Assembly: GCF_004323845.1 (NCBI RefSeq) | Contig: NZ_QPGR01000011.1 | Location: 1 to 53,422, forward strand | Source: Campylobacter novaezeelandiae | GTDB taxonomy: Bacteria > Campylobacterota > Campylobacteria > Campylobacterales > Campylobacteraceae | Reading direction: 5' to 3' | Length of the DNA stretch: 53,422 nucleotides | Made by a program: the position numbers and the translations under genes | In this document: piece after piece, positions 1 to 53,422 of the stretch | Layout: every line of letters starts with the position of its first letter | How positions within the stretch are numbered: the first letter of the stretch is position 1 | The notes under the pieces: generated by a model | Told to the model about the DNA's origin: nothing | What the model saw: only the letters and a program-made list of their open reading frames with translations | Database searches by the model: none

Positions 1-2175
1 CTCTACTTGAATTTCCTAAATAAAAGCTTTGCATAGAATTGCCCATAACATTATCTATAAAGGTTGATCTTCTTGTAGTTGTAGAGATTAAGCTTCTAAA
101 GGTTGCACCTGATATTGAAGCATTAAGGTTAAATCTTTGATAGATTTTTCCTGTTGTAGGATCATAGACTAAATCTATATCCCCACTACCATTGGTTGTT
201 ATGTTGCTTACATTATTATTATTGATTCCTGTAATTACATCACTTATATGATCAAGATTATCTAGATCAAGACCACTCTCATCTACAGTGATTTGATCAG
301 CGGTTACATTAGAAGCACCATTTCCACCTACAACTATAGTATCTAAATTACCATCCTTATCAGAAGTTACAAGCCAATCTTCTATGACTATGCTACCAAA
401 TCCATTGTTGGTTAAGTTATGACCTTGATCATCTTTACTTATAGTTCCTTGATTATTTATAAAGATAGTTCCATTACCATTATTTGTGATACCACTTGTA
501 ATAGTAGCACTAGAATCATTTTTTAAGGTTAAATCGTTATTACTTTGATTTATAATATTACCATAGATAATTCCATTATCTGTGTTTAAAATACCTTTAC
601 CGTTTGTAGAAGTAATAAGACCTCCATTTTCAATAGTGATACCATGTTGTTGATTTGACACACCTTCTTGTCCTATGGTTCCAGTATTAATTATACCACC
701 ATTACCACCTTGGATGGTTCCAGATACAGTGATGCTTGTTTTTAAATTTTTTCCTCCACCTATATAAATACCTGCATTACCACCTTCTAATCTACCTTTT
801 ACGTCTATGCCTTCGCCTACTATGTCTTTATCACTACCATCAATGTTGATGCCATTGTTACCTGCTTTGATGATACTGCCTGTATCCAGGGTGATTTTAC
901 CGATGTTGGTTGTGCCATCATCAAGATGACTAAAGCCATAAAAGCTTAAACCATTCAAGCTAGCATCTATAGTGCCTTTATTGATAAGGGTTTCTATGGA
1001 ATTGCCTGTTTCTACTAAAATACCGTGAGAATTTGACTGAACAAGTCCTTCATTGGTAAAATTTTCTATTGTAGATTTACTCTTAGAAACAGCCGAAAGA
1101 TTGATAGCTGCAGAAAGTTCATTACTGCTAGTTGATTGAATGGTACCTTTATTGGTAAAATTATTAATTGTGCTTGCATTTAAACTTACACCCATAATAC
1201 CAGAAATAAGTCCATTGCTTTCATTGGTAAAATTATTTATCGTGCCATTTTGCAAAAATACACCTGTTGAAACTTCTGTAAAATTAGAAGGTTCTCTAGT
1301 TCCTACATTTTTTATAGTTCCTCTATTTACTAAAGTTTGGACTGTTCCATTATTTATATTTATGGCTCCAAAATCACTCTTTCCTTGAATAATTCCATTA
1401 GTTTCATTGGTAAAACTAGTTATAGTTGCTCCATCTCCTATACTTACGCCATATCTATTATCACTCTTAATAGTTCCGCTATTAATAAAATTTGCTATAC
1501 TTGCTCCACTAGCTATATTAATACCATGACCATTATTAGAACTTATAGTTCCTTCATTTTTGAAAGTGCTAACATTAGCATTACCAATATAAATAGCCTC
1601 ACCATTATTAGAATTTATAGTTCCACTATTGTTAAAATTAGTAATACTAGATTTATTATCATTTTTTCCCCAGATAACTACTCCAAATCTAGAAGAACTA
1701 TTGCCTATGATACCTTCATTTGTAAAAGTTTCTATAGTAGCACCACCTGTTCTATTTACTCCTACTTGAACACTAGAAGTATTATTTCCACCTATAAGAG
1801 TTCCTTGGTTTTTAAAAGTAGAAGTTGAAGAATTTTGAGTAAAGCTTACTGCTTGATTATTAGCAGGAGTAGAAATTATAACTGAACCGCCACTTTCTAC
1901 AACTAGAGTATTACCACTTCCACTTACAGTGTGAGTATTAGTTTGTGGATCCTTTATAGTAGTATTACTTTTAGCTTGAGGACTATAAACACTACTTGAT
2001 TTACTTTTAAGATTATCATCATAAGTTTTTGAATTTGTTGTAGCATAAGAATAAGAACTTAAAAAAGAAATTGTAACTAAAGAAAGGGCTAATTTTTTTG
2101 AAGAAGAATGACTTTTTTCAATTCCCCCCCCCCTAATGTTTCTTTTTTAAATAAACCAAGTTTTTTCTGATCCAT
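1..2175 (-). CDS. Phase-variable autotransporter, 5' part; out of frame at G10
   Basis: Large surface autotransporter; only the N-terminal signal and passenger are in the window, and the beta-barrel end lies beyond base 1. The start is an ATG at 2173-2175 with an AAGGAGT ribosome site at 2183-2189. The first 14 codons are followed by a G10 tract (2124-2133). With ten G the frame stops at 2089-2091 (TAG) after about 29 codons. With 8 or 11 G it would read on into a signal sequence (KLALSLVTISFLSSYSYA) and then an open passenger with no stop in the stretches I checked. The passenger is built from beta-helix-like units of about 22-25 residues (FTNEG, NFNNSGTI, TFKNEGTI, NFINSGTI), and near base 1 reads GATFRSLISTTTRRS, as in CapA-type proteins before the barrel. 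The long signal is typical of type Va secretion. CapA/CapC-like is my best guess; the family is sure, the name is not. Confidence 0.85.
2124..2133 (-). repeat. G10 contingency tract, autotransporter OFF
   Basis: Ten consecutive G on the minus strand, starting at codon 15 of the autotransporter. In frame needs 8 or 11 G, so gaining one G turns the gene on. Confidence 0.93.
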
Positions 2176-2499
2176 TAATTAAACTCCTTGCGTTTATTTA
2201 TTTTAAAAAAAGAAAATAAAAAATTAATAAAATATTAATTATAAACTTTTTAAAATAATAAAATATTTTTAATTAAAAATTTATTAATAACAATTTTTAA
2301 TTGATTTTTTTGTTTTATTTTTATATCATTGTATAAGTGCTTTAATATGATTTAATATTTTTGAATTATTAAAAACAAAATTAAATAATTTTTAAGATAA
2401 AAAATTAATGAGGTTAAAAAAGTAGATAAATTTAAATTTTAAAGTATAAATATATTTAATATTTCTATAAAAATTTAAACTAAAATTATATAGTCAAAA
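2176..2499 (-). promoter_or_regulatory. AT-rich upstream region of the autotransporter
   Basis: 324 bases without a gene, extremely AT-rich. On the minus strand a TATAAT at 2238-2243 lies about 63 bases before the autotransporter ATG and is a plausible -10 box. The region also contains the 3' end of mqnA transcription. I see no strong GC-stemmed terminator and no RNA gene. Confidence 0.5.
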
Positions 2500-3162
2500 T
2501 TATTTTTTCTTAGACTGGGCGATAAAACGTTTTAAAGCGAATTTTTCTTTTGTTTTTATTTCATAATAAATAATTTCATCTAAATAATATTTTATATCTT
2601 TAACATCTAAATTTACTCTTTTGGCATATTTTTCAAGTATATAATAAGGGATTTTGATATTTTTTTTAGAAAATTTTTTAAAAATTATTTTATAAATTTC
2701 TTTTTTTTTCACGCAAGAAAACCTTGCAAAAACAAAAGGAAGTCCTGTTTTTTCATACCATAAGCTACATAAATCAATATATTTTGTATCATCTTCTAAA
2801 TAAAGCTTTAAAGCTTTATCTCCTATGATCACTTTTCCATCTTGTTTTAAAACTTTAGCCAAGGTATTTGAAGTAGCAGAGCTTGGATCTTTTAAACTGG
2901 GTGTATTTTTTTGCACTAAAACGCTTAAAACTTTTTTATAGGCACAAATTCCAATATCTAAATTTTGGTATTTTTTTCTTGCGCTTTCTATGCTAGAAAT
3001 TATAGCTCCATCGATTCTTCTATAAAATAAATCACGATTTAATTTACTAGGAACTCCTTTTTTAAATTCCATAGAAGCTTTAAAACCATTGGGTAAAGGA
3101 TATTTTTTTAGATAAATATGCAAAGGCAATAAATTTATATAATCAATTTTCCCAAAAATCAT
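2500..3162 (-). CDS. mqnA: Chorismate dehydratase MqnA (futalosine menaquinone pathway)
   Basis: Converts chorismate to 3-enolpyruvylbenzoate, the first committed step of the futalosine route to menaquinone used by Campylobacter. The 220-residue protein starts MIFGKIDYINLLPL, typical of the MqnA/MqnD periplasmic-binding-like fold; it also has SSIESARKK at 56-64 and IGDKAL at 113-118. It is last in a minus-strand run with gltX, the malic enzyme gene and upp, four bases after upp. The family assignment is firm. Older annotation called such genes hypothetical or DUF178. Confidence 0.88.
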   Translation of the reverse strand: MIFGKIDYINLLPLHIYLKKYPLPNGFKASMEFKKGVPSKLNRDLFYRRIDGAIISSIESARKKYQNLDIGICAYKKVLSVLVQKNTPSLKDPSSATSNTLAKVLKQDGKVIIGDKALKLYLEDDTKYIDLCSLWYEKTGLPFVFARFSCVKKKEIYKIIFKKFSKKNIKIPYYILEKYAKRVNLDVKDIKYYLDEIIYYEIKTKEKFALKRFIAQSKKK

Positions 3163-3166
3163 TTAT

Positions 3167-3796
3167 TTACTCTAAAGTATTAAATACCCTATCTCCAGCA
3201 TCACCTAAACCAGGGATAATATAAGCATTTTCATCTAAACCCTTATCAATGCTTGCTATAAAAACATCAACATCACTATGAAAACGATTGAAATTTTTAA
3301 AACCCTCTAAAGTTCCAAGTATAGAGATGAATTTAATCTTTTTTATGCCTTGTTCTTTTAAGAAATCACAAGCTTCAATGGCGGTCGAACCTGTCGCAAA
3401 CATAGGATCTATGATGATGGCTAAACGCTCTTTGGCGTCTTTTGGGAGTTTTTGAAAATAAAACTGGGCTTTAAAAGTCTTTTCATCTCTTTGAAAACCC
3501 AAAAAACCAATACTTGCATTTGGGATTAGCTTAAAAACACTTTCAAGCATTCCTAAGGCTGCCCTTAAGATAGGGCAAATCATAATTTTTTCATCAAGTT
3601 CTTTAGCGGTTGTTTTTGCCATAGGGGTAGAAATTTCTTTATCTTTTAAATTTAAATCTTTGGTAGCCTCAAAAAGCAAAAAGGTGCTAATCTCATCAAT
3701 AAGCATACGGAATTGAAAGGGTTTTGTTTCTTTATCCCTTAAAATTCCTAATTTATGTTCTATTAAAGGGTGTTTGACTTGATGAATATTTTTCAT
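3167..3796 (-). CDS. upp: Uracil phosphoribosyltransferase
   Basis: Salvages uracil with PRPP to make UMP in the cytosol. The 209 residues match the usual length. The PRPP loop is IIDPMFATGSTA at 128-139, ILRAALGM at 76-83 fits the flexible dimer-interface region, and the uracil-binding C-terminus is PGLGDAGDR near 195-203. The gene overlaps the end of the malic enzyme gene by four bases, so it is probably translationally coupled. Nothing unusual seen. Confidence 0.96.
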   Translation of the reverse strand: MKNIHQVKHPLIEHKLGILRDKETKPFQFRMLIDEISTFLLFEATKDLNLKDKEISTPMAKTTAKELDEKIMICPILRAALGMLESVFKLIPNASIGFLGFQRDEKTFKAQFYFQKLPKDAKERLAIIIDPMFATGSTAIEACDFLKEQGIKKIKFISILGTLEGFKNFNRFHSDVDVFIASIDKGLDENAYIIPGLGDAGDRVFNTLE

Positions 3797-5028
3797 TTTA
3801 AACTCTCAAAGTATTCTTTTTCATTAAAATTTGCAATTCTAGCTACTTTATCTTTTACCGCAGCACTTGCAACAGCAGTGCTTACAATAGCCTTAACTCT
3901 TTCATCAAAAGGCTTTGGGATCACATATTCTCTTCCAAATTCTAAATTGCTTAGATTATAAGCTTTTTTAACTTCATTACTTACAGGCAATTTAGCTAAA
4001 TCCGCTAAGGCTTTGGCCGCTGCTATTTTCATATTTTCAGTTATTTTAGTAGCTCTTACATCTAAGGCTCCTCTAAAGATAAAAGGAAAGCCTAGGACAT
4101 TGTTGATTTGATTTGGATAATCACTTCTTCCTGTGCCTATAATAGCGTCTTTTCTAAGTCTTATAACATCTTCTGGCATTACTTCAGGAACAGGATTTGC
4201 CAAAGCAAAGATTACAGGATCTTTGGCCATTGATAAAATCATTTCATCATCTAAGATCTTAGGCGCTGATAAGCCTAAAAAAACATCAGCACCTTTTAAG
4301 GCTTCTTTTAAAGTTTTGTCCTTTGTATCTGATACAAATTCAAGCTTATAAGAATTTAGATCTTTTCTTTCTTTGTTTATCACGCCTTTGCTATCAACTA
4401 AAATGATATTTTCAACACCTAAGTTTCTATACATTCTAGCACTTGCAACCCCTGCTGCTCCAGCACCACTAATAACTACTTTAATATCTTTAAATTTTTT
4501 TCCGCTAAGCTCCATGGCATTCATAAGACCTGCGGTTGAGATGATAGCGGTTCCGTGCTGATCATCATGCATAACAGGAATGCCTAAATCTTGCAAAGCA
4601 GCTTCGATTTCAAAACACTTAGGTGCTGCTATATCTTCTAAATTTATCCCTCCGACACTTGGAGCTAGAAATTTACAAAAAGTAACGATTTCTTCAATGC
4701 TGTGTGCATTGATCTCAAGATCAAAAGCGTTTACATTTGCAAATTTTTTAAATAAACAAGCCTTTCCTTCCATAACAGGTTTGCTTGCACTAGGGCCTAT
4801 ATTTCCAAGTCCTAATACCGCAGATCCATCACTTACAATAGCCACTAAATTTGCCTTAGTGGTGTAAGTGTAGGCTAAGTCTTCATTTTTTGCAATCTCT
4901 AAGCACGGTTCTGCAACACCTGGGCTATATGCTAAGGATAAATCACTACTTGAATCCATATTTTTAGTTGGTTCAACACTAATCTTTCCGCCTAAATGAT
5001 AGTTTAAGGCATCTTCTTTTATATACAT
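3793..5028 (-). CDS. Malic enzyme (malate oxidoreductase, decarboxylating)
   Basis: Oxidatively decarboxylates malate to pyruvate with NAD(P), supplying pyruvate in an organism without complete glycolysis. At 411 residues it is the short bacterial type, without the phosphotransacetylase domain fused to MaeB of enterics. AYSPGVAEP at 33-41 holds the catalytic Tyr, VMEGKA at 85-90 the catalytic Lys, HDDQHGTA at 154-161 the metal-binding acids, and GAGAAG at 188-193 the dinucleotide site. It overlaps gltX upstream by one base and upp downstream by four, in one operon. Confidence 0.95.
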   Translation of the reverse strand: MYIKEDALNYHLGGKISVEPTKNMDSSSDLSLAYSPGVAEPCLEIAKNEDLAYTYTTKANLVAIVSDGSAVLGLGNIGPSASKPVMEGKACLFKKFANVNAFDLEINAHSIEEIVTFCKFLAPSVGGINLEDIAAPKCFEIEAALQDLGIPVMHDDQHGTAIISTAGLMNAMELSGKKFKDIKVVISGAGAAGVASARMYRNLGVENIILVDSKGVINKERKDLNSYKLEFVSDTKDKTLKEALKGADVFLGLSAPKILDDEMILSMAKDPVIFALANPVPEVMPEDVIRLRKDAIIGTGRSDYPNQINNVLGFPFIFRGALDVRATKITENMKIAAAKALADLAKLPVSNEVKKAYNLSNLEFGREYVIPKPFDERVKAIVSTAVASAAVKDKVARIANFNEKEYFESLK

Positions 5029-6416
5029 TATTTCCTCTTTTCTAAGAATGCTTTGATTCTTTTTTTACATTCATTTACTCCTAAAAACTCTAATACCTCA
5101 AATATACTAGGGCTCACCGCATTTCCAGTTAAAGCTATGCGTAATGGCTGCGCTAAATCTTTTAATTTTAACTCATATTTTTGTAAAAATTCATTAGTAA
5201 ATTCTTCAAAATCTTTAGCGCTATTTTGATCTTTTAATTCTTCACAAAACTTAGCTAAAAATTCTAAATTCTTTTCAGTAATAAATTTTTGCACTGCAAC
5301 CTTATCATAATCTTTTGGTAATTCTATAATACTTTTTGCACCATTTATAATATCAAATAAATTTTTTGCCCTTTCTCTTAATAAATTGAGTAAAAAATTC
5401 CCTTTATTGATATCATCAAAATCAAAATCTAAAGATTTAAGCTCGAAATTAAGCTCATCATAAGATAAAGTTTTAATGTAATGGGTATTAAGCCATTCTA
5501 ATTTTTTAAAACTATATGAAGATGCACTTTTGCTTATATGATAAGGATCAAAAAGTTCTTTTAATTCTTCTATAGAAAAAATTTCATCATCTTTATGACC
5601 CCAGCCTAAACGCACTAAAAAATTAAGCAAGGCTTGAGGGAGCATGCCCATGGATTTGTATTCCATTACATCTGTTGCTCCGTGCCTTTTAGAAAGCTTT
5701 TTGCCATCTTCTCCATGTATCATTGCAACATGAAAAAATTTAGGTATTTTAAAATTTAAAGCTTCATAAAGAATGATTTGCTTAGGAGTATTAGAAAGAT
5801 GGTCATCGCCTCTTATGACATTATTTACTCCCATTAGCGCATCATCTATCACAACAGTAAAATTATAAGTTGGAGTTCCATCACTTCTTGCTATGATAAA
5901 ATCATCTAAAATATCTTCAACTTTAAATTTAACTTCGCCTTTTATACCATCGTTAAAAACTATTTCTCCACTAAGTGGTGCTTTAATACGCACCACAGGT
6001 TCTATGCCTTTTGGTGGAGTGCCTTTAAAATCTCTATATCTTCCATCATATCTTGGACGCTCTTTAGCTTTTTCTTGCTTTAAACGCAACTCTTCAAGCT
6101 CTTCTTTGCTCATATAACAATAATAAGCTTTACCCTCGTCTAAAAGCTTTTGAATGTATTGTTTATAAATATCAAAACGTTCTGATTGATAAACAATCTC
6201 GCCATCATAATCTAATTTGCACCATTTAAAAGCCTCAATAATAGCCTTAGTAGCCTCTTTAGAATTTCTTTTTAAATCTGTATCTTCGATACGCAATAAA
6301 AATTTTCCTTTATTTTTTCTTGCATATAAATAATTGTATAATGCTGTTCTTAAGCCTCCAATATGCAAATAACCAGTAGGAGAAGGAGCAAAACGCGTTA
6401 TAATATTTTCTTGCAT
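5028..6416 (-). CDS. gltX: Glutamyl-tRNA synthetase
   Basis: Class I synthetase charging tRNA with glutamate. The 462 residues carry the HIGH-type motif in PSPTGYLHIGG (11-21) and KLSKR at 240-244. Epsilonproteobacteria usually have two GltX proteins, one of which charges tRNA-Gln for later amidation. From recall of gene order this corresponds to the second copy (gltX2), but the window alone cannot show which tRNA it prefers. It is first of the gltX-malic enzyme-upp-mqnA run and is divergent from the SurA-like gene. Confidence 0.94.
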   Translation of the reverse strand: MQENIITRFAPSPTGYLHIGGLRTALYNYLYARKNKGKFLLRIEDTDLKRNSKEATKAIIEAFKWCKLDYDGEIVYQSERFDIYKQYIQKLLDEGKAYYCYMSKEELEELRLKQEKAKERPRYDGRYRDFKGTPPKGIEPVVRIKAPLSGEIVFNDGIKGEVKFKVEDILDDFIIARSDGTPTYNFTVVIDDALMGVNNVIRGDDHLSNTPKQIILYEALNFKIPKFFHVAMIHGEDGKKLSKRHGATDVMEYKSMGMLPQALLNFLVRLGWGHKDDEIFSIEELKELFDPYHISKSASSYSFKKLEWLNTHYIKTLSYDELNFELKSLDFDFDDINKGNFLLNLLRERAKNLFDIINGAKSIIELPKDYDKVAVQKFITEKNLEFLAKFCEELKDQNSAKDFEEFTNEFLQKYELKLKDLAQPLRIALTGNAVSPSIFEVLEFLGVNECKKRIKAFLEKRK

Positions 6417-6445
6417 TTTTTTGCCTTTTCTTAAATTTTTATTGT

Positions 6446-6451
6446 TATAAT
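6446..6451 (+). promoter_or_regulatory. -10 box of the SurA-like gene
   Basis: TATAAT lies 32 bases before the ATG at 6483 in the short divergent gap with gltX. An upstream in-frame ATG at 6450 falls inside this box, so it is unlikely to be the translation start. Confidence 0.7.
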
Positions 6452-6482
6452 GCGATATTTCAACTTAAATAAAGGTTTGATT

Positions 6483-7298
6483 ATGAAAAAAATTTTATTA
6501 ACTTGTGTTTTTTTATCAAATATTTTATATGCTAATGTTATCAATGCAATTTCTATTATAGTAGATAAAGAACCCATTACGCTTTATGAAATAGAACAAA
6601 CTATGAAAAAATTAAATATCCCTAGAAATCAAGCTTTAATCATCTTAGTCAATGAAAAAATCGAACAAGCCCAAATCAAAAAATTTGGTATTACTATCAA
6701 TGAAATCGATCTTGAAAATAGCATTGATAAAATGCTAGCGCAAAATCATCTAAGTCTTGAACAATTTAAAAAAGAATTAAAAAATAAAAATCAAAATTTT
6801 GAAACTTTTAAACAAGATTTTAAAAAAGATTTGGAAAAAAGAAAACTTTATGAACAAATTTTAACAATGAGTAAAATAGACTATAGCGAAGAAGGGGCAA
6901 AGAAATTTTTTGAAACAAATAAGAGTGATTTTTCGATTTTTAGCGAGATTGATGTAAATATTTATAATTCAAATGATCCAAAAATTTTAGAGGATATTAA
7001 AAAATCTCATAAAATTCTTTTTAAAAGAAAACAAGCTCATTTAAATTTAAATAATACTGATCCGCGTTTATTGGTTCTTTTATCACAGGTTAATATCAAC
7101 GACTTTTCTCCTGTTTTAAATTCAAAAAATGGCTATGAACTTTATGAAGTTAAGGACAAAAGAGGAGAACAAACTCCTGATTTTGATGAAGTTAAAAATG
7201 AAGTTTTAAACGCTTATATCAATAAACAAAAACAAAATTTCATACAAGATTATTTTGAAAAATTACGTTCAAAAGCCAATATAGAGTATATAAGATAA
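6483..7298 (+). CDS. Periplasmic SurA-like chaperone / peptidyl-prolyl isomerase
   Basis: 271-residue exported protein, homologous to Cj1289 of NCTC 11168, described as a SurA-like periplasmic chaperone. The start at 6483 is chosen over 6450: it has an AAAGG site and gives a clean signal peptide (MKKILLTCVFLSNILYA), while 6450 lies in the -10 box. An N-terminal chaperone domain follows (ISIIVDKEPITLYEIEQTMK), then a charged helical stretch and a compact parvulin-like region with DFSPVLNSKNGYELYEV. It probably assists folding of outer membrane proteins. It is monocistronic and convergent with the DJ-1 gene. Confidence 0.85.
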   Translation: MKKILLTCVFLSNILYANVINAISIIVDKEPITLYEIEQTMKKLNIPRNQALIILVNEKIEQAQIKKFGITINEIDLENSIDKMLAQNHLSLEQFKKELKNKNQNFETFKQDFKKDLEKRKLYEQILTMSKIDYSEEGAKKFFETNKSDFSIFSEIDVNIYNSNDPKILEDIKKSHKILFKRKQAHLNLNNTDPRLLVLLSQVNINDFSPVLNSKNGYELYEVKDKRGEQTPDFDEVKNEVLNAYINKQKQNFIQDYFEKLRSKANIEYIR

Positions 7299-7316
7299 AT
7301 AAAAATTTATCTTATA
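7289..7316. terminator. Bidirectional hairpin between convergent genes
   Basis: A perfect 12-bp inverted repeat (TATAAGATAAAT / ATTTATCTTATA) with a four-base AAAA loop. It starts inside the last codons of the SurA-like gene and ends seven bases before the stop of the convergent DJ-1 gene. The stem is AT-rich, as is common in Campylobacter. Confidence 0.65.
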
Positions 7317-7322
7317 GTTGAT

Positions 7323-8000
7323 TTAAATTATTTCAAGAACTTTTTTAGCTACTTCAAGTCCTGAAGCAGGATTTTGCCCAGTAACAACTCTTGCATCGCT
7401 TACAGTAAAGGCGGTCCAATTAGCTCCTTTAATATAATGTGCTTCTCTTTCTTTCATAGCATCTTCAGGCAAGAAAGGCACAAACGGACTAAGACCTGCT
7501 TGCTGTTCTTCTTCATTTGAAAAGCCTGTTACTTTTTTATCTTTAATTAAATATTCACCATTGCTTAATTTAATATTTAATAATCCTACCACTCCATGAC
7601 AAACCCCAGAAACAACCCCACCATTTTCATAAATTTCTTTTGAAATTGTTTGAAGTTCCTCATTATCAGGAAAATCCCAAAGTACACCATGCCCACCTGC
7701 ATAATAAATTACTTCATAATCTTTTGCGTTAATTTCTTTTGGACTTTTAGTTTGTGCTAATTTATTCATAAATTTAGCATCTGTATAATACTTCCAATCA
7801 AGCTCACTCATATTTTGAGCTTCTAGACTATGAGGATCATTAGTAATCATGCCTCCGTTTGGACTTACATAATCAATTTCATAACCTTTTTTATAAAAAG
7901 GCTCTACAAAATGAACAACCTCAGAAAACCATAATCCAGTAGCTCTTGTTGTTGTTGGATATTTTGTTACATTAGTAATAACGACAAGAATTTTTTTCAT
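7323..8000 (-). CDS. DJ-1/PfpI family protein (type 1 glutamine amidotransferase fold)
   Basis: 225-residue cytosolic protein of the DJ-1/PfpI superfamily, nearest the class I Hsp31-like group. The nucleophile elbow is SGVCHGVVGL at 131-140 (Cys134 followed by His135), and Glu27 in TGLWFSE fits the conserved acidic residue beside the Cys. The SPNGG and AGGHGVLWDFP stretches are also typical. Relatives act as glyoxalases or stress chaperones; the actual reaction cannot be told from sequence. It sits between the SurA-like gene and accC. I do not remember a gene here in NCTC 11168, so it may be an accessory insertion. Confidence 0.85.
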   Translation of the reverse strand: MKKILVVITNVTKYPTTTRATGLWFSEVVHFVEPFYKKGYEIDYVSPNGGMITNDPHSLEAQNMSELDWKYYTDAKFMNKLAQTKSPKEINAKDYEVIYYAGGHGVLWDFPDNEELQTISKEIYENGGVVSGVCHGVVGLLNIKLSNGEYLIKDKKVTGFSNEEEQQAGLSPFVPFLPEDAMKEREAHYIKGANWTAFTVSDARVVTGQNPASGLEVAKKVLEII

Positions 8001-8026
8001 TTTCTATCCTTTGATAAAATAAAAAT

Positions 8027-9358
8027 TTAATGCCTTGAAAGATAATTTGTATCGTAATTATTGTTAATAAAATCAGGATTATCCATCATAGCAATATGAA
8101 AATCTTTAGTTGTTTTAATACCTTGCACCACAAGCTCATTTAAAGCTACTTTCATTTTAGTAATCGCTCTGTGTCTATCCTCTGCCCACACAACAAGTTT
8201 TCCTATCATAGAATCATAATAAGGTGGAACAGAATAATCTTGATAACAATGACTTTCCATTCTTACATTTCTACCTGCTGGGGGAATGTATTTAGTAATT
8301 TTTCCTGGACTTGGTAAAAAAGTTTTAGAATCTTCAGCTGTGATTCTACATTCTATAGAGTGTCCTTTTAATTTTATACTTTCTTGAGAAGGTAAAGCAT
8401 AGCCTTCGGCTACTTTAATCATTTGCTCAATAATATCAATACCGCTTACCATTTCGCTTACACAATGTTCCACTTGTAAACGTGTATTCATTTCAATAAA
8501 ATAAAAGTCCAAATTTTTATCCACTAAAAATTCAAAAGTTCCAGCCCCTTCATATCCTATAGCTTTAGCTGCTCTTATAGCTGTTTCATGCAATCTTTTA
8601 CGTGTGCTATCATCAAGAAGTATGGCAGGGGATTCTTCTATAAGTTTTTGATGGCGTCTTTGCATAGAACAATCTCTTTCGCCTATATGGATCACATTGC
8701 CAAAACTATCTCCTATCACTTGCACTTCAATATGACGTGGATTTTGTATATATTTTTCCATATACATTGTTCCATCACCAAATGCTGTCATAGCTTCACT
8801 TTCAGCAGACCAGTAGGCTTTTTCTAAATCTTTTTCGCTTTCTACAACCCTCATACCACGTCCGCCACCACCAGCTGCAGCTTTTAAAATAACAGGATAG
8901 CCTATTTCATTTGCAAGTTTTTTAGCCGCTTCTATACCTTGTAATGCTCCATCGCTTCCAGGAATTACAGGCACATTGGCTCTTTTCATTACTTGTTTGG
9001 CCTTGCTTTTATCGCTCATTAAAGTCATAGCTTCGATTGAAGGACCTATAAATTTAATATTGTGTTTAGCACAAATTTCAACAAAATTTTGATTTTCACT
9101 TAAAAAACCATATCCTGGAAAAATAGCATCAACCTCAGCAATCTCAGCAGCTGTTATAATAGCAGGGATATTAAGATAACTCTCAGAACTTCTTGCTTTT
9201 CCTATGCAAATACTTGCATCGGCATATTTTAAATAAAGTGCATCTTTATCGGCTTCAGAATATACACAAATTACCCTTTTTCCCATTTCTTTAATCGTTC
9301 TTAAAGCTCTTAGGGCTATTTCTCCACGATTAGCAATTAAAATACTTTTAATTTCCAT
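8027..9358 (-). CDS. accC: Biotin carboxylase subunit of acetyl-CoA carboxylase
   Basis: ATP-dependent carboxylation of the biotin on AccB, first half of malonyl-CoA synthesis. The 443 residues hold the N-terminal pre-ATP-grasp domain (IANRGEIALRALRT), the ATP-grasp loop KAAAGGGGRGMR at 159-170, and EMNTRLQVEH with the catalytic acidic and Arg residues. Its start overlaps the accB stop by one base, so the two subunits are co-translated. Confidence 0.97.
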   Translation of the reverse strand: MEIKSILIANRGEIALRALRTIKEMGKRVICVYSEADKDALYLKYADASICIGKARSSESYLNIPAIITAAEIAEVDAIFPGYGFLSENQNFVEICAKHNIKFIGPSIEAMTLMSDKSKAKQVMKRANVPVIPGSDGALQGIEAAKKLANEIGYPVILKAAAGGGGRGMRVVESEKDLEKAYWSAESEAMTAFGDGTMYMEKYIQNPRHIEVQVIGDSFGNVIHIGERDCSMQRRHQKLIEESPAILLDDSTRKRLHETAIRAAKAIGYEGAGTFEFLVDKNLDFYFIEMNTRLQVEHCVSEMVSGIDIIEQMIKVAEGYALPSQESIKLKGHSIECRITAEDSKTFLPSPGKITKYIPPAGRNVRMESHCYQDYSVPPYYDSMIGKLVVWAEDRHRAITKMKVALNELVVQGIKTTKDFHIAMMDNPDFINNNYDTNYLSRH

Positions 9359-9813
9359 TAAAGTTTCTCCACGGCAAATAATGGCATTCCAAATTCAACT
9401 GGTTGTCCATCTGCAACAAGGATTTCGCTAATACGACAATCAAATTCTGCTTCAATTTCATTCATAATTTTCATTGCCTCAATAATAGCTATTGTATCAC
9501 CCTTTTTAACACTTGTTCCAACTTTTACAAAAGGATTAGCTCCTGGGCTTGGGGCTTGATAGTAAGTTCCTACCATAGGGCTATTGATAGTTAAACTATC
9601 TGATTTTGAACTTACGCTTGGCTTAGCCTCATTAACAACATTAACATTAATTGGTTGTGGAGCAGGCGTTGTAGGACATACAGGAGCTGGAATATCACAA
9701 CATATATCTCTTTGAAGTTCAATTTCAAAACCATCTTGTTCTTTAATTTTTATTTTAGTGATATTGGTTTCAGCAAATAAATTTACTAAATCTTTAATTT
9801 CCTCTTTTGTCAT
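9358..9813 (-). CDS. accB: Biotin carboxyl carrier protein
   Basis: Carries the biotin that shuttles CO2 between carboxylase and carboxyltransferase. The 151 residues split into a short N-terminal domain, a Pro/Ala/Val-rich linker (about 40-70) and a C-terminal biotinyl domain. The biotin site is EAMKIMNE at 112-119, with Lys115 modified; the thumb-like insertion near SPGANPF is typical of bacterial AccB. First gene of the accB-accC operon, divergent from dcd. Confidence 0.96.
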   Translation of the reverse strand: MTKEEIKDLVNLFAETNITKIKIKEQDGFEIELQRDICCDIPAPVCPTTPAPQPINVNVVNEAKPSVSSKSDSLTINSPMVGTYYQAPSPGANPFVKVGTSVKKGDTIAIIEAMKIMNEIEAEFDCRISEILVADGQPVEFGMPLFAVEKL

Positions 9814-9974
9814 AATTTTTCTCCTATTCTTTAATCAAGAACTTAAATTTGGCATTATATAAAAACTTACAAAAATTTAATATTAAAGTATTTTAATTAA
9901 AATACCAAATATCTTAATTAAACCAAAATATACTAAGGTATAATAATCAAAATTAATAAATATAAAGGTATAAA
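9814..9974. promoter_or_regulatory. Divergent accB / dcd promoter region with palindrome
   Basis: A TATAAT at 9939-9944 sits 31 bases before the dcd ATG. On the minus strand TATAAT at 9854-9859 sits about 40 bases before accB. Between them lies a perfect 18-bp palindrome, GTATTTTAATTAAAATAC (9888-9905), that could be an operator. Its AT-only core makes chance occurrence quite possible. Confidence 0.55.
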
Positions 9975-10535
9975 ATGGGCTTAAAAGCTGATAATTGGAT
10001 TAGAAAAATGGCAAAAGAAAATGAAATGATTTCTCCATTTTGTGAAGCAAACATAGGAAAAGGAGTTGTTAGTTATGGGCTCTCAAGTTATGGTTATGAT
10101 ATACGTGTAGGTCGTGAATTTAAAATCTTTACCAATGTTAATTCTACTGTTGTTGATCCAAAAAATTTTGTAGAAGAAAATGTGGTTGATTTTATAGGAG
10201 ATGTATGTATAGTTCCTGCAAATTCTTTTGCATTAGCAAGAACAATTGAGTATTTTAAAATGCCTGATAATGTTTTGGCTATATGTCTTGGAAAAAGCAC
10301 TTATGCAAGATGTGGAATAATAGTCAATGTTACTCCATTTGAACCTGGGTTTGAAGGGCATATAACTATTGAAATTTCAAACACTACCCCACTTCCAGCT
10401 AAAATTTATGCTAATGAAGGTATAGCACAAGTATTATTCTTTCAAGGCGATGAATACTGTGATACAACCTATAAAGATAAAAAAGGAAAATATCAAGCTC
10501 AAACAGGTATAACCTTACCAAGAATTTTAAAATAA
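9975..10535 (+). CDS. dcd: dCTP deaminase
   Basis: Deaminates dCTP to dUTP on the route to dTMP. The 186-residue length is normal. The dUTPase-fold motifs are present: YGYDIRVG at 39-46, [10 protein letters not shown] near 109-118, and [11 protein letters not shown] with the catalytic Glu of the family. A TATAAT lies 31 bases upstream and an AAAGG site just before the ATG. The next gene starts 10 bases downstream, suggesting read-through toward pseB. Confidence 0.96.
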
Positions 10536-10544
10536 GGGGTATTA

Positions 10545-11606
10545 ATGAATATTAAAAGATACTTTTCCTTGCCAATTTCATTTTTTGGGGCTGTTATGGG
10601 GCTTAGTGCTATTTCCTTAGCTTGGTTTTTAGCATATAAAATCATTTATTTTGCACATCTTAATGATACTCTTGTTAAGATAAGTCAAATTTTTTATACT
10701 TTTTTTGCACTTTTGGCTTTATTGGTTTTTGTTTTCTTATTTTTTATTTTTATTTTTAAAAGCATAATGAATTTTGAAAATATAAAAAGTGAATTTCACA
10801 ACCCAACCACCAAAGTTTTTTTTGGAACTTTTTGTATCTCTTGTTTGCTTTTACCTATGATATTATCAATACTTTTACAAACTTTTCATTATGAAAGCAA
10901 TATAATCAAAACTTTTGGTTTAATCTTATGGACATTTGGGGTGATACTAATGTTTGGTTTTAGCTTGTATATTATAAATACTTGGCTTTATCATAAACAC
11001 GAACTTATCCATATCACTCCAGCTTGGATTATCCCTGTAGTTGGTTTATTGGACATTCCTTTAGCTTTGCCTTATATTTTTAATACAAATTTATATATTT
11101 TTAAATATTTAACAATGCTTTGTATTGGAACGGGTTTTCTTTTTGCTTTGATCTTAATCCCCTTGATCTTAGCTAGAATTATTTTTTTTCAAAAACTCCC
11201 CGATAAACTTGCTCCAACACTTTTGATTTTAATAGCTCCTTTTAGCGTTGGATTTAGCACCTATACAACTATTTTCAATATTGATGATTTTGCAATAATA
11301 TTATTTTTAATAGGAGGATTTTTATTTTTATCGCTTTTGCCTCAAATTTTTAAAGCTTATAAGTGTTGCCCTTTTAAAATTACTTGGTGGGCTATAAGTT
11401 TTCCACTGGCAACTTTAAATATTAGCTACTTAAAGATTATTGCTAATTCTTTAAAAAATATAAATACAATTAATTTTAATAGTCTTTATGGAATTTTTAT
11501 TATCCTAGCTTTTGGATTTTTAATTTTTACAACTTTAGTTTTTTTATGGCTTATTTTAAGAACAGTCAAAGGAATTTTTTCAAAAGAAATTGAAAATTTA
11601 AGTTAA
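10545..11606 (+). CDS. TDT / SLAC1-type anion channel or transporter
   Basis: 353-residue integral membrane protein with about ten hydrophobic helices. It opens LPISFFGAVMGLSAISLAW and has the NTWLYHKHELIHITPAW and PVVGLLDIPLALP stretches typical of the tellurite-resistance/dicarboxylate transporter (TDT, TehA/SLAC1) family. Members pass anions or export tellurite-related compounds; the substrate is unknown. It begins 10 bases after dcd with a GGGGT site and ends 57 bases before pseB. In NCTC 11168 I recall dcd directly followed by pseB, so this may be a strain-specific insertion. Confidence 0.85.
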   Translation: MNIKRYFSLPISFFGAVMGLSAISLAWFLAYKIIYFAHLNDTLVKISQIFYTFFALLALLVFVFLFFIFIFKSIMNFENIKSEFHNPTTKVFFGTFCISCLLLPMILSILLQTFHYESNIIKTFGLILWTFGVILMFGFSLYIINTWLYHKHELIHITPAWIIPVVGLLDIPLALPYIFNTNLYIFKYLTMLCIGTGFLFALILIPLILARIIFFQKLPDKLAPTLLILIAPFSVGFSTYTTIFNIDDFAIILFLIGGFLFLSLLPQIFKAYKCCPFKITWWAISFPLATLNISYLKIIANSLKNINTINFNSLYGIFIILAFGFLIFTTLVFLWLILRTVKGIFSKEIENLS

Positions 11607-12667
<1,061 letters not shown>

Positions 12668-12668
<1 letters not shown>

Positions 12669-13798
12669 TGCTAACTTATTCTCATCAAAACATTGATCAA
12701 AGTGATATAGAAGTTATTTTAAAAGCTTTAAAAGATGAAATTTTAACAGGGGGTAAAAAAGTAGAAGAATTTGAAAAAAGCCTTTGTGAATATGTAGGAG
12801 TAAAATATGCTTGTGTATTAAATTCAGCTACTTCAGCCCTTCATCTTGCCTATAAAATTTTAAACCTTAAAGACAAAATCGTTCTTAGCACCCCTTTAAC
12901 TTTCGCAGCTACTTCAAATACAGCTTTAATGGCAGGAGCAAAGGTTGAATTTATAGATATTAAAAGTGATGGAAATATTGATGAGAATAAATTAGAAGCT
13001 AGATTAAAAAAAGATAGTAAAAATATAGGAGCTATTTGTGTGGTTGATTTTGGGGGCAATAGCGTTGAGATGGATGAAATTTTATATCTTTCTAAAAAAT
13101 ATAATATTCCCTTAATCGATGATGCAAGCCATGCCCTAGGGGCAAATTATAAAGATAAAAAAGTAGGATCAATGGCGGATTTAAATGTATTTTCCTTTCA
13201 TCCTGTAAAACCTATAACTACTTTTGAGGGTGGAGCTTTACTTAGCAATAATGAAGATTTTATTAAAAAAGCAAAACTTTTAAGATCTCATGGTATAGAG
13301 AAAAAAAGACTTTGGGATAGTGATATGTATGAACTTGGATATAATTATCGCTTAAGCGATGTTGCTTGTGCTTTAGGGATTAATCAACTTAAAAAACTTG
13401 ATATCAATTTAGAAAAAAGAGAGAGAATTGCTAGGTTTTATGATGAAGAATTTAAAAACAATCCTTATTTTTCTACTATAAAAATTAAAGATTATAAAAA
13501 AAGTTCAAGGCATTTATATCCTATTTTACTTTTTCCAGAATTTCATTGTAAAAAAGAAGAAATTTTTAAAGCTTTAATTGATAAAAAAATAGGAGTTCAA
13601 GTACACTATAAACCCACTTATGAATTTAGTTTTTATAAAAATTTAATGGGAAATATAAGATTAGAAAATGCTGATCATTTTTATAGAGCTGAACTTAGTA
13701 TTCCTTGTCATCAAGAAATGAGTTTAGAAGATGCAAAATTTGTAAAAGAAAACTTATTTGAAATTTTAGAACAAGTAAAAAAGGCTTATTGTGAATAA
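12668..13798 (+). CDS. pseC: UDP-4-amino-4,6-dideoxy-AltNAc aminotransferase
   Basis: PLP-dependent transfer of an amino group from glutamate to C4 of the PseB product, second step of the pseudaminic acid pathway. The 376-residue DegT/DnrJ/EryC1 protein has the PLP lysine in FSFHPVKPITT (Lys181), with DDASHALG at 151-158 holding the cofactor-binding Asp and SHGIEKKR downstream. One-base overlap with pseB and eight-base overlap with the next gene indicate coupled translation. Its 4-amino product is the natural acceptor for the acyl- or formyl-transfer enzymes of the following island. Confidence 0.96.
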
Positions 13799-15147
13799 AT
13801 TTGACTTTAGACATAAAAATTTTATACAAAATGGTATCTTAATGTATAATCTGGCTAAAAAGCTTTTTCCAATTTGTAGAAGTATCACTGGAAAAGGTTT
13901 TAGAACAAGTTTAAAAATTCTAAACTATGAACTTACAAAAAACTTTATACAGCCAAATAAATTACAACAACTAGCTGGGGGGGGGGATTTGAGATTTATT
14001 CCATTAAAAGTGGAACAAAAGTATATGATTGGGTCATTCCACCTGAATGGCATATCAAAGATGCTTTCATAATAGATCCAAACGGTAAAAAAATTTGTGA
14101 TTTTAAAAAAAATAATCTACATGTTTTAAACTATAGCATAGCAGTTGATAAAAAACTAGATCTTGAAGAATTGCAAAATCATTTATACTCTTTAGAAGAT
14201 ATTCCTGATGCTATTCCTTATGTTACGAGTTATTATAAAAAAAGATGGGGATTTTGCATTACTCATAATGAAAGAAAAGAGTTAAAAAAAGGAACATATA
14301 GAGTTTTTATTGATTCAAAGCATGATGAAAATGGGGTTTTAAATTATGCAGATTTTATTATCCCTAGTACGAAAAAAATAAAAGATGAAATTTTAATCTC
14401 TACCTATCTTTGTCATCCTTCTATGGCAAATAACGAGCTAAGTGGGCCTGTGGTGGCTCTATTTTTAATCAAATGGCTTTTAAATCTTAAAGAAAGAAAA
14501 TATAATTACCGCTTTGTTATCGTGCCTGAAACTATAGGAAGTATAACTTATATCAATAAAAATTTAAAAGCTTTACAAAAAAATGTAAAGGCTGGATTTG
14601 TCCTTTCGTGCGTAGGAGATGATCTTTCTTATTCACTTATTCATACCCCAAATGCAAATACTCTTTCAGATAAAGTTGCATTACATACCTTAAAAAATAA
14701 AACTAATTTTAAAGAATTTAGCTTTTTAAAGAGAGGTTCTGATGAAAGACAATACAATTCTCCTTTAGTAAATTTAGGGATTGTTGGAATTTGTCGCACA
14801 AGATATGGGGATTATAAATTTTATCATATTCAAAAGATGATCTTGATTTTATAAGCCCTAAAGGTTTATTGGGAGGACTTAAGGCTATGCAAGAAATCAT
14901 TTTAAATTTGGAAAATAATGCTATTTATAAAAATACTACTTTTTGCGAACCAAATCTTGGAAAAAGAGGTCTTTATCACACTTTAAGTTCTATCAATGAT
15001 ATCCCTCTTGCCTGTAATTTTCTAGCTTTTCTTGATGGAAAAAAAGATATTTTAGATATAGCAGAAATCTTAAATTTACAAGGCTATGAACTTAAAGACT
15101 TAGTGCAAAAACTTTTAGAATTTAAGCTTTTAGAATGTGTAAACTAA
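13791..15147 (+). pseudogene. DUF4910 aminopeptidase-like glycan modification gene (Cj1295-like), two frameshifts
   Basis: Homologue of the phase-variable gene after pseC in C. jejuni (Cj1295), reported to be needed for a di-O-methylglyceric acid modification of the flagellin glycan. It starts with GTG inside the pseC end and reads LFPICRSITGKGFR, a family signature. A G10 tract at 13977-13986 puts the frame into a stop at 14070. The rest is open in another frame and resumes as EIYSIKSGTKVYDW, ISTYLCHPSMANNELSGP (zinc-peptidase-like His/Glu) and FLKRGSDERQYNSP. A second shift, apparently a one-base deletion near 14828-14832 (YHIQK instead of YHxSKDDLDF), moves the last 100 residues to the third frame. 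Eight or eleven G alone would therefore not restore the full protein. The C-terminal part has a winged-helix look (ILDIAEILNLQGYEL). Confidence 0.85.
13977..13986 (+). repeat. G10 contingency tract in the DUF4910 gene
   Basis: Ten G; 8 or 11 would join the N-terminal part to the SIKSGTKVYDW part. OFF as sequenced. Confidence 0.92.
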
Positions 15148-15869
15148 GTCCTTGATTTTGCTTGATATCTTTAGATATCACTTCATAAGCTTTTTCAAGA
15201 TTGATGATCTTGATACAAATTTCATCAAAAAAAACTACTTTCATAACACTTTTTTCTAAAAAAAGCTCTTCTAAGGGATAAATATAAGTTAAAACATTAT
15301 TGGCTCTTACAAACATATCATATGTTTTAAGTTCTTTGTAACCTTTTTCATCAATATAAAAAGATGTAAAACTTTTATTATATCTATAACTAACTTTAAA
15401 ACATTGTTCTACATAATGAACAAAAGTAAAAGAATCCTGCAAGGGCAAATCAACAATAATCATCTTAGCTTTATTTTTATACATAAAATCAAAAGGTGAA
15501 TTTTTATCAAAAGCTCCCTTATTATCAAGCTTAATTAAATCTTTTTGAAAATTATTTGCAACCATAAAAGAATAAATAGGATGTTTTGTGCGTTTAAATT
15601 CTGCTCTTTTTAAAGCTATATTTGCCAAAGCCCCTGTTTGTGATTTTGAATTTAAAATATCATAGCTTAAGCCTTTACAAAAGTCCCAATTAAAGCTTTG
15701 TATTGCTAATCCCCCCCCCCCTAGTCTGTTTTAAAAAAATATCAAGAAAAATATTTAAATTTTCTCTTGCATTACCCTTTAGCTTATAAAGCAAACGTGT
15801 TAAATTTCCTGTAAATAATATATAATCCTTTTCTCTTATATCAAATTTCTTAAAAAAATCTTCTATCAT
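15122..15869 (-). CDS. AAC(3)-like aminoglycoside N-acetyltransferase family, out of frame at G11
   Basis: Acyltransferase of the aminoglycoside 3-N-acetyltransferase fold, probably acting on the flagellar sugar rather than on drugs (homologous to Cj1296/Cj1297). The ATG at 15867-15869 gives MIEDFFKKFDIREKDYILF. After codon 51 a G11 tract (15711-15721) throws the frame into an early stop. With 10 G it continues GLAIQSFNWDFCKG, KSQTGALANIALKRAEFKRT, HPIYSF and FVHYVEQ, all family-typical. A TATAAT at 15911-15916 (minus) serves as -10. The 3' end overlaps the DUF4910 gene tail by 26 bases on the opposite strand. I recall the 11168 homologues on the same strand as pseB, so this segment may be inverted here. 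Confidence 0.82.
15711..15721 (-). repeat. G11 contingency tract in the AAC(3)-like gene
   Basis: Eleven G; 10 (or 7, 13) would be in frame. OFF as sequenced; losing one G turns it on. Confidence 0.93.
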
Positions 15870-16109
15870 TAATACAACCTTAAAAATTAAGTTTATTTTA
15901 AATAAAGAATATTATATAATAGTTTTGACATATTGATAAATTAAACTCATACCATAAGATTTATTTCATTCTTTAAAGAAATTTATCATCGCCATAAAAC
16001 TTAACTTATTTTTACTCACGCTAGCAATAAAACCTTATATTAATTTTTAAAATTATGTATTTTTTTAGATATAATTAAACAAAAAATATAATGTTAAAAA
16101 GGAGAAAAT
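15870..16109. promoter_or_regulatory. Divergent promoter region
   Basis: 240 bases without a gene. Plus strand: TATAAT at 16070-16075, 35 bases before the TTG start at 16110, with GGAG at 16101-16104. Minus strand: TATAAT at 15911-15916, about 42 bases before the AAC(3)-like ATG. No RNA gene seen. Confidence 0.6.
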
Positions 16110-17174
16110 TTGAAAGCTTTTTTACATATAGGAACAACTAATACAGGAAATCAAGAAAAGCAAGGTTTTTTAGCAAAAAATTTTAACAAACTTTTAAACC
16201 AAGGATTTTTGTATCCAAAAAGTCTAAGAGTGGCCAATAGACATTGGGCTTTAGTAGATATGGTTTTAGAATTAATTGAAGATAAAAATTTAAGCCTTAC
16301 CTCCCCCCAGCAAGTATTAAAAGCTTTAAAAAATCCTCGTCTTTTACAAACTATAGAAGATTTTAAAAAAGAAAAAGAACTTCACAAAGATAAAACTTTT
16401 ATTTTTTCTGTTGAAGGGTGTGTTTGGGAATTTTCTTCAAAAAGACATATAGAAATTTTACATGCGATTTTAAAGGCTTTAGGATTTAGTGAAATCAAAC
16501 TTATGGTTTATTTTAGAGATACTTTAGATTATTTAAATTCTCATTGCTCTCAAGATTTGAAAAACAATTTGGGCTATTATTCAGGTGATTTTAAGCCACA
16601 AGATCATCCTAGAAAATATATTTTTGATTATAAATGGATTTGTGAAAATTATACTGAAGTTTTTGGAGAAAATAGTTTAATTGTAAGATTATTAAGAGAA
16701 GATTACGTTGGAGGAACTTTGCTTAAGGATTTTACTTATCATTTAGGCATTAAATGGGACGAAACTTTTGATTTAGAACAAAAAAGAAACGAAAGTTTTA
16801 ATCTTTTGGGTATGGAAATTCAAAAAAGATTAAATGAAAAAGACTTAAATGGACAAAATTTTAATTCTCTTTTAAGCATTTCTAGAAAACACTTTGAAGG
16901 TACAAAAGAGCCAAGACTTAAATTTAAAGTTCAAAAAGAACTTGCCAAAGCTTATGTTGATTATTTTGCTAGCTCCAATGAATGGGTAAGAGCTAAATAT
17001 TTTCCTCATAAAAAAAGTTTATTTACCCCTATAAATTGGGATGATTATAAAGAAAATGCCACTTTAAAAGACACTAAAGAAGAAGATTGGGATAAAATTG
17101 TAGACTTTTTTGCAGAAGTAATTGTCTCAAAAAATATTATTATTCAGAACTTGAAAAATTGCAATAAAAATTAA
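16110..17174 (+). CDS. P-loop sulfotransferase-like protein with degenerate nucleotide site
   Basis: 354 residues, starting at a TTG with GGAG six bases upstream. The N-terminus MKAFLHIGTTNTGNQEKQGF resembles the 5'-phosphosulfate loop of sulfotransferase-like P-loop proteins (HIGTTKTGTTS type), but the usual Lys is Asn and the following Ser/Thr are Asn-Gln, so PAPS or nucleotide binding is doubtful. Downstream VYFRDTLDYLNSHCSQDL matches the 3'-phosphate region (R..D....S..Q). The C-terminal half is helical with no known domain. It might be a carbohydrate sulfotransferase that has lost or changed activity, or a relative with another role. Its stop overlaps the convergent ACP gene by four bases. 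Confidence 0.65.
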   Translation: MKAFLHIGTTNTGNQEKQGFLAKNFNKLLNQGFLYPKSLRVANRHWALVDMVLELIEDKNLSLTSPQQVLKALKNPRLLQTIEDFKKEKELHKDKTFIFSVEGCVWEFSSKRHIEILHAILKALGFSEIKLMVYFRDTLDYLNSHCSQDLKNNLGYYSGDFKPQDHPRKYIFDYKWICENYTEVFGENSLIVRLLREDYVGGTLLKDFTYHLGIKWDETFDLEQKRNESFNLLGMEIQKRLNEKDLNGQNFNSLLSISRKHFEGTKEPRLKFKVQKELAKAYVDYFASSNEWVRAKYFPHKKSLFTPINWDDYKENATLKDTKEEDWDKIVDFFAEVIVSKNIIIQNLKNCNKN

Positions 17175-17190
17175 TTTTTCATTGCAATTT
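17156..17190. terminator. Bidirectional hairpin at convergent gene ends
   Basis: AAATTGCAATAAAAATT (17156-17172) pairs with AATTTTTCATTGCAATTT (17173-17190) with one unpaired base in the right arm. It spans the overlapping stops of the P-loop gene and the ACP gene. Confidence 0.6.
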
Positions 17191-17398
17191 CAAGCATATT
17201 TTTGATTGTTTGAAAATTTTCAAAATTTTCAGGCTTAATAAAACTTGCATCAAGTGGTTTTCCATAGTATTTTTCAATTTCTGCTACTAAAGCCATAATA
17301 TCTATGCTATCTATAAGATCATCACTAATTAAATTCTCTGTATTTTCATCAATGTCTGTTCTTTCTATATTAAGAAAAAATTGCTTAATTGTTTGCAT
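17171..17398 (-). CDS. Acyl carrier protein
   Basis: 75-residue acidic carrier protein. The phosphopantetheine site is LIDSIDIM, with Ser31 in the DSID form of DSL. It is not the fatty-acid AcpP of the housekeeping fab cluster but one of the extra ACPs found in Campylobacter flagellar glycosylation loci (compare Cj1299, Cj1304, Cj1308). It has a strong AAGGAG site. The adenylating enzyme, the KAS III-like protein and GNAT-like genes nearby suggest it holds an activated acyl or amino-acyl group destined for the glycan. Confidence 0.88.
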   Translation of the reverse strand: MQTIKQFFLNIERTDIDENTENLISDDLIDSIDIMALVAEIEKYYGKPLDASFIKPENFENFQTIKNMLEIAMKN

Positions 17399-17424
17399 TT
17401 TTACTCCTTAAAATTAATTTTGTA

Positions 17425-18432
17425 TTATACTGAATTTATATAAATATTAGGTCTATCTTGATCACTATCTCCTTTAAAAATAGTATAGTTTTTATACTCG
17501 CTTTTAAAAGCAAAATAAATATCAATATTTTCTTTCAAAAAAGGTTCAAAATATACAGGTATAATACTTTCTTCATTTTTCAATGAAAAACCCATTTGTA
17601 TAATTTTATTTGTATCCCAAACATAACAAAGAAAACTTACAAATTCGAGATTTTGCTTTTGTAAAAGCTTCTGAAATTCATCATATAAATTCTTTTGAAA
17701 TTTCCCTAAAAAATCAACAATAAGCATACATTTTGATTTATTTTGTTTGATAATTCTTGTAAAAAAAATACTTAAAATTTTATCATCTTTAAAAACTCCA
17801 TAAGCTTTATACTTATAAATTGGATGTTTAAAATATCTATAAATAAAATAATCTTTACTTTTTTTAGGATAGAAATTAGATTTTAACTCATAATTTTTAA
17901 ATTCATTACAACTTAATAATTTTAATTTTAAAGAACTTTTTCGATGAGATATTGTTTTAATATCTTTAAAATAAGCAATTTTAAAATATTTTCTCTTATC
18001 ATTTTTTATATAAAAATGATAGAGTTTTCCTATTTTATGATAATTAAATAAGCGAACAAATTTAAGAGAAAATTCACTCATACCCGATGAAGCTGTATTT
18101 TTTAAACTAAAAAATTCTTGTAAGCTTTTATATAATCTTAAACCAAGAGAAGGAAATTCTTTTTTAGCTGACCATAAAGAAGTCCAAATATTAATATCTT
18201 TAGCATTTATATCATATTGACTTTGAAGTATAAAACCTAATACGGCATCGAATTCTTTATTTTGTTTATTGAAAGCAACCAAAAAATTATATCTTTGATT
18301 TTTCTTATCAAAATGTTGAAAATCAAGCACTTCTTTTGACTTAACAAAAACATGATCTTCTTTTCAATATTTTTTTATAAATTCTTGTAAAAGTTTATAT
18401 TCATCTTTTTTACAAAATCTTATTTCGTGCAT
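17425..18432 (-). pseudogene. GNAT-like acyltransferase with in-frame TGA at codon 23
   Basis: The true start appears to be the ATG at 18430-18432, preceded by AGGGG, giving MHEIRFCKKDEYKLLQEFIKKY. Codon 23 is TGA (18364-18366), where the family commonly has Trp (TGG) before KEDHVFVKSKEVLDFQH. The frame stays open afterwards to 17425, about 312 further residues. An internal ATG at 18330 gives a 301-residue open frame but would lack the N-terminal strand and helix of the fold. The acyltransferase assignment rests on the N-terminal W-x-x-H-x-F-type region and the island context. It is followed 26 bases later by the ACP. Probably inactive unless the TGA is an error or is read through. Confidence 0.65.
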
Positions 18433-18440
18433 TTTTACCC

Positions 18441-19364
18441 CTAATTAGCTTGTCCAAATTGAAATTCATTACAATCATATCTTGATAAAGTATAGGGATT
18501 ATTCTTTAAATCTTCTAAAGTTATATCTTTTTTATAATAATCAAGACTAACAAAAGCAAAATTACAACTTAATTTTTCTAAAATTTCTTTAGAATCAATA
18601 TTAAATTCTCCATAAGGATAGCAAAAGGTTTTTAAAGGATTTAAAAACCTATCAAGAGTTTTAAAAGACTTATTTACTTCTTCAAATTGCTCTTCTTTGT
18701 TTAATTTTAAAAAATTTAAATGATTGAAGCTATGTGCACCAATGATCATTTTATTTGCTTGCATTTTTTCTAAATGTTTTTCATTTAAATATAAGGCATA
18801 AAAATTTCATCATCAGAGCAAAAATGTTTTACTACTTCATCTAGAATTTGCTCTCTGAATTCATATTTAATATATAAGTTAAATAAAGCCTTAAATTTTT
18901 TAACTTCTAAATCATCATTGTGTTCTTTATAATAAGTATCAAATATATTATTGAAAGAATTATCTAAAAGAGTATTATCGATAAGATCTAAAACAAATTG
19001 ATTTAATGCCCCCCCCGTATCGTCCTAAAAGATAATGAATTCTATGAACATCTAAAGCTTTTTTCTGATGCAAAATTCTTGTTGGAATAAAAAATAAACC
19101 AAATAAATTTCTTTTTAAAAGTTCAAAAAAGACAAAATTATAATGATCTATAAGCCCATCATCAAAAGTCAATAAAATTTTATCCTTAAGTTCTTTGAAA
19201 TAATTCATATCCTTTTTTAAATTGATAAAATCTTCATATTTAACAAAACCAAAATTTTTTTCAAAAAAATCAAGTTGTTTACAAAAATTTTTAAAAGATA
19301 AATATCTTAAAAAAGGTAAATCTTTAGTTTTTTCTCTTACATAATGATACATTATAATTTTCAT
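18441..19364 (-). pseudogene. Polysaccharide deacetylase family, two frameshifts
   Basis: NodB-like carbohydrate esterase gene. The ATG at 19364 with GAGGAT gives MKIIMYHYVREK, then KILLTFDDGLIDHY with the metal-binding Asp-Asp. A G8 tract at 19009-19016 follows GRY and sends the frame to a stop at 18975; seven (or ten) G would give GRYGGALNQFVLDLID. A second apparent one-base deletion near 18796-18805 then moves the 3' part to another frame, which reads NEKHLEKMQANKMIIGAHSF, with the catalytic His-x-x-x-His-like motif (HSFNH), and ends DCNEFQFGQAN. Two lesions mean tract change alone cannot rescue it. It ends nine bases before the GNAT-like start. Confidence 0.8.
19009..19016 (-). repeat. 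G8 contingency tract in the deacetylase gene
   Basis: Eight G; 7 or 10 would keep the catalytic-domain frame past the tract. OFF as sequenced. Confidence 0.85.
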
Positions 19365-19397
19365 TTACTATCCTCAACTTTATTTGAAAAAATAATA

Positions 19398-20135
19398 TTA
19401 TAAATTCTTATTAATTTTTAAAATTATATCATTCTCTAAATGAAGCTTTAAACTATTTTTATTATATTCATAAAATAAAATATTTAAATTTTGATTAAAA
19501 AGTTTGATTTTTGCTTTAGGAATATTACTTAATATACCACAATCCATAGCTCTTAAAAAACAATCGATTTTTGATTTTTCCCAAGAAAGCTCCAAAAAAC
19601 CTCCATTGGGCAAATCTTTCTTTAAGTAAATCCCCCCCCCCGTTAAACATTCATCTTGTTTTTTATAATTTTTATTTTTTAAATTTTCTAAGGCCTTTTT
19701 AAAAACATTAATAGCAAGATTGTGCTGAACTCTTAATAAATTAAGAGCTGTGATTTTTTTATCAAGTTTAATTTCTTCTTGTATTAAAATATCTCCTGTA
19801 TCTATATTTTTATCTACTTTATGCCAAGTAATACCTGTTTTTAACTCTTCTTTATAAATCGCCCAAACATGAGCATTAACTCCTCTATAATAAGGAAGTA
19901 AAGAATTGTGATAATTAATAATAGTATTATTTTCTACACACAATGGCTTAAAAATATAAAAATTATTCGCACTAATAATTAAAGATTTTTTTAAAGAATT
20001 AAAAAAACTATCTAAAAAACTCGTTTCTTTAAAAATTACCAATCTAACCTCTTGATTAAAGAAAAGCTCAGCTATTTTTTGGCATTCTTTTGCTACTTTT
20101 CCCTCACCTATAATAAAAATATTTTCATATTTCAT
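19398..20135 (-). CDS. Formyltransferase family protein, in frame at G10
   Basis: 245-residue protein of the methionyl-tRNA formyltransferase / sugar N-formyltransferase fold. The catalytic set is visible: Asn74-x-His76-x-Ser-Leu-Leu-Pro (74-81), then YRG, and Asp112 in VDKNIDTGD. N10-formyl-THF-dependent sugar formyltransferases share this core, so N-formylation of an amino sugar made by PseC is a reasonable guess; a true fmt would be longer with an OB-type C-terminal domain. A G10 tract (19632-19641) encodes GGG in CLTGGGIYLKK, and the frame stays open into SWEKSKIDCFLRAMDCG, so the gene is ON. Other tract lengths would cut off the last 80 residues. Confidence 0.85.
   Translation of the reverse strand: MKYENIFIIGEGKVAKECQKIAELFFNQEVRLVIFKETSFLDSFFNSLKKSLIISANNFYIFKPLCVENNTIINYHNSLLPYYRGVNAHVWAIYKEELKTGITWHKVDKNIDTGDILIQEEIKLDKKITALNLLRVQHNLAINVFKKALENLKNKNYKKQDECLTGGGIYLKKDLPNGGFLELSWEKSKIDCFLRAMDCGILSNIPKAKIKLFNQNLNILFYEYNKNSLKLHLENDIILKINKNL
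19632..19641 (-). repeat. G10 contingency tract in the formyltransferase gene
   Basis: Ten G, in frame (ACG GGG GGG GGG ATT). ON as sequenced. Confidence 0.93.
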
Positions 20136-20159
20136 TAAAAATTCCTATAATACATAAGC

Positions 20160-20824
20160 TTAATATCATTAAATTAAAATCCAACTCTTTGATAAAATTT
20201 AATCATTATTGCAATCTACAAAAAGTCTAAAAATATTAGAGTTTAAATTATTTAAAAAATAATGATTAAGTAGAGCAAAAGAAACATTTTTGTGGACTAA
20301 ATTTGATTTTATAGCAATAAATTCTAAAAAAGCTGATTTAAAAAATGCGTATATAATAAAGCATCTTTAATCTTATGATTTTCTTTATAAACTAAGATAT
20401 TATCAATGTATTTATTTAATTCTTTATTATAGATAAAAAGATAATTAGCATCAAAAAATTCACTAAAAAATTTAAAAAGTTCTTCTTCATCACCCAATTA
20501 GGGAGGGGTTAAGTTTTTTGCCTTTAAACTCATTTGGGAAAAATTTTGATGAATTTTAAATGATTTGCTCTAAAAAGTATTGGTATTTTGAAAAAGAAAA
20601 CTCATTTTTTCTTAAAATTCCAATAAAACTTAGTTTTAAAGAAAAATCTTTAATCTCATTGACAAAAAATAAAGCCTAGAGTTTTCATAGAAAAAATAAT
20701 TATCTCTTTCTTATATAAATGTTAAATTTTTTGTATTTTTCTTGTAATTTATCTAGACTCTCATAATAATTACTCAGTAAAAAACCTTTATATAAGCCTT
20801 TTTAAATTCTTTAAATAAACTCAT
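20160..20824 (-). pseudogene. Decayed GNAT-like gene
   Basis: The 675 bases between the formyltransferase and the adenylating enzyme hold a minus-strand coding relic. An ATG at 20822-20824 inside the end of the adenylating gene gives MSLFKEFKKAY. The homology-like text then hops frames: GFLLSNYYESLDKLQEKYKKF, YENSRLYFLS, IKDFSLKLSFIGILRK, FFPNEFKGKKLNPS, GDEEELFKFFSEFF, KSAFLEFIAIKSNLVHKN, and finally FVDCNN followed in a shifted frame by IKFYQRVGF. The last element is the acceptor end of a GNAT acetyltransferase fold (N-x-x-x-I-x-F-Y-x-x-x-G-F). At least four frameshifts or stops are needed, so this is not phase variation. Confidence 0.7.
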
Positions 20825-22313
20825 TTAAAACTATTCTATCAATCTTGCCATTTTGATTGAGTTTAAAACTATCTAATCTTATAAAACGTTTAGGTATCAT
20901 ATAAGCATTTAATTTATCTTTTAAAAAAGTTTTTAAATCAAGTTCTTTTTTACTTTCATAAAAACAAATAATCTCATCTTTAAAAATACAAGCAGTATTT
21001 TTAATCTCTAAATGAGAATTAATTACACTTTCTATCTCTCCTAATTCTATTCTATGTCCCATATATTTTATTTGATTATCTTTTCTTCCAAAACACAAAA
21101 GTTCGCCAAACTCATTATAAGCTACAATATCCCCTGTTTTATAAAGTAAATCTAAATAATTATTATGCAAAGGATTTTGTATAAAAGCCTTTTTTGTTTT
21201 TTCGCTATCATTATAATAACCTAATGATAAACAAGTTCCTCTTATATAGAGTTCTCCTTTGATACCTACTTCTTTGGGACTAATAAAATTCATATTTTCA
21301 TCAAAGACTAAAAGCTCGGTATTTTTACAAGCTTTACCAATGGGTAAAATATCTTCGTCTTTAAATTCTCTCTCAACCTTATGAAAAGAACAAACATCAG
21401 TAATTTCAGTAGGCCCATAAAGATTAAAAAATTCTGTATTTGGTAAAGTTTTTCTCCAAAAATTAAGTTGTTTATTTGGCATAATTTCACCACAAAAAAG
21501 AACTTTTTTAAGATCAAGATTAAAATCTTTTAAAGCATTGGTATTGGCAAAATAAATAAGCACCGAAGGTACCCAAAAAATCATATTTATTTTTTTCTCT
21601 TCTAAATAAGATAAAATTTTATTTGGAAAAGCAAAAAGATGATTAGGCAATAAATGAAGTGTTGCCCCTACTTTAACGCTTGAAAATATATCTAAAATAC
21701 TATTATCAAAATAAAACGGAGCCTGATTAGCCAGAATCTCATGTTCGCTTAAGTTAAAAGTTTCACACACCCAAAAAGTATAATCAATCACACTTTTATG
21801 AGAAATACAAACACCTTTTGGCACTCCTGTACTCCCACTTGTAAAAAAAACATACAATAAATTTGTATCTATATGCCTTTCCTTAACTTCTTCTAATAAA
21901 GCTTCATCTATATCAAAATTTACAAAATCTTCTGTATAAAGTGTTGGTAAATTAAAATCAAATTTTAAATTTTTTGAAGTGATTAATAATTTTGGTTTTA
22001 AAATATTTATTACTTTTTCTATGCGTTCTTTTGGAGTTTTTTCATCTAAAAGAGTATAAAAATTCCCACTTAAACTCACACCAAAAAAACTTATAAGACA
22101 ATCAATACTTTTAGGCAAAAGAATTAAAATAGAATTTTGTGTATAAGAATCATTTAAATCTTTAGCAATTTTACTTGCAAGTTTTTTGCTTAAAATGTTG
22201 AATTCTTTATAATTTATACTTTTAAAATTTGAACCAAAAGCATCTACAAAAGCTAATTTTTCAGGAAATTTTAAAACACTTTTTTCTAAAAAATCATAAA
22301 TACTTCTAACCAT
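20811..22313 (-). CDS. Amino acid or carboxylate adenylating enzyme (AMP-binding)
   Basis: 500-residue ANL-superfamily enzyme that activates a carboxylic or amino acid with ATP and, by analogy with DltA and NRPS adenylation domains, loads it on a carrier protein. Core motifs: TSGSTGVPKG (158-167), NLYGPTEIT, YKTGD, GRKDNQIKYMGHRIELGEIE and the C-terminal NGKID with Lys490. It resembles Cj1307, annotated as amino acid activating. The likely carrier is the ACP at 17171. Substrate cannot be read by eye. The start at 22313 shares a 56-base divergent promoter gap with the plus-strand DUF2920 gene. Confidence 0.9.
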   Translation of the reverse strand: MVRSIYDFLEKSVLKFPEKLAFVDAFGSNFKSINYKEFNILSKKLASKIAKDLNDSYTQNSILILLPKSIDCLISFFGVSLSGNFYTLLDEKTPKERIEKVINILKPKLLITSKNLKFDFNLPTLYTEDFVNFDIDEALLEEVKERHIDTNLLYVFFTSGSTGVPKGVCISHKSVIDYTFWVCETFNLSEHEILANQAPFYFDNSILDIFSSVKVGATLHLLPNHLFAFPNKILSYLEEKKINMIFWVPSVLIYFANTNALKDFNLDLKKVLFCGEIMPNKQLNFWRKTLPNTEFFNLYGPTEITDVCSFHKVEREFKDEDILPIGKACKNTELLVFDENMNFISPKEVGIKGELYIRGTCLSLGYYNDSEKTKKAFIQNPLHNNYLDLLYKTGDIVAYNEFGELLCFGRKDNQIKYMGHRIELGEIESVINSHLEIKNTACIFKDEIICFYESKKELDLKTFLKDKLNAYMIPKRFIRLDSFKLNQNGKIDRIVLNEFI

Positions 22314-22369
22314 ATAAACACCTTTAAAAAATTTTTATTATAATACTAAAAAAACTAAAAAGATTTACC
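22314..22369. promoter_or_regulatory. Overlapping divergent -10 boxes
   Basis: In this 56-base gap a plus-strand TATAAT (22339-22344) lies 25 bases before the DUF2920 ATG, and a minus-strand TATAAT (22337-22342) overlaps it, facing the adenylating gene. Use of one promoter should hinder the other. Confidence 0.6.
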
Positions 22370-23578
22370 ATGCTAATAAATAAATTTTATGAAATAAATT
22401 CTTGTGATGATGTTGAACTTAATATAAAAAGAGAAAGTAAGCTTGAGTATAGAATTACTTTTGATGATAGTAAAGATTTAAAAGCTATAGTTTTTATTAT
22501 AGGTGGCTTAGGCTCTAATACCAACATTTCTTTTTTAGATTTTGATAGAGAATATTTAGCTAAAAATTTTGATGTAGTAGTAGTTAATGTTTTTTATCAT
22601 TGTTTTTGTATGAGAAAAAGTTTAGATGAAAAATATAGTGCGATTAAAGTTTTTTTGCCTCAAGATATTCAAAGATTAAAACAGAATTTGGAGAATTTTG
22701 GTTTAAATATTAAAAATATTGATGCACAAAATGCTCCTTTATACGCTAATGCTTTAGTAGAACATATACAAGAACTAAAAAATCAAAACAAACTTGATAA
22801 AAACTATAAAGCCATTTTTACTTCAACCTTTATCCCACCAAATAATGAATATCAAAACTATGGTATTATGGCAGCAATTGATCATATCAATGCTTTAAAA
22901 GATATAGTTAAAAACTATCCTGAATTTAAAAATTTGCCTAAAATTTATGGGGGGGGGTCTTATGGTGGATACTTATCCTTGCTTATAGCTAAGATTGCTC
23001 CTTGGTATGTTGATGGGGTGATTGATAATTCAGGTTCAGCTTTGCCGCCTTTAAAGCGTATTCTCGCAAGGGAGATGAATTTATGTGAATATTATGAAGA
23101 ATTTCCCCATAATATCATAGAATTTTTTCTTAAAAATCATTGGAATAGAGATATTAACTCACCTTTTTATTTTGATGATGAAAACTATATGATTCGTTCA
23201 ATTTTAAATTCAAATCATCTTTTAATCCAGCAAAAATCAAATCCTAATATCATTTATATTTCTTATCATAGTAGTAAAGATAGCGATCCAGCAAGTTATA
23301 AAATAGAACTTCATAAAATCTATAAAAACCTAGGCTTTGATTCTACTTTACATTTAATAGAAAGTGAAGATCAAATTGATGGAAAATTAGTTAAAAGTTT
23401 AGAACATGGTTTAAGAATGACTGATAAGGCTTTATTTAGACAAGAATTACCTATAGTATTAGAAAAATTAAAAAATAGAAATTCTTTTATGAAAGAAAAT
23501 TCTATTTCTTATCCTTGTAAAAATAAAGTTTTTACTTTTAAGGATAAAGAGGATAAATTTGTTTTGGAGATTAAATAA
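22370..23578 (+). CDS. DUF2920 (617-family) alpha/beta hydrolase-like protein, in frame at G9
   Basis: 402-residue member of the '617 family' found in multiple copies in Campylobacter flagellar glycosylation loci (DUF2920). The core looks like an alpha/beta hydrolase: AIVFIIGGLGSN (39-50) as the oxyanion-side strand, then IYGGGSYGGYLSLL (192-205) as the nucleophile elbow with Ser197. A G9 tract (22949-22957) encodes the three Gly directly before that Ser, and the gene is ON. A deacylase or acyltransferase role on the glycan is inference. It is near-identical in blocks to the inverted copy at 24683-25899. Confidence 0.85.
   Translation: MLINKFYEINSCDDVELNIKRESKLEYRITFDDSKDLKAIVFIIGGLGSNTNISFLDFDREYLAKNFDVVVVNVFYHCFCMRKSLDEKYSAIKVFLPQDIQRLKQNLENFGLNIKNIDAQNAPLYANALVEHIQELKNQNKLDKNYKAIFTSTFIPPNNEYQNYGIMAAIDHINALKDIVKNYPEFKNLPKIYGGGSYGGYLSLLIAKIAPWYVDGVIDNSGSALPPLKRILAREMNLCEYYEEFPHNIIEFFLKNHWNRDINSPFYFDDENYMIRSILNSNHLLIQQKSNPNIIYISYHSSKDSDPASYKIELHKIYKNLGFDSTLHLIESEDQIDGKLVKSLEHGLRMTDKALFRQELPIVLEKLKNRNSFMKENSISYPCKNKVFTFKDKEDKFVLEIK
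22949..22957 (+). repeat. G9 contingency tract in the DUF2920 plus-strand copy
   Basis: Nine G, in frame, encoding Gly194-196 of the presumed nucleophile elbow. ON. Confidence 0.93.
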
Positions 23579-23619
23579 GTGGGTTTGGTTAGATTTTTAG
23601 TTTTATTTAAATAAAAAAC

Positions 23620-24633
23620 TTACTCTAAAATCTTTATAAAGCTTTTTAATTCATTAAAATCAAGTTTTAATTTTAAAATATTAAAAACAATTCCTGTTCC
23701 AAAAGAACCTAAGCACAAATCCTTAATCCCCCCCCCCGCTGATTGTTTTTGTAAACAAATAAGATCTAAAACAAGTTTATTGATCAGAGTATCTCCATAT
23801 TCTCTTAGACTATCATTAAAATTATTTTTAAGTTTTAAGGTATGTAAAAGTTTTTCACGAAAAAAGGCATTTGAGCTTTGAAATAAAAAATAATCTATTT
23901 CTTGTTTTTCTTGTTTAAAATAGTTAAAAAATTCTTCAAAAAATAATGGAAATTTTTCCATAACAAATGAAAAAAATAAATTCCCATCTGTTTTGCCAAA
24001 CTCATTAGCATTTTCATTAAATGCCTTTAATGGAGAAGTTTCTTCTAGGACAAATTCTGAAAAAATATTTTGAGAATAAAATGCTTTTTGCTGATCATTT
24101 GTTTTTTCTATCAAAATAGCACTAGCACTATCAGAAGTATTTAAAAAAGTGATTTTATCTTTAGGATTAATTTTTTTGCTTTTTACGCTTGCACAAAGTA
24201 AAATAACTTTTTTAATATTTGGATAATCAAGCAATGAAAAGGCCTGTAAGATCCCTTGTAAAAATCCCCAACAAAATGCATTCATATCAAAACATAAAGT
24301 GCGATTATCTAATTTTAAATTTTTATGAATCAAACTAGAACAAGACGGAGCTAGAAAGTCAGGAGTAAAACTTGCAAAAATTAGTGCATCAATTTCATCT
24401 TTTTTAATCAAATTTTGATTTAGTAATTCTTCTAAAGCCTTGCTTGCTAAATCACTTGCATAGGTATTTTCATCGCTTATAAAGTGATTTAATATACCAC
24501 TGTTTTGTTGTAAAATTTTAAATTTATTTTCACTTAAACCAATATAGCTAAGTTCTTCTTGCTGGGTGCGAAAATTTTTAGGTAAAACTACGCTTATGGC
24601 TTTGATAGAGTGATTGTTAATTGTTAATTTCAT
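23620..24633 (-). CDS. FabH-like (KAS III) protein lacking catalytic His and Asn, in frame at G10
   Basis: 337-residue thiolase-fold protein of the beta-ketoacyl-ACP synthase III type (compare Cj1303, fabH2). Cys121 in DMNAFCWGFLQG is the acyl-accepting Cys. The usual P-H-Q-A-N is here FQSSN (251-255), putting Gln252 in place of His, and the usual YGNTS is YGDTL (279-283), putting Asp281 in place of Asn. Decarboxylative condensation is therefore unlikely; transfer of an acyl group from ACP to a hydroxyl or amino group is more plausible. A G10 tract (23728-23737) encodes GGG in QSAGGGIKDLCLG, and the GSFGTG C-terminus follows in frame: ON. It lies between two inverted DUF2920 copies. Confidence 0.85.
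   Translation of the reverse strand: MKLTINNHSIKAISVVLPKNFRTQQEELSYIGLSENKFKILQQNSGILNHFISDENTYASDLASKALEELLNQNLIKKDEIDALIFASFTPDFLAPSCSSLIHKNLKLDNRTLCFDMNAFCWGFLQGILQAFSLLDYPNIKKVILLCASVKSKKINPKDKITFLNTSDSASAILIEKTNDQQKAFYSQNIFSEFVLEETSPLKAFNENANEFGKTDGNLFFSFVMEKFPLFFEEFFNYFKQEKQEIDYFLFQSSNAFFREKLLHTLKLKNNFNDSLREYGDTLINKLVLDLICLQKQSAGGGIKDLCLGSFGTGIVFNILKLKLDFNELKSFIKILE
23728..23737 (-). repeat. G10 contingency tract in the FabH-like gene
   Basis: Ten G, in frame (GCG GGG GGG GGG ATT). ON; other lengths remove the C-terminal active-site strand. Confidence 0.93.
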
Positions 24634-24682
24634 TTATAACCTTTAATTTTATTATTACAAAAATATCATTTAATCTAAAAAT

Positions 24683-25899
24683 CTAATTTTTAATCTCCAA
24701 AACAAATTTATCCTCTTTATCCTTAAAAGTAAATACTTTATTTTTACAAGGATAAGAAATAGAATTTTCTTTCATAAAAGAATTTCTATTTTTTAATTTT
24801 TCTAATACTATAGGTAATTCTTGTCTAAATAAAGCCTTATCAGTCATTCTTAAACCATGTTCTAAACTTTTAACTAATTTTCCATCAATTTGATCTTCAC
24901 TTTCTATTAAATGTAAAGTAGAATCAAAGCCTAGGTTTTTATAGATTTTATGAAGTTCTATTTTATCTTTAGCAGGAGCACCAAAATCTTTTGCGCTATG
25001 GTAGTGAATATAGATTATATTAGAATTTAATTCTTTTTGAATTTGAATGTGTCTTTGATTTAAAATAGATCTAATTATATAATTATCATCATCTAGATAA
25101 AAAGGAGAATTTATATTACGTGTCCAATATTTTTTTACATAACAATTTAAATTTACATTTTCTCCACTAAATACAAATTCTGCAATTTCAGTCTCTCTTC
25201 CTAAAATATGTGGAATAAAAGGCATAGTGATCGCAGAATTATCAACCACCCCATCAACATACCAAGGAGCAATCTTAGCTATAAGCAAAGATAAGTATCC
25301 ACCATAAGACCCCCCCCATAAATTTTAGGCAAATTTTTAAATTCAGGATAGTTTTTAACTATATCTTTTAAAGCATTGATATGATCAATTGCTGCCATAA
25401 TACCATAGTTTTGATAGTCATTATTTGGTGGGATAAAATCACAATTAAAATAAGCTTTAATATCTTTTTCAATGATTTTTTCTTCTTTTAATTTTTTAAT
25501 ATGTTCTTCTATAGTAGGATAAAGAAGATTATAATAATTTTTCTCATCTGCTATAATATGTGATAAACCTATATTAGATAAAAGTTTTTGTATTTGATGT
25601 AAATCTTGTTCATTAGGCACAATTTTTGGATTGTATTTTTCATTTATACTTTTTCTTGCACAAAAACAATGATAAAAAACATTAACCACTACTACATCAA
25701 AATTTTTAGCTAAATATTCTCTATCAAAATCTAAAAAAGATATATTAGCATTAGCTCCAAAACCACCTATAATAAAAACTATAGCTTTTAAATCTTTACT
25801 ATCATCAAAAGTAATTCTATACTCAAGCTTACTTTCTCTTTTTATATTAAGTTCAACATCATCACAAGAATTTATTTCATAAAATTTATTTATTAGCAC
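24683..25899 (-). CDS. DUF2920 (617-family) protein, out of frame at G8
   Basis: Second DUF2920 paralogue. It starts with GTG at 25897-25899 inside the last codons of ctsG (14-base overlap) and reads MLINKFYEINSCDDVELN, as in the plus-strand copy. A G8 tract (25310-25317) follows KIY and causes an early stop near 25279; nine G would restore GGGSYGGY and the open 3' part (25288-24683). The gene alternates near-identical blocks (N-terminus, the tract region, the last 95 residues) with divergent blocks, unlike simple drift. Apart from the tract I saw no other lesion, so it is probably a switchable gene, OFF here. Confidence 0.85.
25310..25317 (-). repeat. G8 contingency tract in the DUF2920 minus-strand copy
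   Basis: Eight G; nine needed. OFF as sequenced, while the paralogue with nine G is ON. Confidence 0.93.
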
Positions 25900-26416
25900 T
25901 CATTTCTCCTAATAAAACATAAACCTTACTAGCAATATTTTTGAAATTTTCATTTTTACTTAAACTAACACAAGCTTTATCCTTAGAATTAGAAGTAAAA
26001 TCTGCATTTTCTAAAGCCTCTAAAGAAGAAGTATTGGCTACATTTTCTATGAGATTTTTTATAGTATCATTGCTTGCAATTCCCATTAAAGTAAAATTTG
26101 GCTTATCAATAAAAATGAGTTTGATACATTTATCATCATTACCAACTTTAAAAAAAGCTTCTTTAGTACCGCTAATCTGACTTAAATCTACATTTTGAAT
26201 TTCTTTTACATTGCTCATTGCTCTAAGGGTAGAAAGTTTATCATTTTTTAAAGCATAAATACTCAAATCATTAATTAAAATTTTAAGATTATTTAAAGAT
26301 TTACTGAGCTCTGCTTCATCTTTACTGATGTTTAATTTTGGCAAAGCAATAGCTGCTAAAATTCCTAAAATAATAATTACAAAAATAAGCTCTAAAATAG
26401 TAAAAGCTTTTTTCAT
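25886..26416 (-). CDS. ctsG: Type II secretion-like pseudopilin of the transformation system
   Basis: 176-residue pseudopilin needed for DNA uptake in C. jejuni (Cts system). The N-terminus MKKAFTILELIFVIIILGIL is a class 3 prepilin signal: short basic leader, processing before Phe5, Glu at position +5, then a long hydrophobic helix. Ala rather than Gly precedes the cut site, which prepilin peptidases can tolerate. The 3' end overlaps the GTG start of the DUF2920 copy by 14 bases, the junction where the conserved block meets the variable island. It starts nine bases after tsaD. Confidence 0.87.
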   Translation of the reverse strand: MKKAFTILELIFVIIILGILAAIALPKLNISKDEAELSKSLNNLKILINDLSIYALKNDKLSTLRAMSNVKEIQNVDLSQISGTKEAFFKVGNDDKCIKLIFIDKPNFTLMGIASNDTIKNLIENVANTSSLEALENADFTSNSKDKACVSLSKNENFKNIASKVYVLLGEMSANK

Positions 26417-26425
26417 TTTATTTCC

Positions 26426-27433
26426 TTAAATTTTTGAAAAATTAAGTGACTTTGGACTTAAAATTTCTTGTTCAATATTTACAAAATCTTTATTTTTATA
26501 AGCATCTATAGCTGCTCTTGCTATCATTAAAGCATTATCAGAGCAATAAGCAAGAGGAGCTAGATACAACTTAGTATTATATTTTTCGCATAATTTTTCT
26601 ACTTGAGAGCGTAAATTCAAATTTGCACTAGCACCCCCAACAATACCAAAAAATTTAAAAGAATATTTTTTAAAAATCTTTTCTAATTTATCTAATATAT
26701 GCAAACAAGCGGCATTTTCAAAGGCATAAGCAATCTCAGCTTTTATACCCTCATCTAAATTTTTATATTTTAATATCTCAAGTCTTACTTGATTTTTAAG
26801 CCCTGAAAAACTATAGTTCAAATCCTTTGAATGCAACATAGGCACAGAAAAATTTAAATTTTTATGAACTGCTTTTTTAGCCAGATTTTCAATCTCAACT
26901 CCACCAGGATAAGATAAATTCATCATTTTTGCTACTTTATCAAAACTTTCCCCAAAACTATCATCACAAGTTCTTGCTATGATATTTAAATTTTTATTTT
27001 TATCAAGATTTATTACCATAGTATGACCACCACTTACAAGCAAAATACCCATATCAAGCAAAAGTTCTTGTTCTAAAAATAAAGAATAAATATGCCCTTT
27101 TAAATGGTTGATTGCAATCAAAGGAATATTAAGACTTAAAGATAAAATTTTTGCCATAGTAATACCATTTATCAAACTTACACTAAGCCCAGGTTCATTA
27201 GTTACAGCTATAGCACAAAGCCTATCAAAATAAATTTTACATTGTTCTAAGATATTTGGCAAAGCTGCATTGTGAAGTCTTGCAGCAAGCTCTGGTACTA
27301 CTCCACCATATTTGCAATGTTCTTTTTCTTGAGAAATTTTTTTATAAAAAATACATTTAAAATTATCTTTATTTATAATTGCTATAGAGCTATCATCACA
27401 AGAACTTTCTATAGCTAAAATAAGATTTTTCAT
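26426..27433 (-). CDS. tsaD: tRNA N6-threonylcarbamoyladenosine transferase TsaD
   Basis: Transfers the threonylcarbamoyl group to A37 of ANN-decoding tRNAs, with TsaB/TsaE. The 335 residues begin LAIESSCDDSS, with metal-binding His110 and His114 in INHLKGHIY, then LLVSGGHTM, and a C-terminal GGASANLNLR. Formerly annotated gcp or O-sialoglycoprotein endopeptidase. Four-base overlap with pgp1. Confidence 0.96.
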   Translation of the reverse strand: MKNLILAIESSCDDSSIAIINKDNFKCIFYKKISQEKEHCKYGGVVPELAARLHNAALPNILEQCKIYFDRLCAIAVTNEPGLSVSLINGITMAKILSLSLNIPLIAINHLKGHIYSLFLEQELLLDMGILLVSGGHTMVINLDKNKNLNIIARTCDDSFGESFDKVAKMMNLSYPGGVEIENLAKKAVHKNLNFSVPMLHSKDLNYSFSGLKNQVRLEILKYKNLDEGIKAEIAYAFENAACLHILDKLEKIFKKYSFKFFGIVGGASANLNLRSQVEKLCEKYNTKLYLAPLAYCSDNALMIARAAIDAYKNKDFVNIEQEILSPKSLNFSKI

Positions 27434-28830
27434 TCAAACTCCACTAAAATAGAACCTAAAAATTTATCTTTTTTACTTGCTGATTTTAAAATTTGCATAT
27501 TTGGAATTTTAACATTTTTAATAAGCTTATCTTTTTCATTTTGTTTTAAAAATTGTTCTTGTAAATTAGCTCCTCTTAGCTCGTAAAATTCAACACGATA
27601 AATTTTTCCATTCCTATCTAAAGAATATTCTTTTTGCATATTTTTTTTATAAATTACTATATTACTCTCATCTTTTGAATGATCAAAACCTATCACATTT
27701 GCACGAACATTTTGCATCTTTGGTATTAAAAAATTATCTTTTATTTTTATTTTTTCACCAAAAGAATATGTTTGAGTTTTATTTTGATCAACAATAATTT
27801 CTACCTTATTAAAGGCATCGCTAAATTCAAAATATTCTGGATAAATTCTCGTTTGAAATCTATTCCCGTATTGGATAAAAAATGAATTATTTTCAGCAAT
27901 AACTGCTGTGAGTTCATTACTAGCATTATATGTTAAATCCTTATTAACCGGAAAGGGCAAAAATTTAATCACTTTTCTAGGATTTTCAAGCCATAGTAAA
28001 ATTTTATCATTGAAAAGTTTTACTTCAATTTCTTTATTAATTGCCTTATAAACACCTTCTGGGGTTAATTCAAAATTTCTACTAAATTCAATCCCTGCTG
28101 TTTTTAAATAATTTTCTACAGCCAAAAGATGGTAATACGCCCTTAAATGAACTGCTAAATTTTTACTTGCTTCATTGGCAAATGCGGCCTTATGATGTGA
28201 TATAACAAAATACGTTAAAGCTTTTAGCATTTGAGTATCACCAGATTCTCTTGTTTTAGTATTTTTTAAAAAATATTCATGTTTTGGATCAACCAAATAA
28301 GAATTTACTTGATTAATGGTTTGAGTGGCTATATTCTCAAGATCATTGTATTTACTTGCATTAATTTCACTTGTATCTATAACGCTTGAATTACCCCAAC
28401 GATTAGGATTTTTTAACGAATTTATATAAGTTGGATGATAAAAACCCCAGCCATCATGTAAATTGATAACCATACCTACTTCAGGTCTTAAAATCAATTC
28501 TTTAATACGTTTAATGGTATTAAAATCAGGATCTTTTGGACTAATATTTGCAAATTTTCTATTTAAATCTCCGTTGGTTCCTCTGCTTCTTTTAATAATA
28601 CTATCAAAAGCAAGATTTGGAGCAACTATAATCTTACCTTTGGTAATATTGTAATCACTTAACAATAAACTTGCTGCATGAAATCCTCCTGGCTCATCTC
28701 CTTGGATTCCTCCAAAAATCAAAACCGTATTATTATCATCTAAACTTCTACCATTTTCTCCTACGCTAAATTCAAGATTGTAAGCAAAAATTTGTGTTAA
28801 AAAAATAAAAAAAACCAATAAATATTTCAT
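27430..28830 (-). CDS. pgp1: Peptidoglycan DL-carboxypeptidase Pgp1 (helical cell shape)
   Basis: Periplasmic zinc M14-like enzyme that trims peptidoglycan tripeptides to dipeptides and is required for the corkscrew shape of C. jejuni. A 16-residue signal peptide (MKYLLVFFIFLTQIFA) is followed by GGIQGDEPGG with the unusual zinc ligand pair Gln43 and Glu46, and INLHDGWG with His125. The 466-residue length and the C-terminal beta-rich region fit Pgp1. It lies between dxr and tsaD in a tightly packed run. Confidence 0.9.
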   Translation of the reverse strand: MKYLLVFFIFLTQIFAYNLEFSVGENGRSLDDNNTVLIFGGIQGDEPGGFHAASLLLSDYNITKGKIIVAPNLAFDSIIKRSRGTNGDLNRKFANISPKDPDFNTIKRIKELILRPEVGMVINLHDGWGFYHPTYINSLKNPNRWGNSSVIDTSEINASKYNDLENIATQTINQVNSYLVDPKHEYFLKNTKTRESGDTQMLKALTYFVISHHKAAFANEASKNLAVHLRAYYHLLAVENYLKTAGIEFSRNFELTPEGVYKAINKEIEVKLFNDKILLWLENPRKVIKFLPFPVNKDLTYNASNELTAVIAENNSFFIQYGNRFQTRIYPEYFEFSDAFNKVEIIVDQNKTQTYSFGEKIKIKDNFLIPKMQNVRANVIGFDHSKDESNIVIYKKNMQKEYSLDRNGKIYRVEFYELRGANLQEQFLKQNEKDKLIKNVKIPNMQILKSASKKDKFLGSILVEFE

Positions 28831-28839
28831 TTTACCCCG

Positions 28840-29907
28840 TTATTTTAAATAATATCTCACTCTTTTATCGTATTCAAAAATATCCTCAATGCTTGAAATT
28901 TTTGGATATCCAAAATGATTTAGAACTTTAAAAATATTTTTTGAAATATCCAAGAAACTGCATTCTTGATTTAAAAATTTTTTTACCATAATCTCATTTG
29001 CCCTATTAATTAAAACTCCAATTTGAGGATGGCTTAAAAATTCATCTTTTAATGCAAAAATAGGATATTTTTTAATGCTTATTTTATAAAATCTCAAACT
29101 TGGTAATTTAGTAAAATCTATAGCTTTTAAAATTTTATATTGGTTATTTTTAAAAAGAGCTTGAGAAATGGCTAATTTCATATCAGCATAAGAAAAATAC
29201 GCTGTACTAGTACCATCTTTAAATTCACACATAGCGTGGATTAAAGATTTTGGCTCAATGAGTGCATCAATATTTTTAGTATTAAATAAATAATAAGCCT
29301 CTATAATTTCAAAAAGTTTATTGACCATGGTGGCACTATCAATGGTAATTTTTGCTCCCATATTCCAATTTGGATGTTTTAGCGCATCTTGAGCTTTCAT
29401 TTTGGATAAATCTTTAATTTTATTCTTCCAAAACGCTCCCCCGCTAGCTGTAATAAAAAGTTTATTAATATTTTTTTGATTTTTTATTAAAAAATTTAAA
29501 GCACAATGTTCACTATCAATAGGTCTAATCTTAGCTCCCTTTAAAAACTCTCCAGCTATAACTAAACTTTCTTTATTGGCTAAAGCGATTTCTTTTCCAA
29601 GTTCTTTTGCCTTTAAAGAACTTCTTAAGCCATCAAAACCTACAATAGCATTAACAAACAATTTATCTTCACATTCTTCAAGAATTTTTTCCAACCCTTC
29701 TTGAGAGCTAAAAACATTTTTATGATTGACATAAGATTTATTTTTTGGATTTTTAATACAAACAAATTTAGGTTTAAATTCAGCAATTTGTTCATTTAAT
29801 AATTTAATATTATCCCCACAAGCTAAAGCTGAAACAGGAATTTTATAGCGTTTAGCTAATCTTAAAGTATTAACCCCTATACTTCCTGTGCTACCATAAA
29901 GAATCAT
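28840..29907 (-). CDS. dxr: 1-deoxy-D-xylulose 5-phosphate reductoisomerase
   Basis: Makes 2-C-methyl-D-erythritol 4-phosphate in the non-mevalonate isoprenoid pathway. The NADPH site is GSTGSIG near the N-terminus; ANKESLV, SEHCAL (metal) and [17 protein letters not shown] are standard. 355 residues, slightly shorter than the E. coli enzyme. Four-base overlap with cdsA, a pairing common in bacteria. Confidence 0.96.
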
Positions 29908-30632
29908 AAAAGAACAACCATTACAAAAGAAGCAATTATTATAGCATCAATTCTATCTAAAATTCCCCCATGGCCTGGAATTAAATCTCCACTATCTTTT
30001 ATCCCTGCATCTCTTTTAAAATAACTTTCAATCAAATCTCCAATTACAGCAAAAATCGAAGCAAAAAAAGAACAAATTAAACTTAACCAAAAATCATAAA
30101 CGAAGATTCCCATTAAAGTTCCTATCAAAGTACCAAAAATAATTCCTCCTATAACACCTTCTAAAGTTTTTTTTGGACTTGTTGCCGAAAAAGGTGTTTT
30201 TCCTATAAGTTTTCCAATAAAATATGCCATACTATCACAACTTGCAACAATTAAGATAAGCCAACACAAAGCAAACATTCCAAAACTTAAATACACCTGC
30301 CAGAGTGCTAAAATAGGTAAAGTAGGATAAAGATAAATAAAAGATAATTTTAAATTTTCAGCTTTTTTATATACTAAATATCCAACAATCAATAAAAAAG
30401 CCAAAATTCCAAACAATAAAGCTTCTTTTGTTAAACTTCCCACAATAAAAGTAATAAAAACTGGAATGATTGAAGCATTTTCTAATTTAAAAAGATTTTT
30501 TGCTTCATAAAATGCAAAATATAATAAAGCTGCAAAAACAATAAAATTTATAACAAATTGGTTGATTAAAGCAACAATTGCTATTGCTATAATCATTATA
30601 AAAGCTGAAATTATTCTCGTTTTATCAAACAT
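29904..30632 (-). CDS. cdsA: Phosphatidate cytidylyltransferase
   Basis: Makes CDP-diacylglycerol from phosphatidic acid and CTP in the inner membrane. The 242-residue protein has about seven hydrophobic segments and the family signature from [14 protein letters not shown] to [11 protein letters not shown] near the C-terminus, with its paired metal-binding Asp residues. Confidence 0.95.
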
Positions 30633-30640
30633 TTTTTTTC

Positions 30641-30967
30641 CTAAATACTCATATCTAAATGATGAATATTTTTTTGTTGTTCTTCACTTTGTTCTTCTTC
30701 ATCATTTTCCTTATCTTTTTGATTATTTTTAAACTTTTTTTTCTTTTTTTCTTTTTCATCTTGAGAACGTTCTTTAACTTCTTGACTAATCTCTTTTGTT
30801 TCGTTTACCTTTTCAAGTTTATCAATTGTTTTTTCTTTATCTTTAAACTCATTCATATTTGCAATAGACGCAAAACCTTCTTTAGCTAATTCATTGCTTG
30901 TTTGAGTTGCTGGATAAGTCATATTTTGATTGATAAAATTCATATTACCTATAGGAGAGACTGGCAT
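30641..30967 (-). CDS. Small charged coiled-coil protein (Cj1348c-like)
   Basis: 108 residues. The first 40 are polar without a signal peptide; residues 45-100 are almost entirely Lys, Glu, Asp and Gln, predicted coiled coil or disordered. No family recognised. Good ribosome site (AGGAG) and tight packing (one base after the RqcH-like gene, eight before cdsA) indicate it is a real gene. Function unknown. Confidence 0.7.
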
Positions 30968-30968
30968 T

Positions 30969-32276
30969 TTACTCCTTTATTATTTTAATACTCTTAAAAT
31001 TTATATAATTTACAAAAGCTTTTTCTTTAACTTTAACAAAATTTCTCTTTGTATAATCGACTATATAAGCACCTGACTTTAAATTTGAAAAATTTACACA
31101 AAGTTTTGCCGCAAATTCTACCACTTCTTCATTTATTTTTTGTTTATTTGAAGTAATAAAAACATGTGCACTAGAAAAATCTTTAACATGAAACCATAAA
31201 TCTTCTTTTTTTGCATTTTTAAGTAAATATTCATTACCTCTTTCATTTTTTCCAACACTAATCTTAAATTCATTAAAATAAAAATCTATAATATTAGAAT
31301 CTTTTTGTATTTTCTTATTTTCATTTAATTTTTTCTTTGGAAGTAAAAGTTCTAATTCAAAAAGATCTTTAGCCTTTTCTAAAAGTTTATAAAGTTTTTC
31401 ATAAAAATAAAGTTTTTCTAAAAGATTACTTCTTTCAATGCTTATATTTTTAGCCCTTTGTTTGAGCTTTTTTGATTTTTTATAAAAAATATTTGCACTT
31501 TGTTTTGGATTACAATCTAGATCGAAAAATATAGTCTTGCCATAAAAATCTTTAAGTTTAAATTTTCTTTCATATTCTTTTAAATTATTTAAATTTGCAA
31601 ATAAAACATCTGCTCTAAAACTATAATCTTCAGCTTCTTTTAATAAATCATCTTCCTTTTCTAAAGAGGATAAATATTTTTTTATCGTTTGCATTTTTTT
31701 ATTAAGAGTATTTAATTTTATATTTTTACATTCTTCTAATCTTTTTTGATATAAATTGTCAAATTGTTCTTGAAAATACTTTTTAAAATCTTTAATTTCT
31801 TTGTATTCTTCTTTAATTTCATAAGGTTTTAAATTTTCTAATTTTAAATTAGGTTTTATAGGACGAAAACTTTTATCAATGTGTCTTAAAGCTTCTATAA
31901 TTATATTGTTATAATCTGTAATAATAGCATTCGTATTTCTACCTGTAAATTCAAAATAAATTTTATTTTGATAATTTTTATAAGCCTTTTGATTTTCTGT
32001 ATAAAAGCACAAAATACGATTATTTTCTAAAACCTCGATATCTTTAATATAAGCATTATTAAAATATTTTTTAAGCATAAAATCAAAAGGAGCATTATAA
32101 GTTTTTACAGTAATTTTAGCTTGATAAATAGCGCTTAAAGATCTATTTAGATCTATAATAAATTTTTGTCTATCTAAGCTTAATTCTAAGATATTATCAT
32201 CAATGCGTCTTATAAAATCAATTTTCTTAAAGTCAATAAAAAAATTTTTAATTTGCAAAAGCTCGTTATATTTCAT
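30969..32276 (-). CDS. NFACT / RqcH-like protein (FbpA family)
   Basis: 435 residues. An N-terminal NFACT-N-type region, long charged coiled-coil helices (about 190-300) and a C-terminal NFACT-R (DUF814) domain with NERGNEYLLKNAKKEDLWFH and SSAHVFI. Bacterial homologues such as RqcH bind stalled 50S subunits and add Ala tails; older annotation as fibronectin-binding protein is unsupported here, since no signal or anchor is seen. Whether the Campylobacter protein is active in ribosome rescue is not shown by sequence. It is first of the minus-strand run toward ctsG. Confidence 0.82.
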   Translation of the reverse strand: MKYNELLQIKNFFIDFKKIDFIRRIDDNILELSLDRQKFIIDLNRSLSAIYQAKITVKTYNAPFDFMLKKYFNNAYIKDIEVLENNRILCFYTENQKAYKNYQNKIYFEFTGRNTNAIITDYNNIIIEALRHIDKSFRPIKPNLKLENLKPYEIKEEYKEIKDFKKYFQEQFDNLYQKRLEECKNIKLNTLNKKMQTIKKYLSSLEKEDDLLKEAEDYSFRADVLFANLNNLKEYERKFKLKDFYGKTIFFDLDCNPKQSANIFYKKSKKLKQRAKNISIERSNLLEKLYFYEKLYKLLEKAKDLFELELLLPKKKLNENKKIQKDSNIIDFYFNEFKISVGKNERGNEYLLKNAKKEDLWFHVKDFSSAHVFITSNKQKINEEVVEFAAKLCVNFSNLKSGAYIVDYTKRNFVKVKEKAFVNYINFKSIKIIKE

Positions 32277-32339
32277 ATCTAATTATAAAATACTTTTGCA
32301 AATTTATGATAAAATCTTGTATTAAATTTAAAGGTATCG

Positions 32340-32918
32340 ATGAAAAAATTAAACTTTGATTGTGTTATTTTATGCGGAGGAAAGTCAAGTCGTATGGGAC
32401 AAGATAAAAGTCTTTTAATGTTAGACTCTAAGACCCTTACGCAATTTCAATTTGAAAAATTTTCTATCATTTTTAAAAAAGTTTTTATTAGCGCTAAAAA
32501 TGATAAATTTCAAGGTGCTTTTAAATTAATATTAGATGATGCCAATTTTAACGGATATTCCCCAATGTTAGCTCTTTACTCTATATTAAAAAGCTATAAA
32601 AATAATTTTGTTTTTATTATTAGTGTTGATACTCCTAATATTGGTTTTAAAGAAATTGATCATCTAGCTCGATTTACAAAACAAGATTATAAAGTCATTA
32701 TTGCTAAAACTAAAAAATATAATCATCCATTATGTGGTTTTTATCATAGTTCTTTAGCTCCACTTTGCAAAGAATTATTAGAAAAAAATGAACATAAAAT
32801 TGGGATCTTACTTGATAAGGTTAAGATTAAAAAAGTATATTTTGATAACGAAGATACCTTTATTAATCTAAATTTTTATCAAGAATATGAAATTTTTAAA
32901 AGAAGATTAAATGAATAA
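32340..32918 (+). CDS. mobA: Molybdenum cofactor guanylyltransferase
   Basis: Adds GMP to molybdopterin to make the bis-MGD cofactor of formate dehydrogenase, nitrate reductase and similar enzymes. The 192-residue nucleotidyltransferase begins with the [16 protein letters not shown] signature. VDTPNIGF holds the metal-binding Asp. Its end overlaps pldA by eight bases although the functions are unrelated. Confidence 0.93.
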
Positions 32919-33858
32919 ATTTTTGTTATTTATACTATTGAGTGCAATTTTATATGCTAATGATTTTCAAAAAGCTTTAGAATATGAACAAAAAGGTGAA
33001 TTTAAAAAGGCTATGCAAATTTATAAAAAACTAGCCTTAAGAGAACAGCATTTAAATATAGACTCAAACACAACATTAAAAAATAAAGATGCTATTTCAG
33101 TCAAACAAGAATCCAAAACTAACTTGACAGATTATATAGAAAAAGGGAAATTAAACGCCTTTGGAATAAAAACTTACAAAATGAATTATTTTCTACCCTT
33201 AGCATATAATTTTGCGTCCACTAATCAAGACTATAACAAAATGGAAGCAAAATTTCAAATCAGTATAAAAAAACATTTATTTGAAAATTTGTTTGGTTTA
33301 AACGAGAAATATTATATAGCTTATACTCAAACTTCATGGTGGCAAATTTATAATCACTCTTCTCCTTTTAGAGAAACAAACTACCAACCAGAGTTTTTTG
33401 TTGATTTTCCACAAAATAATGAAATATTTAAAAATTTACGCTTAGGATTACTACACGAATCCAATGGACAAGGAGATGAAAATTTAAGATCAAGATCATG
33501 GAATAGAATTTATCTTAGTAGCTCTTTTTTATACGGGAATTTTTTATTTACTCCTCGTATTTGGTATAGAATTCCAGAAAGCAAAAACACTGATGATAAT
33601 CCAGCAATTATTCATTATATGGGGAATTTCGATATTAATTTAACCTATTTTAATAAAAAATTCTTTGTAAATACACTTATTAGAAATAATCTTAAATTTT
33701 CAAATAACAAAGGGGCTTTACAAATTGATTTAGGTTATGATTTATTTGATAATGGTATATATTGGTATTTGCAATATTTTAATGGATACGGGGAAAGTTT
33801 AATCGACTTTAATAAAAAAGTTCAAAGGTTATCAAGCGGATTCTTGATTTCTTATTAA
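32911..33858 (+). CDS. pldA: Outer membrane phospholipase A
   Basis: Calcium-dependent outer membrane phospholipase A1/A2, linked in Campylobacter to haemolysis and membrane maintenance. A signal peptide (about 1-16), then a short helical repeat-like region (about 18-45), then a beta-barrel. The active site is HESNGQ with His182 and Ser184, followed by SRSWNRIYL, the usual Asn position. 315 residues, normal size. Confidence 0.93.
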
Positions 33859-33871
33859 AGAAATCAAGAAT
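33840..33871. terminator. Perfect 14-bp bidirectional hairpin
   Basis: ATTCTTGATTTCTT and AAGAAATCAAGAAT flank a four-base ATTA loop. The stem overlaps the pldA stop and reaches into the last codons of hydA2, serving both convergent genes. Confidence 0.7.
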
Positions 33872-35510
33872 GAATTAAAAGCTCTTGTAAAAAAGCTGAA
33901 TTTAATTCTTCATTAATATTTAAAGCTAATCTTTTATCCTTAAAATTTTCATTGATTTTAATAATACTTTTTCCAAAAGCTTTTAAACAGCTAAAAGCAA
34001 TACCTTCAAAATCAAGTCCACCACAAAGATAAATTAAAGGCATTCTTAAAGACTTACTTACATCGAGTTTTGCCTCCATTTCATTAATAGAAAGTTTAAA
34101 ATCATAAGGACTTGGATGTTTAAAATGGTAATTTAAAGCATAATCTATAAATTCTTTTTTATCTTCTAAAAATTTTCCCTTTGCTAAAATAAAATTAAGT
34201 TCAAAAAATTTCCATATATCTTTTGAAGGCATAGATTCTTCATTGAAATTTTCTTGTATAAAATTGTATTGTGATGGAAATTGCTTTGAGTAATTTTCTA
34301 CAAGTTTAGCTCCAAGTTTATTTTTAGATATATTGTTTAAAACTATCTTAAGATTACTTTCAAATTCAAAATTCAAAAAATTACAAATATTTTGCTTTTC
34401 GTCTTTATATAAAATTTCACTATTTTCTTTTAACGAAAGCACAATTTCATCTTCTTTGATTGTGTTTTTTAAATCTTCATATGTAAGATTATAATTTTTA
34501 AGAATTTTATTTTCATTTTTTTGTGAAAACTTTGCATAAGCAAAAGCATTTGCCATAGGTTTTTCAAGAAAACCAAAATCATCCCAAAAATCCTTTTCGC
34601 TACAAGCTATACAACCATGCCCAGAAGCAACTGGCCACGAAGTTTTAGCATTAAATTTAACTTTTGGACAATTATTATAAGTATAAGGACCTTTGCAACC
34701 TACTTTAAATAAGCAAGCACCATTTTTAGCTGCTTCATCATCAAAATGTTCAGCAAATTCTCCACTTTCAAATTTAGCTTTTCTCTCACACAAATCATGC
34801 AAACATTTTCCATATGCCCATAAAGGACGGTTTTGACTATCAAGTTCTGGTAAAATTTTAAAAAGTGAGAAAAATATTAAATTTGCTACTATATTAATAT
34901 CACTTGGAGGACAACCTGGAATATTAACAACTTTTTGTGTTAAAACTTCAGAAATTCCACAAGTTTTTGATGGATTAGGATAAGCAGCTTGAATTCCTCC
35001 AAAAGAAGAGCAAGTACCTATAGCAAAAATTGCGTTAGCTTTTCTAGCAACCTTTTCTAAAATCTCATAACCACTTTCTGCGTGTGCACCTATAGTTAAG
35101 AAAAAAGTATCAATAGCTGCTACTGCACCTTCTACGGCCAAAATAAATTCTTCTTCTAAAAGATTTTCTAATAATTCCTCAGCTTTACTTCCATTAGCAG
35201 CCATTAAAGTTTCATGATAATCTAGAGAAATAAAATCAAAAATTAATTCATCAAAACTAGGGCTTGCACTTCTTAATAAGCTTTCAGAACAACCCGTACA
35301 TTCACAAAGATGGAGCCAAAGAACCTTAGTTTTTGGAGCTAATTCAAAAACTTTTTTAGCCAAAGGGATTAAATCGTTACTTAAACCTAAATGTTTCATA
35401 ACGCTTTTAAGGCTTTCTTCATTAATACTTTTTTCTTCTTTATTATTAGAACTTAATAATTTTTCAATTTGATTTTCAAGTATAATTTTTAATTCATCAT
35501 TGTTTGCCAT
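33864..35510 (-). CDS. hydA2: NiFe-hydrogenase small subunit-like protein HydA2
   Basis: 548 residues from the ATG at 35508-35510, which has AGGGAAA; the upstream ATG at 35579 would overlap fabI and is rejected. The N-terminal two thirds follow hydrogenase small subunits: LCECTGCSESL, AIGTCSSFGGI, NIPGCPPSD and the distal Fe-S cysteine cluster (CLHDLCERK, CLFKVGCKGP, NNCP, HGCIACSE). No Tat signal (RRxFLK) is seen, so it is probably cytosolic. About 230 C-terminal residues have no recognised domain. No large subunit is adjacent; the gene is last in the gapA-pgk-tpiA-fabI run. Confidence 0.85.
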   Translation of the reverse strand: MANNDELKIILENQIEKLLSSNNKEEKSINEESLKSVMKHLGLSNDLIPLAKKVFELAPKTKVLWLHLCECTGCSESLLRSASPSFDELIFDFISLDYHETLMAANGSKAEELLENLLEEEFILAVEGAVAAIDTFFLTIGAHAESGYEILEKVARKANAIFAIGTCSSFGGIQAAYPNPSKTCGISEVLTQKVVNIPGCPPSDINIVANLIFFSLFKILPELDSQNRPLWAYGKCLHDLCERKAKFESGEFAEHFDDEAAKNGACLFKVGCKGPYTYNNCPKVKFNAKTSWPVASGHGCIACSEKDFWDDFGFLEKPMANAFAYAKFSQKNENKILKNYNLTYEDLKNTIKEDEIVLSLKENSEILYKDEKQNICNFLNFEFESNLKIVLNNISKNKLGAKLVENYSKQFPSQYNFIQENFNEESMPSKDIWKFFELNFILAKGKFLEDKKEFIDYALNYHFKHPSPYDFKLSINEMEAKLDVSKSLRMPLIYLCGGLDFEGIAFSCLKAFGKSIIKINENFKDKRLALNINEELNSAFLQELLIHS

Positions 35511-35526
35511 ATTAATTTCCCTAATA

Positions 35527-37012
<1,486 letters not shown>

Positions 37013-37016
<4 letters not shown>

Positions 37017-38215
37017 TCATAAACCTTTATTCTTAAAGGTTTAATTCCTGGCAGTTCTTTTCCCTCTATAAGCTCTAAAGAAGCACCTCCACCAGTTGAT
37101 ATAAAAGTAACCTCATCAGCATCACCAGCACGCGCCACAACATCCGCAGTATCGCCACCACCTATAACAGTAGTTGCGTGACTCTCGCTAATATAATGGC
37201 TCATTTTTATACTACCTTTACTGAATTTATCAATTTCAAATACACCCATAGGACCGTTCCACCAAATTGTTTGAGCATCTGCTATAACTTCCTTAAAAAG
37301 ACGGACACTTGCAGGACCAATATCAAGCCCCATCCAATTAGATGGAATTTCTTGTGCTGGAGTAAATTTCATTACTGCATCAGCACTACAAGAAGGAGCT
37401 GCAACTACATCTACTGGTAAATAAATTTTAACTCCTAATTCTTTTCCTCTTTGAAGAATTTTTTGTGCTTCTTCTATAAGCTCCTCTTCTAAAAGAGAAT
37501 TCCCTATATTAAAGCCTTGAGCCTTAAGAAAAGTAAAGGCCATACCTCCACCTATAATAAGCTTATCAACTTTTGGTAAAAGATTGGTTAAAGCTTGAAG
37601 TTTCCCGCTAACTTTTGAACCACCCACAACAGCTACAAAAGGTCTAGTTGGATGTTTTATAAGATTACTTGCAAAATTAATTTCTTTTTGGAGCAAAAAA
37701 CCAGCACATTTGGTTTTATCATCAAAAAATCTTGTAATTGCTTCAACGCTTGCATGAGATCTATGACAGACCCCAAAAGCATCATTAATATAAATTTGTG
37801 CCATAGATGCAAGTTCTTTAGCTAAATTTTCATCATTTTTAGTTTCGCCTTTTTCAAAACGCAAATTCTCAAGCATTAAAATTTCACCAGATTTTAATTC
37901 ACTAGCCTTTTTTTTCGCATCTTCTCCAATAACGTCTTTAGCAAGTAAAACCTCTTTGTTTATAAGATTTGACAATCTCTTAGCAATAGGTTCTAAAGAG
38001 TATTTTGAACTAATCTCTTTAGGGCGCCCCAAATGAGAAGCTAAAATAATGCTACATTTATTATCTAAACAATACCTTATAGTTGGAATAGCCGATCGAA
38101 TACGTCTATCATCTGTAATGTTTAAAAAATCATCTTGCGGGACATTAAAATCACATCTTATAAAAACTTTTTTTTGATTTAGATCAATGTCTTTTATAGA
38201 AATAATATTATCCAT
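37013..38215 (-). CDS. pgk: Phosphoglycerate kinase
   Basis: Reversible phosphoryl transfer between 1,3-bisphosphoglycerate and ADP. The 400 residues carry [18 protein letters not shown] and [10 protein letters not shown] of the two domains, with GGGDTADVV and STGGGASLE near the nucleotide site. It begins one base after the gapA stop. Confidence 0.97.
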
Positions 38216-38216
38216 T

Positions 38217-39212
38217 TTAAGCCTTCATTATAAAAACAGCCATATCAACTAAACGTGAAGAATATCCCCACTCATTATCATACCAAGCTATAATCTTTGC
38301 CAAATCATCATCAATAACCTGCGTTAAATCACTCGCAATAATAGCACCATAAGAAGAGGTGATAAAATCACTTGAAACTCTTTGTTCATCATCTACACAT
38401 AAAATGCCTTTTAAAGTTGTTTTTTCAGCTTCTCTAAAAGCATTATTTATTTCATCTTTACTAACTTTTCTTGCGAGCAATACTGTTAAATCCACACTTG
38501 ATACATCAGCCACTGGGACTCTCATGCTTTGACCGTGCAATTTCCCATCAAGCTCTGGCATTACAAGCTTCATAGCTTTAGCAGCTCCTGTAGAGGTTGG
38601 TATAATATTTTGCGCTGCTGCTCTGCTACGTCTTTTATCATTTGCTTTAGCATCAATAAGACTTTGTCCGTTTGTATAAGCATGGATTGTGCTCATCAAT
38701 CCTTTTTTTATACCAAAACTATCTTCTAAAACGCGACAAATAGGACCTAAACAATTTGTAGTACAACTTGCATTAGAAATGATTTTTTCATTTTTATAAG
38801 AATTAGAATTTACCCCCAAAACATAAGTTGGAGTATTATCTTTTGCCGGAGCACTCATAATCACTTTTTTAATGCCTTGATTTAAAAACTCTTCACATTT
38901 TTCTTTATGCAAATGAACCCCTGTGCACTCTAACACAACTTCTGCTCCATATTTTGCAAAATCAAGTTCCTTAATATTGCGACTTTTAAATACTTTAATT
39001 TTTTTATCATTAATAATTAAATGTTCATCATCACTACTTACTTCACCTTTAAATAAACCATGAACAGTATCATATTTAAAAAGATATTTTATAAGCTCAA
39101 TATCTGTTGTATCATTAATTGCCACAAGTTCAACATCTTCTCTTTCGCAAATAATTCTTGCTACGCATCTTCCAATACGTCCAAAACCATTTATAGCAAC
39201 TTTTATAGCCAT
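38217..39212 (-). CDS. gapA: Glyceraldehyde-3-phosphate dehydrogenase
   Basis: Oxidises or forms glyceraldehyde 3-phosphate with NAD(P). 331 residues: GFGRIGR near the N-terminus, [12 protein letters not shown] with the catalytic Cys, [20 protein letters not shown], and [12 protein letters not shown] near the C-terminus. First gene of the gapA-pgk-tpiA-fabI-hydA2 run, divergent from nadD. Confidence 0.97.
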
Positions 39213-39271
39213 TTAATTTCCTTTTGCAAAATAAAATGCTAATATTCTACAAAAAAAAGGTTAAAATTTTA

Positions 39272-39835
39272 ATGAAAATTGCAGTTTTTGGTGGAAGTTT
39301 TGATCCTCCTCATAAAGGGCATAACGCTGTTGTAATGCACTCTTTAAAAAATTTGGATATTGATAAACTTATTATTATGCCAACCTTTATTAGCCCATTT
39401 AAGGATAAGTTTTTAGCAGATGAGAAACAAAGACTTTCTTGGATAAAAAAAATTTGGGGTTCAATGAAAAAAATTGAAATTTCTAGTTTTGAAATTGATC
39501 AAAAAAAACCTGTTCCTAGTATCATCAGCGTAAATCATATTTTAAAACTTTATACACCAGAAAAACTTTATTTTATCATAGGGGCTGATCACTTATCAAC
39601 ACTTCATCTATGGCATAATTACCAAGAACTTTGCAAAAAAGTAGAATTTGTTATTGCACAAAGAGATAATATAGAAATTCCAAAAAAATTTAAAAACCTA
39701 AACACACAAATAAATATCTCTTCAACACTTATAAGAACAACTTTAGAAGTAGAAGAAGTTTGTGATGAAATCAAAGAAGAAGTAAAAGAGTATTACTTAA
39801 AATTACAAAAAATTGATACAATAAAAATAAACTAA
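39272..39835 (+). CDS. nadD: Nicotinate-nucleotide adenylyltransferase
   Basis: Adenylates nicotinate mononucleotide in NAD synthesis. The ATG at 39272 gives MKIAVFGGSFDPPHKGH, the family start; an upstream ATG at 39224 adds a Lys-rich extension without homology and is rejected. ISSTLIR near the C-terminus is the ISxTxxR nucleotide motif. 187 residues. rsfS follows eight bases downstream, a standard pairing. Confidence 0.95.
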   Translation: MKIAVFGGSFDPPHKGHNAVVMHSLKNLDIDKLIIMPTFISPFKDKFLADEKQRLSWIKKIWGSMKKIEISSFEIDQKKPVPSIISVNHILKLYTPEKLYFIIGADHLSTLHLWHNYQELCKKVEFVIAQRDNIEIPKKFKNLNTQINISSTLIRTTLEVEEVCDEIKEEVKEYYLKLQKIDTIKIN

Positions 39836-39843
39836 GGATTAAA

Positions 39844-40173
39844 ATGCAAAAAAGAATTGAACAAATTGTTAAAATTTTAGATGATAAAAAAGCAGAAGAA
39901 ATCAAAAGTTTTGATATGCAAGAAGAAGATTATTTTGTCAAATATGTAATTATTGCTTCAACTTTAGGAGAAAAGCATTCTTTATCTTTAATCGACGAAC
40001 TAAAGATAAAACTTAAGGAACAAAACGAAACATTTTTACATATAGAAAGTTCAGAAGATTGGTCAGTGATTGATTTGGGAGATATTTTAATTCACTTATT
40101 AACCCCTCAATATCGCGCAATCTATAATATTGAGGAGCTTTTGGAAAATCTTAAGAGATTAAAATCGAATTAA
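39844..40173 (+). CDS. rsfS: Ribosome silencing factor
   Basis: Binds L14 of the 50S subunit and blocks joining with 30S under starvation. 109 residues with the Iojap/DUF143 text: DMQEEDYFVKYVIIASTLGEKH, EDWSVIDLGDILIHLLT and a YNIEEL C-terminus. Its stop overlaps the convergent DUF1090 gene by four bases. Confidence 0.93.
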   Translation: MQKRIEQIVKILDDKKAEEIKSFDMQEEDYFVKYVIIASTLGEKHSLSLIDELKIKLKEQNETFLHIESSEDWSVIDLGDILIHLLTPQYRAIYNIEELLENLKRLKSN

Positions 40174-40547
40174 AGATTATCTATATACTCTTCAATCTCT
40201 TTTTTAATTTTATCTTTTTGATCTTTTAAAGCTCTTTTTTTAGCTTTATATTCAGCTTTACTCATATAATCTTTTTGATTATTTAATTCTTTTAGCTGTT
40301 GTTCTATTTTTTCTACTTCTTGTTCTTTTAATTTCTTAGCTTCTAATTTTTTGTCATAAAATAAAGGATCTTTTGCACAATCATTTTGCACTTGTTTTAA
40401 AGCAAGTTCAAGACTTAATGTTCTTGCAGTATTTCCATTGGCTTTTGAAAAAGAAATCTCTTTATTAATGCGTTCTATTTTTTTATCACACTCATTTGCA
40501 AAAAGCAACCCAGAAAAAACAAATAAAAATACTATAACTTTTTTCAT
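40170..40547 (-). CDS. Periplasmic DUF1090 family protein
   Basis: 125 residues with a signal peptide (MKKVIVFLFVFSGLLFA), then CDKKIERINKEISFSKANGN and LELALKQVQNDC, which match the DUF1090 (YqjC) pattern including two Cys. The C-terminal half is charged coiled coil. Function unknown; expected in the periplasm. Single gene with an AAGGAG site. Confidence 0.78.
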   Translation of the reverse strand: MKKVIVFLFVFSGLLFANECDKKIERINKEISFSKANGNTARTLSLELALKQVQNDCAKDPLFYDKKLEAKKLKEQEVEKIEQQLKELNNQKDYMSKAEYKAKKRALKDQKDKIKKEIEEYIDNL

Positions 40548-40577
40548 TAATTCTCCTTTGTGAAATTAAAGGGAAAA

Positions 40578-41957
40578 TTATAATTCCGTTAACATAAATT
40601 TTTTATTAATATCCTCAAATAATGAATTTACCATGTTTTTAAGATTTTTTACTTCTTCCTCGCTTTGTGCTTCAAAACGCATAATTAAAAAAGGGCTAGT
40701 ATTTGATGCACGAAGTAGTGCCCAGCCATATCCAAAATCTATCCTTACTCCATCTATTTCACATAAAGATTTAACATCTTTTAAGGCACCCTTCTCTATA
40801 GCTTTTTTAAATTCATCCACTAAAATAAATTTAAATTTTTCTTCTACAGCAATTTTAATTTCTGGTGTCGCATAAAGTTTAGGTAAAGAATTTATCATAC
40901 TCTCTAAATCATAACCCTTATAAGCAAGTTCTAAAGTTCTAAAAAGAGCATAAATTCCATCATCATAACCAAAATATTTATCTTTAAAAAATATATGACC
41001 GCTTACTTCAGCCGCTAAATCGATATTTTTTTCTCTCATCATTTGCTTAATATTAGAATGTCCTGTCTTGCCCATAAATATAGTTCCAAATTTCGAAACC
41101 TCATCAAAAAGATTTTTACTACATTTAACCTCACCTAAAACTCTAGGATTATTAATATTTTTAGCAAAAAGATAACAAAGCTCATCTCCGCAAAAAATAT
41201 GATTTTGACTCAAAACTACTAATCTATCTGCATCTCCATCAAAAGCAAATCCTAAATGACAATTTTCATTTTCTTTTAAAAAATCTTGTAAAGGCTTTAA
41301 ATTTTCAACTTCAGTTGGATCAGGAGAATGATTTGGAAAATTTCCATCAGGTTCTTTAAATAAAATATGCGCTTTTAACTGAAGTTCTTTAATTAAAGTT
41401 TCTATAACCACTCCAGCAGCTCCATTGGCACAATCTACAACGAAAGGATAGGAAAAATTTTTAAGCGTTTTAAAATGTTCACACATATAAGATATATAAA
41501 CATTTAAAATATCATATTTTTTAACTTTAAAATTATCTTCTATCTCATCATCTAAATATTTATAAACTTCTTTAGAAAATTCTTTAAGTTCTTTCCCAAA
41601 AAAACTTTCTTTATGAATGGTTATTTTAAAACCATTATAGTCTTTTGGATTATGAGAACCTGTTATCATAATGTTTGCATCAAATTTAAATCCTTCATAA
41701 AGACTAAAATACCCTAAAGGTGTTGGAACAAGTCCTATATCATAAACTTCTATTCCTGCTTTGTTAAGACCACTTACTAAATAATTAAAAAGTTCTTTTG
41801 CGCTATATCTTGCATCATAACCAACACTTACGTTTTTACAAGATCTTTCAAGCATAAGAAGTCCTAAAGCATATCCTATAGCTTTAACACTTTTTTCATT
41901 TAATTCTTTATTATAAATTCCTCTGATATCGTATTCTCTAAAAATAACATCAAACAC
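40578..41957 (-). CDS. Phosphomannomutase / phosphoglucomutase
   Basis: 459-residue alpha-D-phosphohexomutase (Cj1407c-like). Phosphoserine loop TGSHNPKDYNGFK with Ser101, metal loop DGDADR near 240, sugar loop AAEVSGH and C-terminal phosphate loop LLRASNTSPFLI. Members of this type interconvert mannose or glucose 1- and 6-phosphates, supplying sugar nucleotides for capsule and LOS. The true sugar preference is not readable by eye. Minus-strand single gene, divergent from fliL. Confidence 0.88.
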   Translation of the reverse strand: MFDVIFREYDIRGIYNKELNEKSVKAIGYALGLLMLERSCKNVSVGYDARYSAKELFNYLVSGLNKAGIEVYDIGLVPTPLGYFSLYEGFKFDANIMITGSHNPKDYNGFKITIHKESFFGKELKEFSKEVYKYLDDEIEDNFKVKKYDILNVYISYMCEHFKTLKNFSYPFVVDCANGAAGVVIETLIKELQLKAHILFKEPDGNFPNHSPDPTEVENLKPLQDFLKENENCHLGFAFDGDADRLVVLSQNHIFCGDELCYLFAKNINNPRVLGEVKCSKNLFDEVSKFGTIFMGKTGHSNIKQMMREKNIDLAAEVSGHIFFKDKYFGYDDGIYALFRTLELAYKGYDLESMINSLPKLYATPEIKIAVEEKFKFILVDEFKKAIEKGALKDVKSLCEIDGVRIDFGYGWALLRASNTSPFLIMRFEAQSEEEVKNLKNMVNSLFEDINKKFMLTEL

Positions 41958-42049
41958 AAAAAACTCCTTATAAATTATACATCTAGTATAGAAAGAAAAA
42001 ATTTGCTACAATTTTACATTAATATTTATAAAAGTCAAAAGGAAAAAAG

Positions 42050-42589
42050 ATGGATGAAGAAATAGAAAACGAAGGAAAAAAGAAAAAAGGTGGATTATTA
42101 GTTATTATTATTGTTGTTTTATTATTTATATTGCTCCTTGGTATGATGGGAATTATTGCTTGGCTTATTAGTTCCTCTTCAGGAGATGAAAACGAGGTTA
42201 AAGAAGCTCCAAAAGAAGAAATGGCAACAAATAAAACACCAAAGGTTAAAGCTTCTAATCAACAAAGAGGAAGTGATTTTTCTAATATAGGCCCTATGTA
42301 TCCACTTGATCCTTTTACCTTAAATTTATTAAGTGATAGTGGTTCAAGATATGTAAAATGCACGATACAATTAGAGCAAAACACCGAACTTTTAAAACCA
42401 GAACTTGATAAAAAAGTTGCAATTATTAGAGATATCATTATTAGAACGCTTACAGCTAAAACTTTTGAAGAGATAAGCACTGCAAAGGGAAAAGAAAGAC
42501 TTAAAGATGAAATTACTGGAAAGATTAATGAAATTTTGACAGATGGTTTTATTAAAAATGTTTATTTTACAGATTTTGTAGTTTCTTAA
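42050..42589 (+). CDS. fliL: Flagellar basal body-associated protein FliL
   Basis: Inner membrane protein near the stator that supports motor output. 179 residues: short cytosolic N-terminus, one membrane helix (about 14-42, [17 protein letters not shown]), a Lys/Glu-rich linker, and a periplasmic stomatin-like domain ([32 protein letters not shown] end). acpS begins one base after its stop. Confidence 0.93.
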
Positions 42590-42590
42590 A

Positions 42591-42944
42591 ATGGAAGTAG
42601 GTTGTGACATTGTTTGTATATCTAGAATAGAAAAAATTTATCAAAGACACGGTAAAAACTTTTTAGATAAATTTCTTAGTATAGAAGAACAAAAATTAAT
42701 TAAAAATTCAAAAACTTTAGCAGGATTTTGGGCAGCTAAAGAAGCTGCCTCAAAAGCTCTTGGAGTAGGGATTTCTTTAGAATGTGATTTTTTTGATATA
42801 CAAATTTCTAAAACTAAAAAAAATGCACCTGTTCTTAATTTTTCATCAAAAATCAAAGAAAAATTCAATATTAGCTCACAATCTCTTAGTATCTCTCACG
42901 ATGGAAATTTTGCCATAGCAGTTGTTGTATTAACAAGGAATTAA
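42591..42944 (+). CDS. acpS: Holo-ACP synthase
   Basis: Transfers 4'-phosphopantetheine from CoA to acyl carrier proteins. 117 residues: [13 protein letters not shown] with Mg-binding Asp6 and [13 protein letters not shown] with the catalytic Glu/Lys. It would modify AcpP and presumably also the island ACP at 17171. Confidence 0.95.
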
Positions 42945-43568
42945 ATGCCTTTTTCAAAACCTGATTTTTTACCAAAACTTTTAGAATTTTTATCCAATGC
43001 CAATATAGAAAATAAGGAATTAAAAAATATCATGCCTGATATTTTTACCAAAAGAGATTTCAATAAACTTATAATGCTAAATCTATCAAATTTAGGTATA
43101 GCAAGACTTGTTATAAAAACTCAAGATTGTTTAAAACTTGAACTCTTAAAAGATAATTATCATATTAGTGATAATTTAGAATTAGATATAAATATTAACC
43201 AGTTAAAAAATCCTAGTAATTCTTTATTAGATATTTTAAAAATTTATCATCCAAAAAGTGATTTTAAGGAATTAAATATTTATCAAAATGATAAATTTAA
43301 TAAAAAAATTATTTTTATAATAACCAATGAAATTCCTAAAATTTTTAAAGAATTTTATAAAAAATATCCTTATAAAAATTACGGCTTAGGAAGTTTTTCG
43401 CAATATAATTATTATGATAACGTAAAAGAATCAAAATGGCATTATTTTACCATTTTATCCCCTTTTAGCGCCCAAACAATAAAAATCAACTTTTTAATTA
43501 ATGAAAAAAAATTTTTAGATAAAGAGCAAATAAATGATTTTATAGTTAATTTAAATGAAAATGAGTGA
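42945..43568 (+). CDS. Hypothetical protein downstream of acpS
   Basis: 207 residues starting directly after the acpS stop with an AAGGAA site, so it is part of the fliL-acpS transcript. No signal peptide or membrane helix. Mixed alpha/beta, Asn- and Lys-rich, with IYHPKSDFKELNIY and the aromatic KYPYKNYGLGSFSQYNYYD stretch. I do not recognise a family. Its stop lies right against the convergent Cj1410c-like gene. I do not recall a gene here in NCTC 11168. Confidence 0.7.
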   Translation: MPFSKPDFLPKLLEFLSNANIENKELKNIMPDIFTKRDFNKLIMLNLSNLGIARLVIKTQDCLKLELLKDNYHISDNLELDININQLKNPSNSLLDILKIYHPKSDFKELNIYQNDKFNKKIIFIITNEIPKIFKEFYKKYPYKNYGLGSFSQYNYYDNVKESKWHYFTILSPFSAQTIKINFLINEKKFLDKEQINDFIVNLNENE

Positions 43569-43925
43569 TTAAACTTGCTTTCCTATAGTTTGATTATCAA
43601 GACCTCTTTTTAAAATTAAATCAACAACTGGTTGTTCTCTTTTATTGGCTCTTTTACAATGATCTTTTTGAAAAAAATCAGTGATCTTAATAACCACCCT
43701 AGCCCATCTTTTATGATGTCTTTCTCTCCACGCATGAGAAGAAACACTCTCCCATGCATAACCATTAAATAAACTTGCATTAACAAAATGATCTAATGCT
43801 CTTACACCTTGTCTTGCTCTTTTTACGCTAAAAAAAATCCCAACAAAAACTATAAAAATATAACCTATTACAGCCAAAGGAACAATGGCGCATAATAATA
43901 AAGTTCCTGCTAATTTTTCTTTCAT
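43569..43925 (-). CDS. Small membrane protein (Cj1410c-like)
   Basis: 118 residues with one long hydrophobic segment (about 5-33, possibly a hairpin), followed by a basic region rich in Arg, His and Trp (ESVSSHAWRERHHKRWARVV). No domain recognised. Four-base overlap with the P450 gene indicates a common transcript from kpsC onward; the functional link to capsule is unproven. Confidence 0.78.
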   Translation of the reverse strand: MKEKLAGTLLLCAIVPLAVIGYIFIVFVGIFFSVKRARQGVRALDHFVNASLFNGYAWESVSSHAWRERHHKRWARVVIKITDFFQKDHCKRANKREQPVVDLILKRGLDNQTIGKQV

Positions 43926-45289
43926 TTTTTCCTTTTGATAAATTTGATATTCATTCCATTAGCCGAACGGACAGTCAATCTACCTACAACATCTGGAATA
44001 AATCCTTCTTGTAATTGTAGTTTATATTTTCTTAAAATATTAGCAAGAATTAAAATAGCTTCTTGCATAGCAAATGCCTGACCTATGCAAATTCTTTCCC
44101 CCATACCAAAAGGAAGATAGGCATCTTTTTTATAGTCGCCTTCAAAACGAGAAGGATTAAATTCATTTGGTTTTTCCCAATAATTTTCATGTCTTTGAAT
44201 AAGCCAAGGAGCGACAACAACTCCCGAACCTTTTTTTACAAATTTATCTCTTATTTTGGTATCTTGTTTTGCCTCTCTTGCAAAAAATCCCACAGGAGGG
44301 TAAAGCCTTAAAGATTCTTTAAAAATATTTGTAAGAATTTTAAATTGTTTTAAATGGGTTATTTCGATATCTTTTCCTTGCAAAATCTCTTCAATCTCCT
44401 TATAAGCTTTCTCTTGCTCATCTTCAAATGAACTTAAAAGATACAAAGTCCAAGTTAAAGAACTAGCTGTTGTTTCATGGCCAGCTAAAAAGAGCATTGC
44501 TACTTGATCTAAAATTTCCTCAAAAGAGAACCTTTTATTTGTATTAGCATCTATTACACAGAGTAAAGACTCAAGTATATCAAATTCATTTGTATTTTGC
44601 GGATCAAAACTCTCATATCTTGGCTTGATGATTTCACTTAAAACTTCTCTTATGATTTCACCAGCTTGTAGTCTTTTTTTATCTCCTAAAATATAAGAAA
44701 TCCATTTTGGAAAACGAAACATACGTCTCATAGCACTATGAACACTTTGCTCTTGAAAAGTTACAAAAGCATCTAAAACTTTTTTTCCTTTTTTCTCATC
44801 AAGTTTTGAAGACATAATAGTTCTAAATATAACATCAGCTGTTACAAATGTCATAGCCTCATCCACTTCTATAATACTTTCATCATGATATTTTTCAAAA
44901 CGACCCATCATATCAGCAACGGCTTCGCTCATAAGATTAAAAACCTTATTAATACGTGTCATTTCAAAACTTGGACGTAAAAGTTCTCGCTGTTTTCTCC
45001 AAACCTCTCCATTTGTTGTAAAAATACTCTCGCCCAATAAAGGACTTAAAAGTTGGTGTAAAAATTCACTTTTTGGGAATTCTTTTACCTCATCAATCAT
45101 TATACGCTTTACTTCTTTAGTATCATTAATCACATAAAGATCAAAATTTGGCATTTTAACATAACCAGTTTGCATCTTATAACTTCTTTCATAAAGTCCA
45201 TCAAGCCACGATCTACGCTTAAGTAAAAAAGTAAGCAAGGTTGAAGCTTTAGTTTTATAAGGCTTTGGGAAAAACGGACATTGGCTCAT
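43922..45289 (-). CDS. Cytochrome P450
   Basis: 455-residue haem monooxygenase, the single P450 of C. jejuni (Cj1411c). The haem loop is PFGMGERICIGQAF with the proximal Cys; the I-helix oxygen site is AGHETTAS; the K-helix ExxR is ESLRLYPP; and the meander is NPSRFEGDY. It resembles fatty acid or drug hydroxylases of the CYP102/CYP4-like kind. No redox partner is encoded nearby. Reports link it to surface polysaccharide and bile tolerance, in keeping with its kps neighbours. Overlaps the downstream gene by four bases. Confidence 0.93.
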   Translation of the reverse strand: MSQCPFFPKPYKTKASTLLTFLLKRRSWLDGLYERSYKMQTGYVKMPNFDLYVINDTKEVKRIMIDEVKEFPKSEFLHQLLSPLLGESIFTTNGEVWRKQRELLRPSFEMTRINKVFNLMSEAVADMMGRFEKYHDESIIEVDEAMTFVTADVIFRTIMSSKLDEKKGKKVLDAFVTFQEQSVHSAMRRMFRFPKWISYILGDKKRLQAGEIIREVLSEIIKPRYESFDPQNTNEFDILESLLCVIDANTNKRFSFEEILDQVAMLFLAGHETTASSLTWTLYLLSSFEDEQEKAYKEIEEILQGKDIEITHLKQFKILTNIFKESLRLYPPVGFFAREAKQDTKIRDKFVKKGSGVVVAPWLIQRHENYWEKPNEFNPSRFEGDYKKDAYLPFGMGERICIGQAFAMQEAILILANILRKYKLQLQEGFIPDVVGRLTVRSANGMNIKFIKRKK

Positions 45290-45290
45290 A

Positions 45291-46418
45291 TTAACTCCTT
45301 ATTTTTTCTTCTAAAAATTTATTATTTGTAACAAAATTAAAAAAATCGTAATCTCCTTTTAATTGAATACTCCACAAATATAAAAAATGGGCATCATTTT
45401 TATTTTTTTTGATCTTTTTATAATATTTTTTTTCATAAAGAGTATGAAATTTAGCAGATAAATATTTTGGTTTAAATTGAGCCTTTACCCCACTTTCTTG
45501 CATAAAATCTACCAAAGGAAAACAAGCACCATCAATCACTGAAGTAAAATCATACCATTTCAAATCAAAACCACCTACAAATTCCATCTTTTCCCTAAAA
45601 TCAATAGATTTTTTTTGAAAACTCACCAAAGGAATACATTCTCCAAGAGTTAAAATTTTTAATTTTGAAAAGTCAATTTTTTCTTCTTTGCAAAGATGTA
45701 AAATGCGTTCTAATATTTCAATACACATTATAGTTCCTACACTATGTGCTATTAAAATTAATTCATAATTTTTATTATTTTGATTTTTTTTTAAAATATC
45801 AAAAATAGAATAAGCAAATTTTTCAATCCTATCTTCTAAATGTTCTTTTTTATGTTTGTGCCAATTTGCACAAAACGAACAAATTCTAGAAATCCAAAAA
45901 ACTGCTAGTTTTCTACCATAATTAAATAAAAATCGATTCACTATATAAAATACAAATACAGCAAAAAGTGCAGCAAAAACAAAATGTATATAAATTTGAG
46001 CCAACAAAAAAACAGATCCGCCACAAATTAAAGCTAAACACAAGGAGAAAATGACATAGAAAAAAGGATAATATCCTGTTATTAATTGATATATAGAAGC
46101 TTTTCCAAATTTAATAAAAAGTCCTGTAATAGTATAAATCCTAAAAAAACTATAACAATCTAAAAGAGCATCTTTGAAATTTTCAGACCAATTAATTTTT
46201 ACAATATCATTCCAAGCTAAAAAATGATATTTTGTTTGATAATCTTTTCCTTCTATATTCCAATAAATATCATTTTGTTGTATCAAACTTTTAGAAAGTT
46301 GTGCATCTATATTAAATCTATCTTTGTACTGGTTTAAATTCTTTTTAAATAAAGAATAATAAAACCTATAAGTCCTAGGATCATAACCCGCTAAATAAAA
46401 CACATCTCGTTGCAACAA
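45291..46418 (-). CDS. Integral membrane protein with hydrolase-like elbow (Cj1412c-like)
   Basis: 375 residues. A cytosolic N-terminal part, two to three membrane helices at about 130-170 (PFFYVIFSLCLALICGG, HFVFAALFAVFVFYIV), then a domain with ELILIAHSVGTIMCIEIL, which looks like an alpha/beta-hydrolase nucleophile elbow (A-H-S-V-G) with LTLGECIPL downstream. It could act on lipid at the membrane. No firm family. One base separates it from the P450 gene. Confidence 0.72.
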   Translation of the reverse strand: MLQRDVFYLAGYDPRTYRFYYSLFKKNLNQYKDRFNIDAQLSKSLIQQNDIYWNIEGKDYQTKYHFLAWNDIVKINWSENFKDALLDCYSFFRIYTITGLFIKFGKASIYQLITGYYPFFYVIFSLCLALICGGSVFLLAQIYIHFVFAALFAVFVFYIVNRFLFNYGRKLAVFWISRICSFCANWHKHKKEHLEDRIEKFAYSIFDILKKNQNNKNYELILIAHSVGTIMCIEILERILHLCKEEKIDFSKLKILTLGECIPLVSFQKKSIDFREKMEFVGGFDLKWYDFTSVIDGACFPLVDFMQESGVKAQFKPKYLSAKFHTLYEKKYYKKIKKNKNDAHFLYLWSIQLKGDYDFFNFVTNNKFLEEKIRS

Positions 46419-46468
46419 TATGCTTTCCTAAATTTAAAATATATTTTTAAAATATTAAGAAAACTATT

Positions 46469-47659
46469 TTATTCCTTATTAGTAAATAAAAAAGAATTTT
46501 TATAAAAACTCCCATTTATTTGATTTTTTTCAATTAAATAAGCTCTAAAATTTTCTAAAAGCTTTAAATTTGGCTTATAAGCATGTGCTTCTCTCCAAAA
46601 AAATCGAAGCTTTTTTGGGTAAGCTAAACCATCGATGTTATAAAAAGCATTGCCACAAACTTTAAGAGGGCAATCATACATTAAAGCAGAAATTCCAACA
46701 CTAGAATTTATAGTGATACAACCTAAAGCTTGTTTTAAAAGAGTGGGCAAATGAGCATCGTGTATATACAAAATACGTCCTTCAACATGATACTTTTGAC
46801 TTAAAGATTTAATTAAAGAAGAATAGTTTTTATACCCTCTATCCATAGGATGATGTTTAAAAACGAGATAATGTTTAGCTCTTGCATGATTAGCAAAAGA
46901 AATAATATTCTCTTCTATAAATTCTTCCATACTTTTTTTATAATGATAAATAATTTGTGTGTCATTGTAAACTTGCAATATAGCTAAGAAATACTTTTTA
47001 TCAAGACTATAAATTTTTTTATTAAGTTTTTTTTCGGTTACTTTATAAAGTAATTTCCTTCCTAAAGATAAAAACCAAAAAAACATTTCAAAAGGGCTTA
47101 AAGATCTATGATGAAGTTTATTATTAAAAAACGGGGCCAAAATAAAAGCAAAAAACCAATACAAAAAAGATTGAAATGCCATTGAACTAAAAGTAGAACT
47201 TAACCCAAAATTTTTTTCTTTTTTAGCATTATAATAGAGATAAAAATTTTTATCTCTTGGAGCACTTGAATTCGCATTAACTCCATTTTCTTCAAAAGTT
47301 ATAAAATTAGGTCTTATATATCCTTCTTCAAAAACCCAAATTTTAATTTTCATTTCTTTAGCAACTTTTATAGCTACTTGATGTATAAATCTACAATCAT
47401 TATACATAATAATAGCTTGAACTTGTTTTTGAATAAAAAAATTTTTATAAAAATTTTCTAATTGTTCTTTATCATTTTTATAAATAAAACCTTTAGGATA
47501 AAAAAAGAAATCTCCGCCATTGAAGTTAATTTTACTTACTTGAGCATTATTTTTTTTTAACTCGCAAGATAAGCGTTTAAAAAAATTTCCAACAGGTCCT
47601 TGTAAAAGAACAATATTTTTATTACTAAATTCTTCTTTTATTTTTTTACTAAAATTCAT
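46469..47659 (-). CDS. kpsS: Capsule Kdo transferase KpsS
   Basis: With KpsC builds the poly-beta-Kdo linker on phosphatidylglycerol that anchors group 2/3-like capsules. 396 residues with the family text LLQGPVGNFFKRLS, WVFEEGYIRPNF, RARAKHYLVFKHHPMDRG and HDAHLPTLLKQALGCITINSS. The start follows an intergenic G9 tract after kpsC. The order kpsC-kpsS is conserved in C. jejuni (Cj1414c-Cj1413c). Confidence 0.92.
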   Translation of the reverse strand: MNFSKKIKEEFSNKNIVLLQGPVGNFFKRLSCELKKNNAQVSKINFNGGDFFFYPKGFIYKNDKEQLENFYKNFFIQKQVQAIIMYNDCRFIHQVAIKVAKEMKIKIWVFEEGYIRPNFITFEENGVNANSSAPRDKNFYLYYNAKKEKNFGLSSTFSSMAFQSFLYWFFAFILAPFFNNKLHHRSLSPFEMFFWFLSLGRKLLYKVTEKKLNKKIYSLDKKYFLAILQVYNDTQIIYHYKKSMEEFIEENIISFANHARAKHYLVFKHHPMDRGYKNYSSLIKSLSQKYHVEGRILYIHDAHLPTLLKQALGCITINSSVGISALMYDCPLKVCGNAFYNIDGLAYPKKLRFFWREAHAYKPNLKLLENFRAYLIEKNQINGSFYKNSFLFTNKE

Positions 47660-47672
47660 ACAAATAGGGATA

Positions 47673-47681
47673 CCCCCCCCC
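47673..47681 (-). repeat. G9 tract between kpsC and kpsS
   Basis: Nine G begin two bases after the kpsC stop and end 13 bases before the kpsS ATG. The tract is outside both reading frames, so length changes would alter spacing or the ribosome site, not the protein. With nine G the two genes happen to be in the same frame, separated only by the kpsC stop. Confidence 0.9.
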
Positions 47682-47683
47682 AG

Positions 47684-49714
47684 TTAATCTATGATCTTTT
47701 CAAAAATTCTTCTTATTTTCCTTATAATGAAAATCCTAATATCTATGCCTAATTTAATCCACCATTTTGAAAAGTAAATATTTTGCATTTTTTGCATTAT
47801 ATCTAAAGTAACTTCAATTTCACATAAATGCTTATTTATAGGATTTATATATCTTGGATATATTATTAAAGTAGCTGCTACAAGCTCTTCTATACTTAAT
47901 TTTCTAGTTCTTCTTGTTATATTATGTTTATCTTGCGTAAGCCCCCATCCTGCATAAAAAGGCAAACCATAAGTAAAAACTTTTTTCCCTCTTAAAAGCG
48001 CATCAAAACCGGAAGTTGAAGTAATAGTATGAATTTCATCACTTACATTAATCGCACTATCTATACTCACATCTTTTATAATTTCATCACAAAATTCTAA
48101 AATAATTCTTTCATCTTTTAAACCTTTACGATTTCCGCTTAAAACATCTGGATGAGGCTTAAAAATTATATAGGCTTTAGGATTTTTAAGACGCACCTCT
48201 TTAATCAAATCTTTTGTATTAAAACCCATTCCCCCTAAAATCATCGAAACATCATCTTCTACTTGAGCAGGAATTAAAATAACTTTTTGATTTTTATCTG
48301 CTTTTAAAAAAAGTTCTTGGTGTTTTAAACCATTATATTTTGAAATTTTATTTACTTTTAATTTTTCAATTAAATTTCTAGCTCTTTGGATTAAATTCTC
48401 ATCAAATTCATAATTTTGCAAAATATTTTCAAGATCACTTTCTTTACTTGGATCCACATAAAATGATTTACTATCTACAACCAAAGAAAAGGCTCTTGTA
48501 AGATCAGATCCTAAAGAAATAGATCTTATAAATCCATCTTCAACAAAATAAATTTGATTTTCTTTAAAATATTTTCTTAATTCTTCTTTTTTAAATTTAT
48601 AGCCCCAAATAAAAAATTTATCCTCTTTAGTGATATTAAATTTAAATAAAGCTTTTATAGAATTAACAAAAATAATTTTATTGGTTTGAGCTGTAAAAAA
48701 AGGCTTAATAAACCTTCTTTTCCATAGAGCAAAACCTAGAAAAAAAAGACGCTTTGAATTTATTTTTTCTATATTTTTATAACGATTTAAAGTATAAATA
48801 GTATCAAAAATATCACTTTTTTGATTTAAATAAGGATTAAAATAACGCGGATAAAGCAAATAACTTGCAGCAAATACTTCTTCTAATGTTCTTTTTGCTT
48901 TTCTTCTTTGACATACTAATTTATCTATAGTCAATCCCCATCCTGCATAAAAAGGCAAACCATAACACACGCATTTACAACCAAGTATTAAAGCTTCAAA
49001 ACCCATAGTAGAAGTTTTGGTATAAACTTTAGAAAAATATTTTAATAAAGCAATGGGATTATAATTTTTGCTAATAAGTTCACAATTTTCAGGTAAAAGA
49101 TTTAAATCAAAATCACTTTTTCTTTTACCACTTAAAACATCAGGATGAATTTTAATGTAAATTTTAGCATCTTTATTTTCATTAATAGCATCTTGTATCA
49201 TATCATTTGTACTAAAGCTCAATGCTTGACCATATTTTAAAGAGGCATCTTTATCAACTTGAGTGATGATTAAAACACGCTTTTCATGTTTTTTAAAAAA
49301 ATTTTTGGGGATTTCAAGAGTATTGTTGTATTTGGTAATTTCATATTTTTGAATCAAAGCTATAGCTTTTTTAGCTTTTTGTAATAATAAAGAATCAAAA
49401 GTATGATTATTTAATAAATTTTCAAGTCTTGATGCTTCATTACTATCATAATAAATTCCTACATCATCCTCTACTATACTAAAGCTTGGAGAATTATAAA
49501 GACCCAAATTTAAAGACCTTATAAAACCATCTTCTAAAAGCAAAAACGAACCTTTATGTCTTTTAGCTAAAGAAATAGCCTTTAGACCAGATTTTTTACG
49601 CCCCCAGCCTAAAAAAATACTATTATCTTTCACATTAAAAAAAGAATATAATTTAATTTTATAGAAATTTTTAACATTTTTAATAAGTCGTTTAGAAGTA
49701 GAATATAAATTCAT
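47684..49714 (-). CDS. kpsC: Capsule Kdo transferase KpsC
   Basis: 676-residue dual-module beta-Kdo transferase. Two tandem homologous halves are visible: each has a FxxGWG/FxWGYK start, an EDGFIRS(L/I)(N/S)LG stretch, KIHPDVLSGKRK or KPHPDVLSGNRK, STMGFEAL or STSGFDAL, and a GLPFYAGWGLT(I/Q)D close. They alternate beta-2,4 and beta-2,7 linkages in the Kdo linker on the inner membrane. A TAGAAT at 49743-49748 could be its -10. Confidence 0.95.
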   Translation of the reverse strand: MNLYSTSKRLIKNVKNFYKIKLYSFFNVKDNSIFLGWGRKKSGLKAISLAKRHKGSFLLLEDGFIRSLNLGLYNSPSFSIVEDDVGIYYDSNEASRLENLLNNHTFDSLLLQKAKKAIALIQKYEITKYNNTLEIPKNFFKKHEKRVLIITQVDKDASLKYGQALSFSTNDMIQDAINENKDAKIYIKIHPDVLSGKRKSDFDLNLLPENCELISKNYNPIALLKYFSKVYTKTSTMGFEALILGCKCVCYGLPFYAGWGLTIDKLVCQRRKAKRTLEEVFAASYLLYPRYFNPYLNQKSDIFDTIYTLNRYKNIEKINSKRLFFLGFALWKRRFIKPFFTAQTNKIIFVNSIKALFKFNITKEDKFFIWGYKFKKEELRKYFKENQIYFVEDGFIRSISLGSDLTRAFSLVVDSKSFYVDPSKESDLENILQNYEFDENLIQRARNLIEKLKVNKISKYNGLKHQELFLKADKNQKVILIPAQVEDDVSMILGGMGFNTKDLIKEVRLKNPKAYIIFKPHPDVLSGNRKGLKDERIILEFCDEIIKDVSIDSAINVSDEIHTITSTSGFDALLRGKKVFTYGLPFYAGWGLTQDKHNITRRTRKLSIEELVAATLIIYPRYINPINKHLCEIEVTLDIMQKMQNIYFSKWWIKLGIDIRIFIIRKIRRIFEKIID

Positions 49715-49798
49715 ATAAACCTTAAAAATTTATTTAAAATAATATTCTAACATTTATTTTGTATTTTATAAATAAAGCTTTACTTTAAATTTTCTTAA

Positions 49799-49804
49799 TA
49801 TAAT
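49799..49804 (+). promoter_or_regulatory. -10 box of the MOMP-like porin gene
   Basis: TATAAT, 35 bases before the ATG at 49839, with TAAGGA just upstream of the start. Confidence 0.65.
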
Positions 49805-49838
49805 ATAAAATAACTTTAAAATAATTAAGGATGTTTCA

Positions 49839-51167
49839 ATGAAACTAAAATCAATACTATATCCAGTAACAGCCTTATTAAGTGTTACTTATTTAAATGC
49901 TACTCCTTTAGAAGAAGCAATTAAAGATGTAGATGTTTCTGGAGCTTTAAGATATCGTTATGATAGTGCAAGTGGAAATTTCCACAATATTTCAAGTCGT
50001 GGTTTTTTAGATAACGTTGGTGCAGGTTATATTAAAGATAAACAAATGCATAATTATAAAGCACAAATCAACTTTAGTGGTGCTATAGCTGATAATTTTA
50101 AGCTTTTTATACAATTTAATTATAGTGCTAAAGATGGTGGATATGGTGCTTACGATGGAAATCCAACATTGCCAGATGGGTCATTAAATCCAAATTACAA
50201 TCCTAATATCAGTGATACTCAAACAGGGTTTTCTGTACGCCAGCTTTACCTAACTTATGCAATTGATGATTTTAATACAAATATTATTTTAGGTAAACAA
50301 CAATTAAATACTATTTGGACTGATAATAGTATAGATGGTTTAGTTGGAACAGGGATTAAAATTACAAACAATAGTTTTGATCATTTAAATTTTTTAGCCT
50401 TTGCTATTGATAGTTTTGGTACAGATGAACAACCTAATGACTTTTATGGTAATGCTCAATATATTCTAGATGAAAAAACTTATAATGAAAATTTTTATGG
50501 TGGAGCTATACTTGGAAATTATAATTTATTAGGTGGAAATTTTAATCCAGAGCTTTGGCTCTCTTATCTCAATAATTCTTTTTTGTTTTATGCTTTTAAA
50601 TTTAATTACAATACAGATATTTTTGATAATCTTAATTGGAATTTACAAGGAGCATATCTTGGAAATAAAGTTATTGAAAGTAGCTTAAAAGATCTAGGTT
50701 TTAAAAATAGTAACTTTTTTGCCCTAAAAGGAACAATCACAATCAATAGTATTGATGCAAGTTTAGGTGGAGTTTATTACGGGGATAAAAATGGCGTTAA
50801 TATGGTAGTTATAGAAGATCAAGGAAACTTAAAATCTCTTCTAGCAGGTGAAGAAATTTTTTATTCTGATGGCTCTAAACTTAATGGAGATACTGGTGAA
50901 AATCTTTTTGCTTTTGCAAGTGCTGGATATACCTTTAATGAAGTATTGCGCTTAGGGGCAGATTTTGTTTATGGTGGAACTAAATCAGGTGATCTCTCAG
51001 CTGTAGCTGGAAGAGCAGGAAAAAAACTTGAATCTGTTGCAAGAATAGATTATAAATATTCTCCTAAACTTACCTTTAGAACTTGGTATTCTTATGCTAA
51101 AGTAAAAGCTTTACATGATGAAGGAGAAAAAAACACTGTTCGCCTTGAAGCTCTATATAAATTTTAA
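49839..51167 (+). CDS. MOMP-family outer membrane porin
   Basis: 442 residues. Signal peptide (about 1-21), then ATPLEEAIKDVDVSGALRYRYD, nearly the N-terminus of the major outer membrane protein PorA of Campylobacter, and a beta-barrel with alternating strands ending in EALYKF, a C-terminal Phe as in BAM substrates. Lengths and loops differ from the porA I remember, and porA is not normally beside kps, so this may be a paralogue or a strain's divergent porin. It is a single gene with its own promoter and terminator. Confidence 0.85.
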   Translation: MKLKSILYPVTALLSVTYLNATPLEEAIKDVDVSGALRYRYDSASGNFHNISSRGFLDNVGAGYIKDKQMHNYKAQINFSGAIADNFKLFIQFNYSAKDGGYGAYDGNPTLPDGSLNPNYNPNISDTQTGFSVRQLYLTYAIDDFNTNIILGKQQLNTIWTDNSIDGLVGTGIKITNNSFDHLNFLAFAIDSFGTDEQPNDFYGNAQYILDEKTYNENFYGGAILGNYNLLGGNFNPELWLSYLNNSFLFYAFKFNYNTDIFDNLNWNLQGAYLGNKVIESSLKDLGFKNSNFFALKGTITINSIDASLGGVYYGDKNGVNMVVIEDQGNLKSLLAGEEIFYSDGSKLNGDTGENLFAFASAGYTFNEVLRLGADFVYGGTKSGDLSAVAGRAGKKLESVARIDYKYSPKLTFRTWYSYAKVKALHDEGEKNTVRLEALYKF

Positions 51168-51168
51168 A

Positions 51169-51198
51169 ATAATAAAACGCATTTTTGCGTTTTATTAT
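51169..51198. terminator. Perfect 13-bp bidirectional terminator
   Basis: ATAATAAAACGCA pairs perfectly with TGCGTTTTATTAT around a TTTT loop. It follows the porin stop by one base and overlaps the last codon of legC on the other strand. Confidence 0.85.
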
Positions 51199-52337
51199 AA
51201 TCTTACACTACTTGGAAGATTAACTAAAGTTTTTTCTAAAATTTTAGTATAAAGCAATCCATCATTTTGACAATCTTTATACATTTTTAAAGATGCTAAA
51301 CTTTTCCATACAGGACGCACGAAAATATTATTCTCAAAACATTCTTTGATAAAAATATTTCTTAAATCCTCATCTTTAAAGATTACTGCATTAAGCCAAA
51401 AATTACTTTTTGAATCCAAGGTTTCATCAATAAAGGTTAAAAATTCATTATTTTTAAAAAAGTTTTTATATAAAATAGATAATTCTCTTTTATTTTTTAA
51501 AAAAAACTCCAAATTTTCAAGCTGTGCAAGAAGCAAAGCTGCATTGATATTACAAAGTCTATAATTATAAGCTATTAAATCGTGCTCATATTCATAAGGA
51601 TGATTGATTTTAGCAGTAGTGCTTAAATGCTTAGCCTTTTTTGCAATATCTTCATTATGACATAAAAGAGCTCCCCCACAACCCCCTGTTACAATTTTAT
51701 TACCATTAAAACTTAAAATTCCACAAGATCCAAAAGTTCCCAAAGCCTTATTATTATACGTACTTCCTAAAGCTTCAGCACTATCTTCTATAAGAATTAA
51801 ATGATAATTTTCACAAATTTTTATTAGTTCTTTAAGTTTTGCAGCCAAACCAAAAGTATGCATTATCACACAAGCTTTTATATGTTTGTGTGTGATTTTA
51901 TTAAAAGTTTTATAGTCTTTTTGATAGGTATTTTCTTTTAGAAAATTTTCTAAAGCCTTAGGATCAAGGCTCAAACTTTCTTTGTCTACATCTAAAAAAA
52001 TAGGCTTTGCACCAGTATAAGCAATGGCATTAGCCGTAGCTACAAAACTAATAGCTTGAGTAATTACCTCATTATCTTCATTGATATCATAAGCTAAAAG
52101 TGCTAAATGCAAAGCTGAAGTTCCAGAATTTGTTGCAACAACAAAAGGAGAATTTGTAATTTGTTTAATTTTATTTTCAAATTTATAAACAAACTCTCCA
52201 ACGCTTGAAACAAAACCGCTATCAATACAATGTTCAAGGTATTTTTTCTCATTACCTATAAAACAAGGTTCATGAAGAGCAATTTCTTTTTTTTGAGAAA
52301 AAAGTCCTTTGATAAAATCAATTTCTTTTTCAAACAT
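51195..52337 (-). CDS. legC: Legionaminic acid pathway aminotransferase LegC
   Basis: 380-residue DegT-type PLP enzyme that aminates the C4-keto product of LegB. PLP Lys214 in LSFNGNKIVTGG, EDSAEALGS with Asp185, and the N-terminus LHEPCFIGNEKKYL with FVSSVGEFVYKFE are typical of LegC (Cj1320-like). It overlaps legB by eight bases. CMP-legionaminic acid decorates flagellin in C. jejuni and C. coli; here the genes stand beside kpsC rather than in the flagellar island. Confidence 0.88.
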   Translation of the reverse strand: MFEKEIDFIKGLFSQKKEIALHEPCFIGNEKKYLEHCIDSGFVSSVGEFVYKFENKIKQITNSPFVVATNSGTSALHLALLAYDINEDNEVITQAISFVATANAIAYTGAKPIFLDVDKESLSLDPKALENFLKENTYQKDYKTFNKITHKHIKACVIMHTFGLAAKLKELIKICENYHLILIEDSAEALGSTYNNKALGTFGSCGILSFNGNKIVTGGCGGALLCHNEDIAKKAKHLSTTAKINHPYEYEHDLIAYNYRLCNINAALLLAQLENLEFFLKNKRELSILYKNFFKNNEFLTFIDETLDSKSNFWLNAVIFKDEDLRNIFIKECFENNIFVRPVWKSLASLKMYKDCQNDGLLYTKILEKTLVNLPSSVRL

Positions 52338-53304
52338 TATAAATATTACTTTTATAAGAACTTAAATTTTCTTTAAAATATTCTATACTTTTTTGAAGCC
52401 CTTCTTCTAAACTTATTTTGCTTTTCCAACCTGTTGCATTAAAAAGTTTTGAACTATCGCAACAAAGCCTTAATACTTCACTGTTTTTAGGGCGCAATCT
52501 TTGCTCATCTTGAATAATTTTTATATCTGAATTTAAAAGTTTCTTAATCAGCATAACAACTTCTTGCATAGAATACTCTTTAGAACTTCCTATATTAAAA
52601 ACTTCTCCATAATTTTTTAATTTAAGCAAAGAAATAAAACCTTCGCAAGTATCTAAAACAAAATTTAAATCCCTTGTAGGCGTAAGATCTCCTAATTTTA
52701 ATTCTTTTTCTTTGTTTAAAATTTGCGTAATAATTGTAGGAATAATAGCTCTTGCACTTTGTCTTGGACCATAAGTATTAAAAGGTCTTGCAATAATAAG
52801 TGGAAGATTAAAAGAATGATAATAACTAAGAGCCATCATATCAGCTGCAATCTTACTTGCTGAATAAGGACTTTGAGGTTGTAAAGGATGCTTTTCATCA
52901 ATAGGAACATAAAGAGCGCTCCCATATACTTCACTTGTTGAAGTATGAATAAAAAGTTCAATACCACTTTTTTTTGCTGCTTCTAAAAGATTTAAAGTCC
53001 CACTTACATTAGTATCAACATAACTTTTAGGAGCCATATAAGAATAAGGAATAGCAATTAAAGCACCCAAATGAAAAATAATATCTACATCTTGAACTAA
53101 TTTTTCACAAAAAAAACTATCCCTTAAATCCCCGCTTATGATCTCCATTTCTTTAAGATAAGGGCTTTTTTCCAAATGTCCATAGGAGTTAAAAGAATTA
53201 TATTGCACTAAAGCCTTAACTTTAAAACCCTTTAAAACTAAACTTTCGCAAAGATGAGAACCTATAAATCCATCTGCACCGCTTACTAGGATATTTTTAT
53301 CCAT
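52330..53304 (-). CDS. legB: Legionaminic acid pathway 4,6-dehydratase LegB
   Basis: 324-residue extended SDR that dehydrates a GDP-GlcNAc-type substrate at C4/C6, first dedicated step of legionaminic acid synthesis. NAD site GADGFIG at 9-15, HTSTSEVYG with the catalytic Thr/Glu region, YSASK with Tyr and Lys, and ARPFNTYGPRQS. Start at 53304 overlaps the end of an upstream gene by 19 bases. Confidence 0.88.
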   Translation of the reverse strand: MDKNILVSGADGFIGSHLCESLVLKGFKVKALVQYNSFNSYGHLEKSPYLKEMEIISGDLRDSFFCEKLVQDVDIIFHLGALIAIPYSYMAPKSYVDTNVSGTLNLLEAAKKSGIELFIHTSTSEVYGSALYVPIDEKHPLQPQSPYSASKIAADMMALSYYHSFNLPLIIARPFNTYGPRQSARAIIPTIITQILNKEKELKLGDLTPTRDLNFVLDTCEGFISLLKLKNYGEVFNIGSSKEYSMQEVVMLIKKLLNSDIKIIQDEQRLRPKNSEVLRLCCDSSKLFNATGWKSKISLEEGLQKSIEYFKENLSSYKSNIYNV

Positions 53305-53422
53305 TTCTCAAGTCCCCTTTTATATAACTCTTCTTCTAAAGGCTTAATGTTTTTTATTAAAGCAAGTTCAAGTGCATTAATATGTGCATATATCATTTTA
53401 AGCCATTCTAAATGTTCTTTGA
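53286..53422 (-). CDS. Partial gene upstream of legB
   Basis: C-terminal 45 codons of a gene entering from the right edge, stop TAG at 53286-53288. It reads KEHLEWLKMIYAHINALE and then ELYKRGLEKWIKIS, amphipathic helices. Codon use looks normal and the 19-base overlap with legB suggests coupling. In C. jejuni a Maf-family gene precedes legB, but I cannot confirm that from this fragment. Confidence 0.6.
   Translation of the reverse strand, partial: KEHLEWLKMIYAHINALELALIKNIKPLEEELYKRGLEKWIKIS

Follow-up and report, generated by a model that had tools for sequence, protein, structure and literature searches.

What do the genes behind pseB and pseC contribute to the flagella of Campylobacter novaezeelandiae? 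In the window, i.e. the whole stretch of 53,422 nucleotides that was analysed, a 12-kb island of eleven genes (A-G and I-L) and one remnant (H) follows two genes that we take, by their families, to be pseB and pseC, Table 1. The first-pass annotation described this island as a route that loads an acid on an acyl carrier protein (ACP) and moves it to a nonulosonic acid, with hydrolases to edit the product. Our analysis favours, with moderate confidence, a stand-alone aminoacyl-carrier pathway for decorating flagellin at its nonulosonic acid, in which the formyltransferase (Ft) provides an N-formyl cap and the transfer is most likely made by the KAS III-like protein K.

Table 1. Genes of the island and the evidence used to assign them.
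Feature	Position	Strand	Basis and state
pseB and pseC homologues, with which the locus starts	11616..13798	+	ORFs; in relatives, orthologues likewise placed beside DUF4910/AE
A, DUF2172/DUF4910 protein (Cj1295-like)	13779..15147	+	Pfam; three frame pieces
B, AAC(3)-like acyltransferase	15122..15911	-	PF02522; two frame pieces; off at C11 tract 15711-15721
C, sulfotransferase-fold protein, altered PAPS loop, open	16098..17174	+	Alignment; AlphaFold2 and Foldseek
D, acyl carrier protein (ACP)	17171..17407	-	PF00550, 22.6 bits, cut-off 20.8
E, GNAT-like, family unclear	17425..18441	-	In-frame stop near 18364, close to the start of E
F, polysaccharide-deacetylase-like, three frame pieces	18441..19364	-	PF01522 on one piece; C8 tract 19009-19016
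G, formyltransferase (Ft), open	19398..20144	-	PF00551; C10 tract 19632-19641
H, GNAT gene remnant	20144..20811	-	tblastn with a relative's GNAT; Pfam of relatives
I, amino acid adenylating enzyme (AE), open	20811..22334	-	PF00501; TIGR01733; code DNLFLCLDVK
J, DUF2920 protein, open	22370..23578	+	PF11144, 541 bits; G9 tract 22949-22957
K, KAS III-like protein, open	23620..24633	-	C10 tract 23728-23737; Cys kept, His to Gln, Asn to Asp
L, second DUF2920 gene	24683..25899	-	Two frame pieces; off at C8 tract 25310-25317

The genes listed earlier for this island are all present, but four genes are damaged beyond tract switches (A, E, F and H, the last absent from that list) and two, B and L, are switched off at a tract. 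A is broken twice, at a G10 tract (13977-13986) and, outside any tract, near 14818-14854, and the deacetylase F likewise shifts frame twice, once at a tract and once elsewhere. Because of this damage A, E, F and H are probably outside the working route of this isolate. AE, ACP, Ft, K, J and C are open. The two DUF2920 genes, J and L, share 83% DNA identity overall.

That most genes have their own poly-G switch is confirmed: there are nine G/C tracts of at least eight bases in the window, and the seven within the island lie in seven of its eleven genes. The pattern GGGGGGGG has 22 (overlapping) matches in the window, compared with a mean of 0.09 in shuffles. Counted over the homologous genes, tracts are found in 11 of 26 Ft and 12 of 13 K genes, but in none of 64 AE and only two of 66 ACP genes. 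This placement suggests that the switches would sit on the cap (Ft) and transfer (K) steps, while loading by AE and ACP is largely tract-free.

The gene order AE-(GNAT)-(Ft)-ACP is seen across 63 AE sites, the window included. Ft follows AE at 21 of these sites, and ACP comes next at 18 of the 21; in the remaining three the stretch ends within 1.5 kb. For the 19 Ft sites with at least 40% identity, the ACP start is at most 42 bases away in 16. Less in keeping with this order, the broken F and E genes separate ACP from Ft in the window, and at 16 of the 63 AE sites no ACP is found within 5.2 kb downstream. In relatives an intact GNAT gene lies between AE and Ft or ACP; H is its remnant, interrupted by stops and with 47-64% identity to a relative's GNAT in the better pieces. 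Nor is the gene set restricted to this genome. AE is present in 34 of the 60 genomes searched, its own included, and one further genome, G027 (L168), has AE, Ft, ACP, deacetylase and E all together. AE also occurs on plasmids, in seven records that are each below 60% identity.

In one genome (G133) AE and Ft form a single frame of 743 residues with both AMP-binding and Formyl_trans_N matches, and no in-frame ATG, GTG or TTG is found in the printed junction. The gene next to it is an ACP, assigned from its 57% identity with that of the window as it has no Pfam match. As assembled, the fusion is present in one out of 12 AE-bearing genomes of this genus, and in two sister genomes (L196, L197) the AE and Ft matches overlap. 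Conservation of the gene order beyond a single genus, together with this fusion, supports a route of loading on ACP and transfer. The outline of the first-pass annotation stands, with two changes: the acid is probably an amino acid, which would itself carry the formyl group in place of the sugar.

The nature of the cargo was examined from the AE. It scores 319.7 bits against the amino acid adenylation model TIGR01733, above the cut-off of 317.4, and 283 bits against the NCBIfam DltA model, below the cut-off of 559.85. The code DNLFLCLDVK, which to our knowledge is unlike any described amino acid code, is found in 36 of 52 AE rows, or 30 of 46 once duplicate contigs are removed. Both residues expected to bind an alpha-amino acid are well kept, the first Asp in 43 and the last Lys in all of the 46 rows, and the rows without the Asp (L054, L166, L170) have neither Ft nor GNAT ahead of ACP. 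Judged by these residues, an amino acid is the probable cargo. Alternatively, AE could load a hydroxy acid or another carboxylic acid, e.g. glyceric acid on the way to the di-O-methylglyceryl group tied to Cj1295, with Ft serving something else. DUF4910, the Cj1295-like family, is directly ahead of AE in several relatives, and PMC3068675 reports that Cj1295 is required for the di-O-methylglyceric acid form of pseudaminic acid. We consider this quite improbable given the kept Asp and Lys and the TIGR01733 score, and a hydroxy acid has no amine that Ft or GNAT could cap.

A sharper question is what Ft formylates. Its residues N74, H76 and D112 are invariant in all 14 rows, and Asn, His and Asp are the catalytic residues of formyltransferases. 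We rejected a methionyl-tRNA formyltransferase, as the fmt model gives 53.4 bits with a cut-off of 201.5. Ft could be PseJ-like and act on a free amino group that belongs to the sugar or to its UDP precursor, with AE and ACP forming a decoration route of their own within the operon. Its best solved relatives are indeed sugar N-formyltransferases, with the GDP-perosamine type closest (72.9 bits); the formylation domain of LgrA scores less (47 bits), and PseJ itself is a weaker match (38 bits). Another formyltransferase-like gene, different from Ft, also lies with E at a putative legionaminic acid locus in another genome (G020, L091). However, position and, in one case, fusion link Ft to AE and ACP. 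One genome, G080, speaks against the link, as its Ft is away from the AE orthologue, though it adjoins an ACP and a second adenylating enzyme whose frame is broken. Close Ft genes (50-63% identity) are found in 13 of the 60 genomes besides its own, and all have AE, which is weak alone because AE is common. A sugar-directed Ft is thus unlikely, though it is the rival to be taken most seriously, and action on the carrier-bound amino acid is more likely. Least probable is that the island is decaying and without a product in this isolate. The four damaged genes and the two that are off would fit decay, but AE, ACP, Ft, K, C and J have open frames, and Campylobacter sp. TTU_617 has AE and ACP of 92% and 95% identity, respectively.

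For the transfer step we looked at K, described earlier as a KAS III-like acyltransferase without condensing residues. The description is right for the His and Asn, which are replaced in the window, but the active-site Cys is retained and is invariant in all nine rows aligned. As we read the alignment, the Cys-His-Asn triad is complete in four of nine relatives. Because of the lost His and Asn, the activity of K is uncertain. K is found with at least 44% identity in ten other genomes and adjoins AE or an AE fragment in nine, the exception being G009, where it is about 39 kb from AE. Its score against the FabH model TIGR00747 is 96.3 bits, below 292.1. A fatty acid role for ACP and K was set aside, since another FabH-like gene is found on contig C23 and K has lost two triad residues. 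K (at least 40% identity) and E never occur together at any relative's mapped AE locus. We also set aside the idea that they are mutually exclusive transferases, as E is present at only five mapped AE loci, too few for such a conclusion.

Gene C was absent from the earlier list. It has a sulfotransferase-like fold according to an AlphaFold2 model (pLDDT 68; best Foldseek match 3rnl, E-value 7.2e-5), with a changed PAPS loop. In the window and in 12 AE-linked rows the loop is TTNTGNQ or TTNSGNQ in place of KTGTT, while of six homologues at 37-39% identity five have KTGTT and one KTATT. Searched by profile against solved structures, C gave a single chance match (E-value 1.8) and E none, and the Pfam scan of both families gave nothing convincing. 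E itself matches no Pfam family. One of the nine members of its family matches GNAT (E-value 0.0036), so the earlier GNAT-like label is weakly supported for E, while H is indeed the remnant of a GNAT gene. A single-sequence structure prediction of E (pLDDT 37.8) was set aside.

According to the favoured aminoacyl-carrier model, AE would activate one alpha-amino acid with ATP and load it on ACP. Ft would then formylate the free amine, giving an N-formyl-aminoacyl-ACP; in relatives the GNAT in the same slot would acetylate the ACP-bound amino acid, either in place of formylation or in addition to it. The capped aminoacyl group would finally be moved to the sugar by an ACP-dependent acyltransferase, most likely K through its kept Cys. 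The position beside pseB-pseC points to a nonulosonic acid on flagellin as the acceptor. We tentatively extend this model, at somewhat less than an even chance, to Campylobacter and related genera. Here, a dissociated NRPS-like line would place amino acids with an interchangeable N-formyl or N-acetyl cap onto pseudaminic or legionaminic acid; loading would be constant, and phase variation would decide on cap and transferase. With the acetyl-cap gene H inactivated and the formyl-cap gene on, the flagella of this isolate would bear N-formylated amino acids.

We know of no flagellin with such a decoration, and paper searches on formylated nonulosonic acid, PseJ, and adenylation with O-antigen brought up no description of the AE-Ft-ACP module. 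The AE-cap-ACP module is a candidate route for amino acids onto flagellar sugars and predicts a formyl version of the capped amino acid, detectable by mass spectrometry. For Cj1307- and Cj1308-like genes it offers a function that can be tested, and it suggests a scheme of constant loading with a switched chemical cap and transfer. Some Campylobacter genes annotated as methionyl-tRNA formyltransferase may be glycan enzymes.

The island resembles the Cj1295-Cj1310 flagellin glycosylation locus of C. jejuni. Both lie after pseB-pseC and carry poly-G/C tracts, and the island has DUF4910, AE and ACP after pseB-pseC, as expected of this type. In C. jejuni 414 (L050), which has a locus of the same type, DUF4910, AE, ACP, the C protein and DUF2920 are similarly ordered, but unlike in the island there is neither Ft nor GNAT between AE and ACP and no deacetylase-E pair.

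The formylation, adenylation and carrier activities predicted here are also those of the start module of LgrA, the linear gramicidin synthetase, which formylates a carrier-bound valine and whose domains are among the solved relatives of both Ft and AE. LgrA has them on one chain in the order formylation-adenylation-carrier, whereas the island has separate genes in the order adenylation-formylation-carrier, with the first two on one chain only in G133. No condensation domain was found among the proteins scanned, and the cargo would reach a sugar and not a peptide. DltA-DltC, which brings D-alanine to teichoic acid, is likewise a stand-alone amino acid adenylating enzyme with a carrier that decorates a glycan, but it is not known to have an N-cap step and the island AE falls short of the DltA model. 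PseJ and other sugar N-formyltransferases share the fold family and the N, H and D residues with Ft, which, unlike them, is linked here to an adenylating enzyme and ACP. In the butirosin side-chain pathway an ACP-carried amino acid has its amine protected by a gamma-glutamyl group before transfer to an amino sugar, whereas the protection proposed here is a formyl or acetyl cap.

The flagellin of C. jejuni 81-176 carries pseudaminic acid substituted with N-acetylglutamine, Pse5Am7Ac8GlnNAc, as described in PMC3068675. In the literature searched, including passages of PMC3068675, no genes were found assigned to this form. It is a capped amino acid on the flagellin sugar, and an AE-GNAT-ACP module would yield such an N-acetyl amino acid, while in the island studied here the intact cap gene is Ft.

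The genome comprises 1.57 Mb in 59 contigs, and the window is one entire contig with a GC content of 27%. The island consists of eleven genes and one remnant, followed by a pseudopilin-like gene and a TsaD-like gene. We scanned ten island pieces and the DUF2920 gene J with Pfam and NCBIfam, leaving out the small pieces A1, A3 and B1 and the second DUF2920 gene, L. The matches were a DUF2172/DUF4910 protein (A), an AAC(3)-like acyltransferase (B), a carrier protein (ACP), deacetylase pieces (F), a formyltransferase (Ft), an amino acid adenylating enzyme (AE), a KAS III-like protein (K) and DUF2920. The gene content that the first-pass annotation described after pseB-pseC is thus real, but in this isolate the set is partly dead. 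The sulfotransferase-fold gene C, ACP, Ft, AE, J and K are open, while B and L are off at a tract. A and F are damaged beyond the tract, with two frame breaks apiece, and their second pair of pieces is a single frame in Campylobacter sp. TTU_617 and in genome G027. The GNAT-like gene E has an in-frame stop close to its start, and only pieces with stops are left of the GNAT gene H. Some lesions in A, F, E and H could be sequencing errors.

Location of features in the window and in loci of relatives
Feature	Position	Remark
C tract, 10 bases	window 2124-2133	outside the island
SLAC1-family channel gene (PF03595)	window 10545-11606	between a dCTP deaminase-like gene and pseB
pseB and pseC	window 11616-13798	upstream flank of the island
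C, sulfotransferase fold	window 16098-17174	
J, DUF2920	window 22370-23578	
L, DUF2920	window 24683-25899	
C tract, 9 bases	window 47673-47681	outside the island
Ft of TTU_617	L035:2003-2710	
Ft to ACP row of G080	L182:7993-12429	
Formyltransferase of C. coli LMG 9860	L036:2310-3021	

In whole-genome searches of 60 genomes (E 1e-10, own genome counted), 34 have AE and 27 have Ft. A close Ft (50-63% identity) is found in 13 genomes besides the own one, in G008 in fragments, and all 13 have AE. A wider sample took in 298 genomes from the order, counting the own one; Ft was found in 9 (E 1e-35) and AE in 17 (E 1e-110). Among the eight other Ft genomes, G003, G021, G257 and G133 have AE, and G032 has it in pieces. 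In G230, GNAT-Ft-ACP-K stands at the start of a contig, and AE was not seen. In G167, a more distant adenylating enzyme, DUF4910, an ACP (20.4 bits, slightly below the PF00550 cut-off), an unknown protein, an AAC(3)-like gene and Ft lie in a row. In G080, Ft is not next to the AE orthologue; the row there reads Ft, a hydrolase-like protein, a different adenylating enzyme with a broken frame, a PLP decarboxylase (PF00278, PF02784) and ACP, and its cargo is possibly a decarboxylated amino acid.

The window proteins were mapped on loci of relatives. Because these loci were chosen by the presence of AE or Ft, the linkage counts do not come from a random sample; the searches of the 60 and 298 genomes cover whole genomes. 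At 63 AE sites with AE identity of at least 40%, the window among them, we looked up to 5.2 kb downstream for the nearest ACP on that strand. Between the two we recognised no gene at 19 sites, Ft at 9, GNAT-Ft at 8, GNAT at 8, deacetylase-E at 2 and Ft-deacetylase-E at 1 (the window). At 16 of the 63 sites no ACP was found in this range; these had nothing recognised (9), GNAT (2), GNAT-Ft (2), Ft (1), deacetylase-E (1) or K (1). Several of them end at a contig or stretch limit, and elsewhere the ACP is farther away or upstream. Ft follows AE ahead of ACP at 21 of the 63 sites, and locus L142 has a 29% formyltransferase match 4.4 kb past ACP. Seen from Ft (19 sites, identity at least 40%), ACP starts within 42 bases at 16. 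The remaining three are L048, where the contig ends, L177, where the Ft match is partial, and TTU_617, with 391 bases. AE is within 735 bases at 17 of the 19, divergent in one (L047); of the two left, L153 is at a contig start, and L045, which reads Ft-ACP-AAC(3)-AE, has 1046 bases. The island is one case of a locus type spread through the genus and beyond. The gene combination, which the first-pass annotation did not recognise as described, is not peculiar to the window as regards AE-Ft-ACP; Ft-deacetylase-E between AE and ACP occurs only there among the 63 sites. The TTU_617 Ft, which has stops within the matched stretch, is 56% identical to that of the window, against 92-95% for AE, ACP and C, and Ft has therefore probably been exchanged.

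In G133, which belongs to a different genus in the family, a single open frame of 743 residues holds both AE and Ft, with AMP-binding and Formyl_trans_N matches, and no in-frame ATG, GTG or TTG lies at the printed junction. The gene that follows shares 57% identity with the ACP of the window; a Pfam scan of it gave no match. The AE and Ft matches overlap in two sister genomes (L196, L197). AE is found in 12 of 16 genomes of this genus, the long AE-Ft frame only in G133.

AE exceeds the NCBIfam threshold for an amino acid adenylation domain. Among solved structures its best relatives are LgrA (two domains of about 172 and 174 bits, which the E-value sums), the peptide synthetase 8xjz (276.5 bits), GrsA (214.5 bits) and DltA (198.6 bits). 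At the ten positions that we take as the specificity code, the window reads DNLFLCLDVK. This code is found in 36 of 52 rows, or in 30 of the 46 that are left once duplicate contigs are removed; all of these 46 keep the Lys, and 43 keep the Asp. The code matches none that we know for an amino acid. No cap gene lies ahead of ACP in three AE paralogues that lack the Asp, which fits the amine-capping view, in few cases. The paralogues of L166 (G030, SARSAVLGTK) and L170 (G022, SARSAVLGVK) lack the alpha-amino acid Asp, have ACP 31 bases on and probably carry a non-amino acid.

K, described earlier as lacking the condensing residues, has an invariant Cys in all nine aligned rows; His and Asn, by our reading of the alignment, are kept in four of the nine. 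K of at least 44% occurs in 10 of the 60 genomes besides the own one, next to AE or an AE fragment in nine; in G009 the two lie about 39 kb apart. On this adjacency, K is the best transferase candidate, with the AAC(3)-like protein, C and DUF2920 as alternatives. The AE-linked C proteins have lost the PAPS loop that distant relatives keep; they are perhaps a sulfotransferase fold put to other use, maybe with ACP. E lies away from AE in G020, G030 and G014, beside genes that we label as nonulosonic acid genes. In G020, G010 and G003 it accompanies a gene that we label deacetylase-like; the G020 piece has no Pfam match. The deacetylase-E pair, predicted to be dead in this isolate, probably alters an acyl group on a sugar, separately from the AE route.

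Nine G/C tracts of at least 8 bases lie in the window, seven of them in the island (GGGGGGGG: 22 overlapping matches against 0.09 in shuffles). Among relatives we counted tracts of at least 8 G or C inside or within 30 bases of each match, window and fragments included, with gene lengths that differ. Tracts are borne by AE in 0/64, ACP 2/66, pseB 0/20, pseC 1/21, C 1/18, GNAT 1/23, E 0/6, AAC(3) 6/37, Ft 11/26, K 12/13, deacetylase 5/6, DUF4910 21/35 and DUF2920 32/57 matches. By these counts loading stays on, and switches are frequent at the formyl cap, K, deacetylase, DUF4910 and DUF2920 but not at the GNAT cap. J and L form a mosaic of blocks with 97-100% DNA identity alternating with blocks of 50-73%, a pattern expected from gene conversion. 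This genome has its two best flagellin matches, and two Maf-type ones, on another contig, C18 (7.9 kb), and neither PF00669 nor PF01973 matched on the window contig. In C. jejuni 11168, flaA and flaB lie inside the corresponding locus.

In the available literature, one paper names Cj1307, in a PCR primer remark, and two mention Cj1308: PMC4820699, and PMC6338021, whose expression table gives it as a putative acyl carrier protein. In the accessible text of PMC13130089, which covers 16,130 C. jejuni genomes, cj1295, maf7, cj1305 and cj1306 are linked with genes for pseudaminic acid, and Cj1307 and Cj1308 go unmentioned. Excerpts of PMC4875605 report formyltransferases and ACPs in enterobacterial flagellin islands, assigned to sugar modification and to fatty acids. 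The clade-specific methionyl-tRNA formyltransferase of C. coli clade 2, mentioned in part of PMC12102941, could be the glycan-linked Ft (compare C. coli LMG 9860). Among the matches listed, with subscription papers mostly outside, none described an adenylating enzyme-formyltransferase-carrier route for a glycan. What is new is that, in nonulosonic acid loci, an amino acid adenylating enzyme and a carrier are tightly linked to a formyltransferase, once by fusion.

With an amino acid on a carrier beside amine-acylating enzymes, the simplest reading would be a cap placed on the carrier-bound amino acid. Ft is closer to sugar formyltransferases than to the LgrA domain, which counts against amino acid capping. 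A GNAT cap would also account for Pse5Am7Ac8GlnNAc, which C. jejuni 81-176 carries according to the part of PMC3068675 available. The chemistry proposed for AE, Ft and ACP is the same as in the start module of LgrA, here on separate proteins.
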